DNA from: Clavaria fumosa
Lineage: Eukaryota > Basidiomycota > Agaricomycetes > Agaricales > Clavariaceae
Length of the DNA stretch: 64,000 nucleotides
NCBI GenBank assembly: GCA_951802425.1
Contig: OX637806.1
Coordinates: 434,001 to 498,000, forward strand
Reading direction: 5' to 3'
A model generated the notes under the pieces. The model saw only the letters and a list, made by a program, of their open reading frames with translations. It made no database searches and was not told the origin of the DNA. Made by a program: the position numbers and the translations under genes. Within the stretch, counting starts at the first letter, position 1. Each line of letters starts with the position of its first letter. Of the stretch, positions 1-64,000 are shown one piece after another.

Positions 1-141
1 GTCTCAGGCACCAAGTCCCAGGTCCCAAGTCCCAGGTGTCCATATCAGCACAACAAGCAGATCCCAGGCACAAAATGTGTCCCCTGTGTCACATGCATCA
101 CCAGTATATTCACTTGGGGGAGTGGGCTGTCACAAGTGTGG
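1..141. repeat. Left arm of a 141-bp inverted repeat
   Basis: This stretch is nearly the exact reverse complement of 5977-6118, with a handful of mismatches. It starts at the window edge, so the arm may continue to the left. Its outer part is built of CCCAAGT/CCCAGGT words like the minisatellite at 6119-6425. The two arms bracket about 5.8 kb that contains the family F Gag gene. They could be terminal repeats of a large element or simply a duplicated and inverted minisatellite flank; no target duplication can be tested here. Confidence 0.75.
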
Positions 142-231
142 TGGTGATAGTGGCAATGGAGCAGTGCAGTGCATCTTTCTCCTGTTTTTTCTTCTCACCC
201 TGGTTCTTTTTTGCTCCTGCAACTTCAGTGA

Positions 232-960
232 CTATGACTCCAGCAAATGTGACTGATGGTGGAAACCACAGGCCAGGGAATGCAGGGGGTGCCACAATGA
301 TGGTGATGGGGCCACCTGGTGCTTCCTCTCCTGTTCATTCAGGCTCTGCAGCATGGGCTGGCTGTTTCCCTCTACCCTAGCCTTCAGCCCTTTAGGGGAT
401 GCATCCTGTGGATGTGGTGCGCCAGCAGGATTAAAGGCCATTCTGGCTTCCTGACCTTTTGCACTTTTTTGAGGGTAAGGGGCTTCACCGCTTGAGTCAA
501 TGGAGTCCCCCAGGTGGACAGGGGTATCCCCTACCCTAGCCTTCAGCCCTTTAGGGGGTGCATCCTGCAGACATGGCACGCTGGTGGGATTAAAAGCCAT
601 TCTGGCTTCCCAACCTTTCACACTTTTTCGAGAGTAGGGGGCTTCGCCTGGGACATCAATGGGGTCCCAGTTAGACAGGTGTACCCCCATACCCTAGCCT
701 TTGGCCCTTTAGGGCATGTGTCCTGTGGACATGGCATGCCAGTGGGATTAAAAGCCATTCTGGCTTCCTGACCTTTCGCACTTTTTTGAGGGTAGGGGGC
801 TTCACTGCTCAAGTCAATGGAGTCCCCCAGGCAGATGGGGGTATCCCCTACCCTAGCCTTCAGCCCTTTAGGGGGTGCACCAGTGGGATTAAAAGCCATT
901 CTGGCTTCCCAACCTTTCACAGTCCTTCAAGGGTAGGGGCTTTTGCCTCTGACATTGATG
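232..960 (-). repeat. Tandem 160-bp repeat, coding-like on the minus strand
   Basis: The words CTACCCTAGCCTTCAGCC and CCCTTTAGGG recur at about 371, 531, 691 and 849, a period near 160 bp. On the minus strand each unit reads as about 53 residues containing EARMAFNPTG, PKGLKARVGD and SxEAPYPQKS. The open frames (232-690 and 618-920) lie in two different phases, so an indel has broken a once continuous repeat. I do not recognise a family. The repeat may be part of a structural protein or a minisatellite whose unit happens to stay open. There is no CpG in it. Confidence 0.6.
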
Positions 961-2136
961 GTGTCCCCCAGGCAGCCAGGCATATCCCCCCCCCCACTTT
1001 TTTTCTCTTCGCTTGCTGCCTTCCATCTTTTTGTGTTCAGCAGTCACTCCTGCCCTGCTGGCCCTTCCACCAGCTATCTGTTTCCTGCAACACTTGACAG
1101 CCTACTTGCCCAGTGCTTAAAGTGGCTACCCCTGCCTTGCTTTCCTTGGTGACTTGTCTGTTCACTTCCTGCTCTCCTGCTCTCCTGTGCTCCCACTTGT
1201 GTTCTCCCCTGCACAGGTTGGACTTGAGTTTTTTTCCACCTACTGCTGCCCCCCACCCTGACTTCCCTGACTGCTTGGACTGACCCTTTCTCCTGCTGGT
1301 GGTCTTAATCTCTCTCACTAGGTGTAATCAGTAGTATGGCATGGCAAGGTTTTAGATAACAATATATAATGTGGATCCCCTGGGCTGAGGGGGAATGTAA
1401 GAAGGAACTCATCATAATTTAGTAATTTAACTTTTATGGTGAACTGTGGCTGTACTGATTTCATAAGCAAGCCATTGAATGCTGACACTGCGCATCATTG
1501 AAAACAATGCTATTGAAAAACACAATAACTCCTCTTGCCATGATTGCATCCATAACACATCTTTTATTGCTTATCCTGATCCTTCTCACTTCACTCACAA
1601 TGGCCTAATGATCAGGTGGCATCCTATGCACAGTGCACACAGGGAGTGTCCTAGGCCTCCCTGACTCTCCATCCACTCTAATGGTGACACACTGTGTCCC
1701 ATCTGCCATGTGCACTGTCCCAATGACAGTCCCATACATCACTTCAAACATCCCAAAGAACCAGATGCGAGAGCCATTGGGGTAGGCATTTGGGGTCTCC
1801 ATGGCTGTCTGGTGGTTTTCAGAGTAGTAATACCAAAGGTGGGGTGAATGGTGTAGAGAGAAATGTGTATGTGTCACTCTGATGCACACCAACTATCATG
1901 TGACTGGTCACATGACAACTAAAAACACTGTGTGACCATACAACTACAGTTCTATGCTTACAACTTCATGTATCAGTGTCCACTAGATATATAAGCACTG
2001 AGAGCATAAGTTGTAGTTGTATAGCTCCTCTTATTTTTATTTTATTTTTCATGAATGAAACAGAAACATAGGAAATGAATGCATAAAGTGCAACAACAAA
2101 TAGCATAGGAGGGCAGTACTGATGAAATGTGGAAGA
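961..2136. other. CpG-poor intergenic DNA; possible LTR start at 1396
   Basis: No gene is supported here. A purine-rich run at 1384-1395 is directly followed by TGTAAGAAGG at 1396, the arrangement of a polypurine tract and an LTR start on the plus strand. A TATA-like box lies near 1986. I cannot find the other end of such an LTR, so this remains a suggestion. Minus-strand AATAAA words near 2035-2055 could serve as poly(A) signal for the Gag gene that ends at 2137. Confidence 0.3.
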
Positions 2137-3750
2137 TCACTCTTCCTCAGAAGAGATCCCAAAGTAAAGGTCATCATAAGCTGCCTGTGCTTTGTTCCCT
2201 TCAGGATCATTTCTGATTGCACCAGTCCTAATTAGCCTGATGCCCTTCTTAGCATACTTGCATTCAGGATCCCAGTGTTTACTACTTCCACAGTGTCTGC
2301 AAGGTCTAGCTCCAACAGATTCTGGAGTTCTCTTTGAGACATTCCTGTCATCTTTTGGAAATGGTGGCTCCATTGACTGACCACTAGATCCTATAAGATG
2401 TCTTGTTGCAGACTCCTCTCCATAGGTCCAAGGATGCTGCAGAGATTGATGAGAGTGATCAGCACCTGGATGCTCTCCATCAAGGTCTAGTCTCATCAAA
2501 CCCTCTTCATGGTACTTGATAGCCTTTTGGAACTCTACTAAGGTGCTGTAGAAGTTGGGATTGAGAATATTCACCCAGGATGAGGGAGCTCCATTCATTA
2601 TCTCCATGATAAGCTCTGGGTCTGTCATGTTGTAAACCAGAGTCAAGAGCTCAACCTTCCTGATATAGTATTCACTGGGTGATTCTTGGGGATTCTCAGA
2701 GTCTCTATAGGATGCTTTGTTTGCTCTAGCCTTCTGCTTGTCCAGCCAACTCCTATTCATATAGTATCTTCTAATGGCTTGTCTGAGGGTACCCCAATCT
2801 GCTTCAATCTCTCTTCTCTTCTCAACAGGTAATGACCAATACCAAACTTCAGCAGACTCTGTTAGTTTCTGGAGTACAAGGCTTCCTAGCTGTCTAAAGA
2901 CAGGATAGGATCTCTCAGAGATCTGTGTAACTCTTTTAAGCCATTTAGCTAGGGTGTCTGGGTTTCCATTCCACTCAGGTATGTCAGAAGCTCTGAGCTT
3001 GGGGTCAAACACATAAGCATAAGGGTCTCTGATTGGTGATGGGTTCCTTCCAGGGTCTGGATCAGGTGATCCTCTAGGTTCTGATGGTCCTAGTTGGCCT
3101 CTGGGGTCAGGGGGACCTCCTGGCCAACCCAGCTGTCCTGGTCCTTGCCCTGGTCTTCTTCCTGGTCCTGGATAACTTCCTGGAGGTGTTCCTCTACCAA
3201 AGGGTTGCCTGGGGGGTCCATCTGATGATCCATCACCTGAGCTTTCTTCAGGATTCTCCCCTGGTAATTCATGCCCATGGAATCCTCTCTGGGGTGGTCT
3301 TGGAGGCACTCTTCTTCCTGTACTGGCCCTTGAAGAAGGAACCTGTGGCCTAAGGTACTGCCTTTGAGATTCTCCATAGTGAGTAGTCTTCTTCTTCCCC
3401 TTAGCACCAGACTCAGTCCTAGGTTGTTCTGCTCCTCTATAGAAAATGGATAATGGGGATGGATCTTCCAAGTTTCCTCTAGTGTAAGTGATGAATGGTG
3501 CAGAATGTAGATCTTTGAGTGCAGGAGTGTAGTCTGGGTGGTGGATGGATTGCCTGGTTGTCTGGGGATCTTCTGTGAAACTTGATATGTGGGAAGTTGG
3601 TGGTGGAATAGGATTATGGGTCCTCCTCTCCAAGGTAGCTCCTTCACTAACATCCCTCTCAAAGGGGAGTGCTTCAACCATCCTCTTCCACTCCTTATGA
3701 CCATCTAAGTCCTTCCTAGTCCCTTCTCCACTTCCAACCTTATCCACCAT
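2137..3750 (-). CDS. gag: Family F Gag polyprotein, intact and CpG-free
   Basis: This is a structural capsid-type protein of an LTR retrotransposon. The frame is open from 3864, but that codon is GTG inside the LTR; the first ATG is at 3748-3750, giving 537 residues. A proline/glycine-rich N-terminal half leads into a Gag-type capsid domain (words WNGNPDTLAKWLKR, IMNGAPSSWVN) and a CCHC zinc knuckle, CRHCGSSKHWDPEC (C-x2-C-x4-H-x4-C). The C-terminus is acidic. No protease or polymerase follows; the downstream sequence is AT-rich. The full 1.73-kb frame contains no CpG, so every arginine is AGA or AGG, yet there is no stop or frameshift. It is either a Gag-only (non-autonomous) element or a retained gag gene. 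Confidence 0.85.
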   Translation of the reverse strand: MVDKVGSGEGTRKDLDGHKEWKRMVEALPFERDVSEGATLERRTHNPIPPPTSHISSFTEDPQTTRQSIHHPDYTPALKDLHSAPFITYTRGNLEDPSPLSIFYRGAEQPRTESGAKGKKKTTHYGESQRQYLRPQVPSSRASTGRRVPPRPPQRGFHGHELPGENPEESSGDGSSDGPPRQPFGRGTPPGSYPGPGRRPGQGPGQLGWPGGPPDPRGQLGPSEPRGSPDPDPGRNPSPIRDPYAYVFDPKLRASDIPEWNGNPDTLAKWLKRVTQISERSYPVFRQLGSLVLQKLTESAEVWYWSLPVEKRREIEADWGTLRQAIRRYYMNRSWLDKQKARANKASYRDSENPQESPSEYYIRKVELLTLVYNMTDPELIMEIMNGAPSSWVNILNPNFYSTLVEFQKAIKYHEEGLMRLDLDGEHPGADHSHQSLQHPWTYGEESATRHLIGSSGQSMEPPFPKDDRNVSKRTPESVGARPCRHCGSSKHWDPECKYAKKGIRLIRTGAIRNDPEGNKAQAAYDDLYFGISSEEE

Positions 3751-3843
3751 TGCTAAGAAGCTCTCTGCTTCATCACAGAAGGCACAACCTATAACCTCAT
3801 AGTCATTAGCAGACCAGATCTGGGGGTGGTTAACTGTAATGTT

Positions 3844-4147
3844 TGCATATTTACTCTTATTCACAATAAGAGTAAGGAATTATCCTGTCAATGAGACTTG
3901 TCAGTGATTACCTAGAATCACAGAATCACTCTGGTGACATAAGAGTGATCCTATAGGCAATACAGAGGAGTGTGGTAGGTGATATGCTTTGCCACTGAGA
4001 CACTATTGCTAGTGCTCCTCTTAGAGTACTAATAGAACTGTGCTCCTAGAGGTTCTCATGACTACTAGCCACAATGTTGAATGATTGTAGGCTATGAATT
4101 ACTACATACTCTGCATTCCAACTGTGGGATTACTCCCATCCCTAACA
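3844..4147 (-). mobile_element. LTR of family F, copy 1 (5' LTR of the Gag element)
   Basis: On the minus strand it runs from TGTTAGGGATGG to AAATATGCA and is about 304 bp long. The copy at 37626-37927 differs by three transversions and one 2-bp indel. Neither copy has a CpG. The gag gene follows directly downstream on the same strand, so this is a 5' LTR. It lies against a decayed A-type LTR fragment at 4148-4284. Confidence 0.8.
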
Positions 4148-4284
4148 TCTACTGTCTTTGCAACCTTCCAGGACCAAGTATTCTCAATTGTACTCAACAG
4201 TTGATTGGTCTTAGCAAGTTTACAGGACTGGTCACCAATGAATTGACCTTCAGTACTATTTACAAGATGGGACAGGCCCTAACA
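4148..4284 (+). mobile_element. CpG-decayed tail of an A-type LTR
   Basis: The end GATGGGACAGGCCCTAACA and the words before it match the 3' end of the A LTRs (12940-13072 and 24090-24227). Each CpG of the intact copies is TpG or CpA here. The left part is cut off by the F LTR. Confidence 0.75.
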
Positions 4285-5976
4285 TTGAGTTGACCCATTA
4301 ATAACACACCCTTGCACTGCACCAAAACATCTGGACAAAGAGGTGACTTGGGATGATGATTGCTGTGGATGATGGAGCTCCTACAGGAGGCATTTCAACC
4401 CAACTGAGAAGATCCTTATAATCAGCTGCATAGTGTACCCCACCAAGACCTGGGTTCCTCTAGAATGTCTATGGGTACATAGGCCCCATTGAGGCAGGCA
4501 ACAATCTGGGTCTTGTTGAGTGCCCACAGAGGAACAGTGCTGTGAAATGTGAAAACTGAGCTCAAAGAGGTGGAGTGGTGAAGTGCTCAAATCAGGTATA
4601 GAATGATCAGCTCTTCATAAGCATTTCCACATGAAACCTGCATGCCAAGTCATATTCATAGGTTTGCTGCTAGATTTGTGTGCTGCCCCCTTTCAAGCCA
4701 CTTCATGAGTGTTTGAGGAATAGATTCGGTTTCTGCCAGGTGTTGAACATCCCAAGCCCGCGGAATAATTCCATTCCATTTGCAGGCTTTGATACTCCAG
4801 AGACCAAAGCATTATCTACCACCTCCAGTGAAAGACCTGTACCTGACACAACAAGCTTGACCAGCAATTTGGTGAAGGCCCAAGCTATTTCCCAAATAAG
4901 TGATTGAAATATGTTCAGGTCCCCAGATGACACGAAAGCTCTTGGATATAGTCTTGCAGCCCATTGTGCTTCAATCCAGCAAAATCACAAAGTTTGACCC
5001 ATCCAGATATTTCTGACAAATGATTTCAAGGCACATAACCAGCATGGCAAGGGCCCCTTCTGAAGCATGGACCAGGCAAATCCTGAGGACCCAAAGAAAC
5101 AAATGTAAGGTTTGGAGGCAAGGGTGAATGTAGTTGGACAACTGGAAGAGCAACCAAATGCATTGATGCTTCTCCTGTAAATTTCTCTCAACTTTGATTG
5201 CAAGCTGGAAGAAAAACTCAAAAACCACTATGTGTGCAGCCAGGGCTTTATGGAGGAGCATAGAAACAATACCAAAGTTTACATTATTTGGCTTGGCTCA
5301 TTCCTCAGGATTGAAAAGATTGAGGTTGGGTTCCCATTCATTGTACAAGGTGACTTGGTCCAGGACTACACATAAATCTGTAACCCCAACACCATTGACA
5401 TCTGGGGCTGCAGTGAAGTAGAATCCTCAATATTTCATGAGGCCTTCAAAGATGCACTGGGATTTGCCTGATCTGGACATGTTGCACATAAATCTGGATT
5501 CTGTGGTGAACAGAGTTCAATAAACAAGTGACAAACTCCATATGAATGTGCACCATATCCATTTTTTTTTTCAATTTGACTATCATCGCACACATGGAGG
5601 TCATGAAACAAAAGACTTGGGTTGCCATTCCAATATGTTGGGAGTTGAAGGTTTGTCAACAAGCAGTATGTTGTAATCCAAATCACTGAACACCATTTGG
5701 CAACCACAATGATTGTCACCACAGGCAACAGGACTGAAGGGGACATGCCACATATTTGCAAATGCTAACAATCACCTCACAACAAGTATGAGTCCTGCTT
5801 TTAATTTGGATTTGGACCTTGGAAACTTTCAGGTACTCACTGCTCAGAAGAGGCTCCATCCCAGAAGATAACTTGGGGGTGTGGGCCATCACAAGTACAC
5901 CATCTGTATGCTTGTTATATGTCTGAACTTAGTGGATCTGAGGTTTGTTTTTCATGTCATGAAGGACTTGTTCATG
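4285..5976. other. CpG-poor DNA without a recognisable gene
   Basis: Several short minus-strand frames (for example 4971-5261 and 5435-5761) look weakly protein-like but are broken by stops and match no family I know. A decayed gene on the minus strand is possible. Only a few CpG are left, such as those near 4759. I see no LTR, tRNA or structured RNA. Confidence 0.4.
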
Positions 5977-6118
5977 CCACACTTGTGACAGCCTGCTCCC
6001 CCAAGTGAATATACTGGTGATGCAGGTGACACAGGGGACACATTTTGTGCCTGGGATCTGGTTGTTGTGCCTGATATGGACACCTGGGACTTGGGACCTG
6101 GGACTTGGTGCCTGGGAC
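5977..6118. repeat. Right arm of the 141-bp inverted repeat
   Basis: Reverse complement of 1-141 with few mismatches, including the words AAGTGAATATACTGGTGATG and GGACTTGGGACCTGGGACTT. It merges on the right into a CCCAGGTGTC minisatellite. Confidence 0.75.
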
Positions 6119-6425
6119 CTAAAGTGTGCCAAGTCCAATATTTCAGATTCTAAGTACCAGGTCTCCCAGGTGCCATGCCTCAGGTATCCCAAGTCCCCTG
6201 TAACCCAGGTCCCATATACCCCAGGTCCCAGGTCTTCCAGGTGTCTCAGGTGTCAGGTCTCCCAGGTGCCATGCCTCAGGTGTCCCAAGTCTCCTGTACC
6301 TGAGGTCCCATGTACCCCATGTCCCAGGTGTCTCAGGTGTCTCAGGTTTCAGGTGTCCCAGGTCTCAGGTGTCCCAGGGTCTCAGGCAGGTGTCCCAGGT
6401 TTCTCAGGTCCCAAGTCTTTTAGGT
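6119..6425. repeat. CCCAGGTGTC-type minisatellite
   Basis: Irregular tandem variants of about 10 bp (CCCAGGTGTC, TCTCAGGTGT, CCCAAGTCCC) fill this stretch, with a larger unit containing TCTCCCAGGTGCCATGCCTC seen near 6161 and 6259. The frame across it stays open for 169 codons but is plainly repeat-derived. Confidence 0.75.
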
Positions 6426-7339
6426 GCAACAGTGTTGAGCACTTCCCATCCAGTCTTCCATGCTTACCTGGGACCTGCAGCAAATGGGACTTGGTACACA
6501 ATGATCTGGGATAATCAAGGCCATTGTCAACAAGAGCTGGATCTGACTCCAGTATGTTTGAGGGACCTGGGTCAAGGTTGGCTGAGTGGGAGCAAATCAG
6601 AGATGTGATTGAAGGTAACAACCTAGGGAAGGCTGTTACAAGAGTGGCCCATCAAGCTTCTAGGCTCTCCTTGCATTCTTGAGGGGGTGGCAGTGGTGGC
6701 ACAGCTTCAGTAGGAGGGTCAACACTAGTGTCACAGGTTGTGGGGACAAGGGGGTGTTCATAGTCATCTGTAGGTACAATCCATGAAGATATGACATTGG
6801 TGGTGATGGGCACAATGAGGGGAGGGACCTCCACAACAATAATGGACTGCCCACTCTTCTTGCAGGACAGGCTTGGGTGGCAAGGGGACCTCAAACTGCA
6901 AGTGTGAGGTGTGGCAGTTGATCCAAAGCTCAGCTAAAATTGGGGAGGCCCAGAGGATTCAGCATTGTTGCCCAAAGCTGAGGTCATGTATCTCATGCCA
7001 GAGGGCATGGCTGATTACTACTGGATGACTTTCTATAAGGATTAAGAGAAATTTCAACAACTTGTAAAGCAGAGTTACAAATTAAGAGACACAATTTAGA
7101 GCACTTGCACCAACCTTAACAATCCAACATTGCTCAAAAATGGACAACCCAGCTGTCCTGTTGTATATCATGGCCAACCAGCAAGACAAGACCACTGTCA
7201 CCTGTGCTGCCCTCTGCACAATCCTCATATTTGGTGCAGAAACAGCCTCCCAGTCCAGAGCAGCTTGTTGGAACCCCTCTTGTCTCTATCTTTGCTATTC
7301 GCAGCTACTACCTAATCTGTGTATTTCTACTCCATGGCA
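6426..7339. other. CpG-poor DNA, nothing recognised
   Basis: No domain, LTR or repeat boundary is visible. CpG depletion ends rather sharply near 7340, where a CpG-rich block begins. Confidence 0.4.
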
Positions 7340-10300
7340 GCAACTCTACCAGAGCATGGACAACAGGTGTCATGTCTGTGCCACTCCCTTCTGGTCTGGA
7401 CCGGAAACACGATCCCCGGTCCCGGACTTTCTATCTCTGGCCCCGACTGCCAACCTCCGATCCCCGGATCCAACCTCCGACCTCCGGTCTCCAGACCCGG
7501 ACCTCCGAACTCCCACTCTGGTGCCTCAGCATCTGAGGGTACCTGCCCCACATCCGGGGATAGTTCCCCAAGAGGCTGTCCCGATCCCAATCCCGATTCT
7601 CGATCCCGATCTCCGATTCCCGAATCTGACTTCCTGACAGTCATGAACCAATGTCCGTGGTTACTCCACCAGCAACGAACTCTGAGCGTGGAAACCGGAC
7701 AATCTGCGCAATTGCTAGGCTGCGTAGTCACCATCCTGACGGTAGCAGTATCTGACTCTGGGATCAGGAAACTGATCCCTGTTGTTATCCCGTTGTTCCA
7801 TAGTAAGTCCTGCGATGTATCTCCGGGCCATTCTTCGTAACTACCGTCAAAACTCCGGGTTGCTGGAAACGCCCCAGACTCGTAGTATACTGTATATACC
7901 TACCTACTTCGTAGAGTATTCTGCAGTCCGGATACCGCCCTCATACACCCTCATATACCCATGTACACCCCTCCCGTATACCCCCGAACTCCCCCACACC
8001 TCCGTCCCCCCATCCCTCGTATATCTCCGCACCTCCGTACTCCTGTCTGACTCCCCATCTCCTGTCCCTCCGTCTATCTCCGCACCTCCGTCCTTTCCGC
8101 CCACCACCTTGTAATTTGTATCATGTCTAATCTGACCCCTGCCCTCTGCCTCCTACGTCAGTTGTGCTAAGTCCTGACCAAGTCCCAACCAAGTCCCGAC
8201 CAAGTCCCGACCAACTCCTGACCAACTCCTGACTTCCACCCGACACCCGGAATCTGTCCCAACAGCCCACACCATCCATCCGACCTCTGGAAATCATCCC
8301 CGAACTCCGGAACTCCGTATCCCTCCTCCTCCCTGGCCCCCGTCTCCTCTACTTAGTCACTTGTTAAACCCGAACTCCATCCGAACTCCGTCTCCACCCT
8401 CCCATCCGTCCCTCACCTCGAATATGATGAAGTCCATCCTGGACATCTCGCCCGAGCACTGGACCCGAAGTCCTGAATCCCGTAACTCTGAAATATGGGA
8501 CACCCAGGACTCAGTAAGGGCGTCATTTCAATACATTCGCCAAAGTCCCACCTGAACCCCGAAGTCCAACTCCGGAGTTCTGGACCCCCCGGACCCGAAC
8601 TCCGAACTCTGACTGGACTTCACCCCGACCCTCTGAGCACGCACGTAACAGTGTATCCAGACTCCCGCTTTCTAGTCCTGAAAAATTCCTTCACCTGACA
8701 CAGTTGACCTCCAACTCCCTTAGTGGACAAAGGCTGACACCCCATTTCCACAACTCCAAGTGAATCGTCAATTCCCGACATCACTATCCTGACCAGCCAA
8801 GAATACTCACTGCCCCGCTAAAACTCGCTGATGCAATCCATGCCACTACAAAGTCCACCAGACCAAGTCCCAGCATAATCACAAGTTAGGGAACCCGAAC
8901 CCCTTCAATGGATCCGACCTCCGAGAAACTCCGAAATTCCGAAAAATTCTCAAGTCAATATTTTTTGACTTATGAGCTCTGCTTCAGCACATTTGCGATT
9001 TCCGCCCTGTCTGATCTTTTGTCAATAACCTCTGCCCATCTCTGTGTAGTTCAGTCTCCGTAGTCCCCAAACTCCGACTGACCCCGGACATCGCACTTGT
9101 GCATCCGGAAAACACCAGTATTGCTGATTCGCAAATTCCGGTGGTGGGACGGATTTCGGATTTGGGGTCGGATATTACGTGTGTCGGAATCCTGTGTCTG
9201 TAAGGACTTGAGTGACAAAGAAATTAGTCAACTCCTTGGGTGGCTGTGTCTCGCATTGGGATAATGATCCCTGGCTTGCAACCGGGTTCGGATGGTTTGG
9301 TGAAATATGTACGGAGGTTGATTTCCGTGATTTCTCCGGAGTCGGATGTTGCGCAGGAGTCTGTAGACCTAAACCGGAGGACTTGATCTCCACAGTTCAT
9401 GCAGGAATTGCAGAACTTTGCAGATGGCCGGGCCACGCATAATCCCGGTGGGTCGGATTTCCGGGTAAGTCCGAGTTGACCGGCTTTCGGGTGGTCGTGT
9501 CGAGACTGTAGGACTTGTAGGACATTTGGAAACTAAGTCCGGGTGTCCAGTCAGAGGGGTCTGAGATAAAGTCTGGACAGTCAGATTTCGCTTGTGCGGG
9601 GCCTACAAGTTTGCGTCTAGCGGTCAGGTTTTGCTCATGTGAGTGTTCGGGTTTCGGGTCGGGTTTCAGAGTTTACGAGGTACAATGCCCGGAGGAGGAT
9701 TTCAAGTGGTTTTGCCAAAGGTGTGGGTTGGAAATTGCTTCAAAGCCTAGAATGGCATAGCCACTCTCCCCCTCTTAGGGCAGAGGTCCCATCGATTCGG
9801 AGTTTCGGATTTTGGTTTCGGATTCCAGAGCGGGATCGGATTACCAGGTTGGGGGCAGAATAGGGTTGGAAAAGAACTCCGGTTGCCGGACTCAACACAG
9901 TCAAAGTCCGAGTAGTTCCTGCCTGTTCGGGTTTCTTGTAGTCAGTGAATGCCTAAGCTGGAATAACAAATCCTTCGAGGCACAAAGACTGAGGATTTTG
10001 AACAACTGTCAGGAGTTCCTCGTGAGTAGTTTGACTATGCCGGAATAGAAAGTCCGGGAGTGGAGTACGACCGGAAATGATTTTCCAGATGTGGAGATCG
10101 CGGAAAATTGTGGCAATCATCGGAGATGACAGTCGCCAAGGTGGAAAGCATAGTAAGCATTGAAACTTTCAACGTCTCATATGCTCGAGACATTTTGCGG
10201 AGAGTTTCTGGGTGAGGGATATCGCCTAGTTCATAATAGCTGTACCACGGAGTCGGAGAATCGGATTTGCGGAGAATAATTCTCCGGACAGGGTTTGCGC

Positions 10301-11482
10301 AGCTTCGGAGTAAGTACTTTCCTTAGCCTTGCAGGGCTTCAGGCCAGTCCTGGGTGACAAAACTGTTTCCTAGGACCATGGCGGCCTTCTGGGTGGGGTC
10401 GGGTGTCTGGGGTATTCAACTTCCTTGGTTTCGGAAGGAGTTTCCCCAGGGTGCGCGTAAGTGCGCGGGATTGGAGGTGTTGGAGATCGGTCAGAGGAAG
10501 TTCGGATTTGGCGGGGTGTCGGAATGTTGAAATGCTGAAATGGCACTAGTCGGGTGGAAAGGCATGAGCCAATCAAGGGACCGTGAGTGGGTCCGAGGCG
10601 CGGGTTTTCCATAAGTTGCTTCTATGATGCGGACGAATGGAAGGCAAGCCGGAGATCGATTGCCATAAAAGATCTTTGCGCTTCCGGGGACGCCTTAAGG
10701 AATTCCGGGTGTTGCGGAATTGGTTTGCGGTTTCCGGGTGGTTCGGATTAACAACCCAGGAGTTCTTCGCCGAAGCGGAGACAACCATCTAGGGGGGACA
10801 GATACTCCATATGTGGAGTTAAGCGGATGGGTGGTGGATAAACCGGATTCAGAGGTAATGGGATCTCGGAAAGACTCGGAGTTCCGGGCAGGAGCAGGAA
10901 TTGATTGTGCCATATTGCGGTCTCTTTTCCTGCTTCCAGTATTGACCTTGCGGTCGATCGGAGCCGATGTGTCAGTCAACACTTGACTTGGTGGGCACGT
11001 CGGTGGGGTTGCGGACTTCCGGAATTATGTCGGAGAGGTCTGCAGGTTCCGGGGGATGGAACCGGACGGAGGTTTCGTCCCGGGACTAAGTCCGGAACAA
11101 AAAGATTTTGATCTCCGAAGTTCGGTGATCACGAAGTGGGTTACTGCATTTTTGAGGAATAAATGTCCGGTGCAGCAATCCGGAGTTTGGGAGTTTTGAG
11201 TTCCCGGTTTCGGATAATGCGACTTTCCTTTGTGTCCAGTAGTCCGGAAATTGGCACTGTCTCTGACCCAATGAACCAACGGGTTCTGGCGGGTGAGTCA
11301 GTAATATCCTGGGACTGCGGAGGAGGTTGAGTCGATCGGAGTGACGAGGAGATCTTGGGAAATGATTCCTGAGGTCGGGGAGTAGGTTGGAGATGGGATC
11401 GGATTTTGACGGATGTAAAACAATCCATCGGGAGTTGCTGGGATTTGATGGGGCAGAGTCGGAGAGGTTGGATTTGGTCAGG
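7340..11482. other. CpG-rich block with strand-composition switch, no known gene
   Basis: From about 7380 to 9050 the plus strand is rich in C and in CTCCGA/CCGGAC words, with a pyrimidine-rich low-complexity run at 7930-8110. From about 9120 to 11482 it is instead rich in G and in TTCGGA/CCGGAG words. Frames such as 11086-11541 (minus) are open because of composition and have no domain I know. The block resembles the word usage of element B but is not a copy of it. It ends at 11483 where element A sequence starts. It may be one or two retroelements of an unrecognised family lying head to head. Confidence 0.4.
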
Positions 11483-11608
11483 AGGAGACCATGATGGTTG
11501 AACTTAGAGGAAAATTTCGGGTGTCGTGACCTGATCAACAAACATCGCGCTGACTAACAGTCACATGACCTCCACTCTCATGGGGCTCGAGGCTTGAGGG
11601 GGGGGTAA
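11483..11608 (+). mobile_element. 3' end of an upstream A-type internal region
   Basis: This matches 22651-22778, the stretch directly before the 3' LTR of element A, including the polypurine tract and the first four codons of the antisense gene. So the LTR at 11609 is preceded by the tail of another A-type internal region. An LTR-internal-LTR tandem sharing the middle LTR, or a truncated neighbour, would give this. No target duplication of A can therefore be read on this side. Confidence 0.75.
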
Positions 11609-13072
11609 TGTGAGGACCCATCCATTTTTCCTCAACCTAACAACTCTATCACCACTCATGGACCTCCCGACGTTCCCCTACCACCTCACGAACCCCCCTA
11701 CACTCTTCCGAAACCCGCTATCAACTTCCGAACACCTCTCAGGCCTCCATCATCTCCTCACGACACTCGCGATCATACCACCATACTCGCATCACCTCCC
11801 GCCACCTCACCTTACACGTACTCACCGCCGAACCCACTATTCGATGCTCAACACGCTCTTACACGACTCCTGCAGCAGCACATGACTTGCCGCACGGCAC
11901 ACCGGTGCTACTCGCGTTACTCGCATTACCAGCGTTACTCATGTGACATACCACCCAAAGACCGCCCAAGGTCACCTGCCTCACCAGCACCGTCCACGTG
12001 ACTGCTCACCTGACCGCGCAACCTTAACGATGAAACGCGCCACCAGCAGTCAAGCTGTGTACCCTTTCAAATTATGTTCTCCCTTCTTCTTCTCAGTCGT
12101 CTATAACTGCGTTAGCCCTGGACCAAGCCCCTCTGCCCAGTCGTAGTTACACATACGCTTATTTAGTTAGGTTGCGACCCATGACCGGTCATGTCTGCGA
12201 CCTTACCTATGTTTAGTTTACCCCTCGCGATCTTAGTAGAACACGCGCACGGTCACTCTACGACTAGTTATACCCCGTACTACTATAGTCTTGTCACCTG
12301 GCACTCTCTGTACTTTCCCTTTCTCGTCATACTCCCTGCACGTACATATATATAAGGTCTCACATGTACTTATGGTACTCTAGACTTGATATTGACACAC
12401 ATTGGTTTAAGCTTGAGGCTAGTACACCCTTTGAGCTTGGAACCATTACGATTGATAGGTCTTGTCTCTCTTGGTGACCACAAGATCGCCAAGACACACT
12501 CTACTCTGTTCTAACTCACCCTCTGCACTCCTACAACTCATGCAATCTAAGTATTCTCTATTGTTCGTCTTGGTACTGATCTTGGAACCCTACAGGTTCA
12601 CCTGTCAGTTGGCAAAGTCATCGCCTTCACCGACACATTTCTCAACACCATTGCGACCACCGCGACCCTTCCAGCATTCTCTATTTCTTTCACCTTGTCT
12701 TTTTCTTTCTCTACGCTTTGTTGGTCGACCTCGCGACCTTCTCAGTGTTACCACTTTCTCCCACCTTGTCTATTCCTTTCTTCACGCTTCATCGGTCGAC
12801 TTCGCGACCCTCTCAGCATCACCCATTTCCCCCCTCCTCATCAATTTCCTCCTTTATGCTTCGTCTACCGACTTCACGACCTTCCCAACTATGTCTTCCT
12901 CCTTTATACTTGTCTTTCCTCACTCTTACATCTTCTCAGACGTCTTCGCGACCTTCCGGGACCGAGCATCCTCGACTGTGCTCAACAGTTGATTGGTCTT
13001 AGCGAGTTTCCAGCATAGGTCACCAACAAGTCGATCTCCGGCACTACTATCGAGATGGGACAGGCCCTAACA
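11609..13072 (+). mobile_element. 5' LTR of element A
   Basis: It begins TGTGAGGACCC, ends GGCCCTAACA, and is 1464 bp. A TATA-like box TATATATAA at 12347-12355 lies about 30 bp before AGACTTGATATT (12382-12393), the likely start of the transcript. Confidence 0.9.
12382..12393 (+). promoter_or_regulatory. Putative self-primer of element A
   Basis: AGACTTGATATT sits about 30 bp after the TATA-like box. It is the exact reverse complement of 13074-13085, directly behind the LTR. Tf1/sushi-type elements use the 5' end of their own RNA as primer in just this arrangement. Families D and H show the same pairing with different sequences. Confidence 0.65.
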
Positions 13073-13085
13073 TAATATCAAGTCT
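13073..13085 (+). promoter_or_regulatory. Primer binding site of element A (self-complementary)
   Basis: TAATATCAAGTCT starts at the first base after the LTR. It does not begin with TGG, as sites for a tRNA ending in CCA do, but pairs over 12 nt with 12382-12393. Confidence 0.65.
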
Positions 13086-13633
13086 TCCCCTCGCCCCACC
13101 ACTCAACACCCGGATAACACAAACCATTATGTCTTCCAGTCACACTCCTCCCCAACCAACCACTCATCACTTCCAGACACGCACAGGTAGTCGCGCGATC
13201 ACTCCAATGATCTTGGAGACTACTCGCGAGCCACCTACCACCATACAAGAATGACCCGTGTCCGTCGTTCAATCACAGCCTGAAGAATCCGCCCAAATCG
13301 CACCTAGCCACGCCTCATCCCCGCGCGAAGAAGCCGAGACCCTCGTGGAGCAGCTCGGCTACCCACGCTTCGACCGCCCCTGCCACCATACTTACCAAAC
13401 AATACAAAACCAGAACTCTTGATGAAGAATTAGCATATCTCATTGAGACGACGAATCTCTACGAGGCATTGGTACAATTAACAGATGGATTCCGAGCTAA
13501 CCCACAGAACTGACTCTACGAGAGTCAACGCCAATATCCAGGCACTACCAACCGAGGAGCCCTGTCTCCCCCCGACCTGGATACCCCCTCGCAACCTCCG
13601 AGAGTCGCCCAGCCTACAAGAGGACCCCGAGAC

Positions 13634-15085
13634 ATGGCCCCACTTTTCCAAGTCGCAGCACAATCCCTGCAGAACTTTGCCAACCCTGCCGCACCCGACG
13701 AGCGACCCGCCATTGTCTCCAGGATCCCTAGGTACACCGCCCCTCGCAGCAGCTGGCCTACGTGGACGCAGCCAGCCACTACTCCGAGTAGGGCGTTCCC
13801 TCGCGACCTTATAGGGACCGAAGCAACACTTCAACCTGCCCCTCGCCTCGAGATTCCAGTCGAGCCCTTCCGCATTCCACAACCGGAAGCGCGACCAGTA
13901 CCCCAGATGGAGACGCGACCAGCATCTCGCCCTCCGTCACAGACTGAAGCCCTGCAGGTCCCTCCGGTCCCCCCTATGCCTCCACACCCCGCCACCGTGC
14001 TTCGAGATGAGGCCCCTGGTACCCACCACCACCATTACTATTACCAGGCCCCTCCCTCCGAAGGACCATCGGCCCAAGACGCCTTCGCTCGAGAATCTAA
14101 GCTCGACACCAGACATCCCGAACCGTTCAATGGTCATGACTGATGCAAGTGGAAACCTTTCGTCACAGAATGCCTAATGACTTTCTTCGCCAAGCCCGTA
14201 ACCTTCCAAGGAGATCACGAGAGGGTTACTTTCGCCGCCTCTTACCTCACGGACACCGCGCAGAGCCACTACACCTCCCTCCTTCAATTCAATGCTGAAC
14301 ACCCGGCTCTACATTCCTGGGAAGGATTCATCTGCGAGTTTGGAGGGATGTTTGGAGTGGTCAACACACAGATTGAAGCCGACCAGAACCTTCGCTTGTT
14401 GCAGATGGGCGAAAACGAACGGTTTTCGAACCACATCATCCGTTTCGAGTCCTTTGCTTTCGAATCCAACTGGAACTCGGCCGCCTTACAATCCGAACTC
14501 TATCGCTCAATGTCCACACGCATCAAAGAGGCCATGAAAGTCATTCCGCGACCCACGACGTATCAAGAACTTCGTGATTTGGCAATGCAAATTGACCAGA
14601 GGCACTGGGAGTATGAGAGTGAGACCCGCTGAACTCAATTCCGCGCTAACCCTCCTACTCCTCGTCCCCCTGTTCAACAAGGCGGAAATCGCAATTACCA
14701 AGCGACGTCATGACCTTACCCCACCGCTGGAAATAATCCTACGATGCCCCGACCAGCCGCAGGGAACCCCATGACTTCACCACGACCCACCAATCCGCCT
14801 TGCCAGCCGAATCCGAATCCGAACTCGCCCTACGTTCCCCTTAGCGATGAGGAACGAGAACGTCGTTGTCAGGGAAATCTCTGTATGAGATGTGGAAAGC
14901 CCAGACACTACAGTGCTGCTTGCCCCGATCAACAAGTAGCCGGACGAGCTGTCTTCACGCTAGAGGAAGGAGAGGAAGAATTACAGGAAGAATACAAAGT
15001 TGAGGAAGAAGTGGAAAAAGATGTGGATGACCCGCACGAAGAGTTAAATGAGGAAGCGACTCAGGAGCTTCCGGGGAAACTCTGA
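13634..15085 (+). pseudogene. gag: Gag of element A, broken by TGA codons
   Basis: The frame runs through a Pro-rich N-terminal part, a Gag capsid domain (words FNGHD, WKPFVTECLMTFFAK, LQFNAEHPALHSWEGF, MQIDQRHWEYE) and a CCHC knuckle, CMRCGKPRHYSAAC (C-x2-C-x4-H-x4-C), ending in an acidic tail. Premature TGA codons stand at 14141, 14630 and 14711. The same frame extends upstream to about 13382 with a further TGA at 13511, so the true start is farther 5' than the ATG at 13634. All four stops are one C-to-T change from CGA. Pol follows in the -1 frame. Confidence 0.85.
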
Positions 15086-15564
15086 GTTGTGACAAACCAA
15101 CCCCCATACTTGCGTGGGCTGCGACTAGTTCCTCTTCCCCTCAGCTTCCTTGCGACTTTTCTAATACGCCCATTGCTTCCCAGTCCTCCCAATCTTTCCT
15201 CATAAAGACACAAATACCAGATTTCAGCTCGATTCCCTTAAATACTCTTGTTGATTGCGGCACATCAATGAATTTCATCGATTTCACCCTCGCGAACTCC
15301 CGTCCAAACCTCTTAATGCCACTTCCGCAACCTCTACTGCTTCAATACTTTGACGGAAGTTCCTCCAGTTCCAATATAACCCACTACGTCCATGCTAATA
15401 CGAAATTCCCCGATGATACTATCCAATCCATTAAGTTCCTCATCACTAAAACTCATCCTCTCACTCCTGTGGTTCTAGGGCTCGATTGGTTGCGAACCTG
15501 GAACCCTAGGATCAATTGGACCAACCTCACTTTTAGTTTCGGACCAGTGAACTTAGTGCAGTAG

Positions 15565-16385
15565 TTGCTATCAAATAGTTAACTAGACATAATAGCTGTG
15601 TATTTATTGACATGAAATAAATAAGCCCAAATACAGACAAATATTTATCAAATGCCTCTATATTGAAATTCAGCTTATATAAACATCAAAATATGGCCTC
15701 AAATTAAAACATTATATAAAATTGAATGAACTTCCTGAAGCTGTGGCAGCACATTGCCATGTTTATATTATCATAATTACAAGTGCTGTGCTCAAATTAA
15801 TGATTCAATTCACAAGTACTACAACTGAGTTAATTAAACCTGCTTGTAACTACTGCACTCACAAATAGTAGACTCAAGTTGTGCATAGTGTGCAGAAATT
15901 ACTGTGTAAAAGTGCACTATGGACCAAGTTAACTGGCAATATTTTATGACTGCTATTACTGTTGAATAGTATACTACATCAATCAGCAGTTGCTGGATCA
16001 AGTTAACTGGAATATTTTTACCACTGCTTTTGCTGTAGAATAGTATACTATACTAACCAGCAGCTACTGGACCAAGTTAACTGGTGTTATTTTATGACTG
16101 CTATTACTGTTGAATAGTATACTACAACAATCAGCAGCTGCTGGATCAAGTTAACTGGAAATACCCTGTAGCTGTTATTACTGTAGATTAGTATACTATG
16201 TTCACCAGCAGCTGCTGGATTAAGTTGACTTCTACTGTACTGTAATAGTATAGTCAGCATTAGCTGGACATAAGTATACTGCCTTCACAGCATTTGCTGA
16301 CATTAGTAGGATCAGCTGTAGCTGGCTTGAGTTCAAAGCATTTTGGTACATTAACTGATATTTAGTATACTAAACTAGCTGGGAC
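15565..16385. mobile_element. CpG-free AT-rich insertion in the PR-RT linker of A
   Basis: About 820 bp with no CpG sits inside a CpG-rich pol gene, between LGLDWL of the protease and the RT linker. It shifts the frame by one, matching the frame change seen on either side. It contains five tandem 74-bp units. I found neither clear terminal repeats nor a target duplication, so its class is unknown. Confidence 0.65.
15921..16290. repeat. Five 74-bp tandem repeats
   Basis: GGAYCAAGTTAACTGG begins at 15921, 15995, 16069 and 16143, with a variant at 16217, an exact 74-bp spacing. Each unit also has GAATAGTATACTA and CAGCAGYTGCTGG, the latter a short palindrome. Confidence 0.9.
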
Positions 16386-16695
16386 TATTGTTCGGACAGA
16401 CAGCCCGCTCCGCAACTATCCCTCTCACTCTTCTGGACGTGAAACCCCTGAGTAAACCTCCCCCTGACCTCACGAACTCGGCACTGAAACCCTCTAAACC
16501 CCCGTGAGTTCAATTGGTCAAGGCCACCACGCTTCGCCGCTTGGAGCAACAAGGAGAATTTATAGGTCTCCTATACTTCCAACCTGCAAACAACCCCCAC
16601 GACGACGAATTCATACTCGCGAGTTCCGCAACCACTCAACCCCCTCCGAAACCCAAAGAAACAGTCCCGCACGAGTATCACGACTTCCTGGACGT

Positions 16696-17602
16696 TGTAA
16701 GGATAATATGTGGTTTAAACATAGAAACATGACAGATACCGATTATCCGGATATTTCGGGATCCAAAGCAATCGCGTCCGATACGATCCGATAACAATCC
16801 GACACCATCCGATAACGACCGATACTTATCTGACATCGGACTCTCCGGTCTCTGACTCTCCGTGAAGATCACAGCCCGCGGGTCTCACACACCGCCCACG
16901 CCTTTCTATTTCATCACTCCAGCATGGTCAGCGCTCGACATACTCACTATTCCATTCCCATTCCTTTATTTCATATAACATGCTGTAAATTTCATATTGT
17001 GATCCCTTTCAACCATTCAATCATTTGAACGTTTCAAACCCTTTGCAGTACTTTGCCCATTGTTCCTAATACCCCTTTGCTATACCAGCCCCACTTTCCT
17101 TCAGTTTACGAATGGTCCGGACATGTGCTACTCATCAGACATTTCATTCCTCTGAGCTACTCAATTCCCTTGCGATATAACTCCTCCATATAACCCTTCA
17201 CACGACATGGCGCTGTTCCATATGTTTTCCGGACATTTCCGTACATTCCAATTTGCTGTACTTACAGAACTGTACTTGAGCACACTTCGGACCATACGGA
17301 AATCCAGCTTTTTGAACGCCCACATCGTGCTGTGATTTTTAGCAGGCTCACCTTTCGTCGTACCTATTGATCCGCTGGCCTTCGTCGTTGCTGGCCCCTC
17401 GAACCTTCGATCCAAACATCGGACTTTATCGGATCCGATACCGGATACTCCAGACAACGTATATTTTCACTCTCTAAACCTTTTGCACTCAACCTCTACA
17501 TCCTCCAAGGTTTTGTCTAGTGTACCCGTTGCGTAATAAGACCCCCTGAAGAACCCGGCTGCGAACATCTATTTGCAGCCAACACCTGTACAGCCTACTA
17601 CA
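16696..17602. mobile_element. Element E, copy 1 (907 bp, TGTA...TACA)
   Basis: It interrupts pol of A between EYHDFLDV and FSEDLAREL. It starts TGTAAGGATAAT and ends CCTACTACA. The flanks are ACGT (16692-16695) and ACAT (17603-17606), a 4-bp target duplication in which one copy has lost its CpG. A second copy at 36068 shares both ends. No coding frame is evident, so it is a solo LTR or a short non-autonomous element. Element plus duplication (911 bp) accounts exactly for the frame change in pol. Confidence 0.8.
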
Positions 17603-20600
17603 ACATCTTTTCTGAAGATCTAGCCCGGGAATTACCTCCGCACTGTGACTACGACCACCGAATTGAACTTGAGGAAGGTGAAACACCTCCTCACGGGAAG
17701 CTGTACAACATGTCAGAAGTGGAGTTAAAAACATTAAAAGATTATTTGGACAACATGTTGGACAAAGGCTTCATTTGGCCGTTGAAATCCCCCGCAGGTG
17801 CACCAGTACTCTTTGCGAAGAAGAAAGATGGAAGCCTTCGCCTCTGCGTCGACTATCGAGGTCTCAACAAGATCACCTGCAAAAATCACTACCCCATTCC
17901 TTGAATTGAGACCCTCGTCGACCAATTACGCTTGGCCAAAATCTACTCGAAGATCGACCTCCGTGTTGGGTATAACAACGTGAGGATAGCTGAAGGAGAC
18001 AAGTGGAAAACTGTGTTCCGCACTCGCTACGGCGCATTCGAATATCTTGTCATGCCGTTTGGACTCACGAACGCACCCGCGACCTTTCAGCACTTTATGA
18101 ACGATATCTTTCACGATCTGGTCGACGTCAACATAGTAGTCTACCTCGACGACATCTTAATCTATTTGGACAACCTCGAACAGCATCGCGACCACGTCCG
18201 AGAGGTCCTACGACATCTACGCAAGGCAGACTTACACGCACGACCCGAGAAGTGTGATTTCCACACCACGACGGTCGAATACCTTGGAGTTATAGTGTCC
18301 CCCGACGGAATTGCCATGGATCCTTCAAAAATACAGGCCATTCTAAGTTGGCCTGTACCCACGAAGATCCGCGACCTTCAGAGCTTTTTAGGCTTTGCTA
18401 ATTTCTATCGAAGATTCATAGATAACTATTCCGGCATTGTTATTCCACTTACGTGACTCCTCCGCAAGGATATGCCTTGGAAGTGGAGCCCACGATGCCA
18501 AGAAGTCTTCGATATCCTCAAACAAGCCTTTACCGAAGCTCCCGTCCTCCAGCACTATGACCCCGATCACCCCATTACCCTTGAATGCGATGCTTCCGAC
18601 TACGCGATAGCGGCCATTCTCTCTCAAACTGATCCTGCGACTAACGAGCTACGTCCCATCGCTTTCCACACACGTACAATGATCGCCGCAGAGCTCAACT
18701 ATGACATTTACGACAAAGAGCTCCTTGCGATACACAATGCGTTCAAGCAATGGAGAGCGTACCTCGAAGGCGCGCGATACCAAATTCAGGTCTTTTCAGA
18801 CCACAACAACCTACAATATTTCACCACCACGAAGCAACTCAGCCGCTGACAAGCCTGCTGGGCAGAGTATCTTTCCAGTTTCGATTATATTATTCATTAT
18901 CGAGCAGGAAAGTTAGGCGTGAAGCCAGATGCCCTCGCACAACGACCCGACATCTACCTGAAGAAGTCCGACCAACCCACGACTAATGCACAAAACAACA
19001 AGGTCGCGATACCGCTGGAACTACTTCGAGCAACCATTATCCTCAACGAAGAAGCCCTGATTTCGCGAATTCAACACGCCCCTCGCGACTCCTACTTCTC
19101 CAAGAAATCACACAGCGCTTCACAAGGCCACGACAAGGCGTTCTCGCTCTTGCCCGATGGCTCACTACTACTTCGTAACAGTAAAATATATGTCCCCGAT
19201 CACGACTCCCTCCGATTCGATATCTTATGCTCCAATCATGACCACAAACTACGAGGACATCCAGGTATAAGGAAGACAACCCAACTAATAAATAGGTTGT
19301 TTTTCTGGCCAGGACTCCGAAAGGACGTAACCGTCTACATCCGTGGTTGTCACACCTGCGTAAGGGCAAAACCCGTCCGACACAAACCCTATGGACTTCT
19401 CAAGCCCTTGCCCATAGGCGAGCGACCTTGGTCTTCGATTTCGATGGACCATATCGAAGCCCTCCCCCTCTCCGCGACCTTTGACTCGATTCTCGTTGTT
19501 GTCTGTCGACTTACGAAACAAGCGATTTTCATCTCTACCAATACTACCAACACCACGAGAGAATTAGCCCAGCATTTCATCACCCACGTCTTTTCAAAGC
19601 ATGGGCTACCCGCGGATATAGTGTTGGATAGAGGAAGATTATTTGTTTCTAAGTTCTGGTCTTCGTTATGCCAAGCTTTGGATATTACTTCAAATCTCTC
19701 CACAGCTTACCATCCCGAGACTGACGGACAAACAGAACGAGTCAACCAGGTTCTAGAGCAATATATCCGAATATATACGAACTACCAGCAAGACGACTGG
19801 AATTACCAACTCCTGCTCGCCGAGTTCGTATACAATAACACCCCTCATAGCGCGACTGGTGTCTCCCTGTTCTTCGTGAACAAGGGATACCACCCTAGAC
19901 TCATGATTTCTCTTGACGACGTACCTGCGCACGAAGCTCATATGGTTGCGACCGATCTCAAGATGCTTCACCAGCATCTACAAGACCAACTCAAGGTTGC
20001 AAACGAGGCCTACTCGCGCTTTGCGGACCCGAAGAGAGAAACTACGCCGGATTGGAAGGAAGGAACAAGAGTGTGGTTAGATTTGCGGAATGTGAAGACA
20101 AAGAGACCAATGAAGAAACTGGACTCGAAACGAGCCGGACCTTTCCCCATACTCGCGAAAGTTTCGACTCACGCATATTGTCTCCAGTTACCGCAATCGA
20201 TGCGAGAAATTCACGACGTTTTCCACGTTTCGTTACTCGAGAAGGTTTACGACAACGCTTTTCCCCAGTGACAACAGCAACCCCCACCCCCTATCGAGGT
20301 CGACAGCGAACAACACTATGAAGTCGCTGATATACTAGATTCTCGAAGGAGGGGTAGGAAAGTGCTCTACCTTGTACGTTGGGAAGGTTACGGACCTGAG
20401 GACGACACCTGGGAAACCATAGAATCACTTTCCGGATCGAAGGAACTCCTCGAAGATTTCCACGCGACCTACCCAGACAAGCCTCACGCAACCCGCGCAA
20501 CTCAATAATTTTTCCTCACCTTATTTTTGCCTTTCGTCTTCGTTTTCTCACTTCGAATTTCACAGTAATATATATACGCAATAAAAATACAACAAAGAAA

Positions 20601-20620
20601 AAATCTATCTACTGGTTGTG

Positions 20621-22662
20621 CTACTGGTTGTGAGCTTTTTCCTTCCCCTTTCGCGACCCTTCTACCCCATCCCCACCTTCCACACTCGCGACTTCTTCTT
20701 CCTCTCCCCCCTTATCCTCCTTTCCAACCACAGGACCCTTCAACTCCACACCCCACTGGTCCACCCTCGGGAGATCCAATAGTTCCCTCCGCACGCGACG
20801 CTGCTCCTGCTCCGCCCATTTCTCCACCCATGGTGGGAGCTCTTGAGGTGGCTTCAGCAAGAGGTCTTCATAGGCAAAGAAGACTGTTTCGAGGCCTCGT
20901 CGTCCTCGAAATCGAGCCTCGCGGAGCTCGCCGACCATCGTCGCACACCGACTGCACAATTCTAGAAACAAACCATCAGCCCATCGTCAAGAATACGAAA
21001 TCTGCGATGACTTACCTCGTTCCTGCTCCCTCGACGCCGATAACTCCCCCTCCATCTTCCCTACAGTCGTGAACAATCCTATAAAAAGGACACGAATTAG
21101 TTCATTTTATACTCACGACTGTAGGACTTACTGTGTTCCAACTCCTCCGCCTCCACAAGCCTACGCTGAAGCTCCTCCAGTTCAATCCTTTGATCTAGAT
21201 AAACAGGAGAATCAGTTAGAACGTCGCGAGGTGAAATTACGACTTACCGGCCCATTCCTTTTTCACTGTCGCGATTACCCCCTTTACTTCCTCAAATCCT
21301 TTGCGAGTCTTTCCCGTCGACGCCAACCACTCTACGGGCAAATTAGCTTATTTCACACTCACGAGAGTTGACTTACCTTCTTTCTCCTTCTTCAAATCCT
21401 TTACTTCGCGACGCGAGTCCCTTAATTTGGTCTCCTGGTCTGAGGAAACAAGGAAATTACTTTGTGACACAGTAAAACAAGTGAATACTTACCTTCCCAG
21501 TCACCCTCAAGCGCCTCGAAATCCCTCTCCACCTCCACTATCCGCACCCTCAATTTCGCGATCTCCGCATCCACCTCCTCCCTCCCTTTCCCTGCCAACA
21601 TGTGAATTCAGTAAAAACACGAAAAGCCAGGGAGCATTGGACACTTACCTTTGTCACCCCTCCGCAATGCTACCAACTCGCGCTTCGCTACCGCCAGCTC
21701 TGCATCCAACTCCGTCTCCCAATGCGACTTGTATACCCACGCAATCTTCTGCATGGGTTCCGCGACTTGCTGATGGAGCGTCGCGAGCTCCCTCTCGAGA
21801 TCGGCCCTTGGGACCAAGATCCCCGCAACCTTCCCTCCCTCCTCCACCAACTCCCTTGACGACACCGGTTTCACGACTCGCCTTTTTGTCGATGGACCGG
21901 GTGTTGGGGACCGCGACCGAGCCCTGGTTCGTTTCCCACGAGTCGGCCAGGTAGGAGTCCCCAGGACGGACAGGGTAGCATACCCTGCCCCCACTTGACT
22001 TGCGACCTTCGGAGTCGCCACCCCCAGCATTTCCGACCCTTCAGCGCACTTCAGCGCCTCGTCGACCCGCGCGTCATCCCAACCGTATTCATTTTTGACG
22101 CGCCATCGCCGAAATTCTTGGACCCAGGAACATTTGCCATGGTCCTCTGCGCACTGGCGACACTTGCCGGCAGTGCTACGCACACACTGCTGGCCCTTTG
22201 CGACACAATTGTCACAGTCCTGTGTTTTAACAATTAGAAGGGATGAGTGGAACGAGAAATACTATTACGCACCTCGCGCTCCTTCTTGTTCCACTCCTTA
22301 TTCTCCTTCACTGACCCGATTTTCTTCCAAGCTTTCAGAAATTCCGCAGGCGATGGGTCAGCCCCACCCGCGACTTCGCCCCTTATTCCGCTAGGGCCCA
22401 CAACATTTTCTTCCGCCCGACTTGGGCCCGCAACGCCACTCCTCGTTTCGCTAGAGCCTGCAACATTGCCCTTCTTCTTTTCGCGCCCCGCGGTTTCTTC
22501 GCGAAGATGCGCGCATCGCTCTTGCTCGGCCTTTTGGTGGGCCAACATCTCGGCCAGCGCCTCTTTGTCGCGGCTAGCCTCACCCCTTTCGAACTCCTTG
22601 TATTCGCGCATTTCGTGTTCGAGTTGGGTTCCAGTGCGTTTGAGGACGTTGGAGGAGACCAT
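20621..22662 (-). CDS. Antisense multi-exon Zn2Cys6-like/coiled-coil gene in element A
   Basis: It lies opposite to gag-pol, between the chromodomain and the 3' LTR. I resolve eight exons: 22273-22662, 21649-22219, 21493-21591, 21377-21439, 21248-21331, 21132-21194, 21016-21078 and 20621-20961. Introns are 45-57 bp, GT-AG, mostly 53 bp; the first is phase 0 and the others phase 1. The joined frame is 557 codons without a stop. Residues 132-160 hold six cysteines spaced C-x2-C-x6-C-x7-C-x2-C-x6-C, the fungal Zn2Cys6 pattern. A basic Arg/Ser/Lys stretch near 225-247 could be a nuclear signal, and exons 3-7 form a Glu/Lys/Leu-rich coiled coil. A DNA- or chromatin-binding regulator is an inference. 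Its ATG is 116 bp from the LTR, so the LTR may drive it. Confidence 0.75.
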
Positions 22663-22758
22663 GATGGTTGAACTTAGAGGAAAATTTCGGGTGTTGTGAC
22701 CTGATCAACAAACATCGTGCTGACTAACAGTCACATGACCTCCACTCTCGCGGGGCTC

Positions 22759-22778
22759 GAGGCTTGAGGGGGAGGTAA
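22759..22778 (+). promoter_or_regulatory. Polypurine tract of element A
   Basis: The run GAGGCTTGAGGGGGAGGTAA directly precedes the 3' LTR and would prime plus-strand synthesis. The same run stands before the 5' LTR at 11589-11608. Confidence 0.7.
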
Positions 22779-24227
22779 TGTGAGGACCCATCCATTTTTC
22801 CTCAACCTAACAACTCTATCACCACTCATGGACCTCCCGACGTTCCCCTACCACCTTGCGAACCCCCCTACACTCTTCCGAAACCCGCTATCAACTTCCG
22901 AACACCTCTCAGGCCTCCACCATCTCCTCACGACACTCGCGATCATACCACCATACTCGCATCACCTCCCGCCACCTCACCTTACACGTACTCACCGCCG
23001 AACCCACTATTCGATGCTCAACACGCTCTTACACGACTCCTGCAGCGGCACATGACTTGCCACACGGCACACTGGCGCTACTCGCGTTACTCGTGTTACC
23101 AGCGTTACTCACGTGACATACTGCCCAAAGACCGCCCAAGGTCACCTGCCTCACCAGTGCTGTCCACGTGACTGCTCGCCTGACCGTGCGACCTTAACGA
23201 TGAAACGCGCCACCAGCGGTCAAGCTGTGTACCCTTTCAAATTATGTTCTCCCTTCTTCTTCTCAGTCGTCTATAACTGCGTTAGCCCTGGACCAAGCCC
23301 CTCTGCCCAGTTGTAGTTACACATATGCTTATTTAGTTAGGTCGCGACCCATGACCGGTCATGTCCGCGACCTTACCCCTCGCGATCTTAGTAGAACACA
23401 CGCACGGTCACTCTACAACTAGTTATACCCCGTACTACTATAGTCTTGTCACCTGGCACTCTCTGTACTTTCCCTTTCTCGTCATACTCCCTGCACGTAC
23501 GTATATATAAGGTCTTGCATGTACTTATGGTACTCTAGACTTGATATTGACGCACATTGGTTTAAGCTTGAGGCTAGTACGCCCTTTGAGCTTGGAACCA
23601 TCACGATTGATAGGTCTTGTCTCTCTTGGTGACCACGAGATCGCCAAGACACACTCTACTCTGTTCTAACTCACCCTCTGCGCTCCTACAACTCGCGCAA
23701 TATAAGTATTCTCTATTGTTCGTCTTGGTACTGATCTTGGAACCCTACAGGTTCACCCGTCGGTTGGCAAAGTCATCGCCTTCACCGACACATTTCTCAA
23801 CACCGTCGTGACCACCGTGACCCTTCCAGCATTCTCTATTTCTTTCACCTTGTCTTTTTCTTTCTCTACGCTTCGTCGGTCAACCTCGCGACCTTCTCAG
23901 CATTACCACTTTCTCCCACCTTGTCTATTCCTTTCTTCACGCTTCATCGGTCGACTTCGTGACCCTCTCAGCGTCACCCATTTCCCCCCTCCTCATCAAT
24001 TTCTTCCTTTACGCTTCGTCTACTGACTTCGTGACCTTCCCAACGATGTCTTCCTCCTTTATACTTGTCTTTCCTCACTCTTACATCTTCTCAGACGTCT
24101 TCGCGACCTTCCAGGACCGAGCATCCTCGACTGTGCTCAACAGTTGGTTGGTCTTAGCGAGTTTCCAGCATAGGTCACCAACAAGTCGATCTCCGGCACT
24201 ACTATCGAGACGGGACAGGCCCTAACA
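22779..24227 (+). mobile_element. 3' LTR of element A
   Basis: 1449 bp, TGTGAGGACCC to GGCCCTAACA. It differs from the 5' LTR mostly by CpG/TpG/CpA changes and by a 16-bp stretch present only in the 5' copy. Confidence 0.9.
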
Positions 24228-25198
24228 CATACTCTGGCTCATCACCGATAATTTCAGGAGGTGGGGGAGGTTCTTGTTCCTGGCTAGGGAATGCAGGCAG
24301 TACATAGGGTTTGAGAAGTCCTTCCAAAAATATGTTGTGTATTTTCCATTGTGGTGGGAGTGTTAAATGGTACACTCCTTCTCCCACTTTGGATTCAATG
24401 GGGAAGGGTCCAACTCTTTTCCCTGCCAACTTAGAGGTTAGTCCCTTAGGGAGTTTAAGGTTCTTGGCATCTAGCCAGACCAGGTTTCCTTTTTTGTATA
24501 CAAGGGCTGTCTTCCTATGTTGGTCCTACTGGAGCTTCATTTGCTCTGCTGCCTTTTTGAGAGAAAGTCTAGCTTTCTCTCTAGCTTCTAATAAGTCTCT
24601 GACAAGTTTATCCACATGTGGTACATCAATAGACTTCTTTGAGATTTCCCCTTTCCAAGGGTATCTCCCATAGTCTAAATAGAAAGGTGTATACCCCATC
24701 ATGGAGTTCACCTTGTCATTATAAGAAAACTTGGCTGTAGGCAGCCAAGTTGTCCAATCATCCTGGCAGTGCATAATGTAATGTCTCAGGAAAGTTTCAA
24801 TTTCCTGATTTGTTCACTTGGACTGTCTGTCTGTCTGCAGATGGTATGCTGTTGAGGGATTTGCCTGAATCCCCATGGCTTTATAAAAGGCAGTGATGAG
24901 GGCAGAGGTAAACCTCCTGTCTCTATCACTGATTATTTTCTTAGGGAGTCCATGCTCCCTGAATACTCTATCATGGAGGATGGCCAAGGCCTCGTCCATG
25001 GTGAGTTTCATCTTTACTGCCTGCAGTATGAGTCTCTTAGTGAATCAGTCTATGATTACTAAGATTCCATCATAGGACTTGGACTTGGGAATTGGTCCAA
25101 TAATGTCCCATGTAATTTCTTCCCAGGGTCCAGCTGGGATGGTGTGTGGGTGGAGTGGATTAGCTTGCTTAGTCCAGTCCACCTTATTCCTTTGACAC
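24228..25198 (-). pseudogene. pol: Fragment K: chromovirus integrase to near the chromodomain
   Basis: On the minus strand it reads integrase words TWDIIGPIPKS, FREHGLPKKIISDRDRRFTS and NPSTAYHLQTD, then the integrase C-terminal region (KRVGPFPIESKVGEGVYHL) and a proline run before EPEYV. It is broken by stops and nearly CpG-free. Element A cuts its 3' end, and an A'-type LTR cuts its 5' side. Confidence 0.8.
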
Positions 25199-25477
25199 TG
25201 TCAGGACCCATTCATTTTTCCCTTACCCAAGCCAACTTTACCAACACCTACAAACCTCCTGACAGCCCTCTACAACCTCGTGAGCTCCACTACACACTTC
25301 CAAAACCCACTATCCTCTTCTGGAAGCCTCCCTGACCTCCCCCGTGTTCACACAACACTCGTGACCACCATGCCATACTTGTGACACCTCTCTCTGCCTA
25401 ACCCATGTGTATACTTTGCCCGGACCCATCACCTCGATGCACAACATGCTGTTGCACATCTTCTTCAGCCAGCATGT
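25199..25477 (+). mobile_element. 5' part of an A'-type LTR
   Basis: It starts TGTCAGGACCCATTCATTTT, as at 63918, and is related to the A LTR (TGTGAGGACCC). It is cut after about 279 bp by the D2 fragment. Confidence 0.75.
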
Positions 25478-26103
25478 TGTCGCGGTCAATCCTAAATCTG
25501 GAGCTCAAAGGTCGCAGTGAGGTCACGATAAGGTCATGAGGATCATGTGGATAGCTGATGTAGAGGCTCAATGAGGAGGTAGAAAGAGGCAATTTCTGGA
25601 GAATATCAAAGTCTAAGGAATACATGTTATGTACCTACTCGTATATATAGTAAAGTCCAAGGTCATAGAAACGGTATAGTACAAAGTAGTAAAGAGAAAT
25701 GTACAATGGGAGCGACAGTAGGGGGGAAATGAAAGTATCCAGGTAATGATCGTGAAGTTGTCATGGTCCCAAGAAGGGAAGTGTCAGTTGGCGGGGGAAT
25801 GGGATAGTGGTACAAGGGCATCAGGGGGACAGGAACCCACCATGGGAAGGAGATAGGGATGCCAAGGGGACAGGATAACGGTAAAGGCGGGGTGTGGGAG
25901 AGTACAAGGTCACATTAGGGATGGTCACTTGATGGGCAATGTCAAGTGTCAATCTGTTGACAGGGTGATGGCATCCTGCTTGATGTGCCATCACATATTT
26001 GGGCCATACTGTTGGTGGTGGCCATGTGAGTCCCGTGACTTACTGATCATGTGACAGGTCACGTGTCCGCGACCTTTGCGGGTCACGTGATGTCGCCGCA
26101 ACA
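25478..26103 (-). mobile_element. D2: D-type LTR, minus strand
   Basis: 626 bp. On the minus strand it runs from TGTTGCGGCGACATCACGTG to GACCGCGACA and matches the D LTR at 55614-56240. On that strand the pol fragment and the run GGAAGGGGAATA precede it, so it is a 3' LTR. Confidence 0.85.
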
Positions 26104-27180
26104 TATTCCCCTTCCTAAGATTTGTTCTCCTGAACAAACTCCACGATGGCCTCCTTCGCATGTGTGAGGTTCTCCAGGGGCTCCCAGGTATTCTCCTCAG
26201 GCAGGTAGCTGACCCAGCTTACCAGATACTGACCTTCCCCCTCCTCTTCCTCTTGGCTAAGACTTGTTTGATGTTGTATTGCTCTCCTCCCTCTACAAGT
26301 TCAGGTGGCGGTTGGATGGAAGATGGGTCTCCTTGGAAGGGCTTGAGCAAGGTCTCATTGAAGACCAGGTGGATTCGCCAGCTCAGGGGAAGGGTGAGGC
26401 AATAGGCCAAGGTTCCTACCTTCTCTTCCACAGGGAAGGGACCGACAAACTTGGGTCCAAGCTTCTTGGAGGGGAGTTTGAGGGGGAGATTCCGCAAGTC
26501 TAAATACACCAGGCCACCTTTCTTATAGACCTCCAGTTCTTGCAAGTGGTTGTCGTAAGTCGCAGAGTCGGTCACTTGTCCTTTCCACAGGACATCCTGG
26601 AGGCAGTCACGGGCAGTGGAAATCCATGCGAGGAACTTGTCAGCAGCGGGTATGTCGAAGCTGGCGGGGAAATCGGGGATCAGGGCAGGGTCAAAGCCAT
26701 GGAGAGCCGAGAAGGGTGTGATGTCCAAGTTGTGAATGGGTCATGAGTTGAGAGTGAACTGGGTGATGGGGAGCATGGCAGCCCAATCGGCCTGGTCTTC
26801 CTTGGTCAGTGTGCGAAGGACTACTTCTACTTCCTGGTTGGCCCTCTCCACTTGTCTGTCCGTCTGTGGGTGGTAGGCAGTGGAAGCAGTGGACTTGATG
26901 CCCAGTTTGTCGTAGACCTCATGCATGAATTTGGAGATAAACTGTCCTCCTCAGTTGGATACTACCTTTTCGGGGAGTCTGTAGTAGACATATATCTTCT
27001 CAAGGAGGATTGAGGCTGCTCCCTCCGACATGAGTTCCTGGACGGTTGGGGTGAGGACAATGGTTTTGGTTAAATAGTCTTTGATCACCAAAATCATATC
27101 ATAACCTGCAGATTCCGAGATGGGGCCGATCAAGTCCCAACCAATGACTTGCCAAGGTCGCAAGGGGATTGGGAGAGGTG
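26104..27180 (-). pseudogene. pol: D2: 5'-truncated integrase-chromodomain fragment
   Basis: It matches the D pol: integrase words IGWDLIGPISES, YDKLGIKSTASTAYHPQTD, then PSKKLGPKFVGPFPVEEKVG and the chromodomain start (QVLAKRKRRGKV). A one-base deletion in the chromodomain shifts the frame, and TGA codons stand before PIHNLDITPF and in front of GGQFISKFM. The first TGA is shared with element D. The 5' side is truncated against A'-type sequence. Confidence 0.85.
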
Positions 27181-27374
27181 GAGGAAGAAGCCGAGTCCCT
27201 CATAGAGCAGCTCAGTTACCTGCACTTCAACTGTCCTCACCACTGTACTTACCAAATTCTCAATAATACCTGTTGCCAGTACGAAGCAGGAACAACAAAG
27301 AACTGGCATACCTCATAGAGACCACAAATCTTTATGAGCCTTTGGTACAATTGATGGACAGATTCCACGCTAAC
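27181..27374 (+). mobile_element. A'-type internal fragment (gag leader)
   Basis: It matches 13325-13500 of element A (for example GAGACCACAAATCT against GAGACGACGAATCT, and GGTACAATT). It forms the left flank of element B, while the right flank of B is A'-type LTR sequence. Confidence 0.7.
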
Positions 27375-28097
27375 TGTTACGACCCCATCCGCTTGCATAA
27401 GCACTATCCCCGCCCCGGACTCCAAGCTCCATACCAACTCTGATCCGCTCCGCCGTAACTCCGTACGCCCCACTCCGCATCTTCATCGGACTTTACTCCG
27501 CTGACCTTCAGACCATTCGGACTTCGTTCTAGAACCTTCTCCCTCCATCCCCTCATTCTGTTTACTATTGAGAGGATACCCTTGACCCATGGGAGTCGCT
27601 TTTGTTGTTGTTTCTTTGTTCCATGAAAATTGCATAGGCACATGTGGTGAAACTCTCCTAGTAATTTGATATGTACATTGTTTCACATTACTCCTATACT
27701 CTGTCCTTGCAGTATAAGTTTCCACCTGTATCTCCCTGCTCCTCAGTTCGAATATAATGTCTCTTGATCCTAAAAATATCTCTGAGCTTTCGTCCTCATC
27801 GTCCTCGACATTCTCCACATCATCCGACCAACTCCGGCCAACTCCGACGGACTTCAATCAACTTCAGAGTTTTGACTTGTGTTCTGATCCTCCCTTAGGT
27901 ATTGTTCTTGTTTGATAAATAGGGACACGTATATACACGGTGGCACAACACATACGTTGAGGCTGCAGTCCCATAAGTCTCTCTTCCCTTGTTTACTTCT
28001 CCGTTTCTCCGATATCGGACTCCGACCGGACTCCGATAGAACATCTCCGCTCCGCTCCGCTAACCCCTTCGCCGCTAACCTTGTTAGGACCATGACA
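27375..28097 (+). mobile_element. 5' LTR of element B
   Basis: 723 bp, TGTTACGACC to GACCATGACA. TATA-like GTATAAG near 27713 lies about 30 bp before AGTTCGAATATA (27745-27756). The partner LTR differs mainly at CpG sites. Confidence 0.9.
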
Positions 28098-28110
28098 GTA
28101 TATTTGAACT
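28098..28110 (+). promoter_or_regulatory. Putative self-primer binding site of element B
   Basis: TATATTTGAACT (28099-28110), one base behind the LTR, is the reverse complement of LTR 27745-27756 (AGTTCGAATATA) apart from one CpG-to-TpG change. Confidence 0.5.
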
Positions 28111-28866
28111 TCAAACCTCGTATATACAAACTTAACAATGCCTACTACACGTTCCGGTGCTCGACCTCCACCCCCTGTTGCCGACGATGTCGACATTCCA
28201 GAACCGGCCGACAATACTCCGACTCCGAGTGTGTCCGGACCTCCAGACCACGACAAAGAGTCAGATCCCTCAGTCACTGATGACGACGACAAGCTAAATG
28301 AACCTCCGACACCTCGAGCAGAGCGCAAACCAACTCCGGCACGCCTTCTTCAGCAAATTATCAACGCCAACAAGCGCCCGGATACGGTAAAACTACGCGA
28401 CCCCGACACATTCAATGGCTCGGATGCTAAGAAGTTGAAAAGCTTCTTGGTCCAATGCCAGTTAAACTTCCTTGATCGCCCAAGAGCGTTCAAGTCCGAT
28501 TCTCATAAGGTATGCTATGTCCTTTCCTTTCTCCGAGGCTTCGCCTTGGAATGGTTTGAACCAATGATCCTGGATGGTGAAGACCATCCGGTTCTTTCGA
28601 ACTATAAGATGTTCGTTACTCAACTTACAGAGAACTTTGGTCCTTACGACGCGATCCGCGAGGCAGAGTTCGAACTCGAACGCCTCCGGATGCGCGAGGA
28701 CCAGAAGTTGACGAAATATACCATTTCGTTCAACAGATTCGCGTCCATTGTCCATTGGGACGAGTACGCGTTGCAGCGGCAGTTCTACAAAGGACTTGCT
28801 AGCCGCATCAAGGACGAACTGGCCCACGTTAACTGCGCAGACACGCTCCACGGACTCCGCGAGCAA

Positions 28867-28971
28867 GCCAGTGCAATCGATGGCCGTTATTGGGCTTGTA
28901 AGCCAGTGCAATCGATGGCCGTTATTGGGCTTGTAAGCCAGTGCAATCGATGGCCGTTATTGGGCTTGTCA
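28867..28971 (+). repeat. 35-bp unit in three tandem copies inside gag
   Basis: GCCAGTGCAATCGATGGCCG begins at 28867, 28902 and 28937. The units are identical save for the last bases, so the event is recent. Two extra copies add 70 bp, which is not a multiple of three. Confidence 0.95.
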
Positions 28972-29349
28972 GCAGGAGATCTCTCGGGACTCTGTTAAAG
29001 CTCCGACGCCTAACAACACCATAAAAAAGGAGACTTCGGATATTCCCAAGTCCCCAAGCACTTCCGGTGCTAATACCAAGTCTGAGAAACCCTCGGATAA
29101 GCGTCCGGTGAACTCCGTTCCAAAGGTCGCTGAGGGCTCCGCTAACTCTGGTAGCTCCAGCGACACAAAGAAGGCCCATCTGGGTCAGGATGGAAAACTG
29201 ACTCCAGAGGAACGCCAACGGCGTTTCGATAATAATCTGTGCCTCTTCTGTGGAATAGCGGGCCACAAAGCCAACAAGTGTCGTAAGCGGACCTCGCGGG
29301 CCAGTGCCAGCACTGCACAAATCACCTCCGAGGGAGATGACTCCGTGCC

Positions 29350-29356
29350 AAAAAAA
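29350..29356 (+). promoter_or_regulatory. Candidate -1 ribosomal frameshift site (A7)
   Basis: Seven A residues read A AAA AAA in the gag frame, followed by GAT and the gag stop TGA. A -1 slip leads into the pol frame, which is open here. B' has A AAA AAT at the matching place. This fits known X-XXY-YYZ slippery sites. Confidence 0.55.
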
Positions 29357-29358
29357 GA

Positions 29359-32300
29359 TTGAGCAGACGACTCTCCGGCTGCTCCGACTCCGATCGTACT
29401 GAACCGATACTCGATACCCTTTCCTTTCATCGTTCTCTTTCCCTTCTTGCCTCCTCTCCTTCTATTTCGTCTCTGTTCAAAGCTATGATAGACTCCGGCG
29501 CTGAACTTTGTTTCATTGACGCCAAATTTGCTTCTCGCTTCCGTCTTCCGAAAACTCCGGTGACCCCTCAGGAGGTCATTTTTATTAACGGGACCACCTC
29601 CGTATGGGTTACCGAAGTGGTCTGGTTATCCATTCGGCTCTCCGCCATGGATCCGACCGATGTCTTGTGTGTAGTTACCGATCTTGATCCCTCTAGTGAT
29701 GTGATCTTGGGAATGAATTTCCTGTTCCAAAACAACCCGCTGGTTGACTGGATTACTGGCCAGATAAAGCCCAGACCATCTACAAAAGAGGAGAAAACTC
29801 CGAAATCTGATCCGGAGGTTGCACCGGCCTGCACTCTCCACTCTGTCCCTCTGTCCACCTCTGTCCCTCTGTCTGTCTCTGCTCCGTGTGCTCCAGTTCA
29901 AATGTCATCTGCAGCGACTCCGAACCAGACCCGGACTCTGTCTCCATCTCTGCCTCTGTCTCCGTCTTTGACCCAGTCTCTGACCCTTCCGTCTACTCCG
30001 TCTCTCCAGGAGACACCCAAAGTTTCTTTTGTGAATGCTGCTGCATTTGTCACGGCTTGTGGACTTCGCGGGTCCCAAGTCTTTGGCATGACGTTGTCAA
30101 GCGAGTCCGCGCGCGTGGCCTCTGCTTCGTTCAATGTCCCCGACACCACCCCCCAGGACCTCCTCTCCGTTCCGGAGGAGTACAGGGACTTCCCAGATGT
30201 CTTCAGTAAAAAGAAGGCAGATACCCTTGCTCCGCATCAACTGTATGATTTAAAAATCAATCTGCTGGATGGCCAATCCCCTCTGCCAGGTGCGGTCTAC
30301 TCTCTGTCGCAGTCCGAGCTCAGCGAACTCCATGAGTTTTTGGACGAGCACCTCCGCATCGGATTTATCCGTCCAAGCCGTTCTCCACATGGAGCACCTG
30401 TGCTCTTTGTCCGGAAGAAGAACGGAACGCTCCGATTATGCGTTGATTTCCGTGGTCTCAATAAATTGACCAAAAAAGACCGTTATCCGCTCCCGCTGAC
30501 TAAAGATCTTCTCGATGTTCCAGGAAAAGCCCGAATTTATACAAAACTCGACCTCCGACACACGTATCACCTGGTCCGTATCGCTGAGGGTGACGAATGG
30601 AAGACCGCATTCCGCACCCGATACGGATCCTTTGAATGGTGTGTGATGCCTTTCGGGCTCACAAATGCGCCCGCCACATTCCAGCACTTTATGAATGACA
30701 TATTCTCTGACCTTCTCGACACGTTCATGGTCGTCTACCTCAACAACATCCTAATTTACTCCAAGGATCCGAAACTACACGTTGAGCATGTCCGAGAGGT
30801 ACTCCAAAGGCTCCGGGAGCACGGTCTCTTCCTGAACCTGGCTAAGTGTGAATTTCACGCTGAAACCGTGGAGTATCTCGGATTTGTTTTATCTCCGTCC
30901 GGACTTTCTATGGACACGGCTAAAGTGAAAACTATACAGGATTGGCCGACTCCGCGGAAGGTCAAGGATGTCCAGTCCTTCCTCGGGTTCGCCAATTTCT
31001 ACTGCCGCTTCGTCCATGGCTATTCCGAGATCGTCGCTCTGATGAACCACTTGACGCATAAAAACATCGAGTGGCAGTGGTCCGATGATTGCCAGTCCGC
31101 GTTTGACTATTTAAAAACCGCATTCTCCATGGCTCCGATTCTCTCGCACTTCATACCTGGAGCTCTGCTGATAGTTGAAACGGATGCCTCGGACTACGCT
31201 GTCACCACGATACTTTCTACGGTTGCCTCCGACGGTGAAGTCCATCCTATCGCTTTTCATTCCCGCACCCTAGGCGTCTCCGAACTGAACTATGACACCC
31301 ACGATAAGGAACTCCTCGCTATATTTGAGGTGTTTACCGCTTGGAGGCACTATCTCGAAGGTCCTGAAATTCCGGTCGACATTGTTACCGACCACAAGAA
31401 CCTAGAGTACTTCTCCACAGTCCGCCTGCTCACCCGGCGTCAAGCCAGGTGGCCGGAGTTCCTTTCCCAGTTCAATTTTGTGATCCGATTCCGCCCCGGG
31501 CGCCTCGGAATGAAACCCGATGCGTTGACTAGACGTTGGGACGTCTATCCCAAAGAGGGGGATAGCGACTATGCCCGCGTCAATCCGCAAAACCTCTGGC
31601 CGATGTTCTCCAGCGAACAATTGATATCGTCTCTCCGAGCTTCGTCGCTTTACGTACCCGCACTCCGCGCGTCGTTTGTGATTGACGATCATCAACTCCG
31701 AGAGGACATCCAGTCTGGACTCTTGCTCAATCCTGTGATTGTCCCGATCCTAGAAGACCTCCGCTCAAACTCCGTGGACCCTAAGTGGTCCATGGACGAC
31801 GACGGACTTCTCCGCGAGCGTGGACGGATTTATGTACCGGACGTCAATGACCTCCGACTCCGCATTTTACGTGCGAGACATGATCACCCGCTTGCCAGAC
31901 ATTTCGGTCGGACCAAGACTACGGCCTTGGTCTTCAGGGATTATACCTGGCCGAAACTCCGAGGATTTGTATCGGACTTTTGCAAGTCTTGCACGACTTG
32001 TGGTAGGGCGAAAGCCCCTCGGCATAAGCCATATGGAACGCTCAAGCAGCTACCCATACCCGAGAAACCGTGGAATTCCATTTCAATGGATTTCATCGAG
32101 CAACTCCCTGAGAGCTCCAGTTTTACCGCAATATTGGTGGTTGTTGATAGGTTTACGAAGCAGGGGATCTTCATCCCGACGACCGACGAAGTGAACTCCG
32201 CGGAGTTGGCCCGTCTATTTGTATTCCACGTCTTCTCGAAACATGGAGTTCCGTCGCATGTCACCTCCGATCGCAGCTCCGAGTTCATTTCCCGTTTTTT

Positions 32301-33165
32301 TCACTTGTTGGGTAAAGTCCTGGACATGACTTTACACTTCACCTCCGGATATCATCCGGAGGGCGACGGACAGATGGAGCGGACTAACCAGACGTTGGAA
32401 CAATACCTCCGTTGTTACTGCAATTACCAGCAGGACAACTGGTCACAGCTTCTACCCCTCGCCGAGTTTGCCTACAACAATGCCCCGAGTGCCACCACTG
32501 GGGTTTCTCCGTTCTTCGCGAACAAGGGTTATCATCCAAATATCTTGGTATTTCCCAAACGTGAAGTAACTTCGGTCTGTGCCCGAGAGCTTGCTGTAGA
32601 CTTGGATCAGCTGCACCAAGAACTCCGTAACCAAATCGCCGAAGCGCAGAGTCGCTATCAGGGTCCGGCGGACAAACGTCGGACTCCGGCACCAGAGTTT
32701 AAGGTCGGAAACTGAGTATACATAAAGGCGAAGTTTTTCCGTACGACCAGACCCTCCAAAAAACTCTCCGACAAGTTCCTCGGACCTTTCGAAATCATCG
32801 GAGAGGCCGGTTCGCACTCCTTCGTACTCTGACTCCCCGAGGCCATGCGAGCCGTCCACTCCGTCTTCCACATTTCCATGCTGGAGCCAGTCACTCCGAA
32901 TACAATTCCGAATCGTACCATCACCCCACCTCCTCCAGTAGAGATTGATGGAGATTTAGAGCACGAAATCTCCGAAGTGCTCGACTCCAAGATCGACAAA
33001 CGCCGCACCTGCAAACTCCTATACCTGGTGCGGTGGTCCGGATACGAAGGAACCGATGAGGAAACATCCTGGCTTCCCGCTACGGAACTTGTTCACGCCT
33101 CCGAGGCCGTTTTGGATTTCCACCAAGCTTATCCGAATAAGCCCGGACCTCTCAATACCCTCTAG
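29359..33165 (+). pseudogene. pol: Pol of element B: PR-RT-RNase H-IN-chromodomain
   Basis: The long open part (29359-32715) holds protease (AMIDSGAELCFID, VILGMNFL) and reverse transcriptase ([28 protein letters not shown]). The catalytic motif reads VVYLNNILIY, so both aspartates are lost. RNase H (ETDASDYAV, TDHKNLEYF) and integrase (HDHPLARHFG, CTTCGRAK, SMDFIEQL, SDRSSEF, ERTNQ) follow. TGA at 32713 and about 32831 interrupt the integrase tail. The frame then continues to a chromodomain (EISEVLDSKID, YLVRWSGYEGTDEETSW) and the stop at 33163. Pol is in the -1 frame relative to gag. Confidence 0.92.
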
Positions 33166-33277
33166 ACCTTTCTCCATTCACTCCAATACCCCGAAATTTT
33201 TCTTATGCTTCTATTTATGTACATTTTCTGTTCTATACTACTCCATCTCTCGCTTCTCCGTCTTCTCCGAAATAAAA

Positions 33278-33302
33278 AATAAAATAAAATAAAATAAAAT
33301 AA
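33278..33302. repeat. (AAAAT)n microsatellite
   Basis: Five AAAAT units in the untranslated gap between pol and the antisense gene of B. The rest of 33166-33533 is pyrimidine- then A-rich, without a gene. Confidence 0.9.
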
Positions 33303-33533
33303 TCCGTACTTCTGTCTCTCCGTCTCTCCATCTCTCTCCCCGTTCCTTTCTCCGAAAACTCCGAACTTTTTATTTTTTCTCCCAAGCCTATCTCTGAATC
33401 TCTCTTCATCTTCTCCATCTTGTCTTACTTATTTTCCTTCATTTTGCTTACTTCACTCAAGTTCAAAAAATAAAACAAAAAAATTATAAAATAGATAAAA
33501 GAAACAAGTAATGTAGATAAATTATTTATTTTT

Positions 33534-34526
33534 TTAGGCGGAGGGGGGCGAGCCAGGCGACGCCTGCAAAATTCCTTCGGGCTCCTTAAGCCCGGACTCC
33601 GCTCCCACTTCTCCTGCCTCCGCCTCCGCCTCCACCTCTTCCTCTGCCTCTTTCTCCGACCCCACCTCCTTCACCTTTCCCTTCTCCTTCTCCTTCCCCG
33701 TCACCTCCACCACCATGTCCTCCGCCTCCGCTTCCTCCGCCTCCACCCTCAGAACCTCTGCCTTCTCCTTCCTCACCTCCTCCGCTGCCTCTGCCTTCTC
33801 CGCCACCTCCATCCTCTTCCCCCACTTCTCCAAAATCCCGCGGAGAATCTTCCGATCCTCCGCCATGACCTTCCACTCCACTGCGGCCTCCGCCCTCCAC
33901 TCCTCCATCGCAAACACCCCCCTCAGGACCACGCTATGCATGGCCTGCATCAAATTTTTAACCTCCTCCTCCATCCGCCAACCCCGCGGCACCCACATCT
34001 CCGCCCTATCCTCCTCCGACTCCGCGGACCGCTTGGTCCGCGTCCCCTTCGCCTTTTTCCACTCCAGCCTCTCCGCCTCTCCTCCTCCGCACTTCTGCTT
34101 TGCCCCCGCACAGGCGTTGCAGGCCGTCCCCCGCCCCCCACTCAGCCACACACAGGCCACCCCCAACCTATGGCATCGCGCACACTCCGCGCGATCCGCC
34201 TCCGTCTCCGGTGTCGGAGACTGCTTCCTCCCCACCCCTTGCTCCCGCGCCACCTCCGCCACCCTCCGCTTCGCCTCCACCGCCTTCGCCCTCTCCAGCT
34301 CCTCCCGCTGCACCCTATCCGCCGCCTCCCTCGCTTTCCGCTCCTCCTCCTCCCGCCTCCATCGCTCCTCCTCCTCCCTCAACGCGTTAATTTTCTTCGT
34401 GAGGGCCGCGATCTCGGGGTCCTCGTCCACCACGCGAGGTTGCGTGGGGATGGCGATGACGGGTCATGGGCGAGGGCGGGAGGGGTGACTGGGCCCGGCT
34501 CCGGGCGTCAATTGCGTGTTGGACAT
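33534..34526 (-). pseudogene. Antisense Zn2Cys6-like/coiled-coil gene in element B
   Basis: It lies opposite to gag-pol, between the chromodomain and the 3' LTR, as in element A. From the ATG at 34524-34526 (MSNTQLTPGAG) the frame covers 331 codons to TAA at 33534, with one TGA at 34464-34466 where CGA is likely. After a Glu/Arg-rich coiled coil, six cysteines (34089-34184) are spaced C-x2-C-x6-C-x10-C-x2-C-x6-C, again the Zn2Cys6 pattern. A long Glu/Ala/Lys-rich coiled coil and an acidic tail follow. It is a single exon, unlike the gene in A. Base composition is strongly biased, so the plus strand also stays open. A shared regulatory or chromatin role is inference from position and motif. 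Confidence 0.7.
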
Positions 34527-34758
34527 GATAAGTTTTTTTGAAAGGAATTGCCCGTGTTAGGGGCGAGTGGTGGGAGTGATGAGTTAAGGAAGAGAAAAGC
34601 AGAGTGCGATGCACACAATCGTTTTAACCCCCAAAAAAAAAATTTCGGACTCCAATCGAAGCGCCGCAAAACTCCGGTGCTAACTTGATATGGGAGCCAC
34701 GTGTTCACACGGACTTTGGCCACAGGGTCTCAGGGGTTCGACCCTAAGAGAGGGATAC

Positions 34759-35482
34759 TGTTACGACCCCATCCGCTTGCATAAGCACTATCCCCGCCCC
34801 GGACTCCGAGCTCCGTACCAACTCCGATCCGCTCCGCCGTAACTCCATACGCCCCGCTCTGCATCTTCATCGGACTTTACTCCGCCGACCTTCGGACCAT
34901 TCGGACTTCGTTCTAGAACCTTCTCCCTCCATCCCCTCATTCTGTTTACTATTGAGAGGATACCCTTGACCCATGGGAGTTGCTTTTGTTGTTGTTTCTT
35001 TGTTCCATGAAAATTGCATAGGCACATGTGGTGAAACTCTCCTAGTAATTTGATATGTACATTGTTTCACATTACTCCTATACTCTGTCCTTGCAGTATA
35101 AGTTTCCACCTGTATCTCCCTGCTCCTCAGTTTGAATATAACGTCTCTTGATCCTAAAAATATCTCTGAGCTTTCGTCCTCATCGTCCTCGATGTTCTCC
35201 ACATCATCCAACCAACTCCGGCCAACTCCGATGGACTCCGATCAACTTCGGAGTTTTGACTTGTGTTCTGATCCTCCTTTAGGTATTGTTCTTGTTTGAT
35301 AAATAGGGACACATATATATGCGGTGGCACAACACATACGTTGAGGCCGCAGTCCCATAAGTCTCTCTTCCTCTTGTTTACTTCTCCGTTTCTCCGATAT
35401 CGGACTCTGACCGGACTCCGATAGAATATCTCCACTCCGCTCCGCTAACCCCTTCGCCGCTAACCTTGTTAGGACCGTGACA
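34759..35482 (+). mobile_element. 3' LTR of element B
   Basis: 724 bp, TGTTACGACC to GACCGTGACA. A purine-rich run, AAGAGAGGGATAC, precedes it. Confidence 0.9.
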
Positions 35483-36067
35483 GTACTCCAGACTTGATAT
35501 TGACGCACATTGGTTTAAGCTTGAGGCTAGTATGCCCTTTGAGCTTGGAACCACCGCAATTGATAGGTCTTGTCTCCCTTGGTGACCACAAGATCGCCAA
35601 GACACACTCTACTCTATTCTAACTTGTTCTCTGCGCTTGTACAACTTGCGCAATCTAAGTATTCTCTCTTATTCGTCTTGGTACTGACCTTCGAACCCTA
35701 TAGGTTCTCCTGTCGGTTGGCAAAGTCATTGCCTTCACTGACACACTTCTCAACACTGTCGCGACTACCCGCGACTCTTCTATCATCGTCTATTTCTTTC
35801 ACTTCGTCCTTTTCCTTTCTCACGCTTCATCGGTCGATCTCGCGACCTTCTCAGCGTTACCAGTTTCCCCCACCTTGTCTATTCTCTTCTTCACACTTCG
35901 TCGGTCAACTTCACAACCCTCTCAGCATTACCCATCTCCCTCTCCTCGTCAATTTCCTGCTCTACACTTCGTCTACCGACTTCGCGACCTTCCCAGCAAT
36001 GTCTTCTCTTTCTATACCTATCTCCCTTCACTCTTACATCTTCTCAGATGTCTTTGCAACCTTCCGG
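35483..36067 (+). mobile_element. A'-type LTR fragment, left of E2
   Basis: It matches A LTR positions from about 12374 (GTACTCTAGACTTGATATTG) onward, including the self-primer word AGACTTGATATT. It is split from its end (36988-37104) by element E2. Confidence 0.85.
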
Positions 36068-36987
36068 TGTAAGGATAATGTGTTGTTTAACCATGGAAAC
36101 ATGACAGATATCGACTATCCAGATATTTTTGCATCCAAAACATTTATGTCTGATACAATCCGATAACGATCCAATACTATCTGACGACATCCGGAACATC
36201 TGACAAATGTCCAATATCAGCCTCTCCGATCTTCAATCCCCCATGATGATCACAGCCCGCAGGTTACACACACCGCCCACACCTTTCTATTTCATCACTC
36301 CAGCATGGTCAGTGCCCGACATACTCACTATTCCATTCCCATTCCTTTATTTCATATACCATGCTGTAAATTTTATATTGTGATCCCTTTCAACCATTCA
36401 ATCGTTTAAACGTTTCAAACCCTTTGCAGTACTTTGTCCATTGTTCCTAGTACCCCTTTGCTGTACCAGCCCCACTTTCCTTCTTTTATGAGCGGTCCAG
36501 ACATATATTAGTTATCGGACATTTCATTCCTCCGATCCGCATGATTCCATTATGGATTATGACCCCTACATGACCTTGTACACAATGTCGCATTGCCTTC
36601 TGTAGCTTCCGGACATTTCCGTAGAACTGGATATGCTGTACTTAGAAAAATGTATATAAGTACATACCGGACTCTATGGGAAAAAAGCTTTTGGACTGTC
36701 ATCATCTTGCTTTGATCTCGAAAAAGCCCACCCTTCGTCGTATCCCTCGATCCGCTGGCCTTCGTCGTCGCCGGCACCTCGAACTTTCGATCCAGACATC
36801 GGACCCTATTGGATCCAACAACACCGGACACTCCGGACAACGTATACTCTCACTTTCTGAACCTTTTACAACTTAACCTCTATATCCTCCGAAGTTCTGT
36901 TTAGTGTCACAGTCATGTAAACAAGACCCCCTGAAGAACCAGGCCGCGAACACCTAGTTGCAGCCAACACCAGTTCAGCCTACTACA
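36068..36987. mobile_element. Element E, copy 2 (920 bp, TGTA...TACA)
   Basis: It is inserted in the A'-type LTR with a 4-bp target duplication, CCGG (36064-36067 and 36988-36991). It starts TGTAAGGATAAT and ends CCTACTACA, like copy 1. No coding frame is supported. The identical ends and 4-bp duplication in two unrelated sites define the element precisely. Confidence 0.88.
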
Positions 36988-37104
36988 CCGGGACCGAGCA
37001 TTCTCGACTGTGCTCAACAGTTGATTGGTCTTAGCGAGTTTTTAGCATAGGTCACCAACAAGTCGATCTCCAGCACTATTATCGAGACGGGACAGGCCCT
37101 AACA
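36988..37104 (+). mobile_element. End of the A'-type LTR, right of E2
   Basis: It continues the A LTR from GGGACCGAGC to GGCCCTAACA. Confidence 0.85.
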
Positions 37105-37625
37105 GGAACAAACCACAAGGCTGGTAAACCAGTCCTTCCTCACCGTGTGCACGACATCTTGCGTGGTCTACATACTTAAATCGTCCATGTAACATGACCA
37201 CGAAAATATAAACGGGACTTAAATATATATATATATATATATATAAAAGTACTTTCACTTTTACTGCCTTGTACTCTTTTCCCCTTATGCTAGTATCATC
37301 ATCATGACCATTTAAGTTGTGTGAACCTAAGTCTGATATAATACTAGCATCATCCCCATCTGCCCTAGCCCCATGTCCTAACCCAGCTAGCCTGGACCCC
37401 TATTTCTCAAACTGTCACACTCTGTCACAGCTCAGCCCCCTCATCCTCTTTTCCTTTACCCTGCCTGCAGTGTGCAACAGAACTGTGTGAAAATTTTACT
37501 GTGTGTAGATACACATGACCCAAACTGGAGGACAACCTACATAACCCTCCCCAAGCAATACTGAGTGCACCAAGCCTGGTACTTTATTTACAGCACCTGA
37601 GACTGAGACTGGGTTGAGCCCTGCT
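37105..37625. other. Non-coding DNA with (AT)n and J-like LTR sequence
   Basis: An (AT)n run lies at 37223-37244. The stretch 37245-37350 (CTTGTACTCTTTTCC, TTTAAGTTGTGTGA) matches the LTR of element J near 61450-61530 in opposite orientation. The remainder is CpG-poor and has no gene I can support. Confidence 0.45.
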
Positions 37626-37927
37626 TGCATATTTACTCTTATTCACAATAACAGTAAGGAATTATCCTGTCAATGAGACTTGTCAGATTACCTAGAATCA
37701 CAGAATCACTCTGGTGACATAAGAGTGATCCTATAGGCAATACAGAGGAGTGTGGTAGGTGATATGCTTTGCCACTGAGACACTATTGCTAGTGCTCCTC
37801 TTAGAGTACTAATAGAACTGTGCTCCTAGAGGTTCTCATGACTACTAGCCACAATGATGAATGATTGTAGGCTATGCATTACTACATACTCTGCATTCCA
37901 ACTGTGGGATTACTCCCATCCCTAACA
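37626..37927 (-). mobile_element. LTR of family F, copy 2 (3' LTR)
   Basis: About 99% identical to 3844-4147. On the minus strand it starts TGTTAGGGATGG, and a purine-rich run TGCAGGGGGGGAT stands directly upstream, so it is a 3' LTR whose internal region lies at higher coordinates. It has no CpG. Confidence 0.8.
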
Positions 37928-38260
37928 TATCCCCCCCTGCATAGACTCAATCATTCAGCAATAGAACAGAATGAGTGCAGGGAATAGTGGTATTACAAGT
38001 TGTCTGGACTCTGGATAACAATCAAGCTTAACACCTCCCAGGATATGCATTACCATTCCTGACTAGGTGTATCCAAGAATCTTCCAAGTCCTGACAAGAC
38101 TCCTCCACCACTAATGTAGTTCTTCTGAGATTCAGGCAGATGAGGAGAGGTAATTATAATATGATTTTTGGACTCTAAAACAGATTTACTGAGTCCAACT
38201 CCCAGGCATCCTCCTCTACCATCTTTCTCAGCTCCATCCACATTTCTCCATTAACTGTTT
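37928..38260 (-). other. 3' internal end of the second F element
   Basis: The polypurine tract is followed, going upstream on the minus strand, by a short frame (38050-38241) ending in FLDTPSQEW. It may be the tail of an F protein; the right limit of this element cannot be placed. Confidence 0.35.
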
Positions 38261-39594
38261 AAGAGCAATCCTGCTGGGGGGGTCCAGCTCTCAACAATGA
38301 ATGGAATAGAATGCAAGGCATGTTGCTGACTCATGTCCTGCTGTGAGTCCAATCTGACTGTCAGCACATGTATCCCCAGACATGTCACTGACAAACAGGT
38401 GGATCTTTGATGGTTGATTGGAGCAAAGCTGACAGGATGTCCTGTTAAACAAGGTTGCCATGGTGTGTTGTAACTTTTTATACTTCACTCTTATACTGAA
38501 TGTTCAAACCTGTGATAGGAGGAGGGCAAGAGAATAACATTTGCATTCAGCTTGTTGATTTTGACATGTATGCTGGTGCATCCTTGTTCACAGCTTCACT
38601 TGGCAAATTATGTCATGCCATCTAATAGGAGGAAGATGAGAGATCAATTTTGGCATCTGGCCTATTAATTTGGACCTGTGCTCTAGTGTGTCCCAATGTC
38701 TCTTTATATTCACTTCCATTGGTATAAATTCACACTTTCCTGCAGTTGTAGTCCCTTGGACAAAGATCATTGGCAATTCTATATGCAGTGTGAGTGATAT
38801 TTGTGCTGCTTCTGCACCCCAGGGTTTTGGGGTGTGTTATAACATCTGCCCTGCTTCTGCACCCCAGGGTCTTTGGGCATGTTATAATGTTTGCCCTGCT
38901 TCTGTGCCCCAGGGTTTGTGGGTGTGTTATAACATCTGCCCTGCTTCTGCACCCCAGGGTCATTTGAATAGTAATTTTTGCCCATCAGTATCTCCAAAAA
39001 GTGATGCTTTTTCAAAGGAGTGCCCTGCTACTGCACCCCTAGGACATGTCATTTGTGCAAATTCTGCATCTCAGGACTTACAAATATGCCCTGATGACCA
39101 GCTTCCATACAAGTTTCGTTACTCAACTATGACATGCTCAAAAAACATGACCACATCATACAGACTACATCTCCCAATCATTGAGAAAGAGACACAAGCC
39201 CCTATTTCATGGTTTTACCTCCAGATTATGTTGAACTTACATAATATGTTGCCTCATATGATAAGTATGGAATGTACAATTAAGAGTACATGTAGATTGA
39301 TCCATCTTTTTTATTATTCATGGATGTATGAAAAAGCAGGACTATAAATTCTATGTAAGAAGGTTATACCAACCTTTAAATTCAAACAACATACTAAATT
39401 TTATGCAGGGTTCTGTAAAATTATTTGCACATGTTATACAAATTGCAAGGAAGACTTACAAGCAAGTATTACATAAAGTATTGTCATTGTTGAAAGTGCT
39501 CTATGAAACAGGCTAATGAAACTTCTGCTCATAATGCATACAATAGAGAAATGGGTGGAGGGATACATACATTTTCTTATGAAGAAATCCAACC
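38261..39594. other. CpG-poor DNA with a 45-bp Cys-rich coding minisatellite
   Basis: Four exact-period 45-bp units begin CTGCTTCTGCACCCC at 38806, 38851, 38896 (one base differs) and 38941, with a degenerate fifth near 39025. On the plus strand they encode 15-residue repeats (CPASAPQGLWVCYNI) in a 225-codon frame at 38670-39347. The rest of that frame is ordinary-looking and matches no family I know. The frame may be fortuitous. Confidence 0.5.
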
Positions 39595-40552
39595 ATGCCT
39601 GTTATTGTCAAAGGTTCAAGACCACAGATTGCTGGGGCCTGTCTTCAGCATTCAGCACTTTGGAGACACCTTAAAATCCTGAACCTATCTGTCAACATGT
39701 GTGTGGGACCAGAGCAGGTGGAACAAGAGTTTGGACAGTGGCAGCTTGATGTTGGGCATGGGAAACATACAGATAGCAACTGCAACCTCAATCTTCCTGA
39801 GCACTTTAAGTGTGCCAGCAATACATTGGCCTCCCTGGTTCAATTTATCTATCCAGGTAAATTGGAGTTTTGATAATACATTGGATTTTGTGGCTCAATG
39901 CATCCATGCAGGCATTTCAGATCTCCCCCACCCACCTGATCAGTACTTCACTGATTGCATGCTTCTCTCTGCATGGAATGGAGATGTTCCCAACATCAAT
40001 GCCAGAGTCCTCAAGGACTTCTCAGGACAGGAGAGGGTTTACCACAGTGCAGACTCTGTTGCAGCAGTGGGGGAAGGGGATGAGGGAGATATGCTCTATC
40101 CAGTGGAATACCTCAATTCAATCAATGCATCTGGGCTTCCATTGGCCAAGCTCACTCTCAAGATTGGCTGCCCAATCATGGTATTGAGGAATCTGAATCC
40201 AGTGCAGGGAGTTTGCAATGGGACAAGGGGTATCTTGACAAGGATGTCAAATAGAGTGTTGGAAATTCATCTGTTGAGTGGGGAGCATGCTGGCCAGAAG
40301 GTTTTCATCCCTCACATCACACTTACCCCTTCTGACATCCAAATTCCTTTTGAACTCAAACATTGGCAATTCTCTGTGTCTGTGGCCTTTGCTGTGACCA
40401 TCAACAAGAGCCAAGGGCAGTCTGTGAAGTATGTGGGGTTGGACTTTAGAACCTCTGTGTTCACCCATGGACAGTTTTATGTTGCTGTTTCATGTGTTAC
40501 ATCTGTTCAAAGGATTAAAGCAATCTGGGATCCCACTGTCTCAGAACCTGTT
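39595..40552 (+). pseudogene. Helitron-type PIF1-like helicase, C-terminal part
   Basis: Two exons (39595-39856 and 39912-40552) flank a 55-bp GT-AG intron; joining gives FIYPG-ISDLPHPP. Words typical of Helitron helicases follow: PVEYLNSINASGLP, KIGCPIMVLRNLNP, GVCNGTRGIL, the motif VTINKSQGQS and motif VI as YVAVSCVTS, where cysteine replaces the usual arginine. The 5' half, including the Walker motifs and any Rep domain, is absent. The frame is intact and CpG-free up to SEPV, where an inversion breakpoint cuts it. The next residues, TKNIVYT, are found inverted at 41359-41384. Confidence 0.85.
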
Positions 40553-40697
40553 GACAGGGTGATGGCATCCCGCTTGATGTGCCATCACACATTTGGGCCG
40601 TACTGTCGGTGGTGGTCACGTGAGTCTCGTGACTTACTGATCATGTGACGAGTCACGTGTCCGCGACCTTTGCAGGTCACGTGATGTCACCATGACA
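40553..40697 (-). mobile_element. First ~145 bp of the D 5' LTR, inverted
   Basis: On the minus strand it reads TGTCATGGTGACATCACGTG onward, equal to the start of the LTR at 55614. The adjacent TGAAG (40698-40702) is the reverse complement of the CTTCA behind the 3' LTR at 56241. Confidence 0.85.
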
Positions 40698-40713
40698 TGA
40701 AGTTTGAATATGC

Positions 40714-41358
40714 TGTCAAGGTCCAGTCAAGATTCAAGGCCAGAGGGTCAGAAGTAGATCTAGCATTGGAGTCCAGTTGGAGCCTGATGTCAAGAAGGCA
40801 ATAGTAGACTAGAGGGTTCAAGGGGGGTGGGACTGCAGCCTCAACTTGTGTGTTGTGCCACCATGTATATACGTGTTGCTATTTGGTGGATTGACAGTTG
40901 CAGATGAAAGGATGTGAGAGACAGAAGATAACTCTGGAGTCCAGTGGGTAAGTGTCAGGCACATTGAGGATGATGAGGATGAAGCACAAACAAGTAGGAG
41001 GACAAGAAACATTAATATTTGAATTGGGGGGCATAGAGATACATGCGAAGATTTTATACTAAGAAGACATGAGCATAGGGAAACTTATGAAACATAGTAT
41101 GCTGCAGATTTCATAGTAAGCATCAAGCATAGTTTGGGCCATGCATGTGATAGAGAATGTTCCCATGGAAGTAGGGCAGTGTCCCAATGGTCTCCAACCA
41201 AGGAATAATGCTGGGAGGTCATCTAATGCAAAGTCCACAAAGTTCAAAGTAACAGTAGACAGAGTCCAAGTAAGGAGCAGAGCAGAGTATCAGAGTTGGC
41301 ATAGGGTGTGGAGTCCAGAGCATGAATGATGGTCATGTGATCAGACTAGATCATAACA
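40714..41358 (-). mobile_element. B' 5' LTR, CpG-decayed and inverted
   Basis: On the minus strand it starts TGTTATGATC and matches the B LTR (TGTTACGACC), for example the reverse complement of ATGTATATACGTG and the CAGCCTCAAC block. It inserted in the helicase tail after VYT. Its element continues at 56246 beyond element D. Confidence 0.75.
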
Positions 41359-41384
41359 AGTGTACACAATATTCTTTGTAACAG

Positions 41385-41861
41385 ACTGACACTTGACATT
41401 GCCCATCAAGCGACCATCCCTAACATGACCTTGTTTTCTCCCGCGCCCCACCTTTACCGTTATCCCGTCTCCTTGGCATCCCCATCTCCTTCCCACGACG
41501 GCTTCCTGTTCCCCTGGCGCACTTGTACCGCTATCCCATTCCCCCACTGACCGACGCCTCCCTTCTTGGGACCATGACAACTTTGCGATCGTCACCCGGA
41601 TACTTTCATTTCCTCCCTACCGTCACTCCCATTGCATGTCTCCTCTTATTACCTTGTACTAATATCATTCCCATGGTCTTGGACTCCAGTATATATATGA
41701 GTAGACACTCGACACATATTCCTTAGACTTTGATATTCTCTAGAAATTGCCTCTTTCTACTTCCTCATTGAGCCTTTATGTCAGCTATCCATGTGACCCT
41801 CGCGACATTGTTGCGACCTCACTGTGACCTTTGAGCTCCAGATTTAGGATCGACCGCGACA
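41385..41861 (+). mobile_element. D 5' LTR, remainder
   Basis: It matches 55763-56240, ending GACCGCGACA. It contains TATATATA near 41690 and the self-primer AGACTTTGATATT at 41725-41737. Confidence 0.88.
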
Positions 41862-41875
41862 TAATATCAAAGTCT
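41862..41875 (+). promoter_or_regulatory. Primer binding site of element D (self-complementary)
   Basis: TAATATCAAAGTCT starts at the first base after the LTR; 13 nt pair exactly with LTR 41725-41737. The extra A relative to element A is matched by an extra T in its partner. Confidence 0.7.
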
Positions 41876-42013
41876 CAACCCCATCCCTCATCCTAACTCG
41901 ACATCCACAACATCCCGACACTGACGACTGACCCCAAACCAACCTTGCCCAGCCCTCCTAATGTACCTGGAAAGCCGTGACCCTCGCTATTTGCCAAACT
42001 GGATTCTCAAACA

Positions 42014-43657
42014 TTGAGAAAGAAGAACTTGCCAGAACCCTTGGGCCTCACCGACCAACAAAAGCAACACCGCTTTTTCACCCTTTGCTACATCGACCAC
42101 CATACACCGGTACCCATTACTCGCTGCAACTCCCCGGATGGACGACTGCTGCAGAGCACCGTATATCGCTTGGTAGAGCAACAGTTCATCAAACCCGGAC
42201 CTTGGTCCTCGAGAGAGATCCGTGAGCAGAAGCTCCACCCAGGCTATTTCCCTGCAGAGTTCCCCATGCTACTTACTGCCACCCTTAACCAAGAAATATT
42301 CCATCAGGCTACCAAAGGCCTGACGATTGAGGACATCGAAAACGTCGAGTCCCCACCGAGAACACCCTCACCCACTCCTACCCCACAACTCCTTACCACG
42401 CCACCACCACGGTTCAGACCAACGCCCCTGAGCCCGAACCTGCCCCTGAGAGTTTCCTACAAGCACGCACAGCCAACACTTGGCTCCTCATCGACACCAG
42501 CCGCCACCCACCCCGACTCGCCACTTGGGCACCCATCAACCCCCGAGCGTATCCTAGTGCCTGGCCTTGGCCTGCTTCAGATATCTGAAGAAGTCTTCAG
42601 GATGCCCTCGGCCAGCAGAGCACCCTCGCCACCACCCACGAACCTTGCCCTCCCCGTTCGACTCGATCCCCCATCACCTCAGACTCCCTCTCCCCCTCCT
42701 CAGTCTCCTCCGTCTCCTTCGCCTCCAACTCAACGGAACTCCCAGACATCGATGAGGAACTCTGTGGATACGATGTCTAGCGGATTCTCCATCGCCCCCT
42801 TCGATGGGAGTAGGACTGCCTACCGGACCTTCATCTGACAGCTCAACATCTTCTTCCTTGGGGAACCAGAGAAGTTTAATATGGACCTAAAATGAATTTT
42901 GTTTGCCCTAAACCAGATGCGCAGAGGATACGCAGGAGATTGGGCAAATTCGGTGGTTGAAAAGATAGTCGCAGCCCCTGCCTCATGCCCCACCTGGGCC
43001 GTCTTCAGGGGAAGGATGGATGCCAAGTTTTCGGACTTGGTAGAGAAGGAGAATGCCTATCTTAAGCTTGGAAAGCTTAAGCAAGGTAAACGCCCAGTAA
43101 ATGAGTTTCTGACAGAGTTCGACCAGCTAGTTGCGAAGGCCAAACTCTCCGAGGAAACTCACGGAGACCTCCTCATTACCCTCCTCGAACCTGCCCTCAA
43201 TTATAACATCACCGATCGCATCTATGCTGCTGCCGCCCTTCCACCCAACTATACTGCCTGGAAGAGGAAAGCCCTCACCATCGACTTAATGCTCGAATGT
43301 CACGATGCCATGCACCCCACCCGACAGATCATCTACGCCAAACCACCCGATTGCCCGGCCCCACGACCTTCTGCGCCCCCCCAACATGACCCGAATGCGA
43401 TGCAGGTTGACCGGATCCTGTCGTGCGGCAATTGCTACAATTGTCAGCAGCCCAGCCACCTCGCACGCAACTGCCCACTCCCTCGCAAGCCCCCCCGAGT
43501 TCCCCGGATCAATGTCCGGGCCAACGACACCTCGACTGCGACCGCCAATGAGCTTGAGGCCCTGGTGGCCCAGCTTCGCAACACCATCAAGGTGAAGGAT
43601 AAGGAACTTGGGGTGCTGAAAGAGGCAAAGACAGATTTTCCTGCAGGCGAGGAATGA
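42014..43657 (+). pseudogene. gag: Gag of element D
   Basis: The frame is open from a TTG at 42014; an upstream ATG at 41963 is in another frame, so the true start is unclear or lost by an indel. N-terminal words (TVYRLVEQQFI) match the H Gag (VVYRSVERQFI). A long Pro/Ser-rich linker leads to the capsid domain (FDGSRTAYRTFI, LNQMRRGYAGDWAN, FDQLVAKAKLSE) and the CCHC knuckle CYNCQQPSHLARNC, then a coiled-coil end. TGA codons stand at 42836 and 42893, both one C-to-T change from CGA. Confidence 0.85.
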
Positions 43658-43783
43658 AGGAAGCAGCTTCCCCACCTAAGTCCCCCCCCTGTACTAGTAC
43701 CACGACAATGCCAGTCTCTGACTCGTCTCCCAAACTGCTTCTAAGGATGACAAAGATAGTGGGCCGCCAAGAAACAGCCCAAC

Positions 43784-43976
43784 TTGAATTCAGAGTTCAA
43801 ATCTCCCCCCCCCACCTTCCCAAGTAGAGCCATGCACAGGAAAGTGCTTATCGACAGCAGCAGTACAACCTCAGTCATGGACCACAGTTTCGCCAATCAG
43901 AACTGTTTCCCCATGGAACGACTCCCATCCCCAATGATCACAAGGAATGCAGACAGTACCCTGAACGAGGTCTTTA
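43784..43976 (+). pseudogene. pol: Protease start of element D
   Basis: HRKVLIDSSSTTSVMDHSFA resembles the retropepsin active-site region, with DSS in place of DSG. The frame is cut by the foldback element and continues in sense at 52543. Confidence 0.7.
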
Positions 43977-45219
43977 CACTCCCCCACCTATTCCAATAGG
44001 AGTCCTATAGGAGTCCTAGGAATTGATAGGAATCCTAGGAATCTGATAGGAACATTATCCCAGCCAAACTGGCATGAAATCAGCATTCCTATGTTCTTTT
44101 TCCTAGTTTATTCTGATAGGAATTTAGTGAGACCATCAGAATTTCCTAGGAATTTCCTTTCATAGGATTCCTATCAGACTTGTTTGGAATACCAAACTTC
44201 TCAGACAAACAAAGGCAAATAAAGAATGCTAAGAATAAAAACTTGAAATTGAGCAGCCCTGTGGCTGGTCCCTCAGGAACAGGTTACCAATCAGGCATAG
44301 CTGCTTTTGGTAAGCTGCTATGACCGTGGGAAATTTTTTGCACGGCTTGCAAAATATGACTTTTTATACACCAAAAAATCGGCAAAAATCAGGAGATTCC
44401 AAATCTGGACACCCTACATTTGTATCTGCCTTGGTTCAGTGTCAATTTGCAAAATACACAGAAAATATTCATTTTTACACAATTCTGCAGTACTCTGGCT
44501 TGAAAATGGATAGTAGAGGATACACACACTACCTGTGGACATATGGGAAGGGTATGGATTAGTTTAACAACACACCCACCATCTCTGCCACCTCCCTGGA
44601 GTCCATTACTAGGAATTAGGGTGTTATTGGCCTGGGAGCATGACCATTTGTCAGATTGCAAATTCCAGCCATCAGACTACATCTAATACAACCATGCAAA
44701 AGCCCATAATATTTGGTGCAGAACTACAGATTCCCCATGTCCATTTTCCCAAAGTTCTTAAAATCTCTCCCCAGACAGCCCTTTATGTCAAATCACATAT
44801 TCCTGTTGTCTAATAGCTGACAATGTATGCATGAAAACATGTTCAAAGTTTGGTGAAGTTAGGCCAAGTTCTCAGGAAGATAGCTCAGAATGTGTCTTTT
44901 GGAGGACAGTTTAACATGAAGGCAGAGACAAGGACATGACTTGCATAACCTTGCCTTGCACTCCAACAGACATATTCTGAGCTATCTTCCTGAGAACTTG
45001 GCCTAACTTCACCAAACTTTGAACATGTTTTCATGCATACATTGTCAGCTATTAGACAACAGGAATATGTGATTTGACATAAAGGGCTGTCTGGGGAGAG
45101 ATTTTAAGAACTTTGGGAAAATGGACATGGGGAATCTGTAGTTCTGCACCAAATATTATGGGCTTTTGCATGGTTGTATTAGATGTAGTCTGATGGCTGG
45201 AATTTGCAATCTGACAAAT

Positions 45220-45808
45220 TGTTATGGCTCACGTAGCCGGGAGTCCTAGGCAGGCTGGCTGAGTAGGAGGACAAGTGGGTGGTATTCAGAATAACGAGTC
45301 TGAGGTTTACATTGTATCTACTTACCTACTTATATACTATATCAGAGGAGTGGGGTACTGGTTACAATACAAGGAGAAGGGGAAAGGAACAGCAATAGTT
45401 GCGCGTAGCGAAGGAATGAAAGTATCCAGGAAACGGTCACGTGGTCGTGGAGACAACAAGGTTAGAAGTCGCAGTTGTCGGGGGGATGGATCACAGGCGG
45501 GGAAGAGACAAGGGCGCTAAGGGGACGGGACAACGGTAACAGGAGAGGAAAACAAGGAGATCACCGGATCCGGACTAGTCTTGATGGCGTCAAGTTGTCA
45601 GGTGTCAAAGAGAGACAGGATGATGGCATCCCGCATTGACGTTCCATCACGAAAATGGGCCATCTCCTCGGTAGTGGTCATGTGATGGGTAGTCAGGTGG
45701 TCGGGCGCTTACCAGTCATGTGATTGTTGACCGGCTAGTCACATGTCCGGGATCCCGGCCATGTCTCGTGATATAAGCGCAGTGGTCACCTGACTGCGCA
45801 CCGTAACA
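45220..45808 (-). mobile_element. 3' LTR of element H
   Basis: 589 bp; on the minus strand TGTTACGGTGCG to GAGCCATAACA. The purine run TTGAGGAGAGGATTA precedes it on that strand. Confidence 0.95.
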
Positions 45809-45819
45809 TAATCCTCTCC

Positions 45820-48800
45820 TCAAGATTGCGCTTTCTGAGCAATCTCGAAGTCCCGTATCGCATCCGGGGAGTCTTTGAGATTCTTGGCAGGCTCCCAAGT
45901 ATCGTCCTCCGGGGGGGATCCTGTCCATCGTACCAAATACTGTACCTGTCTCCCTCGCTTCCGCTTTGCTCTAACAAATTCCACTTCGTACTGCGGCTCT
46001 CCATCGACTTCCATACTCTCAGGTCGCTGTGGGTGGTCGGGACCAGGGGTAGCGAGGGTTAGAAGAGACTCATGGAAGACGGGGTGTATGCGCCAGTGTC
46101 GCGGTAATTCGAGTTCGTAGGCAGCGGCACCACGTTTTGCGACGACCTTAAAGGGTCCGACTCTCTTCGGCATCAGCTTTTTCCGCAGGTCCTCCAGCAC
46201 CAGGTTTCGACTTTCTAGCCAGACTAGAGTTCCTTCCTTCCAGTCCGTAATGTAGCCGCCTCACCTCTCCATGGTCCGGTTGGACTGTTCCACTAAGCCC
46301 TTCATCTTCCCTCGCATCTCATAGGCCTTCTCCAGGAAGTCGTCAGCAGCCGGGTTATTGGACTCACTAAGCCGTAGGTCAGGAAGGGCGATGGGGTGTT
46401 GGGCATAGTCCAATAGGAATGGTGTGACATCGGAGCTTCCATAGGCGCGGTTGTTGAGGGCGAACTCCATGACTGGGAGCCAAGAAGCCCACTCGTCAAG
46501 CATTTCGCTGCAGGCATGTTTCAGAATAGTGAATACTTCCTGGTTGGCTCGCTCTGTGAGTCCATCGGTCTGGGGGTGATAGGCGGTACTAGGATTGGTC
46601 TTCACCCCCAGTTGTCCATAGACGTTTTTCAAGAACTTTGCCACAAAGTTCGAACCTCGGTCGCTCGTCACTTTGGAGGGTAGTCCATGGCTGGCATATA
46701 CACGCCGTAGGAATATTCGGGCCGCTCCTTCGCTCGTCAGGTCCATGCTAATCGGTTCTAGTAGAGAGGATCTAGTTGCGCGGTCCCGGATAACTAGTAC
46801 CCCGTCGTATCCTTCCGAGGGGTTTAATGGGCCAACAATGCTCCAGCTTATTTCGTCCCAGGGTTGGATGGGGGCGGGGAAGGGATGCAGGGCTGGTTTG
46901 TTGCCTGCGCGGTTGATTTTGTTGCGCTGGCAGTGCCAGCACCGTTGGACACGGGCACGTATGTCGTTATCGAGGCCAGGCCAATCGAAGTTCCGCCTAA
47001 CGTTCTCGCTAGTTTTCCGCATCCCCGGGTGTCCAGCAGAGGGTGCGTCATGGTGGAGGACTAGCACATCGTCAACTAGGCTAGGGGGGACCCAGATCTT
47101 ATTTCGGTAGTACTTCACTCCATCAGACTCTTCTATAATGGCTGGTCCATGAGCCGTTGCCGTCTGGGCAGCTTTGATGCAGTCCAGGAGGCTTAGTTCA
47201 GTTACAGAATTAAAGAGGACATCCGGAAGTAGCGGGGCGATAACCGGGGTTGTACCATCGTCATGGTCGGGGCGTCGGGAGAGAGCGTCAGCAGTGGTGT
47301 TGGTTTTTCCTGGGTGATGTTTGATTGTGAAGTTATAGAGGGTGAGGAGAGCTCTCCAGCGGTTCTGTTGTCCATTGAGAGGGTTGGGCTTTCGGAAGTA
47401 CGCTAGGTTAGCGTGGTCAGTCCAGATCTCGAACGGCTCCTTGGTGGCGATGAGATATTGTGGCCAAACCTCGAGAGCCCGGATGATGGTGAGCAGTTCC
47501 TTGTCATAGGTATCGTAGTTCTTCTCCGCATCCTTGAGGGCCTTTAAAAAACAATCGATTATTGCCCATGCGCCGTCCTCTTGTTGCTGGTAGAGAATTC
47601 CGCCTATCGCGACGTTTGACACGTCCGTCTCAATCTTCCAGTTTCCATCATCTTTCGGTACCATTGTTCGCCGTCCGTCAAGCAAGGCCTGGATAAGGCG
47701 ATTAAAGGCCTGCTCCTCATCACAGTCCCACTGCCATTCCTTGTTGCCGGTGAGTTGGTGGAGCGGGATCGCGATCGTAGCGAAGTCAGGGATATGCCTC
47801 CTGAAATAGTTAAGGAATCCCAAGAATCTCTGGACGTCTTTCTTACACCTTGGCATCGGCCACTCCCTAATCCCAGCACACAGCCTTTCCGATTTCTCTA
47901 TGTGTCCCTTGCGGATGTAATGTCCCAGGAATTCTACCTCTCTCTTCTGGAACTTACATTTCTCCAGCCTTAGGCAGAGCGAGTTCTCGGCAAGCTTCCG
48001 GAGTACGGATCGTGTGATGCATTGGTGGGTCTCCAGGTCCGGCGTGTGGATGAGTATATCGTCGATGTACACATGAACGTGGCCGGTGGCAATCTCGTCG
48101 CGGAGGATGGCATTCATGAATCACTGGAATGAGGCGGGGGCATTGGTAAGTCCAAATCCCATTACTGTATACTCAAACTGTCCCTCCGGGCAGATGAAAG
48201 CTGTCTTCCACTCGTCACCTTCACGGATCTGGATGTTGTTGAAGCCTCGGACGACGTCCATTGCGGTGTAGTAGACCTTCCCTCTAAGGGCATCTAGGAT
48301 GTCTCGGATTAGTGGGAGTGGGTGAGCGTCCTTCTTCGTTACGGCATTGAGTTCGCGGTAGTTGATAATAGGTCTTAATTTCTTCCCTTCTTGCTTGAAG
48401 AACAAGGGCGCGGCCCATGGGGAATTCGAGGGTCGAATCCGTCCACTCTTCAGGTTTTCCTCGATCCACGTCTTGAGCTCCAGGTAGTATGCTTGTGGAA
48501 CTGAGTAGATCTTTGATTGCTTCAGTACGGCGTCATTTTGGGTCTTGATAGCATGGTCGATGGCTCCATGCGAGGGCGGTAGTTTCGAGAATACTGAGGT
48601 AGAAAATACCTCCGGAAACTCCTCATGGTAAGGGGGAACTAGCGCCTCAGTGAAGCTCCCTTGAGCCACCGTTATCACTCTTGGGACGGGGGTAGTCTTC
48701 TTGGGCAGAGGGAAGACAATTGTCCACTCGACCCAGTCGATTTTGGGGTTGTTCTTTCGGAGCCAGTTGTCGCCAAGGTAGAGGTGTGGAGGATGGAACT

Positions 48801-49209
48801 GTCCAACCAGCAGGGTGACGTTCTGGCGGAAGCTTTGTCTGATACCGATGGTCAGATTTGCAGTCTGCGTGATCATTCCTATCGCATTGGAAGATCCATC
48901 AGCATTGATCGAGTATAAAGGCTGGGGGAGGTTGCTTAGTTTCAGCCCCAGGCTTTGTGCGTATTTCTTGTCGATGGCGGAAGCTGAACACCCAGAGTCC
49001 ACTAGCACGTATCCGAGTTTTCGTCTCCCATTACTGGGGTTTTCCATGACTACTGGTATTTCCATGCAAGGCTTTTCAGGGTTTGCCTTGACTTTCTCTC
49101 TCCTCAGGTTCAGTCTAGAGGGTGGAGAAGGGGTCACCAGGACCTTTTTATTCATGGTGGGGACACAAGGGGGTACATAACTTTTCTTCGGCGAAGAGGC
49201 TGAACTCAT
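45820..49209 (-). pseudogene. pol: Pol of element H: PR-RT-RNase H-IN-chromodomain
   Basis: Protease (YVLVDSGCSASAID, YLGDNWL) and reverse transcriptase ([34 protein letters not shown]) are well kept. RNase H (IETDVSNVAIGGIL, WTDHANLAYF) and integrase (HHDAPSAGHPG, CWHCQRNK, SDRGSNF, ERANQ) follow. The first integrase aspartate is serine here (ISWSIVGPL, where relatives have WD). The chromodomain reads YEVEFVRAKRKRGRQVQYLV with WTGSPPEDDTWEP. Only two TGA codons interrupt it, at 48121-48123 and 46261-46263, both at expected CGA. Confidence 0.92.
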
Positions 49210-50957
49210 TCTTTGCCGGTAGTAAAATCCACTATTTCTTTTTCTCTAACCGCAACCAAGTCTCTCAACCTCGCGACCTCGGCCTGTGCTTGTTCCAACT
49301 GGTTGCTCGGGGCTTCCGCGGGTACTTCGCGAGCCGGGGTAATTGGAGCAGGGAGGGTAATTACTCCTCGGACCTGTTGAGTGCGGCATGTGGGCGGGAG
49401 CGGGCAATTCTTGGAAATGTGACCGAAGCCGCGACAGTTGTAGCACTGGAGTTCAGCGGGCTTCAGGCAGGAGCGGTCGACGATCATTGCGTCGGGGTTT
49501 CTGGCTGGCACGACAGCAGGTGGGAGCCGGGTCTGGGTTGTGGTTGTGCATGGAGGAGGAGCAGGGGCGCGGGCTTTTCGGAGCGACTTGAACTCTTGCC
49601 AGAGGTCGTCCATCCAGATTGCCTTGTTTCTCCACCCAATATAGGTGGCAGGGAGGGTGTTGGAGTTGTAGATTTTCTCGACGAGGGGCTGGTTAAGCCC
49701 GTTCTTGAGATATTCAATAAGAACCGACTCGTGGTGGGTGATGGTGAGGTGTGCCATGCGATAAAGTCGGTCGAACTCGGTGAAGAATTCGCGAGCAGTC
49801 TTGCCGCTCTGTCGGAGTTTCTGGAGATTGGTGAGGGCACGGGTTTCGTCGGCCGTGTCGAGAAACTCGTCGTCTAGGTCATTCACGAAGTTGGTCCAAC
49901 TTCCCATGGTTTCCATCTCGATTATTCGGTCGACCTGGGCATTAGCCCATTCTTTGGTGTAGTCCAGGCACATCTTGTTAAGGACAAAGTAAATTTTCTT
50001 TGCATCGGTCTCATACCTCTCATGTTCAGAGGCAAAGAGGAGGGTAAACTGTTGTTTGAATGTCCGGTACAGTACCCAGTCTGGTCTCCATTATAATCTT
50101 TTACCATGATTCCGCTACTCATCATCGGAGTCGAGGTCATACAGCTGGATTGATGAGACGTCTGAGGGTCCGGGGGATGAGACATTGTCGGTGTCAGTGA
50201 GTGGGTCGAGAGGCTCGGGCTGTGGTAAGTGGATGGCGGCTCGGTATCTGGCGGCAAGTGCTCTAGCTGCCAGAAGGTCGGGGATGTTGGTCAGGGTGAC
50301 GGGGGAGACTGGAACGTTAACGGGGATCCGGGAGCGTCTGCTAGGAACGGTGGGATAGGGCTGAGTGGTACGAGGCTTCCAGTCCACAATGGATCATGTG
50401 GCGGTATTGACGAGGTACTTGGCTCGGTGTCCGGTGATTGTAATGAAACATTTGCTGGGCTGGGTCTGCGTGCACTTGTGGGCGAAAGTGCGGGTGGTGG
50501 GTATGGGCGAGGTGGGGTGCGGAGACGGCAAGGCTTCGGTGGAAGCGGGGGTCGGGATATTGTCGAGTTCTTCGATATCGAGGCCTTCCAGGACCTCGGC
50601 GATATCTTCTTGTTGTTGAGTGATCCAAAGTTTGGTCAGGCGCTCGTGTAGGCCTTCTGTGAACTCGACCTGACTATAGGTCTCAAATAAGCGCTGTATG
50701 CGGAGGGTTCTGGAGGTAAGTAGTCCTGTAGGGATAAACTGCCTCTCAACGGAACGATAAACGACACTCTTTGGGTACTTTCGGTACTCAGGAGTGGGCG
50801 GGCGTGTGATTGCGGTCGGGGTTCGTCTGTCGATGTGTCGCAGACGGTTTCGTCGCCAGGTCTCGCGGATTTCAATCAGTCCCGGAGGGGGTGGCAGGTG
50901 CAAGGCGTATTGCCGTGTTCGGTAGGCTTGATCGGCAGGGTCGTTCGTACAAGTCAC
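49206..50957 (-). pseudogene. gag: Gag of element H, frameshifted
   Basis: The first part (50957-50115) starts MTCTNDPADQAYR and contains one TGA at 50394. The capsid part (DYNGDQTGY, then TFKQQFTLLFASEHERYE, FDRLYRMAHLTITHHES) changes frame near 50115 and again near 50075. It ends with the CCHC knuckle CYNCRGFGHISKNC and a coiled coil. The last codons overlap the pol start. The domain order matches the D Gag. Confidence 0.85.
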
Positions 50958-51020
50958 AAGGATGGTGGGAGAAGCCAGGTTTGAAAGAGAACCAGGTCCA
51001 GAGGGGAGGTGGTTATGGGC

Positions 51021-51033
51021 AGACTCGTTATTA
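51021..51033 (-). promoter_or_regulatory. Primer binding site of element H (self-complementary)
   Basis: On the minus strand TAATAACGAGTCT follows the LTR directly; 12 nt pair exactly with the LTR word AGACTCGTTATT. Confidence 0.7.
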
Positions 51034-51622
51034 TGTTATGGCTCACGTAGCCAGGAGTCCTAGGCAGGCTGGCTGAGTAGGAGGACAAGTGGGTGGTATT
51101 CGGAATAACGAGTCTGAGGTTTACATTGTATCTACTTACCTACTTATATACTATATCAGAGGAGTGGGGTACTGGTTACAATACAAGGAGAAGGGGAAAG
51201 GAACGGCAATAGTTGCGCATAGCGAAGGAATGAAAGTATCCAGGAAACGGTCACGTGGTCGTGGAGACGACAAGGTTAGAAGTCACAGTTGTCGGGGGGA
51301 TGGATCGCAGGCGGGGAAGAGACAAGGGTGCTAAGGGGACGGGACAACGGTAACGGGAGAGGAAAACAAGGAGATCACCGGATCTGGACTAGTCTTGATG
51401 GCGTCAAGTCGTCAGGTGTCAAAGAGAGACAGGATGATGGCATCCCGCATTGACGTTCCATCACGAAAATGGGCCGTCTCCTTGGTAGTGGTCATGTGAT
51501 GGGTAGTCAGGTGGTCGGGCGCTTACCAGTCATGTGATTGTTGACCGGCTAGTCACATGTCCGGGATCCCGGCCGTGTCTCGTGATATAAGCGTGGTGGT
51601 CACCTGACTGCGCACCGTAACA
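51034..51622 (-). mobile_element. 5' LTR of element H
   Basis: 589 bp, same length as its partner. The minus strand has TATA-like AGTATATAAG, then AGACTCGTTATT (51104-51115). Confidence 0.95.
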
Positions 51623-52542
51623 CAAATGGTCATGCTCCCAGGCCAATAACACCCTAATTCCTAGTAATGGACTCCAGGGAGGTGGCAGAGATGGTGGGTG
51701 TGTTGTTAAACTAATCCATACCCTTCCCATATGTCCACAGGTAGTGTGTGTATCCTCTACTATCCATTTTCAAGCCAGAGTACTGCAGAATTGTGAAAAA
51801 TGAATATTTTCTGTGTATTTTGCAAATTGACACTGAACCAAGGCAGATACAAATGTGGGGTGTCCAGATTTGGAATCTCCTGATTTTTGCCGATTTTTTG
51901 GTGTATAAAAAGTCATATTTTGCAAGCCATGCAAAAAAATTCCCATGGTCATAGCAGCTTACCAAAAGCAGCTATGCCTGATTGGTAGCCTGTTCCTGAG
52001 GGACCAGCCACAGGGCTGCTCAATTTCAAGTTTTTATTTTTAGCATTCTTTATTTGCCTTTGTTTCTTCAGTCATTCCTATTTGGCAGGAGCATCTGCAA
52101 TAGGCAGGGGCAGGCATGGGAAAGGACATGTATTGTAATTTATTATTGCAAGGGCCACATTGAGATAGGAGGATCACAGCTTTCACAGAGGGCTGTATTG
52201 TAATGCCTTGCAATATGCTGACAGTCATTCTTGCAATGGCCACCTATTGCAATTACAATAGTTTATTGCAAGGAATCTACATCATTGACTGCAACAGCAA
52301 CAACAGCAACAACAACCTGTTGTACCTGTACTTGAAATTTGGGTAGGAAATTTATCAAAAATTCATTGGAAATTCATCAGAAATTTATCAGAATGTCACT
52401 GTAACACTGATGGCCCATTTCAATCAGAATCCTATAGGATTCCAATCCATTCCTATCAGACTCTTAGGACTTTGATTCATTCCTATAGGATTCCTAGGAG
52501 TCCAATCATTCCGATCAGACTCCTATAGGAATAGGTGGGGGA

Positions 52543-55500
52543 GTGAAAAGTACAGCCCCGAACTCGCGAGGACCCATCACGCATCTCACCAAGGTCGTGG
52601 TCAAATTTGGTCTTGGACACCACAAGATTATCGAGTGCTACCTGGGCAACTATCCTGACTTCGACCTTCTACTAGGCGATGATTGGCTCTGGAAGCACAA
52701 TCCCACCATCGACTGGTGGACTTGCTCCCTTGAATTCCGACATTGCCGCGACCTTCCCTGCAGTGCCGCAGTCCGTGTCATCGCGAACGATTCCCCTGAC
52801 TGGCCGACTCTCTTTCCGCAAGTATTCGGGGAGGAGTTTTACAATGTTTTACCCCCACACTGTCCTGGAGTCAACATCAACATCCAGCTAGAGAATGGTG
52901 CCTGTCCATACTGGTCCCAGATTTACCTGACACCCAAGGCCTACTGCGCAGAACTCTGGAAGTGGTTAGATGAGAACCTCGCGACTGGACAAATTTATCC
53001 AGGTCAGTCGCCCTGGGCTAGCCCTCTCTTCTTCAAGAACGAAGGAGACAAGCTCTGGCCTGTGGTCGACTACAAATGGCTGAACGAAGTCATGGTCAAG
53101 AATGCCTACCCTCTCCCTCTCATCTGGAACATCTACGATCACCTGCAGAAATTCCGGTACTACTTGAAAATTGATATCCAGATCGGGTTCAACAACATCT
53201 GGGCTTCAAAGGAGAGCAAGAAGCTGTTGGCGTTCATATGCGAATACGGCCAATTCCTCTGTCAAGTCATGCCTTCCGGAGTGACTAATGCCCCTGCAAT
53301 CTTTCAGGGCTTCATGGACAGCATCCTGAAGGATCTGGTGGCCACCGGCCAAGTCTTCGTCTATATTGATGACATCCTCATTTGCTCTGATACCCGCGAG
53401 GAACTCCGTGACCTTACCGCGCGTGTTTTCCAGGTTCTCCAAGAAAACCATCTGACTGTCAAACCCACGAAGTGCAAGTTCGAATGGATGGAGGTGACTT
53501 TCCTTGGAAACAAGATCTGGCAGGGGACCATCGAGAAAAGTGAGAAGAGGTGCTCAGCAATCGACAACTGGCCAATTCCAAAATCTGCCAAGGACACGCA
53601 CAGGTACATGGCCCTCGGAAGCTACTACCAATGGTATATCCTGAATTATGCCAAGATTGCTGCCCCTCTCCATGCCTGCACCAGCAAAGGTGAATTTAAC
53701 TTAACGGACACTGCGCTAAAGTCATTCTACAACATCCAGGACGCAATCCAGAATTCGGTCCAGGTCGTGATCCCGCAGGACGGAATGCCGTGGAAGATCG
53801 AGACGGATGCCAGTGAGATCGCGACCTCAGCTATCCTGTACCAGCAACAGGACGGAGTATGGAGAATGGTGGACTGCCTTTCGATGAAGCTCTGGGATGC
53901 CCAGTTAAATTACAATGTCTATGACCTGGAACTCCTCATGGTGGTAAGAGCGCTTGAGGAGTGGCAACACTACCTCCTCGGCCAGGACTTCGAGGTCCAT
54001 ACGGACCACAAGAACCTCTCGTATTTCCAAAAGCCAAACCCGCTCAATGGACACCAGAACCGGTGGAGGCAATTCCTATTGCTCTTCCGGTTCAAGATCA
54101 TCCCCCACTCTGGAAAGTCGAATGCCACGGCCAACGCCCTCTCCCGCCACCCCAATTATGACGACCATCCTCCCTGCCCTGCCCAAGTTCTGTTACTGGA
54201 CCATTTCTTCTGGGTTAATGAGACCCTGTCCCTAATAGAGAAGTTAAGGATCGAGCAAGCCCTGGAGACCCCTCCAGAAGAGGCGGAGAAGGATAAGGAA
54301 GGATACCTCCGGGTGCACGAGAAGCTCTGGGTCCCAACGTTGCTCGTAAAGGACATCCTCGACCTCCACCACTCAGCTCGGACCACTGTACACCCGGGGA
54401 TTTCGAAAACCCAGGTTACAGTCACAAAGTATTGGTACTGGCCCACACTTAAGAAGGACACCCATGCCTACGTTATCGCCTGTGATGTCTGCCCAAGGAT
54501 AAAACCTCGGCATGGACGGAAACCGGCACCTCTCCACCCCCTCCCAATCCCCTCGCGACCTTGGCAAGTCATTGGTTGGGACTTGATCGGCCCCGTCTCG
54601 GAATCCATGGGTTACAACATGATCTTGGTGATCAAAGACTACTTAACCAAGACCATTGTCCTCACCCCAACTGTCCAGGGACTCACGTCAGAAGGAGTGG
54701 CCTCAATCCTCCTCGAGAAGATCTACGCCTACTATGGGCTTCCGGAGAAGGTAGTGTCTGATCAAGGGGGCCAGTTTATTTCCAAGTTCATGCGCGAGGT
54801 CTACGATAAGTTAGGCATCAAGTCTGCTGCATCCACCGCCTACCACCCGCAGATGGACGGACAAGTGGAGAGAGCCAATCAAGAGGTAGAAGTAGTCCTT
54901 CGTGCACTGACCAAGGAAGACCAGGCCGATTGGGCCACCGTGCTCCCCCTTGCCCAGTTTGCCCTCAACTTGTGACCCATCCACAACTCGGACATCACCC
55001 CCTTTTCGGCTCTCCACGGTTTCAACCCCGCCCCAGTCCCCGATTTCCCCACCAGCTTCGATATACCTGCTGCTGACGAGTTCCTCGCACGAATTTCCGC
55101 TGCCCATGACTGCCTCCGAGATGTCTTGTGGAAGGGACAAGCGACCGACTCCACGACGTACAACGACCACTTGCGAGAACTGGAGGTCTATAGGAAAGGC
55201 GGCCTGGTGTATTTAGACTCACGGAACCTCCCCCTCAAACTCCCCTCCAAGAAGCTTGGGCCTAAGTTCGTCGGCCCCTTCCCTGTGGAGGAGAAGGTAG
55301 GAACCTCGGCTTATCGCCTTACCCTTCCCCCAAGCTGGCAGATCCACCTGGTCTTCAATGAGACCTTGCTCAAGCCCTTCCGAGGAGACCCATCTTCTGT
55401 CCGACCACCGCCTGAACTCATAGAGGGAGGGGAGCAGTATGATGTCGAACGAGTCCTAGCCAAGAGGAAGAGGAGAGGGAAGGTCCAGTACCTGGTGAGC

Positions 55501-55677
55501 TGGGTTGGCTATCCGCCCGAGGAGAATACCTGGGAACCCCTGGAGAACCTCACGCATGCGAAGGAGGCCGTTGCGGAGTTTGTTCAGGAGAACAAATCTT
55601 ACGAAGGGGAATATGTCGCGGCGACATCACGTGACCCGCAAAGGTCGCGGACACGTGACTCGTCACATGATCAGTAA
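52543..55677 (+). pseudogene. pol: Pol of element D, RT to chromodomain
   Basis: After the protease end (LLLGDDWLWKHNPTIDW) comes reverse transcriptase (VTNAPAIFQGFM, FVYIDDILIC, catalytic residues intact), RNase H (IETDASEIATSAIL, TDHKNLSYF), integrase (HHSARTTVHPG, CDVCPRIK, GWDLIGPV, SDQGGQF, ERANQ) and chromodomain (YDVERVLAKRKRRGKVQYLV, GYPPEENTWEP). One TGA stands at 54973-54975. Many positions that are arginine in relatives are tryptophan here (LIWNIYD, KWLNEV), as expected from CGG to TGG. The last codons run into the 3' LTR. Confidence 0.92.
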
Positions 55678-56240
55678 GTCACAAGACTCATGTGACCACC
55701 ACCGACAGTATGGCCCAAATGTGTGATGGCACATCAAGCAGGATGCCATCACCCTGTCAACAGACTGACACTTGACATTGCCCATCAAGCAACCATCCCT
55801 AACGCGACCTTGTTTTCTCCTGCACCCCACCTTTACCATTATCCTGTCTCCTTGGCATCCCCATCTCCTTCCCACAATGGCTTCCTGTTCCCCTGGCGCA
55901 CTTGTACTGCTATCCTGTTCCCCCGCCAACTGATGCCTCCCTTCTTGGGACCATGACAACTTTGCAATCATCACCCGGATACTTTCATTTCCTCCCTACC
56001 GTTGCTCCCATTGCATGTCTCCTCTTATTACCTTGTACTAATATCGTTCCCATGGTCTTGGACTCCAGTATATATACAAGTAGACACTTGACACATATTC
56101 CTTAGACTTTGATATTCTCTAGAAATCGCCTCTTTCTACTTCCTCATTGAGCCTTTATGTCAGCTATCCACGTGACCCTTGTGACATTGTCGTGACCTCA
56201 CTGCGACCTTTGAGCTCCAGATTTAGGATTGACCGTGACA
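55614..56240 (+). mobile_element. 3' LTR of element D
   Basis: 627 bp, TGTCGCGGCGACATCACGTG to GACCGTGACA. GAAGGGGAATA precedes it. CTTCA at 56241-56245 is the target duplication. Confidence 0.92.
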
Positions 56241-56312
56241 CTTCATGCCTTGTATATACAACAATTGACAATGCCAACTACATGTGCTGGTACATGTGTT
56301 TACCCTCAAATA

Positions 56313-57074
56313 AGGTAGGTGTCATGAGGAACCAACACCTCTTTACATAAGCAACTGTCACACATGACAACAACCCTTTCTGTGCTGGCCACAATATTGA
56401 ATTCGCAATTTGGGTTGCTGGGAATGATGATGTAGTTTACTGTCTTCAACTCCCAGAAAGCACATTCTGGAAAAATGTTGAATTGAACAAGTTATAGGCC
56501 AAAAAAGAAAAGTCCCCAAAGTGTGTTTTTATCAAAACCAAGACAGCTGCAGCATCTTCAGTTTTTGGGATACTCACATTTGGCCACTTACATAAGCATG
56601 CACATGATGTAAATATGAAGACATGTGATCCATGGAGCGGAACATACTTGCTTGCCTGGATGACATGCCATTGCTTCAAATTCGAAGGTGTGTTCACAAT
56701 TCTCACACATGTATAAATCTTCCTAATGCACTGTGTATAGGTATGCTAATTGATCAGCTTGTTTCATTTCTGCCTATGGGCAAGGCCTCTCAGGTGCTCA
56801 AGCCTCTTGGGCAAATTGCAAATATCACAGACATCGCACTCTGCCCCCCAGCATTGTTGAGAAATTGAAGCAGGGGCTCAAGGCTTGAAATGAATTGTTC
56901 TTTATATTTGACACCACTATAACATTGGTCTTATATATGCCATTATACCATTACCAACATTCCCTGTATCAAAAATGAATTGTTGAAAATTTTCAACCCA
57001 GTTGAGAATTTGGCTGTGTTATATGTGACATGTCATGATTATGTAAGGGTGCTGGTTCCTTGTGACACCTACCT
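56313..57074. mobile_element. 762-bp DNA transposon remnant, TA target site
   Basis: The ends AGGTAGGTGTCA and TGACACCTACCT belong to an inverted repeat of about 37 bp (with AGGAACCA, CACC and TTACATAA shared). TA stands on both sides (56311-56312 and 57075-57076), as in Tc1/mariner-type insertions. It sits in the first codons of the B' gag. No transposase frame remains, so it is non-autonomous. Confidence 0.7.
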
Positions 57075-57076
57075 TA

Positions 57077-58202
57077 CCTGAAATCCCCAACATCCCTGAA
57101 CCTACCAAGGTCACCCCAAGTGTTTTGACACTGATGGAACATGATGACGAATCAGAACCATCAGTAATTGACAATGATGCTGACAATCACAACCTTCCAA
57201 CACCCTGTGCCAATCACGACATTACTCCCACTCATCTCCTGAAGGAGATGATTCAAGCAACAAGATGCCCAGAAATGGTCAAACTGCGATCTGGACACAT
57301 TTGATGGGCAGGACCCAAAGAAGCTGAAAAGCTTCCTGGTCCAATTCCAACTCAACTTTTTCAATCACCCTCATGTGTTCAACTCCAACTCACAAAAGGT
57401 AAATTATGTCCTCTCCTATTTCCAGGGCTCTGCCCTGGAATGGTTCAAACCAATGATCCTGGATGGGGAAGCTCATCCAGTTCTGTTGAACTACCAGCTG
57501 CTCACCAAACAGCTTACAGAGAATTTCAGCCTGTACAATGCAATCTGAGAGGCAGAGTTCGAGCTCAAACAACTCTGGATGCATGAGGACCATAAGTTGA
57601 CAAAATACACCATTTCATTCAACTATTGGGCAGCAATTGTCAATTAGGACAAATATGCTTTGCAGTGGCAGTTCTACAAAGGACTTGCCAGCCACATCAA
57701 GGATGAGATTGCTTGTATTGAGCACATGGATACACTCTGTGGACTCTGGGAACAGGCACATGCTATTGATAGCCACTACTGGGCCTGGCAACTGGAGATC
57801 TCTCAAGACTCCAGTAAGGTGCCTGCACCTAATATGAAGTCCAAGGGTTCCACAGACAATAATAAGTCCTCAAGCTTGTCCAATGCTGTGAAAAAGTCCA
57901 ACAAACATCCAGACTGCCATCTGACAAACTCTTCTTCCAATTCTGGACCTTCAGGGTCTAAGTCCACTGGTAACCCCAGTAATGCTGGTGGTACCAAGAA
58001 GCCCAATCTCAAGGGCAAACTGGGTCAGGATGGCAAACTGACACCAGAGGAACACCAAAGGCATTTTGACAACAACCTGTGCCTTTTCTGTGGTGCAGCA
58101 GGCCATAAGGCCAACAAGTGCCACAAACGGACCTCACAGGCCAAAGGCAACTCTGCTCAAGTCACCTCCAAAGGAGATGGCTCTGCATCAAAAAATGATT
58201 GA
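57077..58202 (+). pseudogene. gag: B' Gag, CpG-decayed
   Basis: Colinear with the B Gag: LKSFLVQFQLNF, ALEWFKPMILDGE, FYKGLASHIKDEI, and the CCHC knuckle CLFCGAAGHKANKC. An indel near 57293, TGA at 57546 and TAG near 57646 break it. Arginines of B are mostly Gln, His, Cys or Trp here. The 35-bp unit that is triplicated in B occurs once. The N-terminus lies upstream of the 762-bp insertion. Confidence 0.88.
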
Positions 58203-58319
58203 GCAGCCTATACAGTACAGCATGACTCTCTGGCTGCTCCAACTCCAATCATGCTAAAAAGATACCCAATACCCTTTTCTTCCATTGTTCTCTTTGTCTC
58301 TCTGTTTCTTCTTCTTCAG

Positions 58320-60258
58320 TCTCTTTTCTGATCTGAGCTCTTGTCAACTTGGGCACTGAGCTTTGTTTCATTAATACCAAGTTTGCTTCTCATCTCCATC
58401 TTCCAAAAGTTCTAGTTACCCCCAGGGAGGTTGTTTTCATAAATGGTACCACTTCTGTTTGGGTCACCAAAGCAGTCCAGCTCTCCATTTGGCTTCCTGC
58501 CATGGATCCAACTGATGTCTTGTTTTTTATCACTGACCTTGACCCTTCTTGTGATTAGGGATGCCATGGTTCAGTTCTGAACTTTGGTTCAAACCTGAAC
58601 TGGACTGGACCAGACTGAAAATGAGGTTCAGGTTCAGCCAAGTGGGTGAACTGAACCAAAATTTTGGTTCAGAAGCCCAAATTTGGGCAAACCATTACCT
58701 TATTTAGTAAAAGTCCGGTCCAACAAACCGGACTTGGACCGAACTCAGGTTTAAGGTTCGGAATTTGGCCTGAACCAGACCTAAAGTCTGGTTCTGGGTT
58801 CGAAAAATTTGGCCCTGAACTGGACTTAACTGGACCGTGGCATCCCTACTTGTGATGTAGTCTTGGGGATGAATTGGCTGTACTGACACAACCTGCTGGT
58901 TGATTGGAATACAGGCCAGATAACACCCCATCCATCCATTCTGACTCTGACTTCAACTCTTGTCCTGAAGGGTGCAATGGCCAGCACTTGGACATCTGTG
59001 CCTCTGAAATCCTCTGATCCATGCACTCCAATTCCATCATCATCTGCAGCAATTCCAAATTGAGCATGGACTCCGAATCCATTGTTGACTCTGTCAACCT
59101 CCATCCTTTCTGGGGAACCAAAGATTGCATTCATCAGTGCTCCAGCATTTGCCAGGGCTTGTAGATCTCGAGGGTCTCAAGCCTTAGGCTTGAAGTTGAC
59201 TAGCAAATGGGCCTGAGTGGCCTCCACTTTGTTCAACATCCCAGACACTACCGAAGCAGGACATCTTGTCTGTCCTGGAGCTTTACAGGGACATTCCTGA
59301 CATCTTCAGTAAGACTAAGGCAGACACCCTTGCTCTGCATAGACCATACAATCTTAAGATCAACCTCATGGATGGAACATCTCCTGCACCTGGTGTGGTT
59401 TATTCCCTGTCACAGTCTGAACTCTGCAAACTTTGCAAGTTCTTGGATGAGCATCTCCTTATCAGATTTATCCACCCAAGTGGCTCTCTGCACAGAGCCC
59501 CAGTGCACTTCATCTGGAAAAAGAGCAGACTCCTCTGTCTCTGTGTAGACTTCTGTGGCCTGAATAAAGTCACCAAGAAAGATTGCTATCTGTTACCTTG
59601 AATGAAGGATCTGTTGGATGTCCCAGGCAAAGCCCAGATATACATGAAACTTGATCTCTGCCACATGTATCACCTGGTCCACATAGCAGAGGGTGACAAA
59701 TGGAAAACTGCCTTCCACACCTGCTATGGATCCTATGAATGGTGTGTGATGCCCTTTGGGCTCATGAACATGCCAGCAACATTCCAGCATTTCATGAATG
59801 ATATATTCTCCAACCTTGTTGATACATTCATGGTCATTTATCTCAATGACATCCTCATTTACTCTGAGGACCTAGAACAACATGTTGAACATGTTCAGGA
59901 GGTGCTCCATAGACTCTGTAAGCACAGACTTTACCTAAATCTGGCTAAGTGTCAATGGCATGCTGAAATGGTGGAGTACCTTGGATTCATCCTTTCTCTG
60001 AAGGTCTTTCAATGGACACAGCAACAGTAAAAGTCATCCAGGAATGGCCCATGCCACGCAAGGTTAAGGATATACAATCCTTCCTTGGCTTTGCCAACTT
60101 TTACCACTGTTTCATCTATGGATATTCTGACATCATTTGCTCCCATGACTCAGCTCACTTGGAAAAATATCTGATGGGTCTGGTCTGATGATTGTCAGTT
60201 CACTTTTGATTCCCTGAAATCAGCATTTACCTCTGCTCCTATTCTTCAACATTTCAAC
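58320..60258 (+). pseudogene. pol: B' pol: PR, RT and start of RNase H, decayed
   Basis: Protease words (CFINTKFASHLHLPK, VFINGTTSVWVTK) are split by a hAT-like element at 58556. Reverse transcriptase retains LCVDFCGLNKVTKKD and [18 protein letters not shown]. The catalytic motif is VIYLNDILIY, with one aspartate lost. Several stops and frame changes follow. Homology ends at APILQHFN, the start of RNase H, where unrelated DNA begins. Confidence 0.85.
58556..58848. mobile_element. 293-bp hAT-type MITE
   Basis: It has inverted ends TAGGGATGCCA and TGGCATCCCTA and a perfect 8-bp target duplication, CTTGTGAT (58548-58555 and 58849-58856). The interior is made of GGTTCAG/CTGAACC and CCGGACTTGGACCG-like inverted words. 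8-bp duplications and TAGGG ends are typical of hAT. It retains CpG within a CpG-free host, so it arrived late. Confidence 0.88.
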
Positions 60259-61048
60259 AGGTTAAAATTATGAATTGGGTACTTATCCACTTATGAATAT
60301 TTTAATTGTGTGTACCAGGACATTGTACTGTACATAGAGTTAATCTATTCATACAAAGGTATGTTTAGTGAATAACTAGAGAACCAGTGAGAATCAAGGG
60401 ATGGTTTAGAGCTAGAATGCTCTAATTAACCAGGGGAATCTCATGGTTCCTTCACCCTAATTCTCTGGCTCTTGCTTAGCTAGTTATTCAACATTCATAT
60501 TCAGACCTCACATGTTGGATTGGCTTGAGTAGTTAATACTTATAGACTGGTCAGCTATTGAGGCATGGTGCTGACCTGTGGGTCACCACTAGGTCAAGGC
60601 AAACCCATGAGGGTCAATAGCTAAAGCTATAGGTCATGGCTAACAGGTTACTACTTAATAATATCTTGCCCAAAGCAATGCCCTGCTGAATGTATTGGCT
60701 TCAGTATATTTAGCAGGAAGGTGTGGAATTGGCTAGCCTACTAGTCCTGTAGGCTAGACTGTAAAGGGAATTGTGGAGCTGTCTGAGTCACCTGACTCCC
60801 AGTGACTCATTTCCATTTGCATCCAGTACCAGATCCATAATATACACACTCTTCATGTGAGAGAAGGGTTGCCATGCTATGTATCCTCTCCAAATCTTCC
60901 TGACATTAAACCCCACAGGCAAACCTAAAGATTGACATCCAAACACCCCTCTCCAACTCCTGAAGTGCTTGAGGCTTTGAGCCAAGAGAGATTGTCAGCT
61001 GGACAACTCATGAATCAAGGAATTGTGTCCACATAATTGAATATTACC
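60259..61048. other. CpG-poor DNA, nothing recognised
   Basis: There is no gene. TGAATAACTAG near 60369 and its complement CTAGTTATTCA near 60480 form imperfect inverted words. AT-rich sequence separates B' from the next LTR fragment. Confidence 0.4.
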
Positions 61049-61445
61049 TGTAGCAGCTGAGTCTCGTTAACTGGTCATGGAGTCACATGACTAACCAGTC
61101 ATGTTCCAGGACCAACAGTATGGCCCAAATGTGTGAAGGCCCATCAATGCAGGATGCCATCACCACTGTCATCTCTGACACCTGTCATCTGGATCTGTCA
61201 TCACATCAAGTCTTTCTTGGATATTCCCCTTGTTCCCATCCCCTTCACCATATTGTTCCCCATCATATCTGGACCATTGCCAGGACAATATCTTATCTTG
61301 TTAAATTACCTTCATTCCTTCCCTACTGTCCCTACATTATGATCTTCCCCATCATGACCTTGTACTTATGTTTCCATGGCTACCATATAAGTATATAAAG
61401 ACCATAGAGTACTTCCTGTATTCCTTAGACTTTGATATTCTATCA
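61049..61445 (+). mobile_element. CpG-decayed LTR fragment related to D
   Basis: It shares GTATGGCCCAAATGTGTG, GCAGGATGCCATCACC, a TATA-like box near 61392 and the self-primer word TTAGACTTTGATATTCT with the D LTR. It is cut near 61441 by the J LTR. Confidence 0.65.
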
Positions 61446-61732
61446 GACTGGGTCTCACACAACTTAAATGTAAGGTCATGATGACAATACTAACATAAGG
61501 AGAAAAGAGTACAAGTAGGAAAAAGATGTAGTATATATAGCAGGAACCCTGGGAGTTGCTGGTGATCCCACGCTCGGACCCCGTGAGTCACGTGATGTGC
61601 CCAGACCCCAGGTCATGTGATCTTACATGATTACATAATCTGACCCAGCCACAGGTCATGTGACCTTCCAACAACCCTCCCCAGTTTCTCCATAACTCCT
61701 CTTTTGGATGGCTTATGTAAGTGATCCTAACA
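61446..61732 (-). mobile_element. 3' LTR of element J
   Basis: On the minus strand it begins TGTTAGGATCACTTACATAA directly after the purine run AAGAGGGGGGTGA. The far end is not resolved. Part of it recurs near 37245-37350. Confidence 0.65.
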
Positions 61733-61743
61733 TCACCCCCCTC

Positions 61744-63917
61744 TTAAGGCTGGGTGTCCCAACCAGCTAGCTTGGCTTTGTCGGGGTGGGAGAGGAAGAA
61801 GTCCTGGAGAAGCAATGTTACATTAGTGAGGTTCCTACGGGGCTCCCAAGTGTTTTCCTCCACTGGGTATCCCAACCACTTCACCAAGTACTTCACCCCA
61901 TGCCCCACCTTCTTAACATCAAGGATCGCCTCCACATCATACTCCAGGTGGTCATCATCAATCGTAGGGGGTGGAGGGGGAGGCAGGTTCTGAGAAGGGA
62001 AGGAAGGGGGATGGTAAGGTGTCAACAGCAACTTGTTGAAGACTCAATGGATGTGCCAGGCCCGAGGGAGCTTGAGGCGATACCCAGCAGGTCCCACCTT
62101 CTCTTCAATGGCAAAGGGGCCTGCATGCTTGTTGTCAAGCTTTTTAGAGGGACAGTCCATCTTTAAGTTCCTTGTGTCCAGCCAGACCAGATCTCCCACA
62201 GAGTACTCACGACTTGGGCACTTTCCCATGTTGTAGCTCTTCTTCATCACTGCCACCGCTTTCTCCATAGCCTCCTTGGCTGCTCTTCAGGATTCTGTGA
62301 GCTTAGCCAGCCACTCATCTGCCACTGGGTTCACTTCTGTGGGTGGGTGGAGTCCCCCATTCCATGGGTGCCAACTGTACTCAAGGAAGAAGGGTGTCTG
62401 TCCTGTCACAGAGTGCTCACAGTTGTTAAGGGCGAATTCTGCAGTGGACAACCACTCAGCCCAGTCATCCTGCAGGTGATCCACATAGGCCCAGAGGTAG
62501 ATCTCCATCTCCTGGTTCACCCGCTCCATCTGCCCATCAGTCTGTGGGTGGAAAGCTGTACTTGGGTTTGCTTTCACTTGTAGAACTCCTTCATGAATCG
62601 AGACACAAACTGGGATCCCTGGTCACTCACAACCTTATGTGGGACTCCATGATCATGGAATACCCAGTCCCAAAGGAGGCATGCAGCTCCAAGTCCTGTG
62701 AGGTCAAGTCCAATCCCTTCCAGCAGTGTCTGCTTTGTGAACTTGTCAACAATGACAAGGATGGCATTGTGTCCATGTGAGAGGGGGAGGGGCCCAACAA
62801 TGTCCCACATAATCACTGACCAGGGACCATCCGGAACGGGGTGCAGGTGGAGTGGAGCCACATGCTTGGTACAGTCAGGCTTCATTCGCTGGCATGTCTC
62901 ACACCTCTGGGCATACTGATCGGCATCTTTCACCATGCCCACCCACCAATAGGACCTCAGCAATGCCACTCTCAGCTTCCATGGTCCAGGGTGCCCAGCT
63001 ATAGGGAGGTCATGCTCAAAAGCAAGGACTGCTTCACGGGCCTCCTCTGGTACCCACGTGATCCCACCCTTTCGCCAGAGTCCCATCCGATCCCGTGTCC
63101 ACTCATCATCAAGCCCCTCTGGCTTCTGTACATGTACTGTGCTATTTTTCTGGAGTAGCGTCTCCATTTCTGACATGAACAACATGCCAACCTCAGCCTC
63201 AGGGAAGACCTGTACTGGGGCATCCTCCTCCACCATCTCCCCATAATCTGGCCTCCATGAGAGCGCATCTGCCTTCATGTTCGACTTTCCAGTGTGATAC
63301 TTTATCTCAAAGTCAAAGCACTGGAGCTCCCCAACCCAATGGACCTGTCTCGGTTTCAACTTCTGGGGCTTCTGGAAGTACTGAAGATTAGCGTGGTCTG
63401 TCCAGATCTCAATAGTCTCATCCACCCCAATCAGGTAGGCCTGCCACTCACAGAGTGCCCAAATCACAGCTAGGAACTCCTTGTCATAGACGTCATAGTT
63501 CTTCTCCACAGCAGTGAGGGCCTTGGAGACATAGTCTACAACTCTCCAGGTCCCGTCTGTCTGCTGCTGTGAGAGCACTCCACCAGTTGCCAAGTTACTT
63601 GCATCCATCTCTACCTTCCATCTCCCATTGTCTTGTGGTAGAGCCAAGACTGGGGCCGATACGAGTGCCAAACAAAGGTCTTGGAAGGCCACTTCCTCCT
63701 CCTCCTCCCATTTCCATGGGACCTTCCCAGTCAGCCAGAATAGTGGTTTAGCTTGGGCAGAGAGGTTTGGAATGTGCTGATGGAGGTGGTTTAACATTCC
63801 ATTAAACCTCTGGACCTCCTTCACATTCTTCAGTCATGGCCAGTTATGGATTGCCACACCTTTAGCTGGATCATGTTCCAGATGGTTGTGGGATATCTTC
63901 ATCCCAAGGAAGAGAAT
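61744..63917 (-). pseudogene. pol: Element J pol: RT end, RNase H, integrase, chromodomain
   Basis: The longest open part (62574-63824) holds the end of reverse transcriptase (VQRFNGMLNHLHQHIP), RNase H (VEMDASNLATGGVLSQ, WTDHANLQYF) and integrase (HDLPIAGHPG, CETCQRMK, MWDIVGPL, SDQGSQF). The ERVNQ part, C-terminal region and chromodomain (YDVEAILDVKKVGHGVKYLV, GYPVEENTWEP) follow. TGA codons near 63833, 62574, 62285 and 62042 are each one step from CGA. The 5' side is cut by an A''-type LTR at 63918. CpG content is low. Confidence 0.88.
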
Positions 63918-64000
63918 TGTCAGGACCCATTCATTTTTCCCTTACCCAAGCCAACTCTACCAACACCTACAAACCTTCTGACAGCCCTCTACCACCTCAT
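63918..64000 (+). mobile_element. Start of an A''-type LTR, running off the window
   Basis: TGTCAGGACCCATTCATTTT, nearly identical to 25199 onward. It interrupts the J reverse transcriptase. Confidence 0.8.

Follow-up and report, generated by a model that had tools for sequence, protein, structure and literature searches.

What is the long spliced frame that runs against gag-pol in element A, a chromovirus of Clavaria fumosa, and what could its product do for the element? Element A lies in the 64,000-nucleotide stretch of contig OX637806.1 analyzed here (the window). The initial annotation had described a minus-strand gene at 22662-20621, and an exon-by-exon reading of that strand recovered the same structure: eight exons, 557 codons without a stop, a terminal TAG, and seven introns that all have GT-AG ends and consistent phases at every junction (Table 1). 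The introns are 45-57 nt long, the first in phase 0 and the other six in phase 1. The position assigned to the gene, inside element A between the chromodomain and the 3' LTR and antisense to gag-pol, was also borne out. The gag-pol stop of the element is a TAA at 20506, and the antisense stop lies approximately 110 bp from the gag-pol end. The frame of the pol ORF over 17596-20271 contains TGA codons at 17902, 18454, 18847, and 20269.

Table 1. Features of elements A and B in the window (positions count from the first nucleotide of the window).
Feature	Position	Strand	Basis
5' LTR of element A, 95% identical to the 3' LTR	11609..13072	+	
Element A with TCGCGA: 27 palindromic sites; TCGCG 86 vs. 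20.4 expected	11609..24227	.	
Open part of A pol: integrase zinc-binding and core domains, SH3-like domain	18919..20271	+	
Chromodomain of A gag-pol, on the strand opposite to the antisense gene	20314..20481	+	sequence
Exon 8 with stop TAG; C-terminal block conserved at ~20750-20932	20621..20961	-	
Exon 7, 21 codons, phase 1-1	21016..21078	-	
Exon 6, 21 codons, phase 1-1; absent from L054 and L056	21132..21194	-	
Exon 5, 28 codons, phase 1-1; absent from L054 and L056	21248..21331	-	
Exon 4, 21 codons, phase 1-1	21377..21439	-	
Exon 3, 33 codons, phase 1-1	21493..21591	-	
Exon 2: six-cysteine cluster, basic stretch, start of coil-like region	21649..22219	-	spliced-ORF search, alignments
Arg/Lys-rich stretch, possibly a nuclear localization signal	21866..21934	-	sequence
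Zinc-cluster-like stretch	22127..22219	-	cysteine-by-cysteine alignment with element B
Exon 1, ATG at 22662	22273..22662	-	spliced-ORF search and copy alignments
Polypurine tract preceding the 3' LTR	22759..22778	+	sequence
3' LTR of element A	22779..24227	+	boundaries from TSD-flanked copies L012, L016, L017
Element B with CTCCG/CGGAG: 121 sites vs. 25.1 expected	27373..35485	.	
Element B antisense frame, unspliced, one TGA in the window copy	33534..34526	-	

An open frame of this kind could be a product of chance, or the coding strand could be the sense strand, where two ORFs (217 and 150 aa) face the gene. Chance was assessed with a strict splicing rule (GTRNGT donors, YAG acceptors, and a branch-like motif) and 150 dinucleotide shuffles as controls. 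Under this rule, the region gave 557 codons and its plus strand 95, and the shuffles averaged 89 and reached 231 at most; a looser donor rule gave 560 and 95 codons, with 150 shuffles that averaged 99 and reached 237 at most. Among 102 other combinations of stretch and strand in the window, two comparable spliced frames were found: one of 689 codons that starts at 30619 in the pol ORF of element B and one of 553 codons that starts at 53299 in that of element C, both on the plus strand. The third longest frame had 387 codons. A sense-strand gene was rejected because the 217-aa frame was free of stops in one of 14 matching copies and the 150-aa frame in six of the 15 copies compared (two partial), and neither frame respects the introns. 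One reverse frame has a low dN/dS of 0.34-0.38, which is explained by its third positions coinciding with those of the antisense frame. With the shuffles far below 557 codons, chance or sense-strand coding is scarcely credible. The contrast between the open antisense frame and gag-pol with its TGA codons is weak evidence for a gene, since 10 CGA codons are still present in the antisense frame and, among the 30 best loci, 23 are broken by a frameshift or by a stop upstream of codon 540, which leaves seven with neither defect.

Comparison with the rest of the genome (48.8 Mb in 17 contigs) indicated that the antisense gene is present in many copies and is under constraint at the protein level. 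Exon 2 as a query gave at least 151 matches, some of them pieces of one copy. All seven intron positions were exactly kept in 13 of the 30 best loci and each single position in 20-28 of them; copies that are 64-70% identical keep six or seven of the seven. Exons 3-7 are of unchanged length in 10 of 12 other A-like copies, and the length of intron 2 differs in six. L054 and L056 exactly lack exons 5 and 6, and the reading frame is kept there. Precise intron loss in L047-L056 was also considered and rejected, as L054 and L056 are without these two exons together with the intron sequence.

Selection was measured in 14 of the 30 loci L009-L038, chosen as more complete; the 16 that were set aside were frameshifted, interrupted, or partial, or nearly duplicated another copy (L024 and L026, for example), and L039-L058 did not enter the comparison. 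The initial annotation had made its reading depend on dN/dS among copies, and this ratio is not neutral, with a median of 0.22 between subfamilies (48 pairs; range 0.16-0.29, dS 0.69-1.18) and of 0.41 within the A subfamily (15 pairs; range 0.31-0.56), where a higher value is expected from decay after insertion. The long exons 2 and 8 had values of 0.16-0.23 in three between-subfamily pairs and exon 1 had 0.30-0.55, whereas the short exons are too small for ranking. Purifying selection acts on the antisense protein of A. A non-coding antisense transcript that works through dsRNA or interference, with an incidental frame, would have parallels, as retrotransposon antisense transcripts can regulate without a protein according to available accounts (PMC7264820). 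Such a transcript is highly improbable here, given that the constraint is specific to one frame (median 0.22 vs. 0.64-1.47 in two shifted forward frames, four pairs), that the cysteines are invariant, and that exon loss keeps the frame.

The gene belongs to the element. A chromodomain was found at 40 of 50 loci, in all 40 on the opposite strand, and 55-196 nt from the end of the antisense match in 39 of these; the exception, L057, has a longer match. The other 10 loci gave no chromodomain match. These 10 loci would suit a gene captured from the host or a copy domesticated to serve it, as would 16 Zn_clus matches elsewhere in the genome and the four near-identical antisense genes L023-L026 (on C11, C1, C2, and C4), which are without stops or frameshifts; two of these are less than 10 kb from a contig end and the others are 68 and 153 kb from one. 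However, the 40 loci with an opposite-strand chromodomain include L023-L026, and a version with the same cysteine pattern occurs in element B. A host origin or host function is therefore very unlikely, and the recent capture that the initial annotation had allowed for is not supported.

The boundaries of element A agree with this placement. Both LTRs run TGTGAGGACC...CCTAACA, and 5-bp TSDs (gtggc, ggatg, and cctgc) were found outside LTRs with the same ends around L012, L016, and L017. With these boundaries, the antisense ATG falls within the internal region, 117 bp from its end, and the antisense promoter is presumed to be located in the 3' LTR. An LTR start at 11481 was rejected because the TSD-flanked copies begin at TGTCAGGA. 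The 128 bp before the 5' LTR (11481-11608) duplicate the last part of the internal region, antisense ATG included, and are probably the remnant of a tandem or recombined element; the window copy has no matching 5-bp TSD. Another A-type LTR, at 35483-37104, is interrupted by approximately 920 bp that represent a piece of the A internal region (79% identical to positions 16693-17602).

Introns would be lost from a retroelement whose transposition passed through a spliced sense RNA. The antisense orientation can account for their survival, because the genomic RNA to be reverse transcribed reads them as CT...AC and leaves them unspliced. Antisense-intron retrotransposition reporters use the same principle, in that an intron antisense to the genomic RNA is retained. 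The antisense frame of A is almost certainly a protein-coding gene carried by the element.

The six cysteines have the spacing C-x2-C-x6-C-x7-C-x2-C-x6-C, which falls, as had been claimed, within the fungal binuclear pattern C-x2-C-x6-C-x5-12-C-x2-C-x6-C, and all six were invariant in the 15 aligned A copies of the 30 fetched. The label Zn2Cys6-like is appropriate for this spacing but does not extend to membership in Pfam Zn_clus (PF00172), as no member exceeded the cut-off. One of 15 A members matched that profile at E = 2, the others being unlisted, and three of four B members matched weakly (best E 0.004), with 17.5 bits for the window copy of B against a cut-off of 21. No Pfam family was above its cut-off for the antisense proteins of A or B; other weak matches were to DUF7158 (E 0.0019, two of 15 A members) and Methyltransf_19 (E 0.0064, two of four B members). 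No relative was confirmed in viral and prokaryote collections. As to a fold with two zincs and six cysteines, single-sequence AlphaFold2 models were of low confidence (pLDDT 63 and 67). The A protein shares its cysteine spacing with the fungal Zn2Cys6 transcription factors, from which the A and B proteins differ in being below the Pfam cut-off. The typical Zn2Cys6 layout has a basic stretch and a coil after the cluster, and the A protein is arranged alike.

A PDB search with the whole sequence matched chains named as designed coiled coils (best E 4.5e-7), and no single stretch passed alone. Exons 3-7 are all in phase 1-1, and exons 4-7, with 21, 28, 21, and 21 codons, consist of whole heptads, whereas the 33 codons of exon 3 are not a multiple of seven. 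A coiled coil in the A protein is plausible from these features, and it looks like one that may be able to grow or shrink by whole exons.

Element B carries an antisense frame at the same place as A, with the pattern C-x2-C-x6-C-x10-C-x2-C-x6-C and six cysteines that are invariant in four of four B copies. Its protein had at least 151 matches in the same genome, many without internal stops, also at 47-57% identity. The dN/dS of B is moderate: five of six pairs fall at 0.46-0.49, and L079/L080 reaches 0.86. The A and B proteins were paired by hhalign over the cysteine stretch only, with a low probability of 22.6 and an E of 9e-4. Pol identity (for A, of a 450-aa part) was 45% between A and B, 45% between C and D, and 31-38% across the two pairs; A is thus nearest to B, and C to D. 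Judged by ORF and repeat coordinates, elements C and D seem to have no comparable space after pol. The simplest reading is that a single antisense gene may have been ancestral to the A+B lineage. Element E (57253 onward) was considered as a third carrier and rejected, as its minus-strand ORF at 62574-63824 reads, on visual inspection, as the pol of another element. The stretch 57253-61000 is a B-like element with approximately 7 CpG per kb, compared to approximately 134 in B (both strands counted), and represents an old, heavily CpG-depleted copy.

Both elements are enriched in a short word that differs between them. TCGCGA was counted 54 times over both strands of A against 5.9 expected, and the B motif is one-sided, with 111 sites that read CTCCG on the plus strand and 10 that read CGGAG. 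This bias amounts to 57 CTCCG to 6 CGGAG in the B gag-pol, where composition predicts approximately 1.8 to 1; outside gag-pol, composition alone predicts a ratio of 5 to 7 to 1. The motifs are dispersed and also occur in pol and the antisense exons, and that of A is found in introns and LTRs as well. The 3' LTR of A contains 13 TCGCG (2.5 expected) and that of B 14 CTCCG (1.8 expected), numbers that were reached in 0 of 500 shuffles each. In coding DNA, synonymous permutations (1000 each) matched the observed counts 0 times for B pol (45 CTCCG vs. 19.5 expected), twice for A pol (11 TCGCG vs. 3.3), twice for the A antisense exons (25 TCGCG vs. 13.7), once for the B antisense frame (24 motifs vs. 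15.7), and 47 times for the slightly enriched B gag (7 CTCCG vs. 3.6). The motif excess goes beyond codon constraint. The pol of element C, which seems to lack the space for an antisense gene, is also enriched in TCGCGA (5 vs. 0.5 expected, 0 of 1000).

TCGCGA is the top six-base word in four more distant CpG-rich relatives of A (L047, L049, L054, and L056), and its sites turn over while their density is kept: L009 and L025 have 9 and 13 sites with 4 in common, and L009 and L054 have 12 and 13 with 3 in common. Close pairs of CGGAGT occur 2557 times in the genome compared to 478 for the reversed word, and those of TCGCGA 390 times compared to 99 per strand. Eight host loci have 2.0 TCGCG per kb (6.8 in A) and 3.0 CTCCG per kb (14.9 in B), with neither word among their top five, and no TCGCGA enrichment was found in the 3'-flank pieces of L025 and L023 (L069, 2 vs. 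2.2 expected; L071, 0 vs. 1.9). The extended palindrome AAnnTCGCGAnnTT was dropped as too weak (93 sites in the genome vs. 21 for the control), with identical sequence recurring among the sites listed. The LTRs of A differ between 5' and 3' copies at 58 positions, 40 of which are CpG vs. TpG or CpA, so that CpG methylation is likely the main mutational force, and a CpG-rich motif that stays dense under it calls for an explanation. CpGs inside TCGCGA decayed like others in 13 copies (0.250 vs. 0.242 and 0.265), which gives no sign of protection in resident copies.

We consider it an even question whether the whole is best explained by an accessory regulator gene of the A+B fungal chromovirus lineage that acts on the DNA of its own family. 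Antisense transcription of the gene would start in the 3' LTR or beside it, and the transcript would be spliced in A (eight exons) and left unspliced in B. The protein would probably enter the nucleus and could dimerize via the coil-like exons. Its zinc-cluster-like domain, if it binds zinc as the spacing suggests, would recognize the dispersed motif of its own family, TCGCGA in A and CGGAG in B, and the bound protein would regulate transcription or chromatin of the element copies, either as a regulator or as a counter-silencing factor. Zn2Cys6 proteins are known to recognize the half-sites CGG and CGCG, and the B and A motifs would therefore fit such a protein. A nuclear DNA-binding regulator has, on sequence evidence, about equal chances of being right or wrong, and binding to the family's own motif is a tentative and somewhat doubtful part of the proposal.

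It is a real possibility, of less than even probability, that the antisense gene encodes a protein with another job, such as an adaptor that brings the pre-integration complex into the nucleus, a chaperone of nucleic acids, or a partner of the capsid, and that the motifs were enriched by another cause, for instance RNA packaging or a different sense-RNA signal. The strand bias of the B motif (111 to 10) would suit an RNA signal, element C carries TCGCGA without an antisense gene, and CpGs at the motifs are not protected; nuclear-entry and accessory roles have also been suggested for plant antisense ORFs in the accounts available (PMC7264820). On the other hand, the A motif is palindromic and also present in introns and LTRs, and the conserved cysteine pattern is that of a DNA-binding fold.

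The type of gene has precedents, and the suggestion that it is new holds only in part: antisense additional ORFs are already known in plants and as brtn, whereas no spliced antisense zinc-cluster gene of a fungal retroelement was found in searches of open-access PMC papers. The brtn gene was described from Boty-like retrotransposons of Botrytis cinerea (Zhao et al., 2011, as presented in PMC8365987, PMC4227169, PMC5987419, PMC7264820). Like the A gene, it is an additional antisense gene of a fungal Gypsy element with a chromodomain gag-pol. No zinc cluster, eight-exon structure, or family motif is mentioned in the available descriptions of BRTN, on which the comparison is based. In plants, antisense ORFs include gene23 of Grande, that of RIRE2, and TRP28 of Retand (PMC7264820, PMC11963269). 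According to these sources, they also lie between pol and the 3' LTR and are conserved over many copies, and some of their products are nuclear or predicted to bind DNA; the words "intron" and "zinc" are absent from the main texts on them (PMC7264820, PMC11963269). The domains reported for the plant proteins (TRP28, SMC) differ from that of A. HBZ of HTLV-1, as far as its descriptions go, resembles the present proposal in being a nuclear regulator that is expressed in antisense from a 3' LTR promoter. HBZ is spliced and has a bZIP domain with a coiled coil. The A protein is zinc-cluster-like, and no homology to HBZ is claimed.

The closest parallel to the proposed use of the motifs is given by the VANC anti-silencing proteins of Arabidopsis VANDAL elements, which are encoded by the element and associated with a dense short family-specific motif; the VANDAL21 motif is in one orientation, and VANC exon/intron organization is diverse, as presented in the source (PMC5735166). 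Elements A and B likewise combine an element-encoded protein with a dense family-specific motif, except that TCGCGA also occurs in C pol. The VANC motifs are described as mainly non-coding and often in tandem repeats, whereas those of A and B are dispersed and also found in coding DNA. VANDALs are DNA transposons, whereas A and B are retroelements for which motif binding is a proposal, and VANC binding leads to loss of methylation, whereas the CpG-decay test of motif protection was negative here. We regard it as rather unlikely, and speculative, that self-recognition has arisen here independently of VANDAL/VANC, with a spliced antisense gene for a dimeric zinc-cluster protein that would read a family motif kept dense by selection in coding DNA, introns, and LTRs alike, and with motif and protein co-diverging between A (TCGCGA) and B (CGGAG). 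Should the motif link be true, a dispersed DNA word by which a transposon marks itself would be known from two independent cases. In the available account (PMC7264820), no function was known for the antisense retrotransposon genes of plants and Botrytis, and the A/B system offers a handle on them through a conserved domain of DNA-binding type, a pair of lineages whose candidate target motifs differ, and a large number of natural copies. Element A is, in addition, a retroelement with a seven-intron gene, as the antisense orientation would allow.

Two further regions are rich in short words. An approximately 11-kb region (G000:C1:122775-134158) is dense in CGGAGT pairs and has no B antisense protein match among the matches listed; it represents a further family or a decayed carrier. 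Element C contains TAGGAA clusters in both orientations beside the nested element D (44017-44168 and 52344-52526). Unlike the motifs of A and B, TAGGAA of C is mainly local, with few scattered sites elsewhere.
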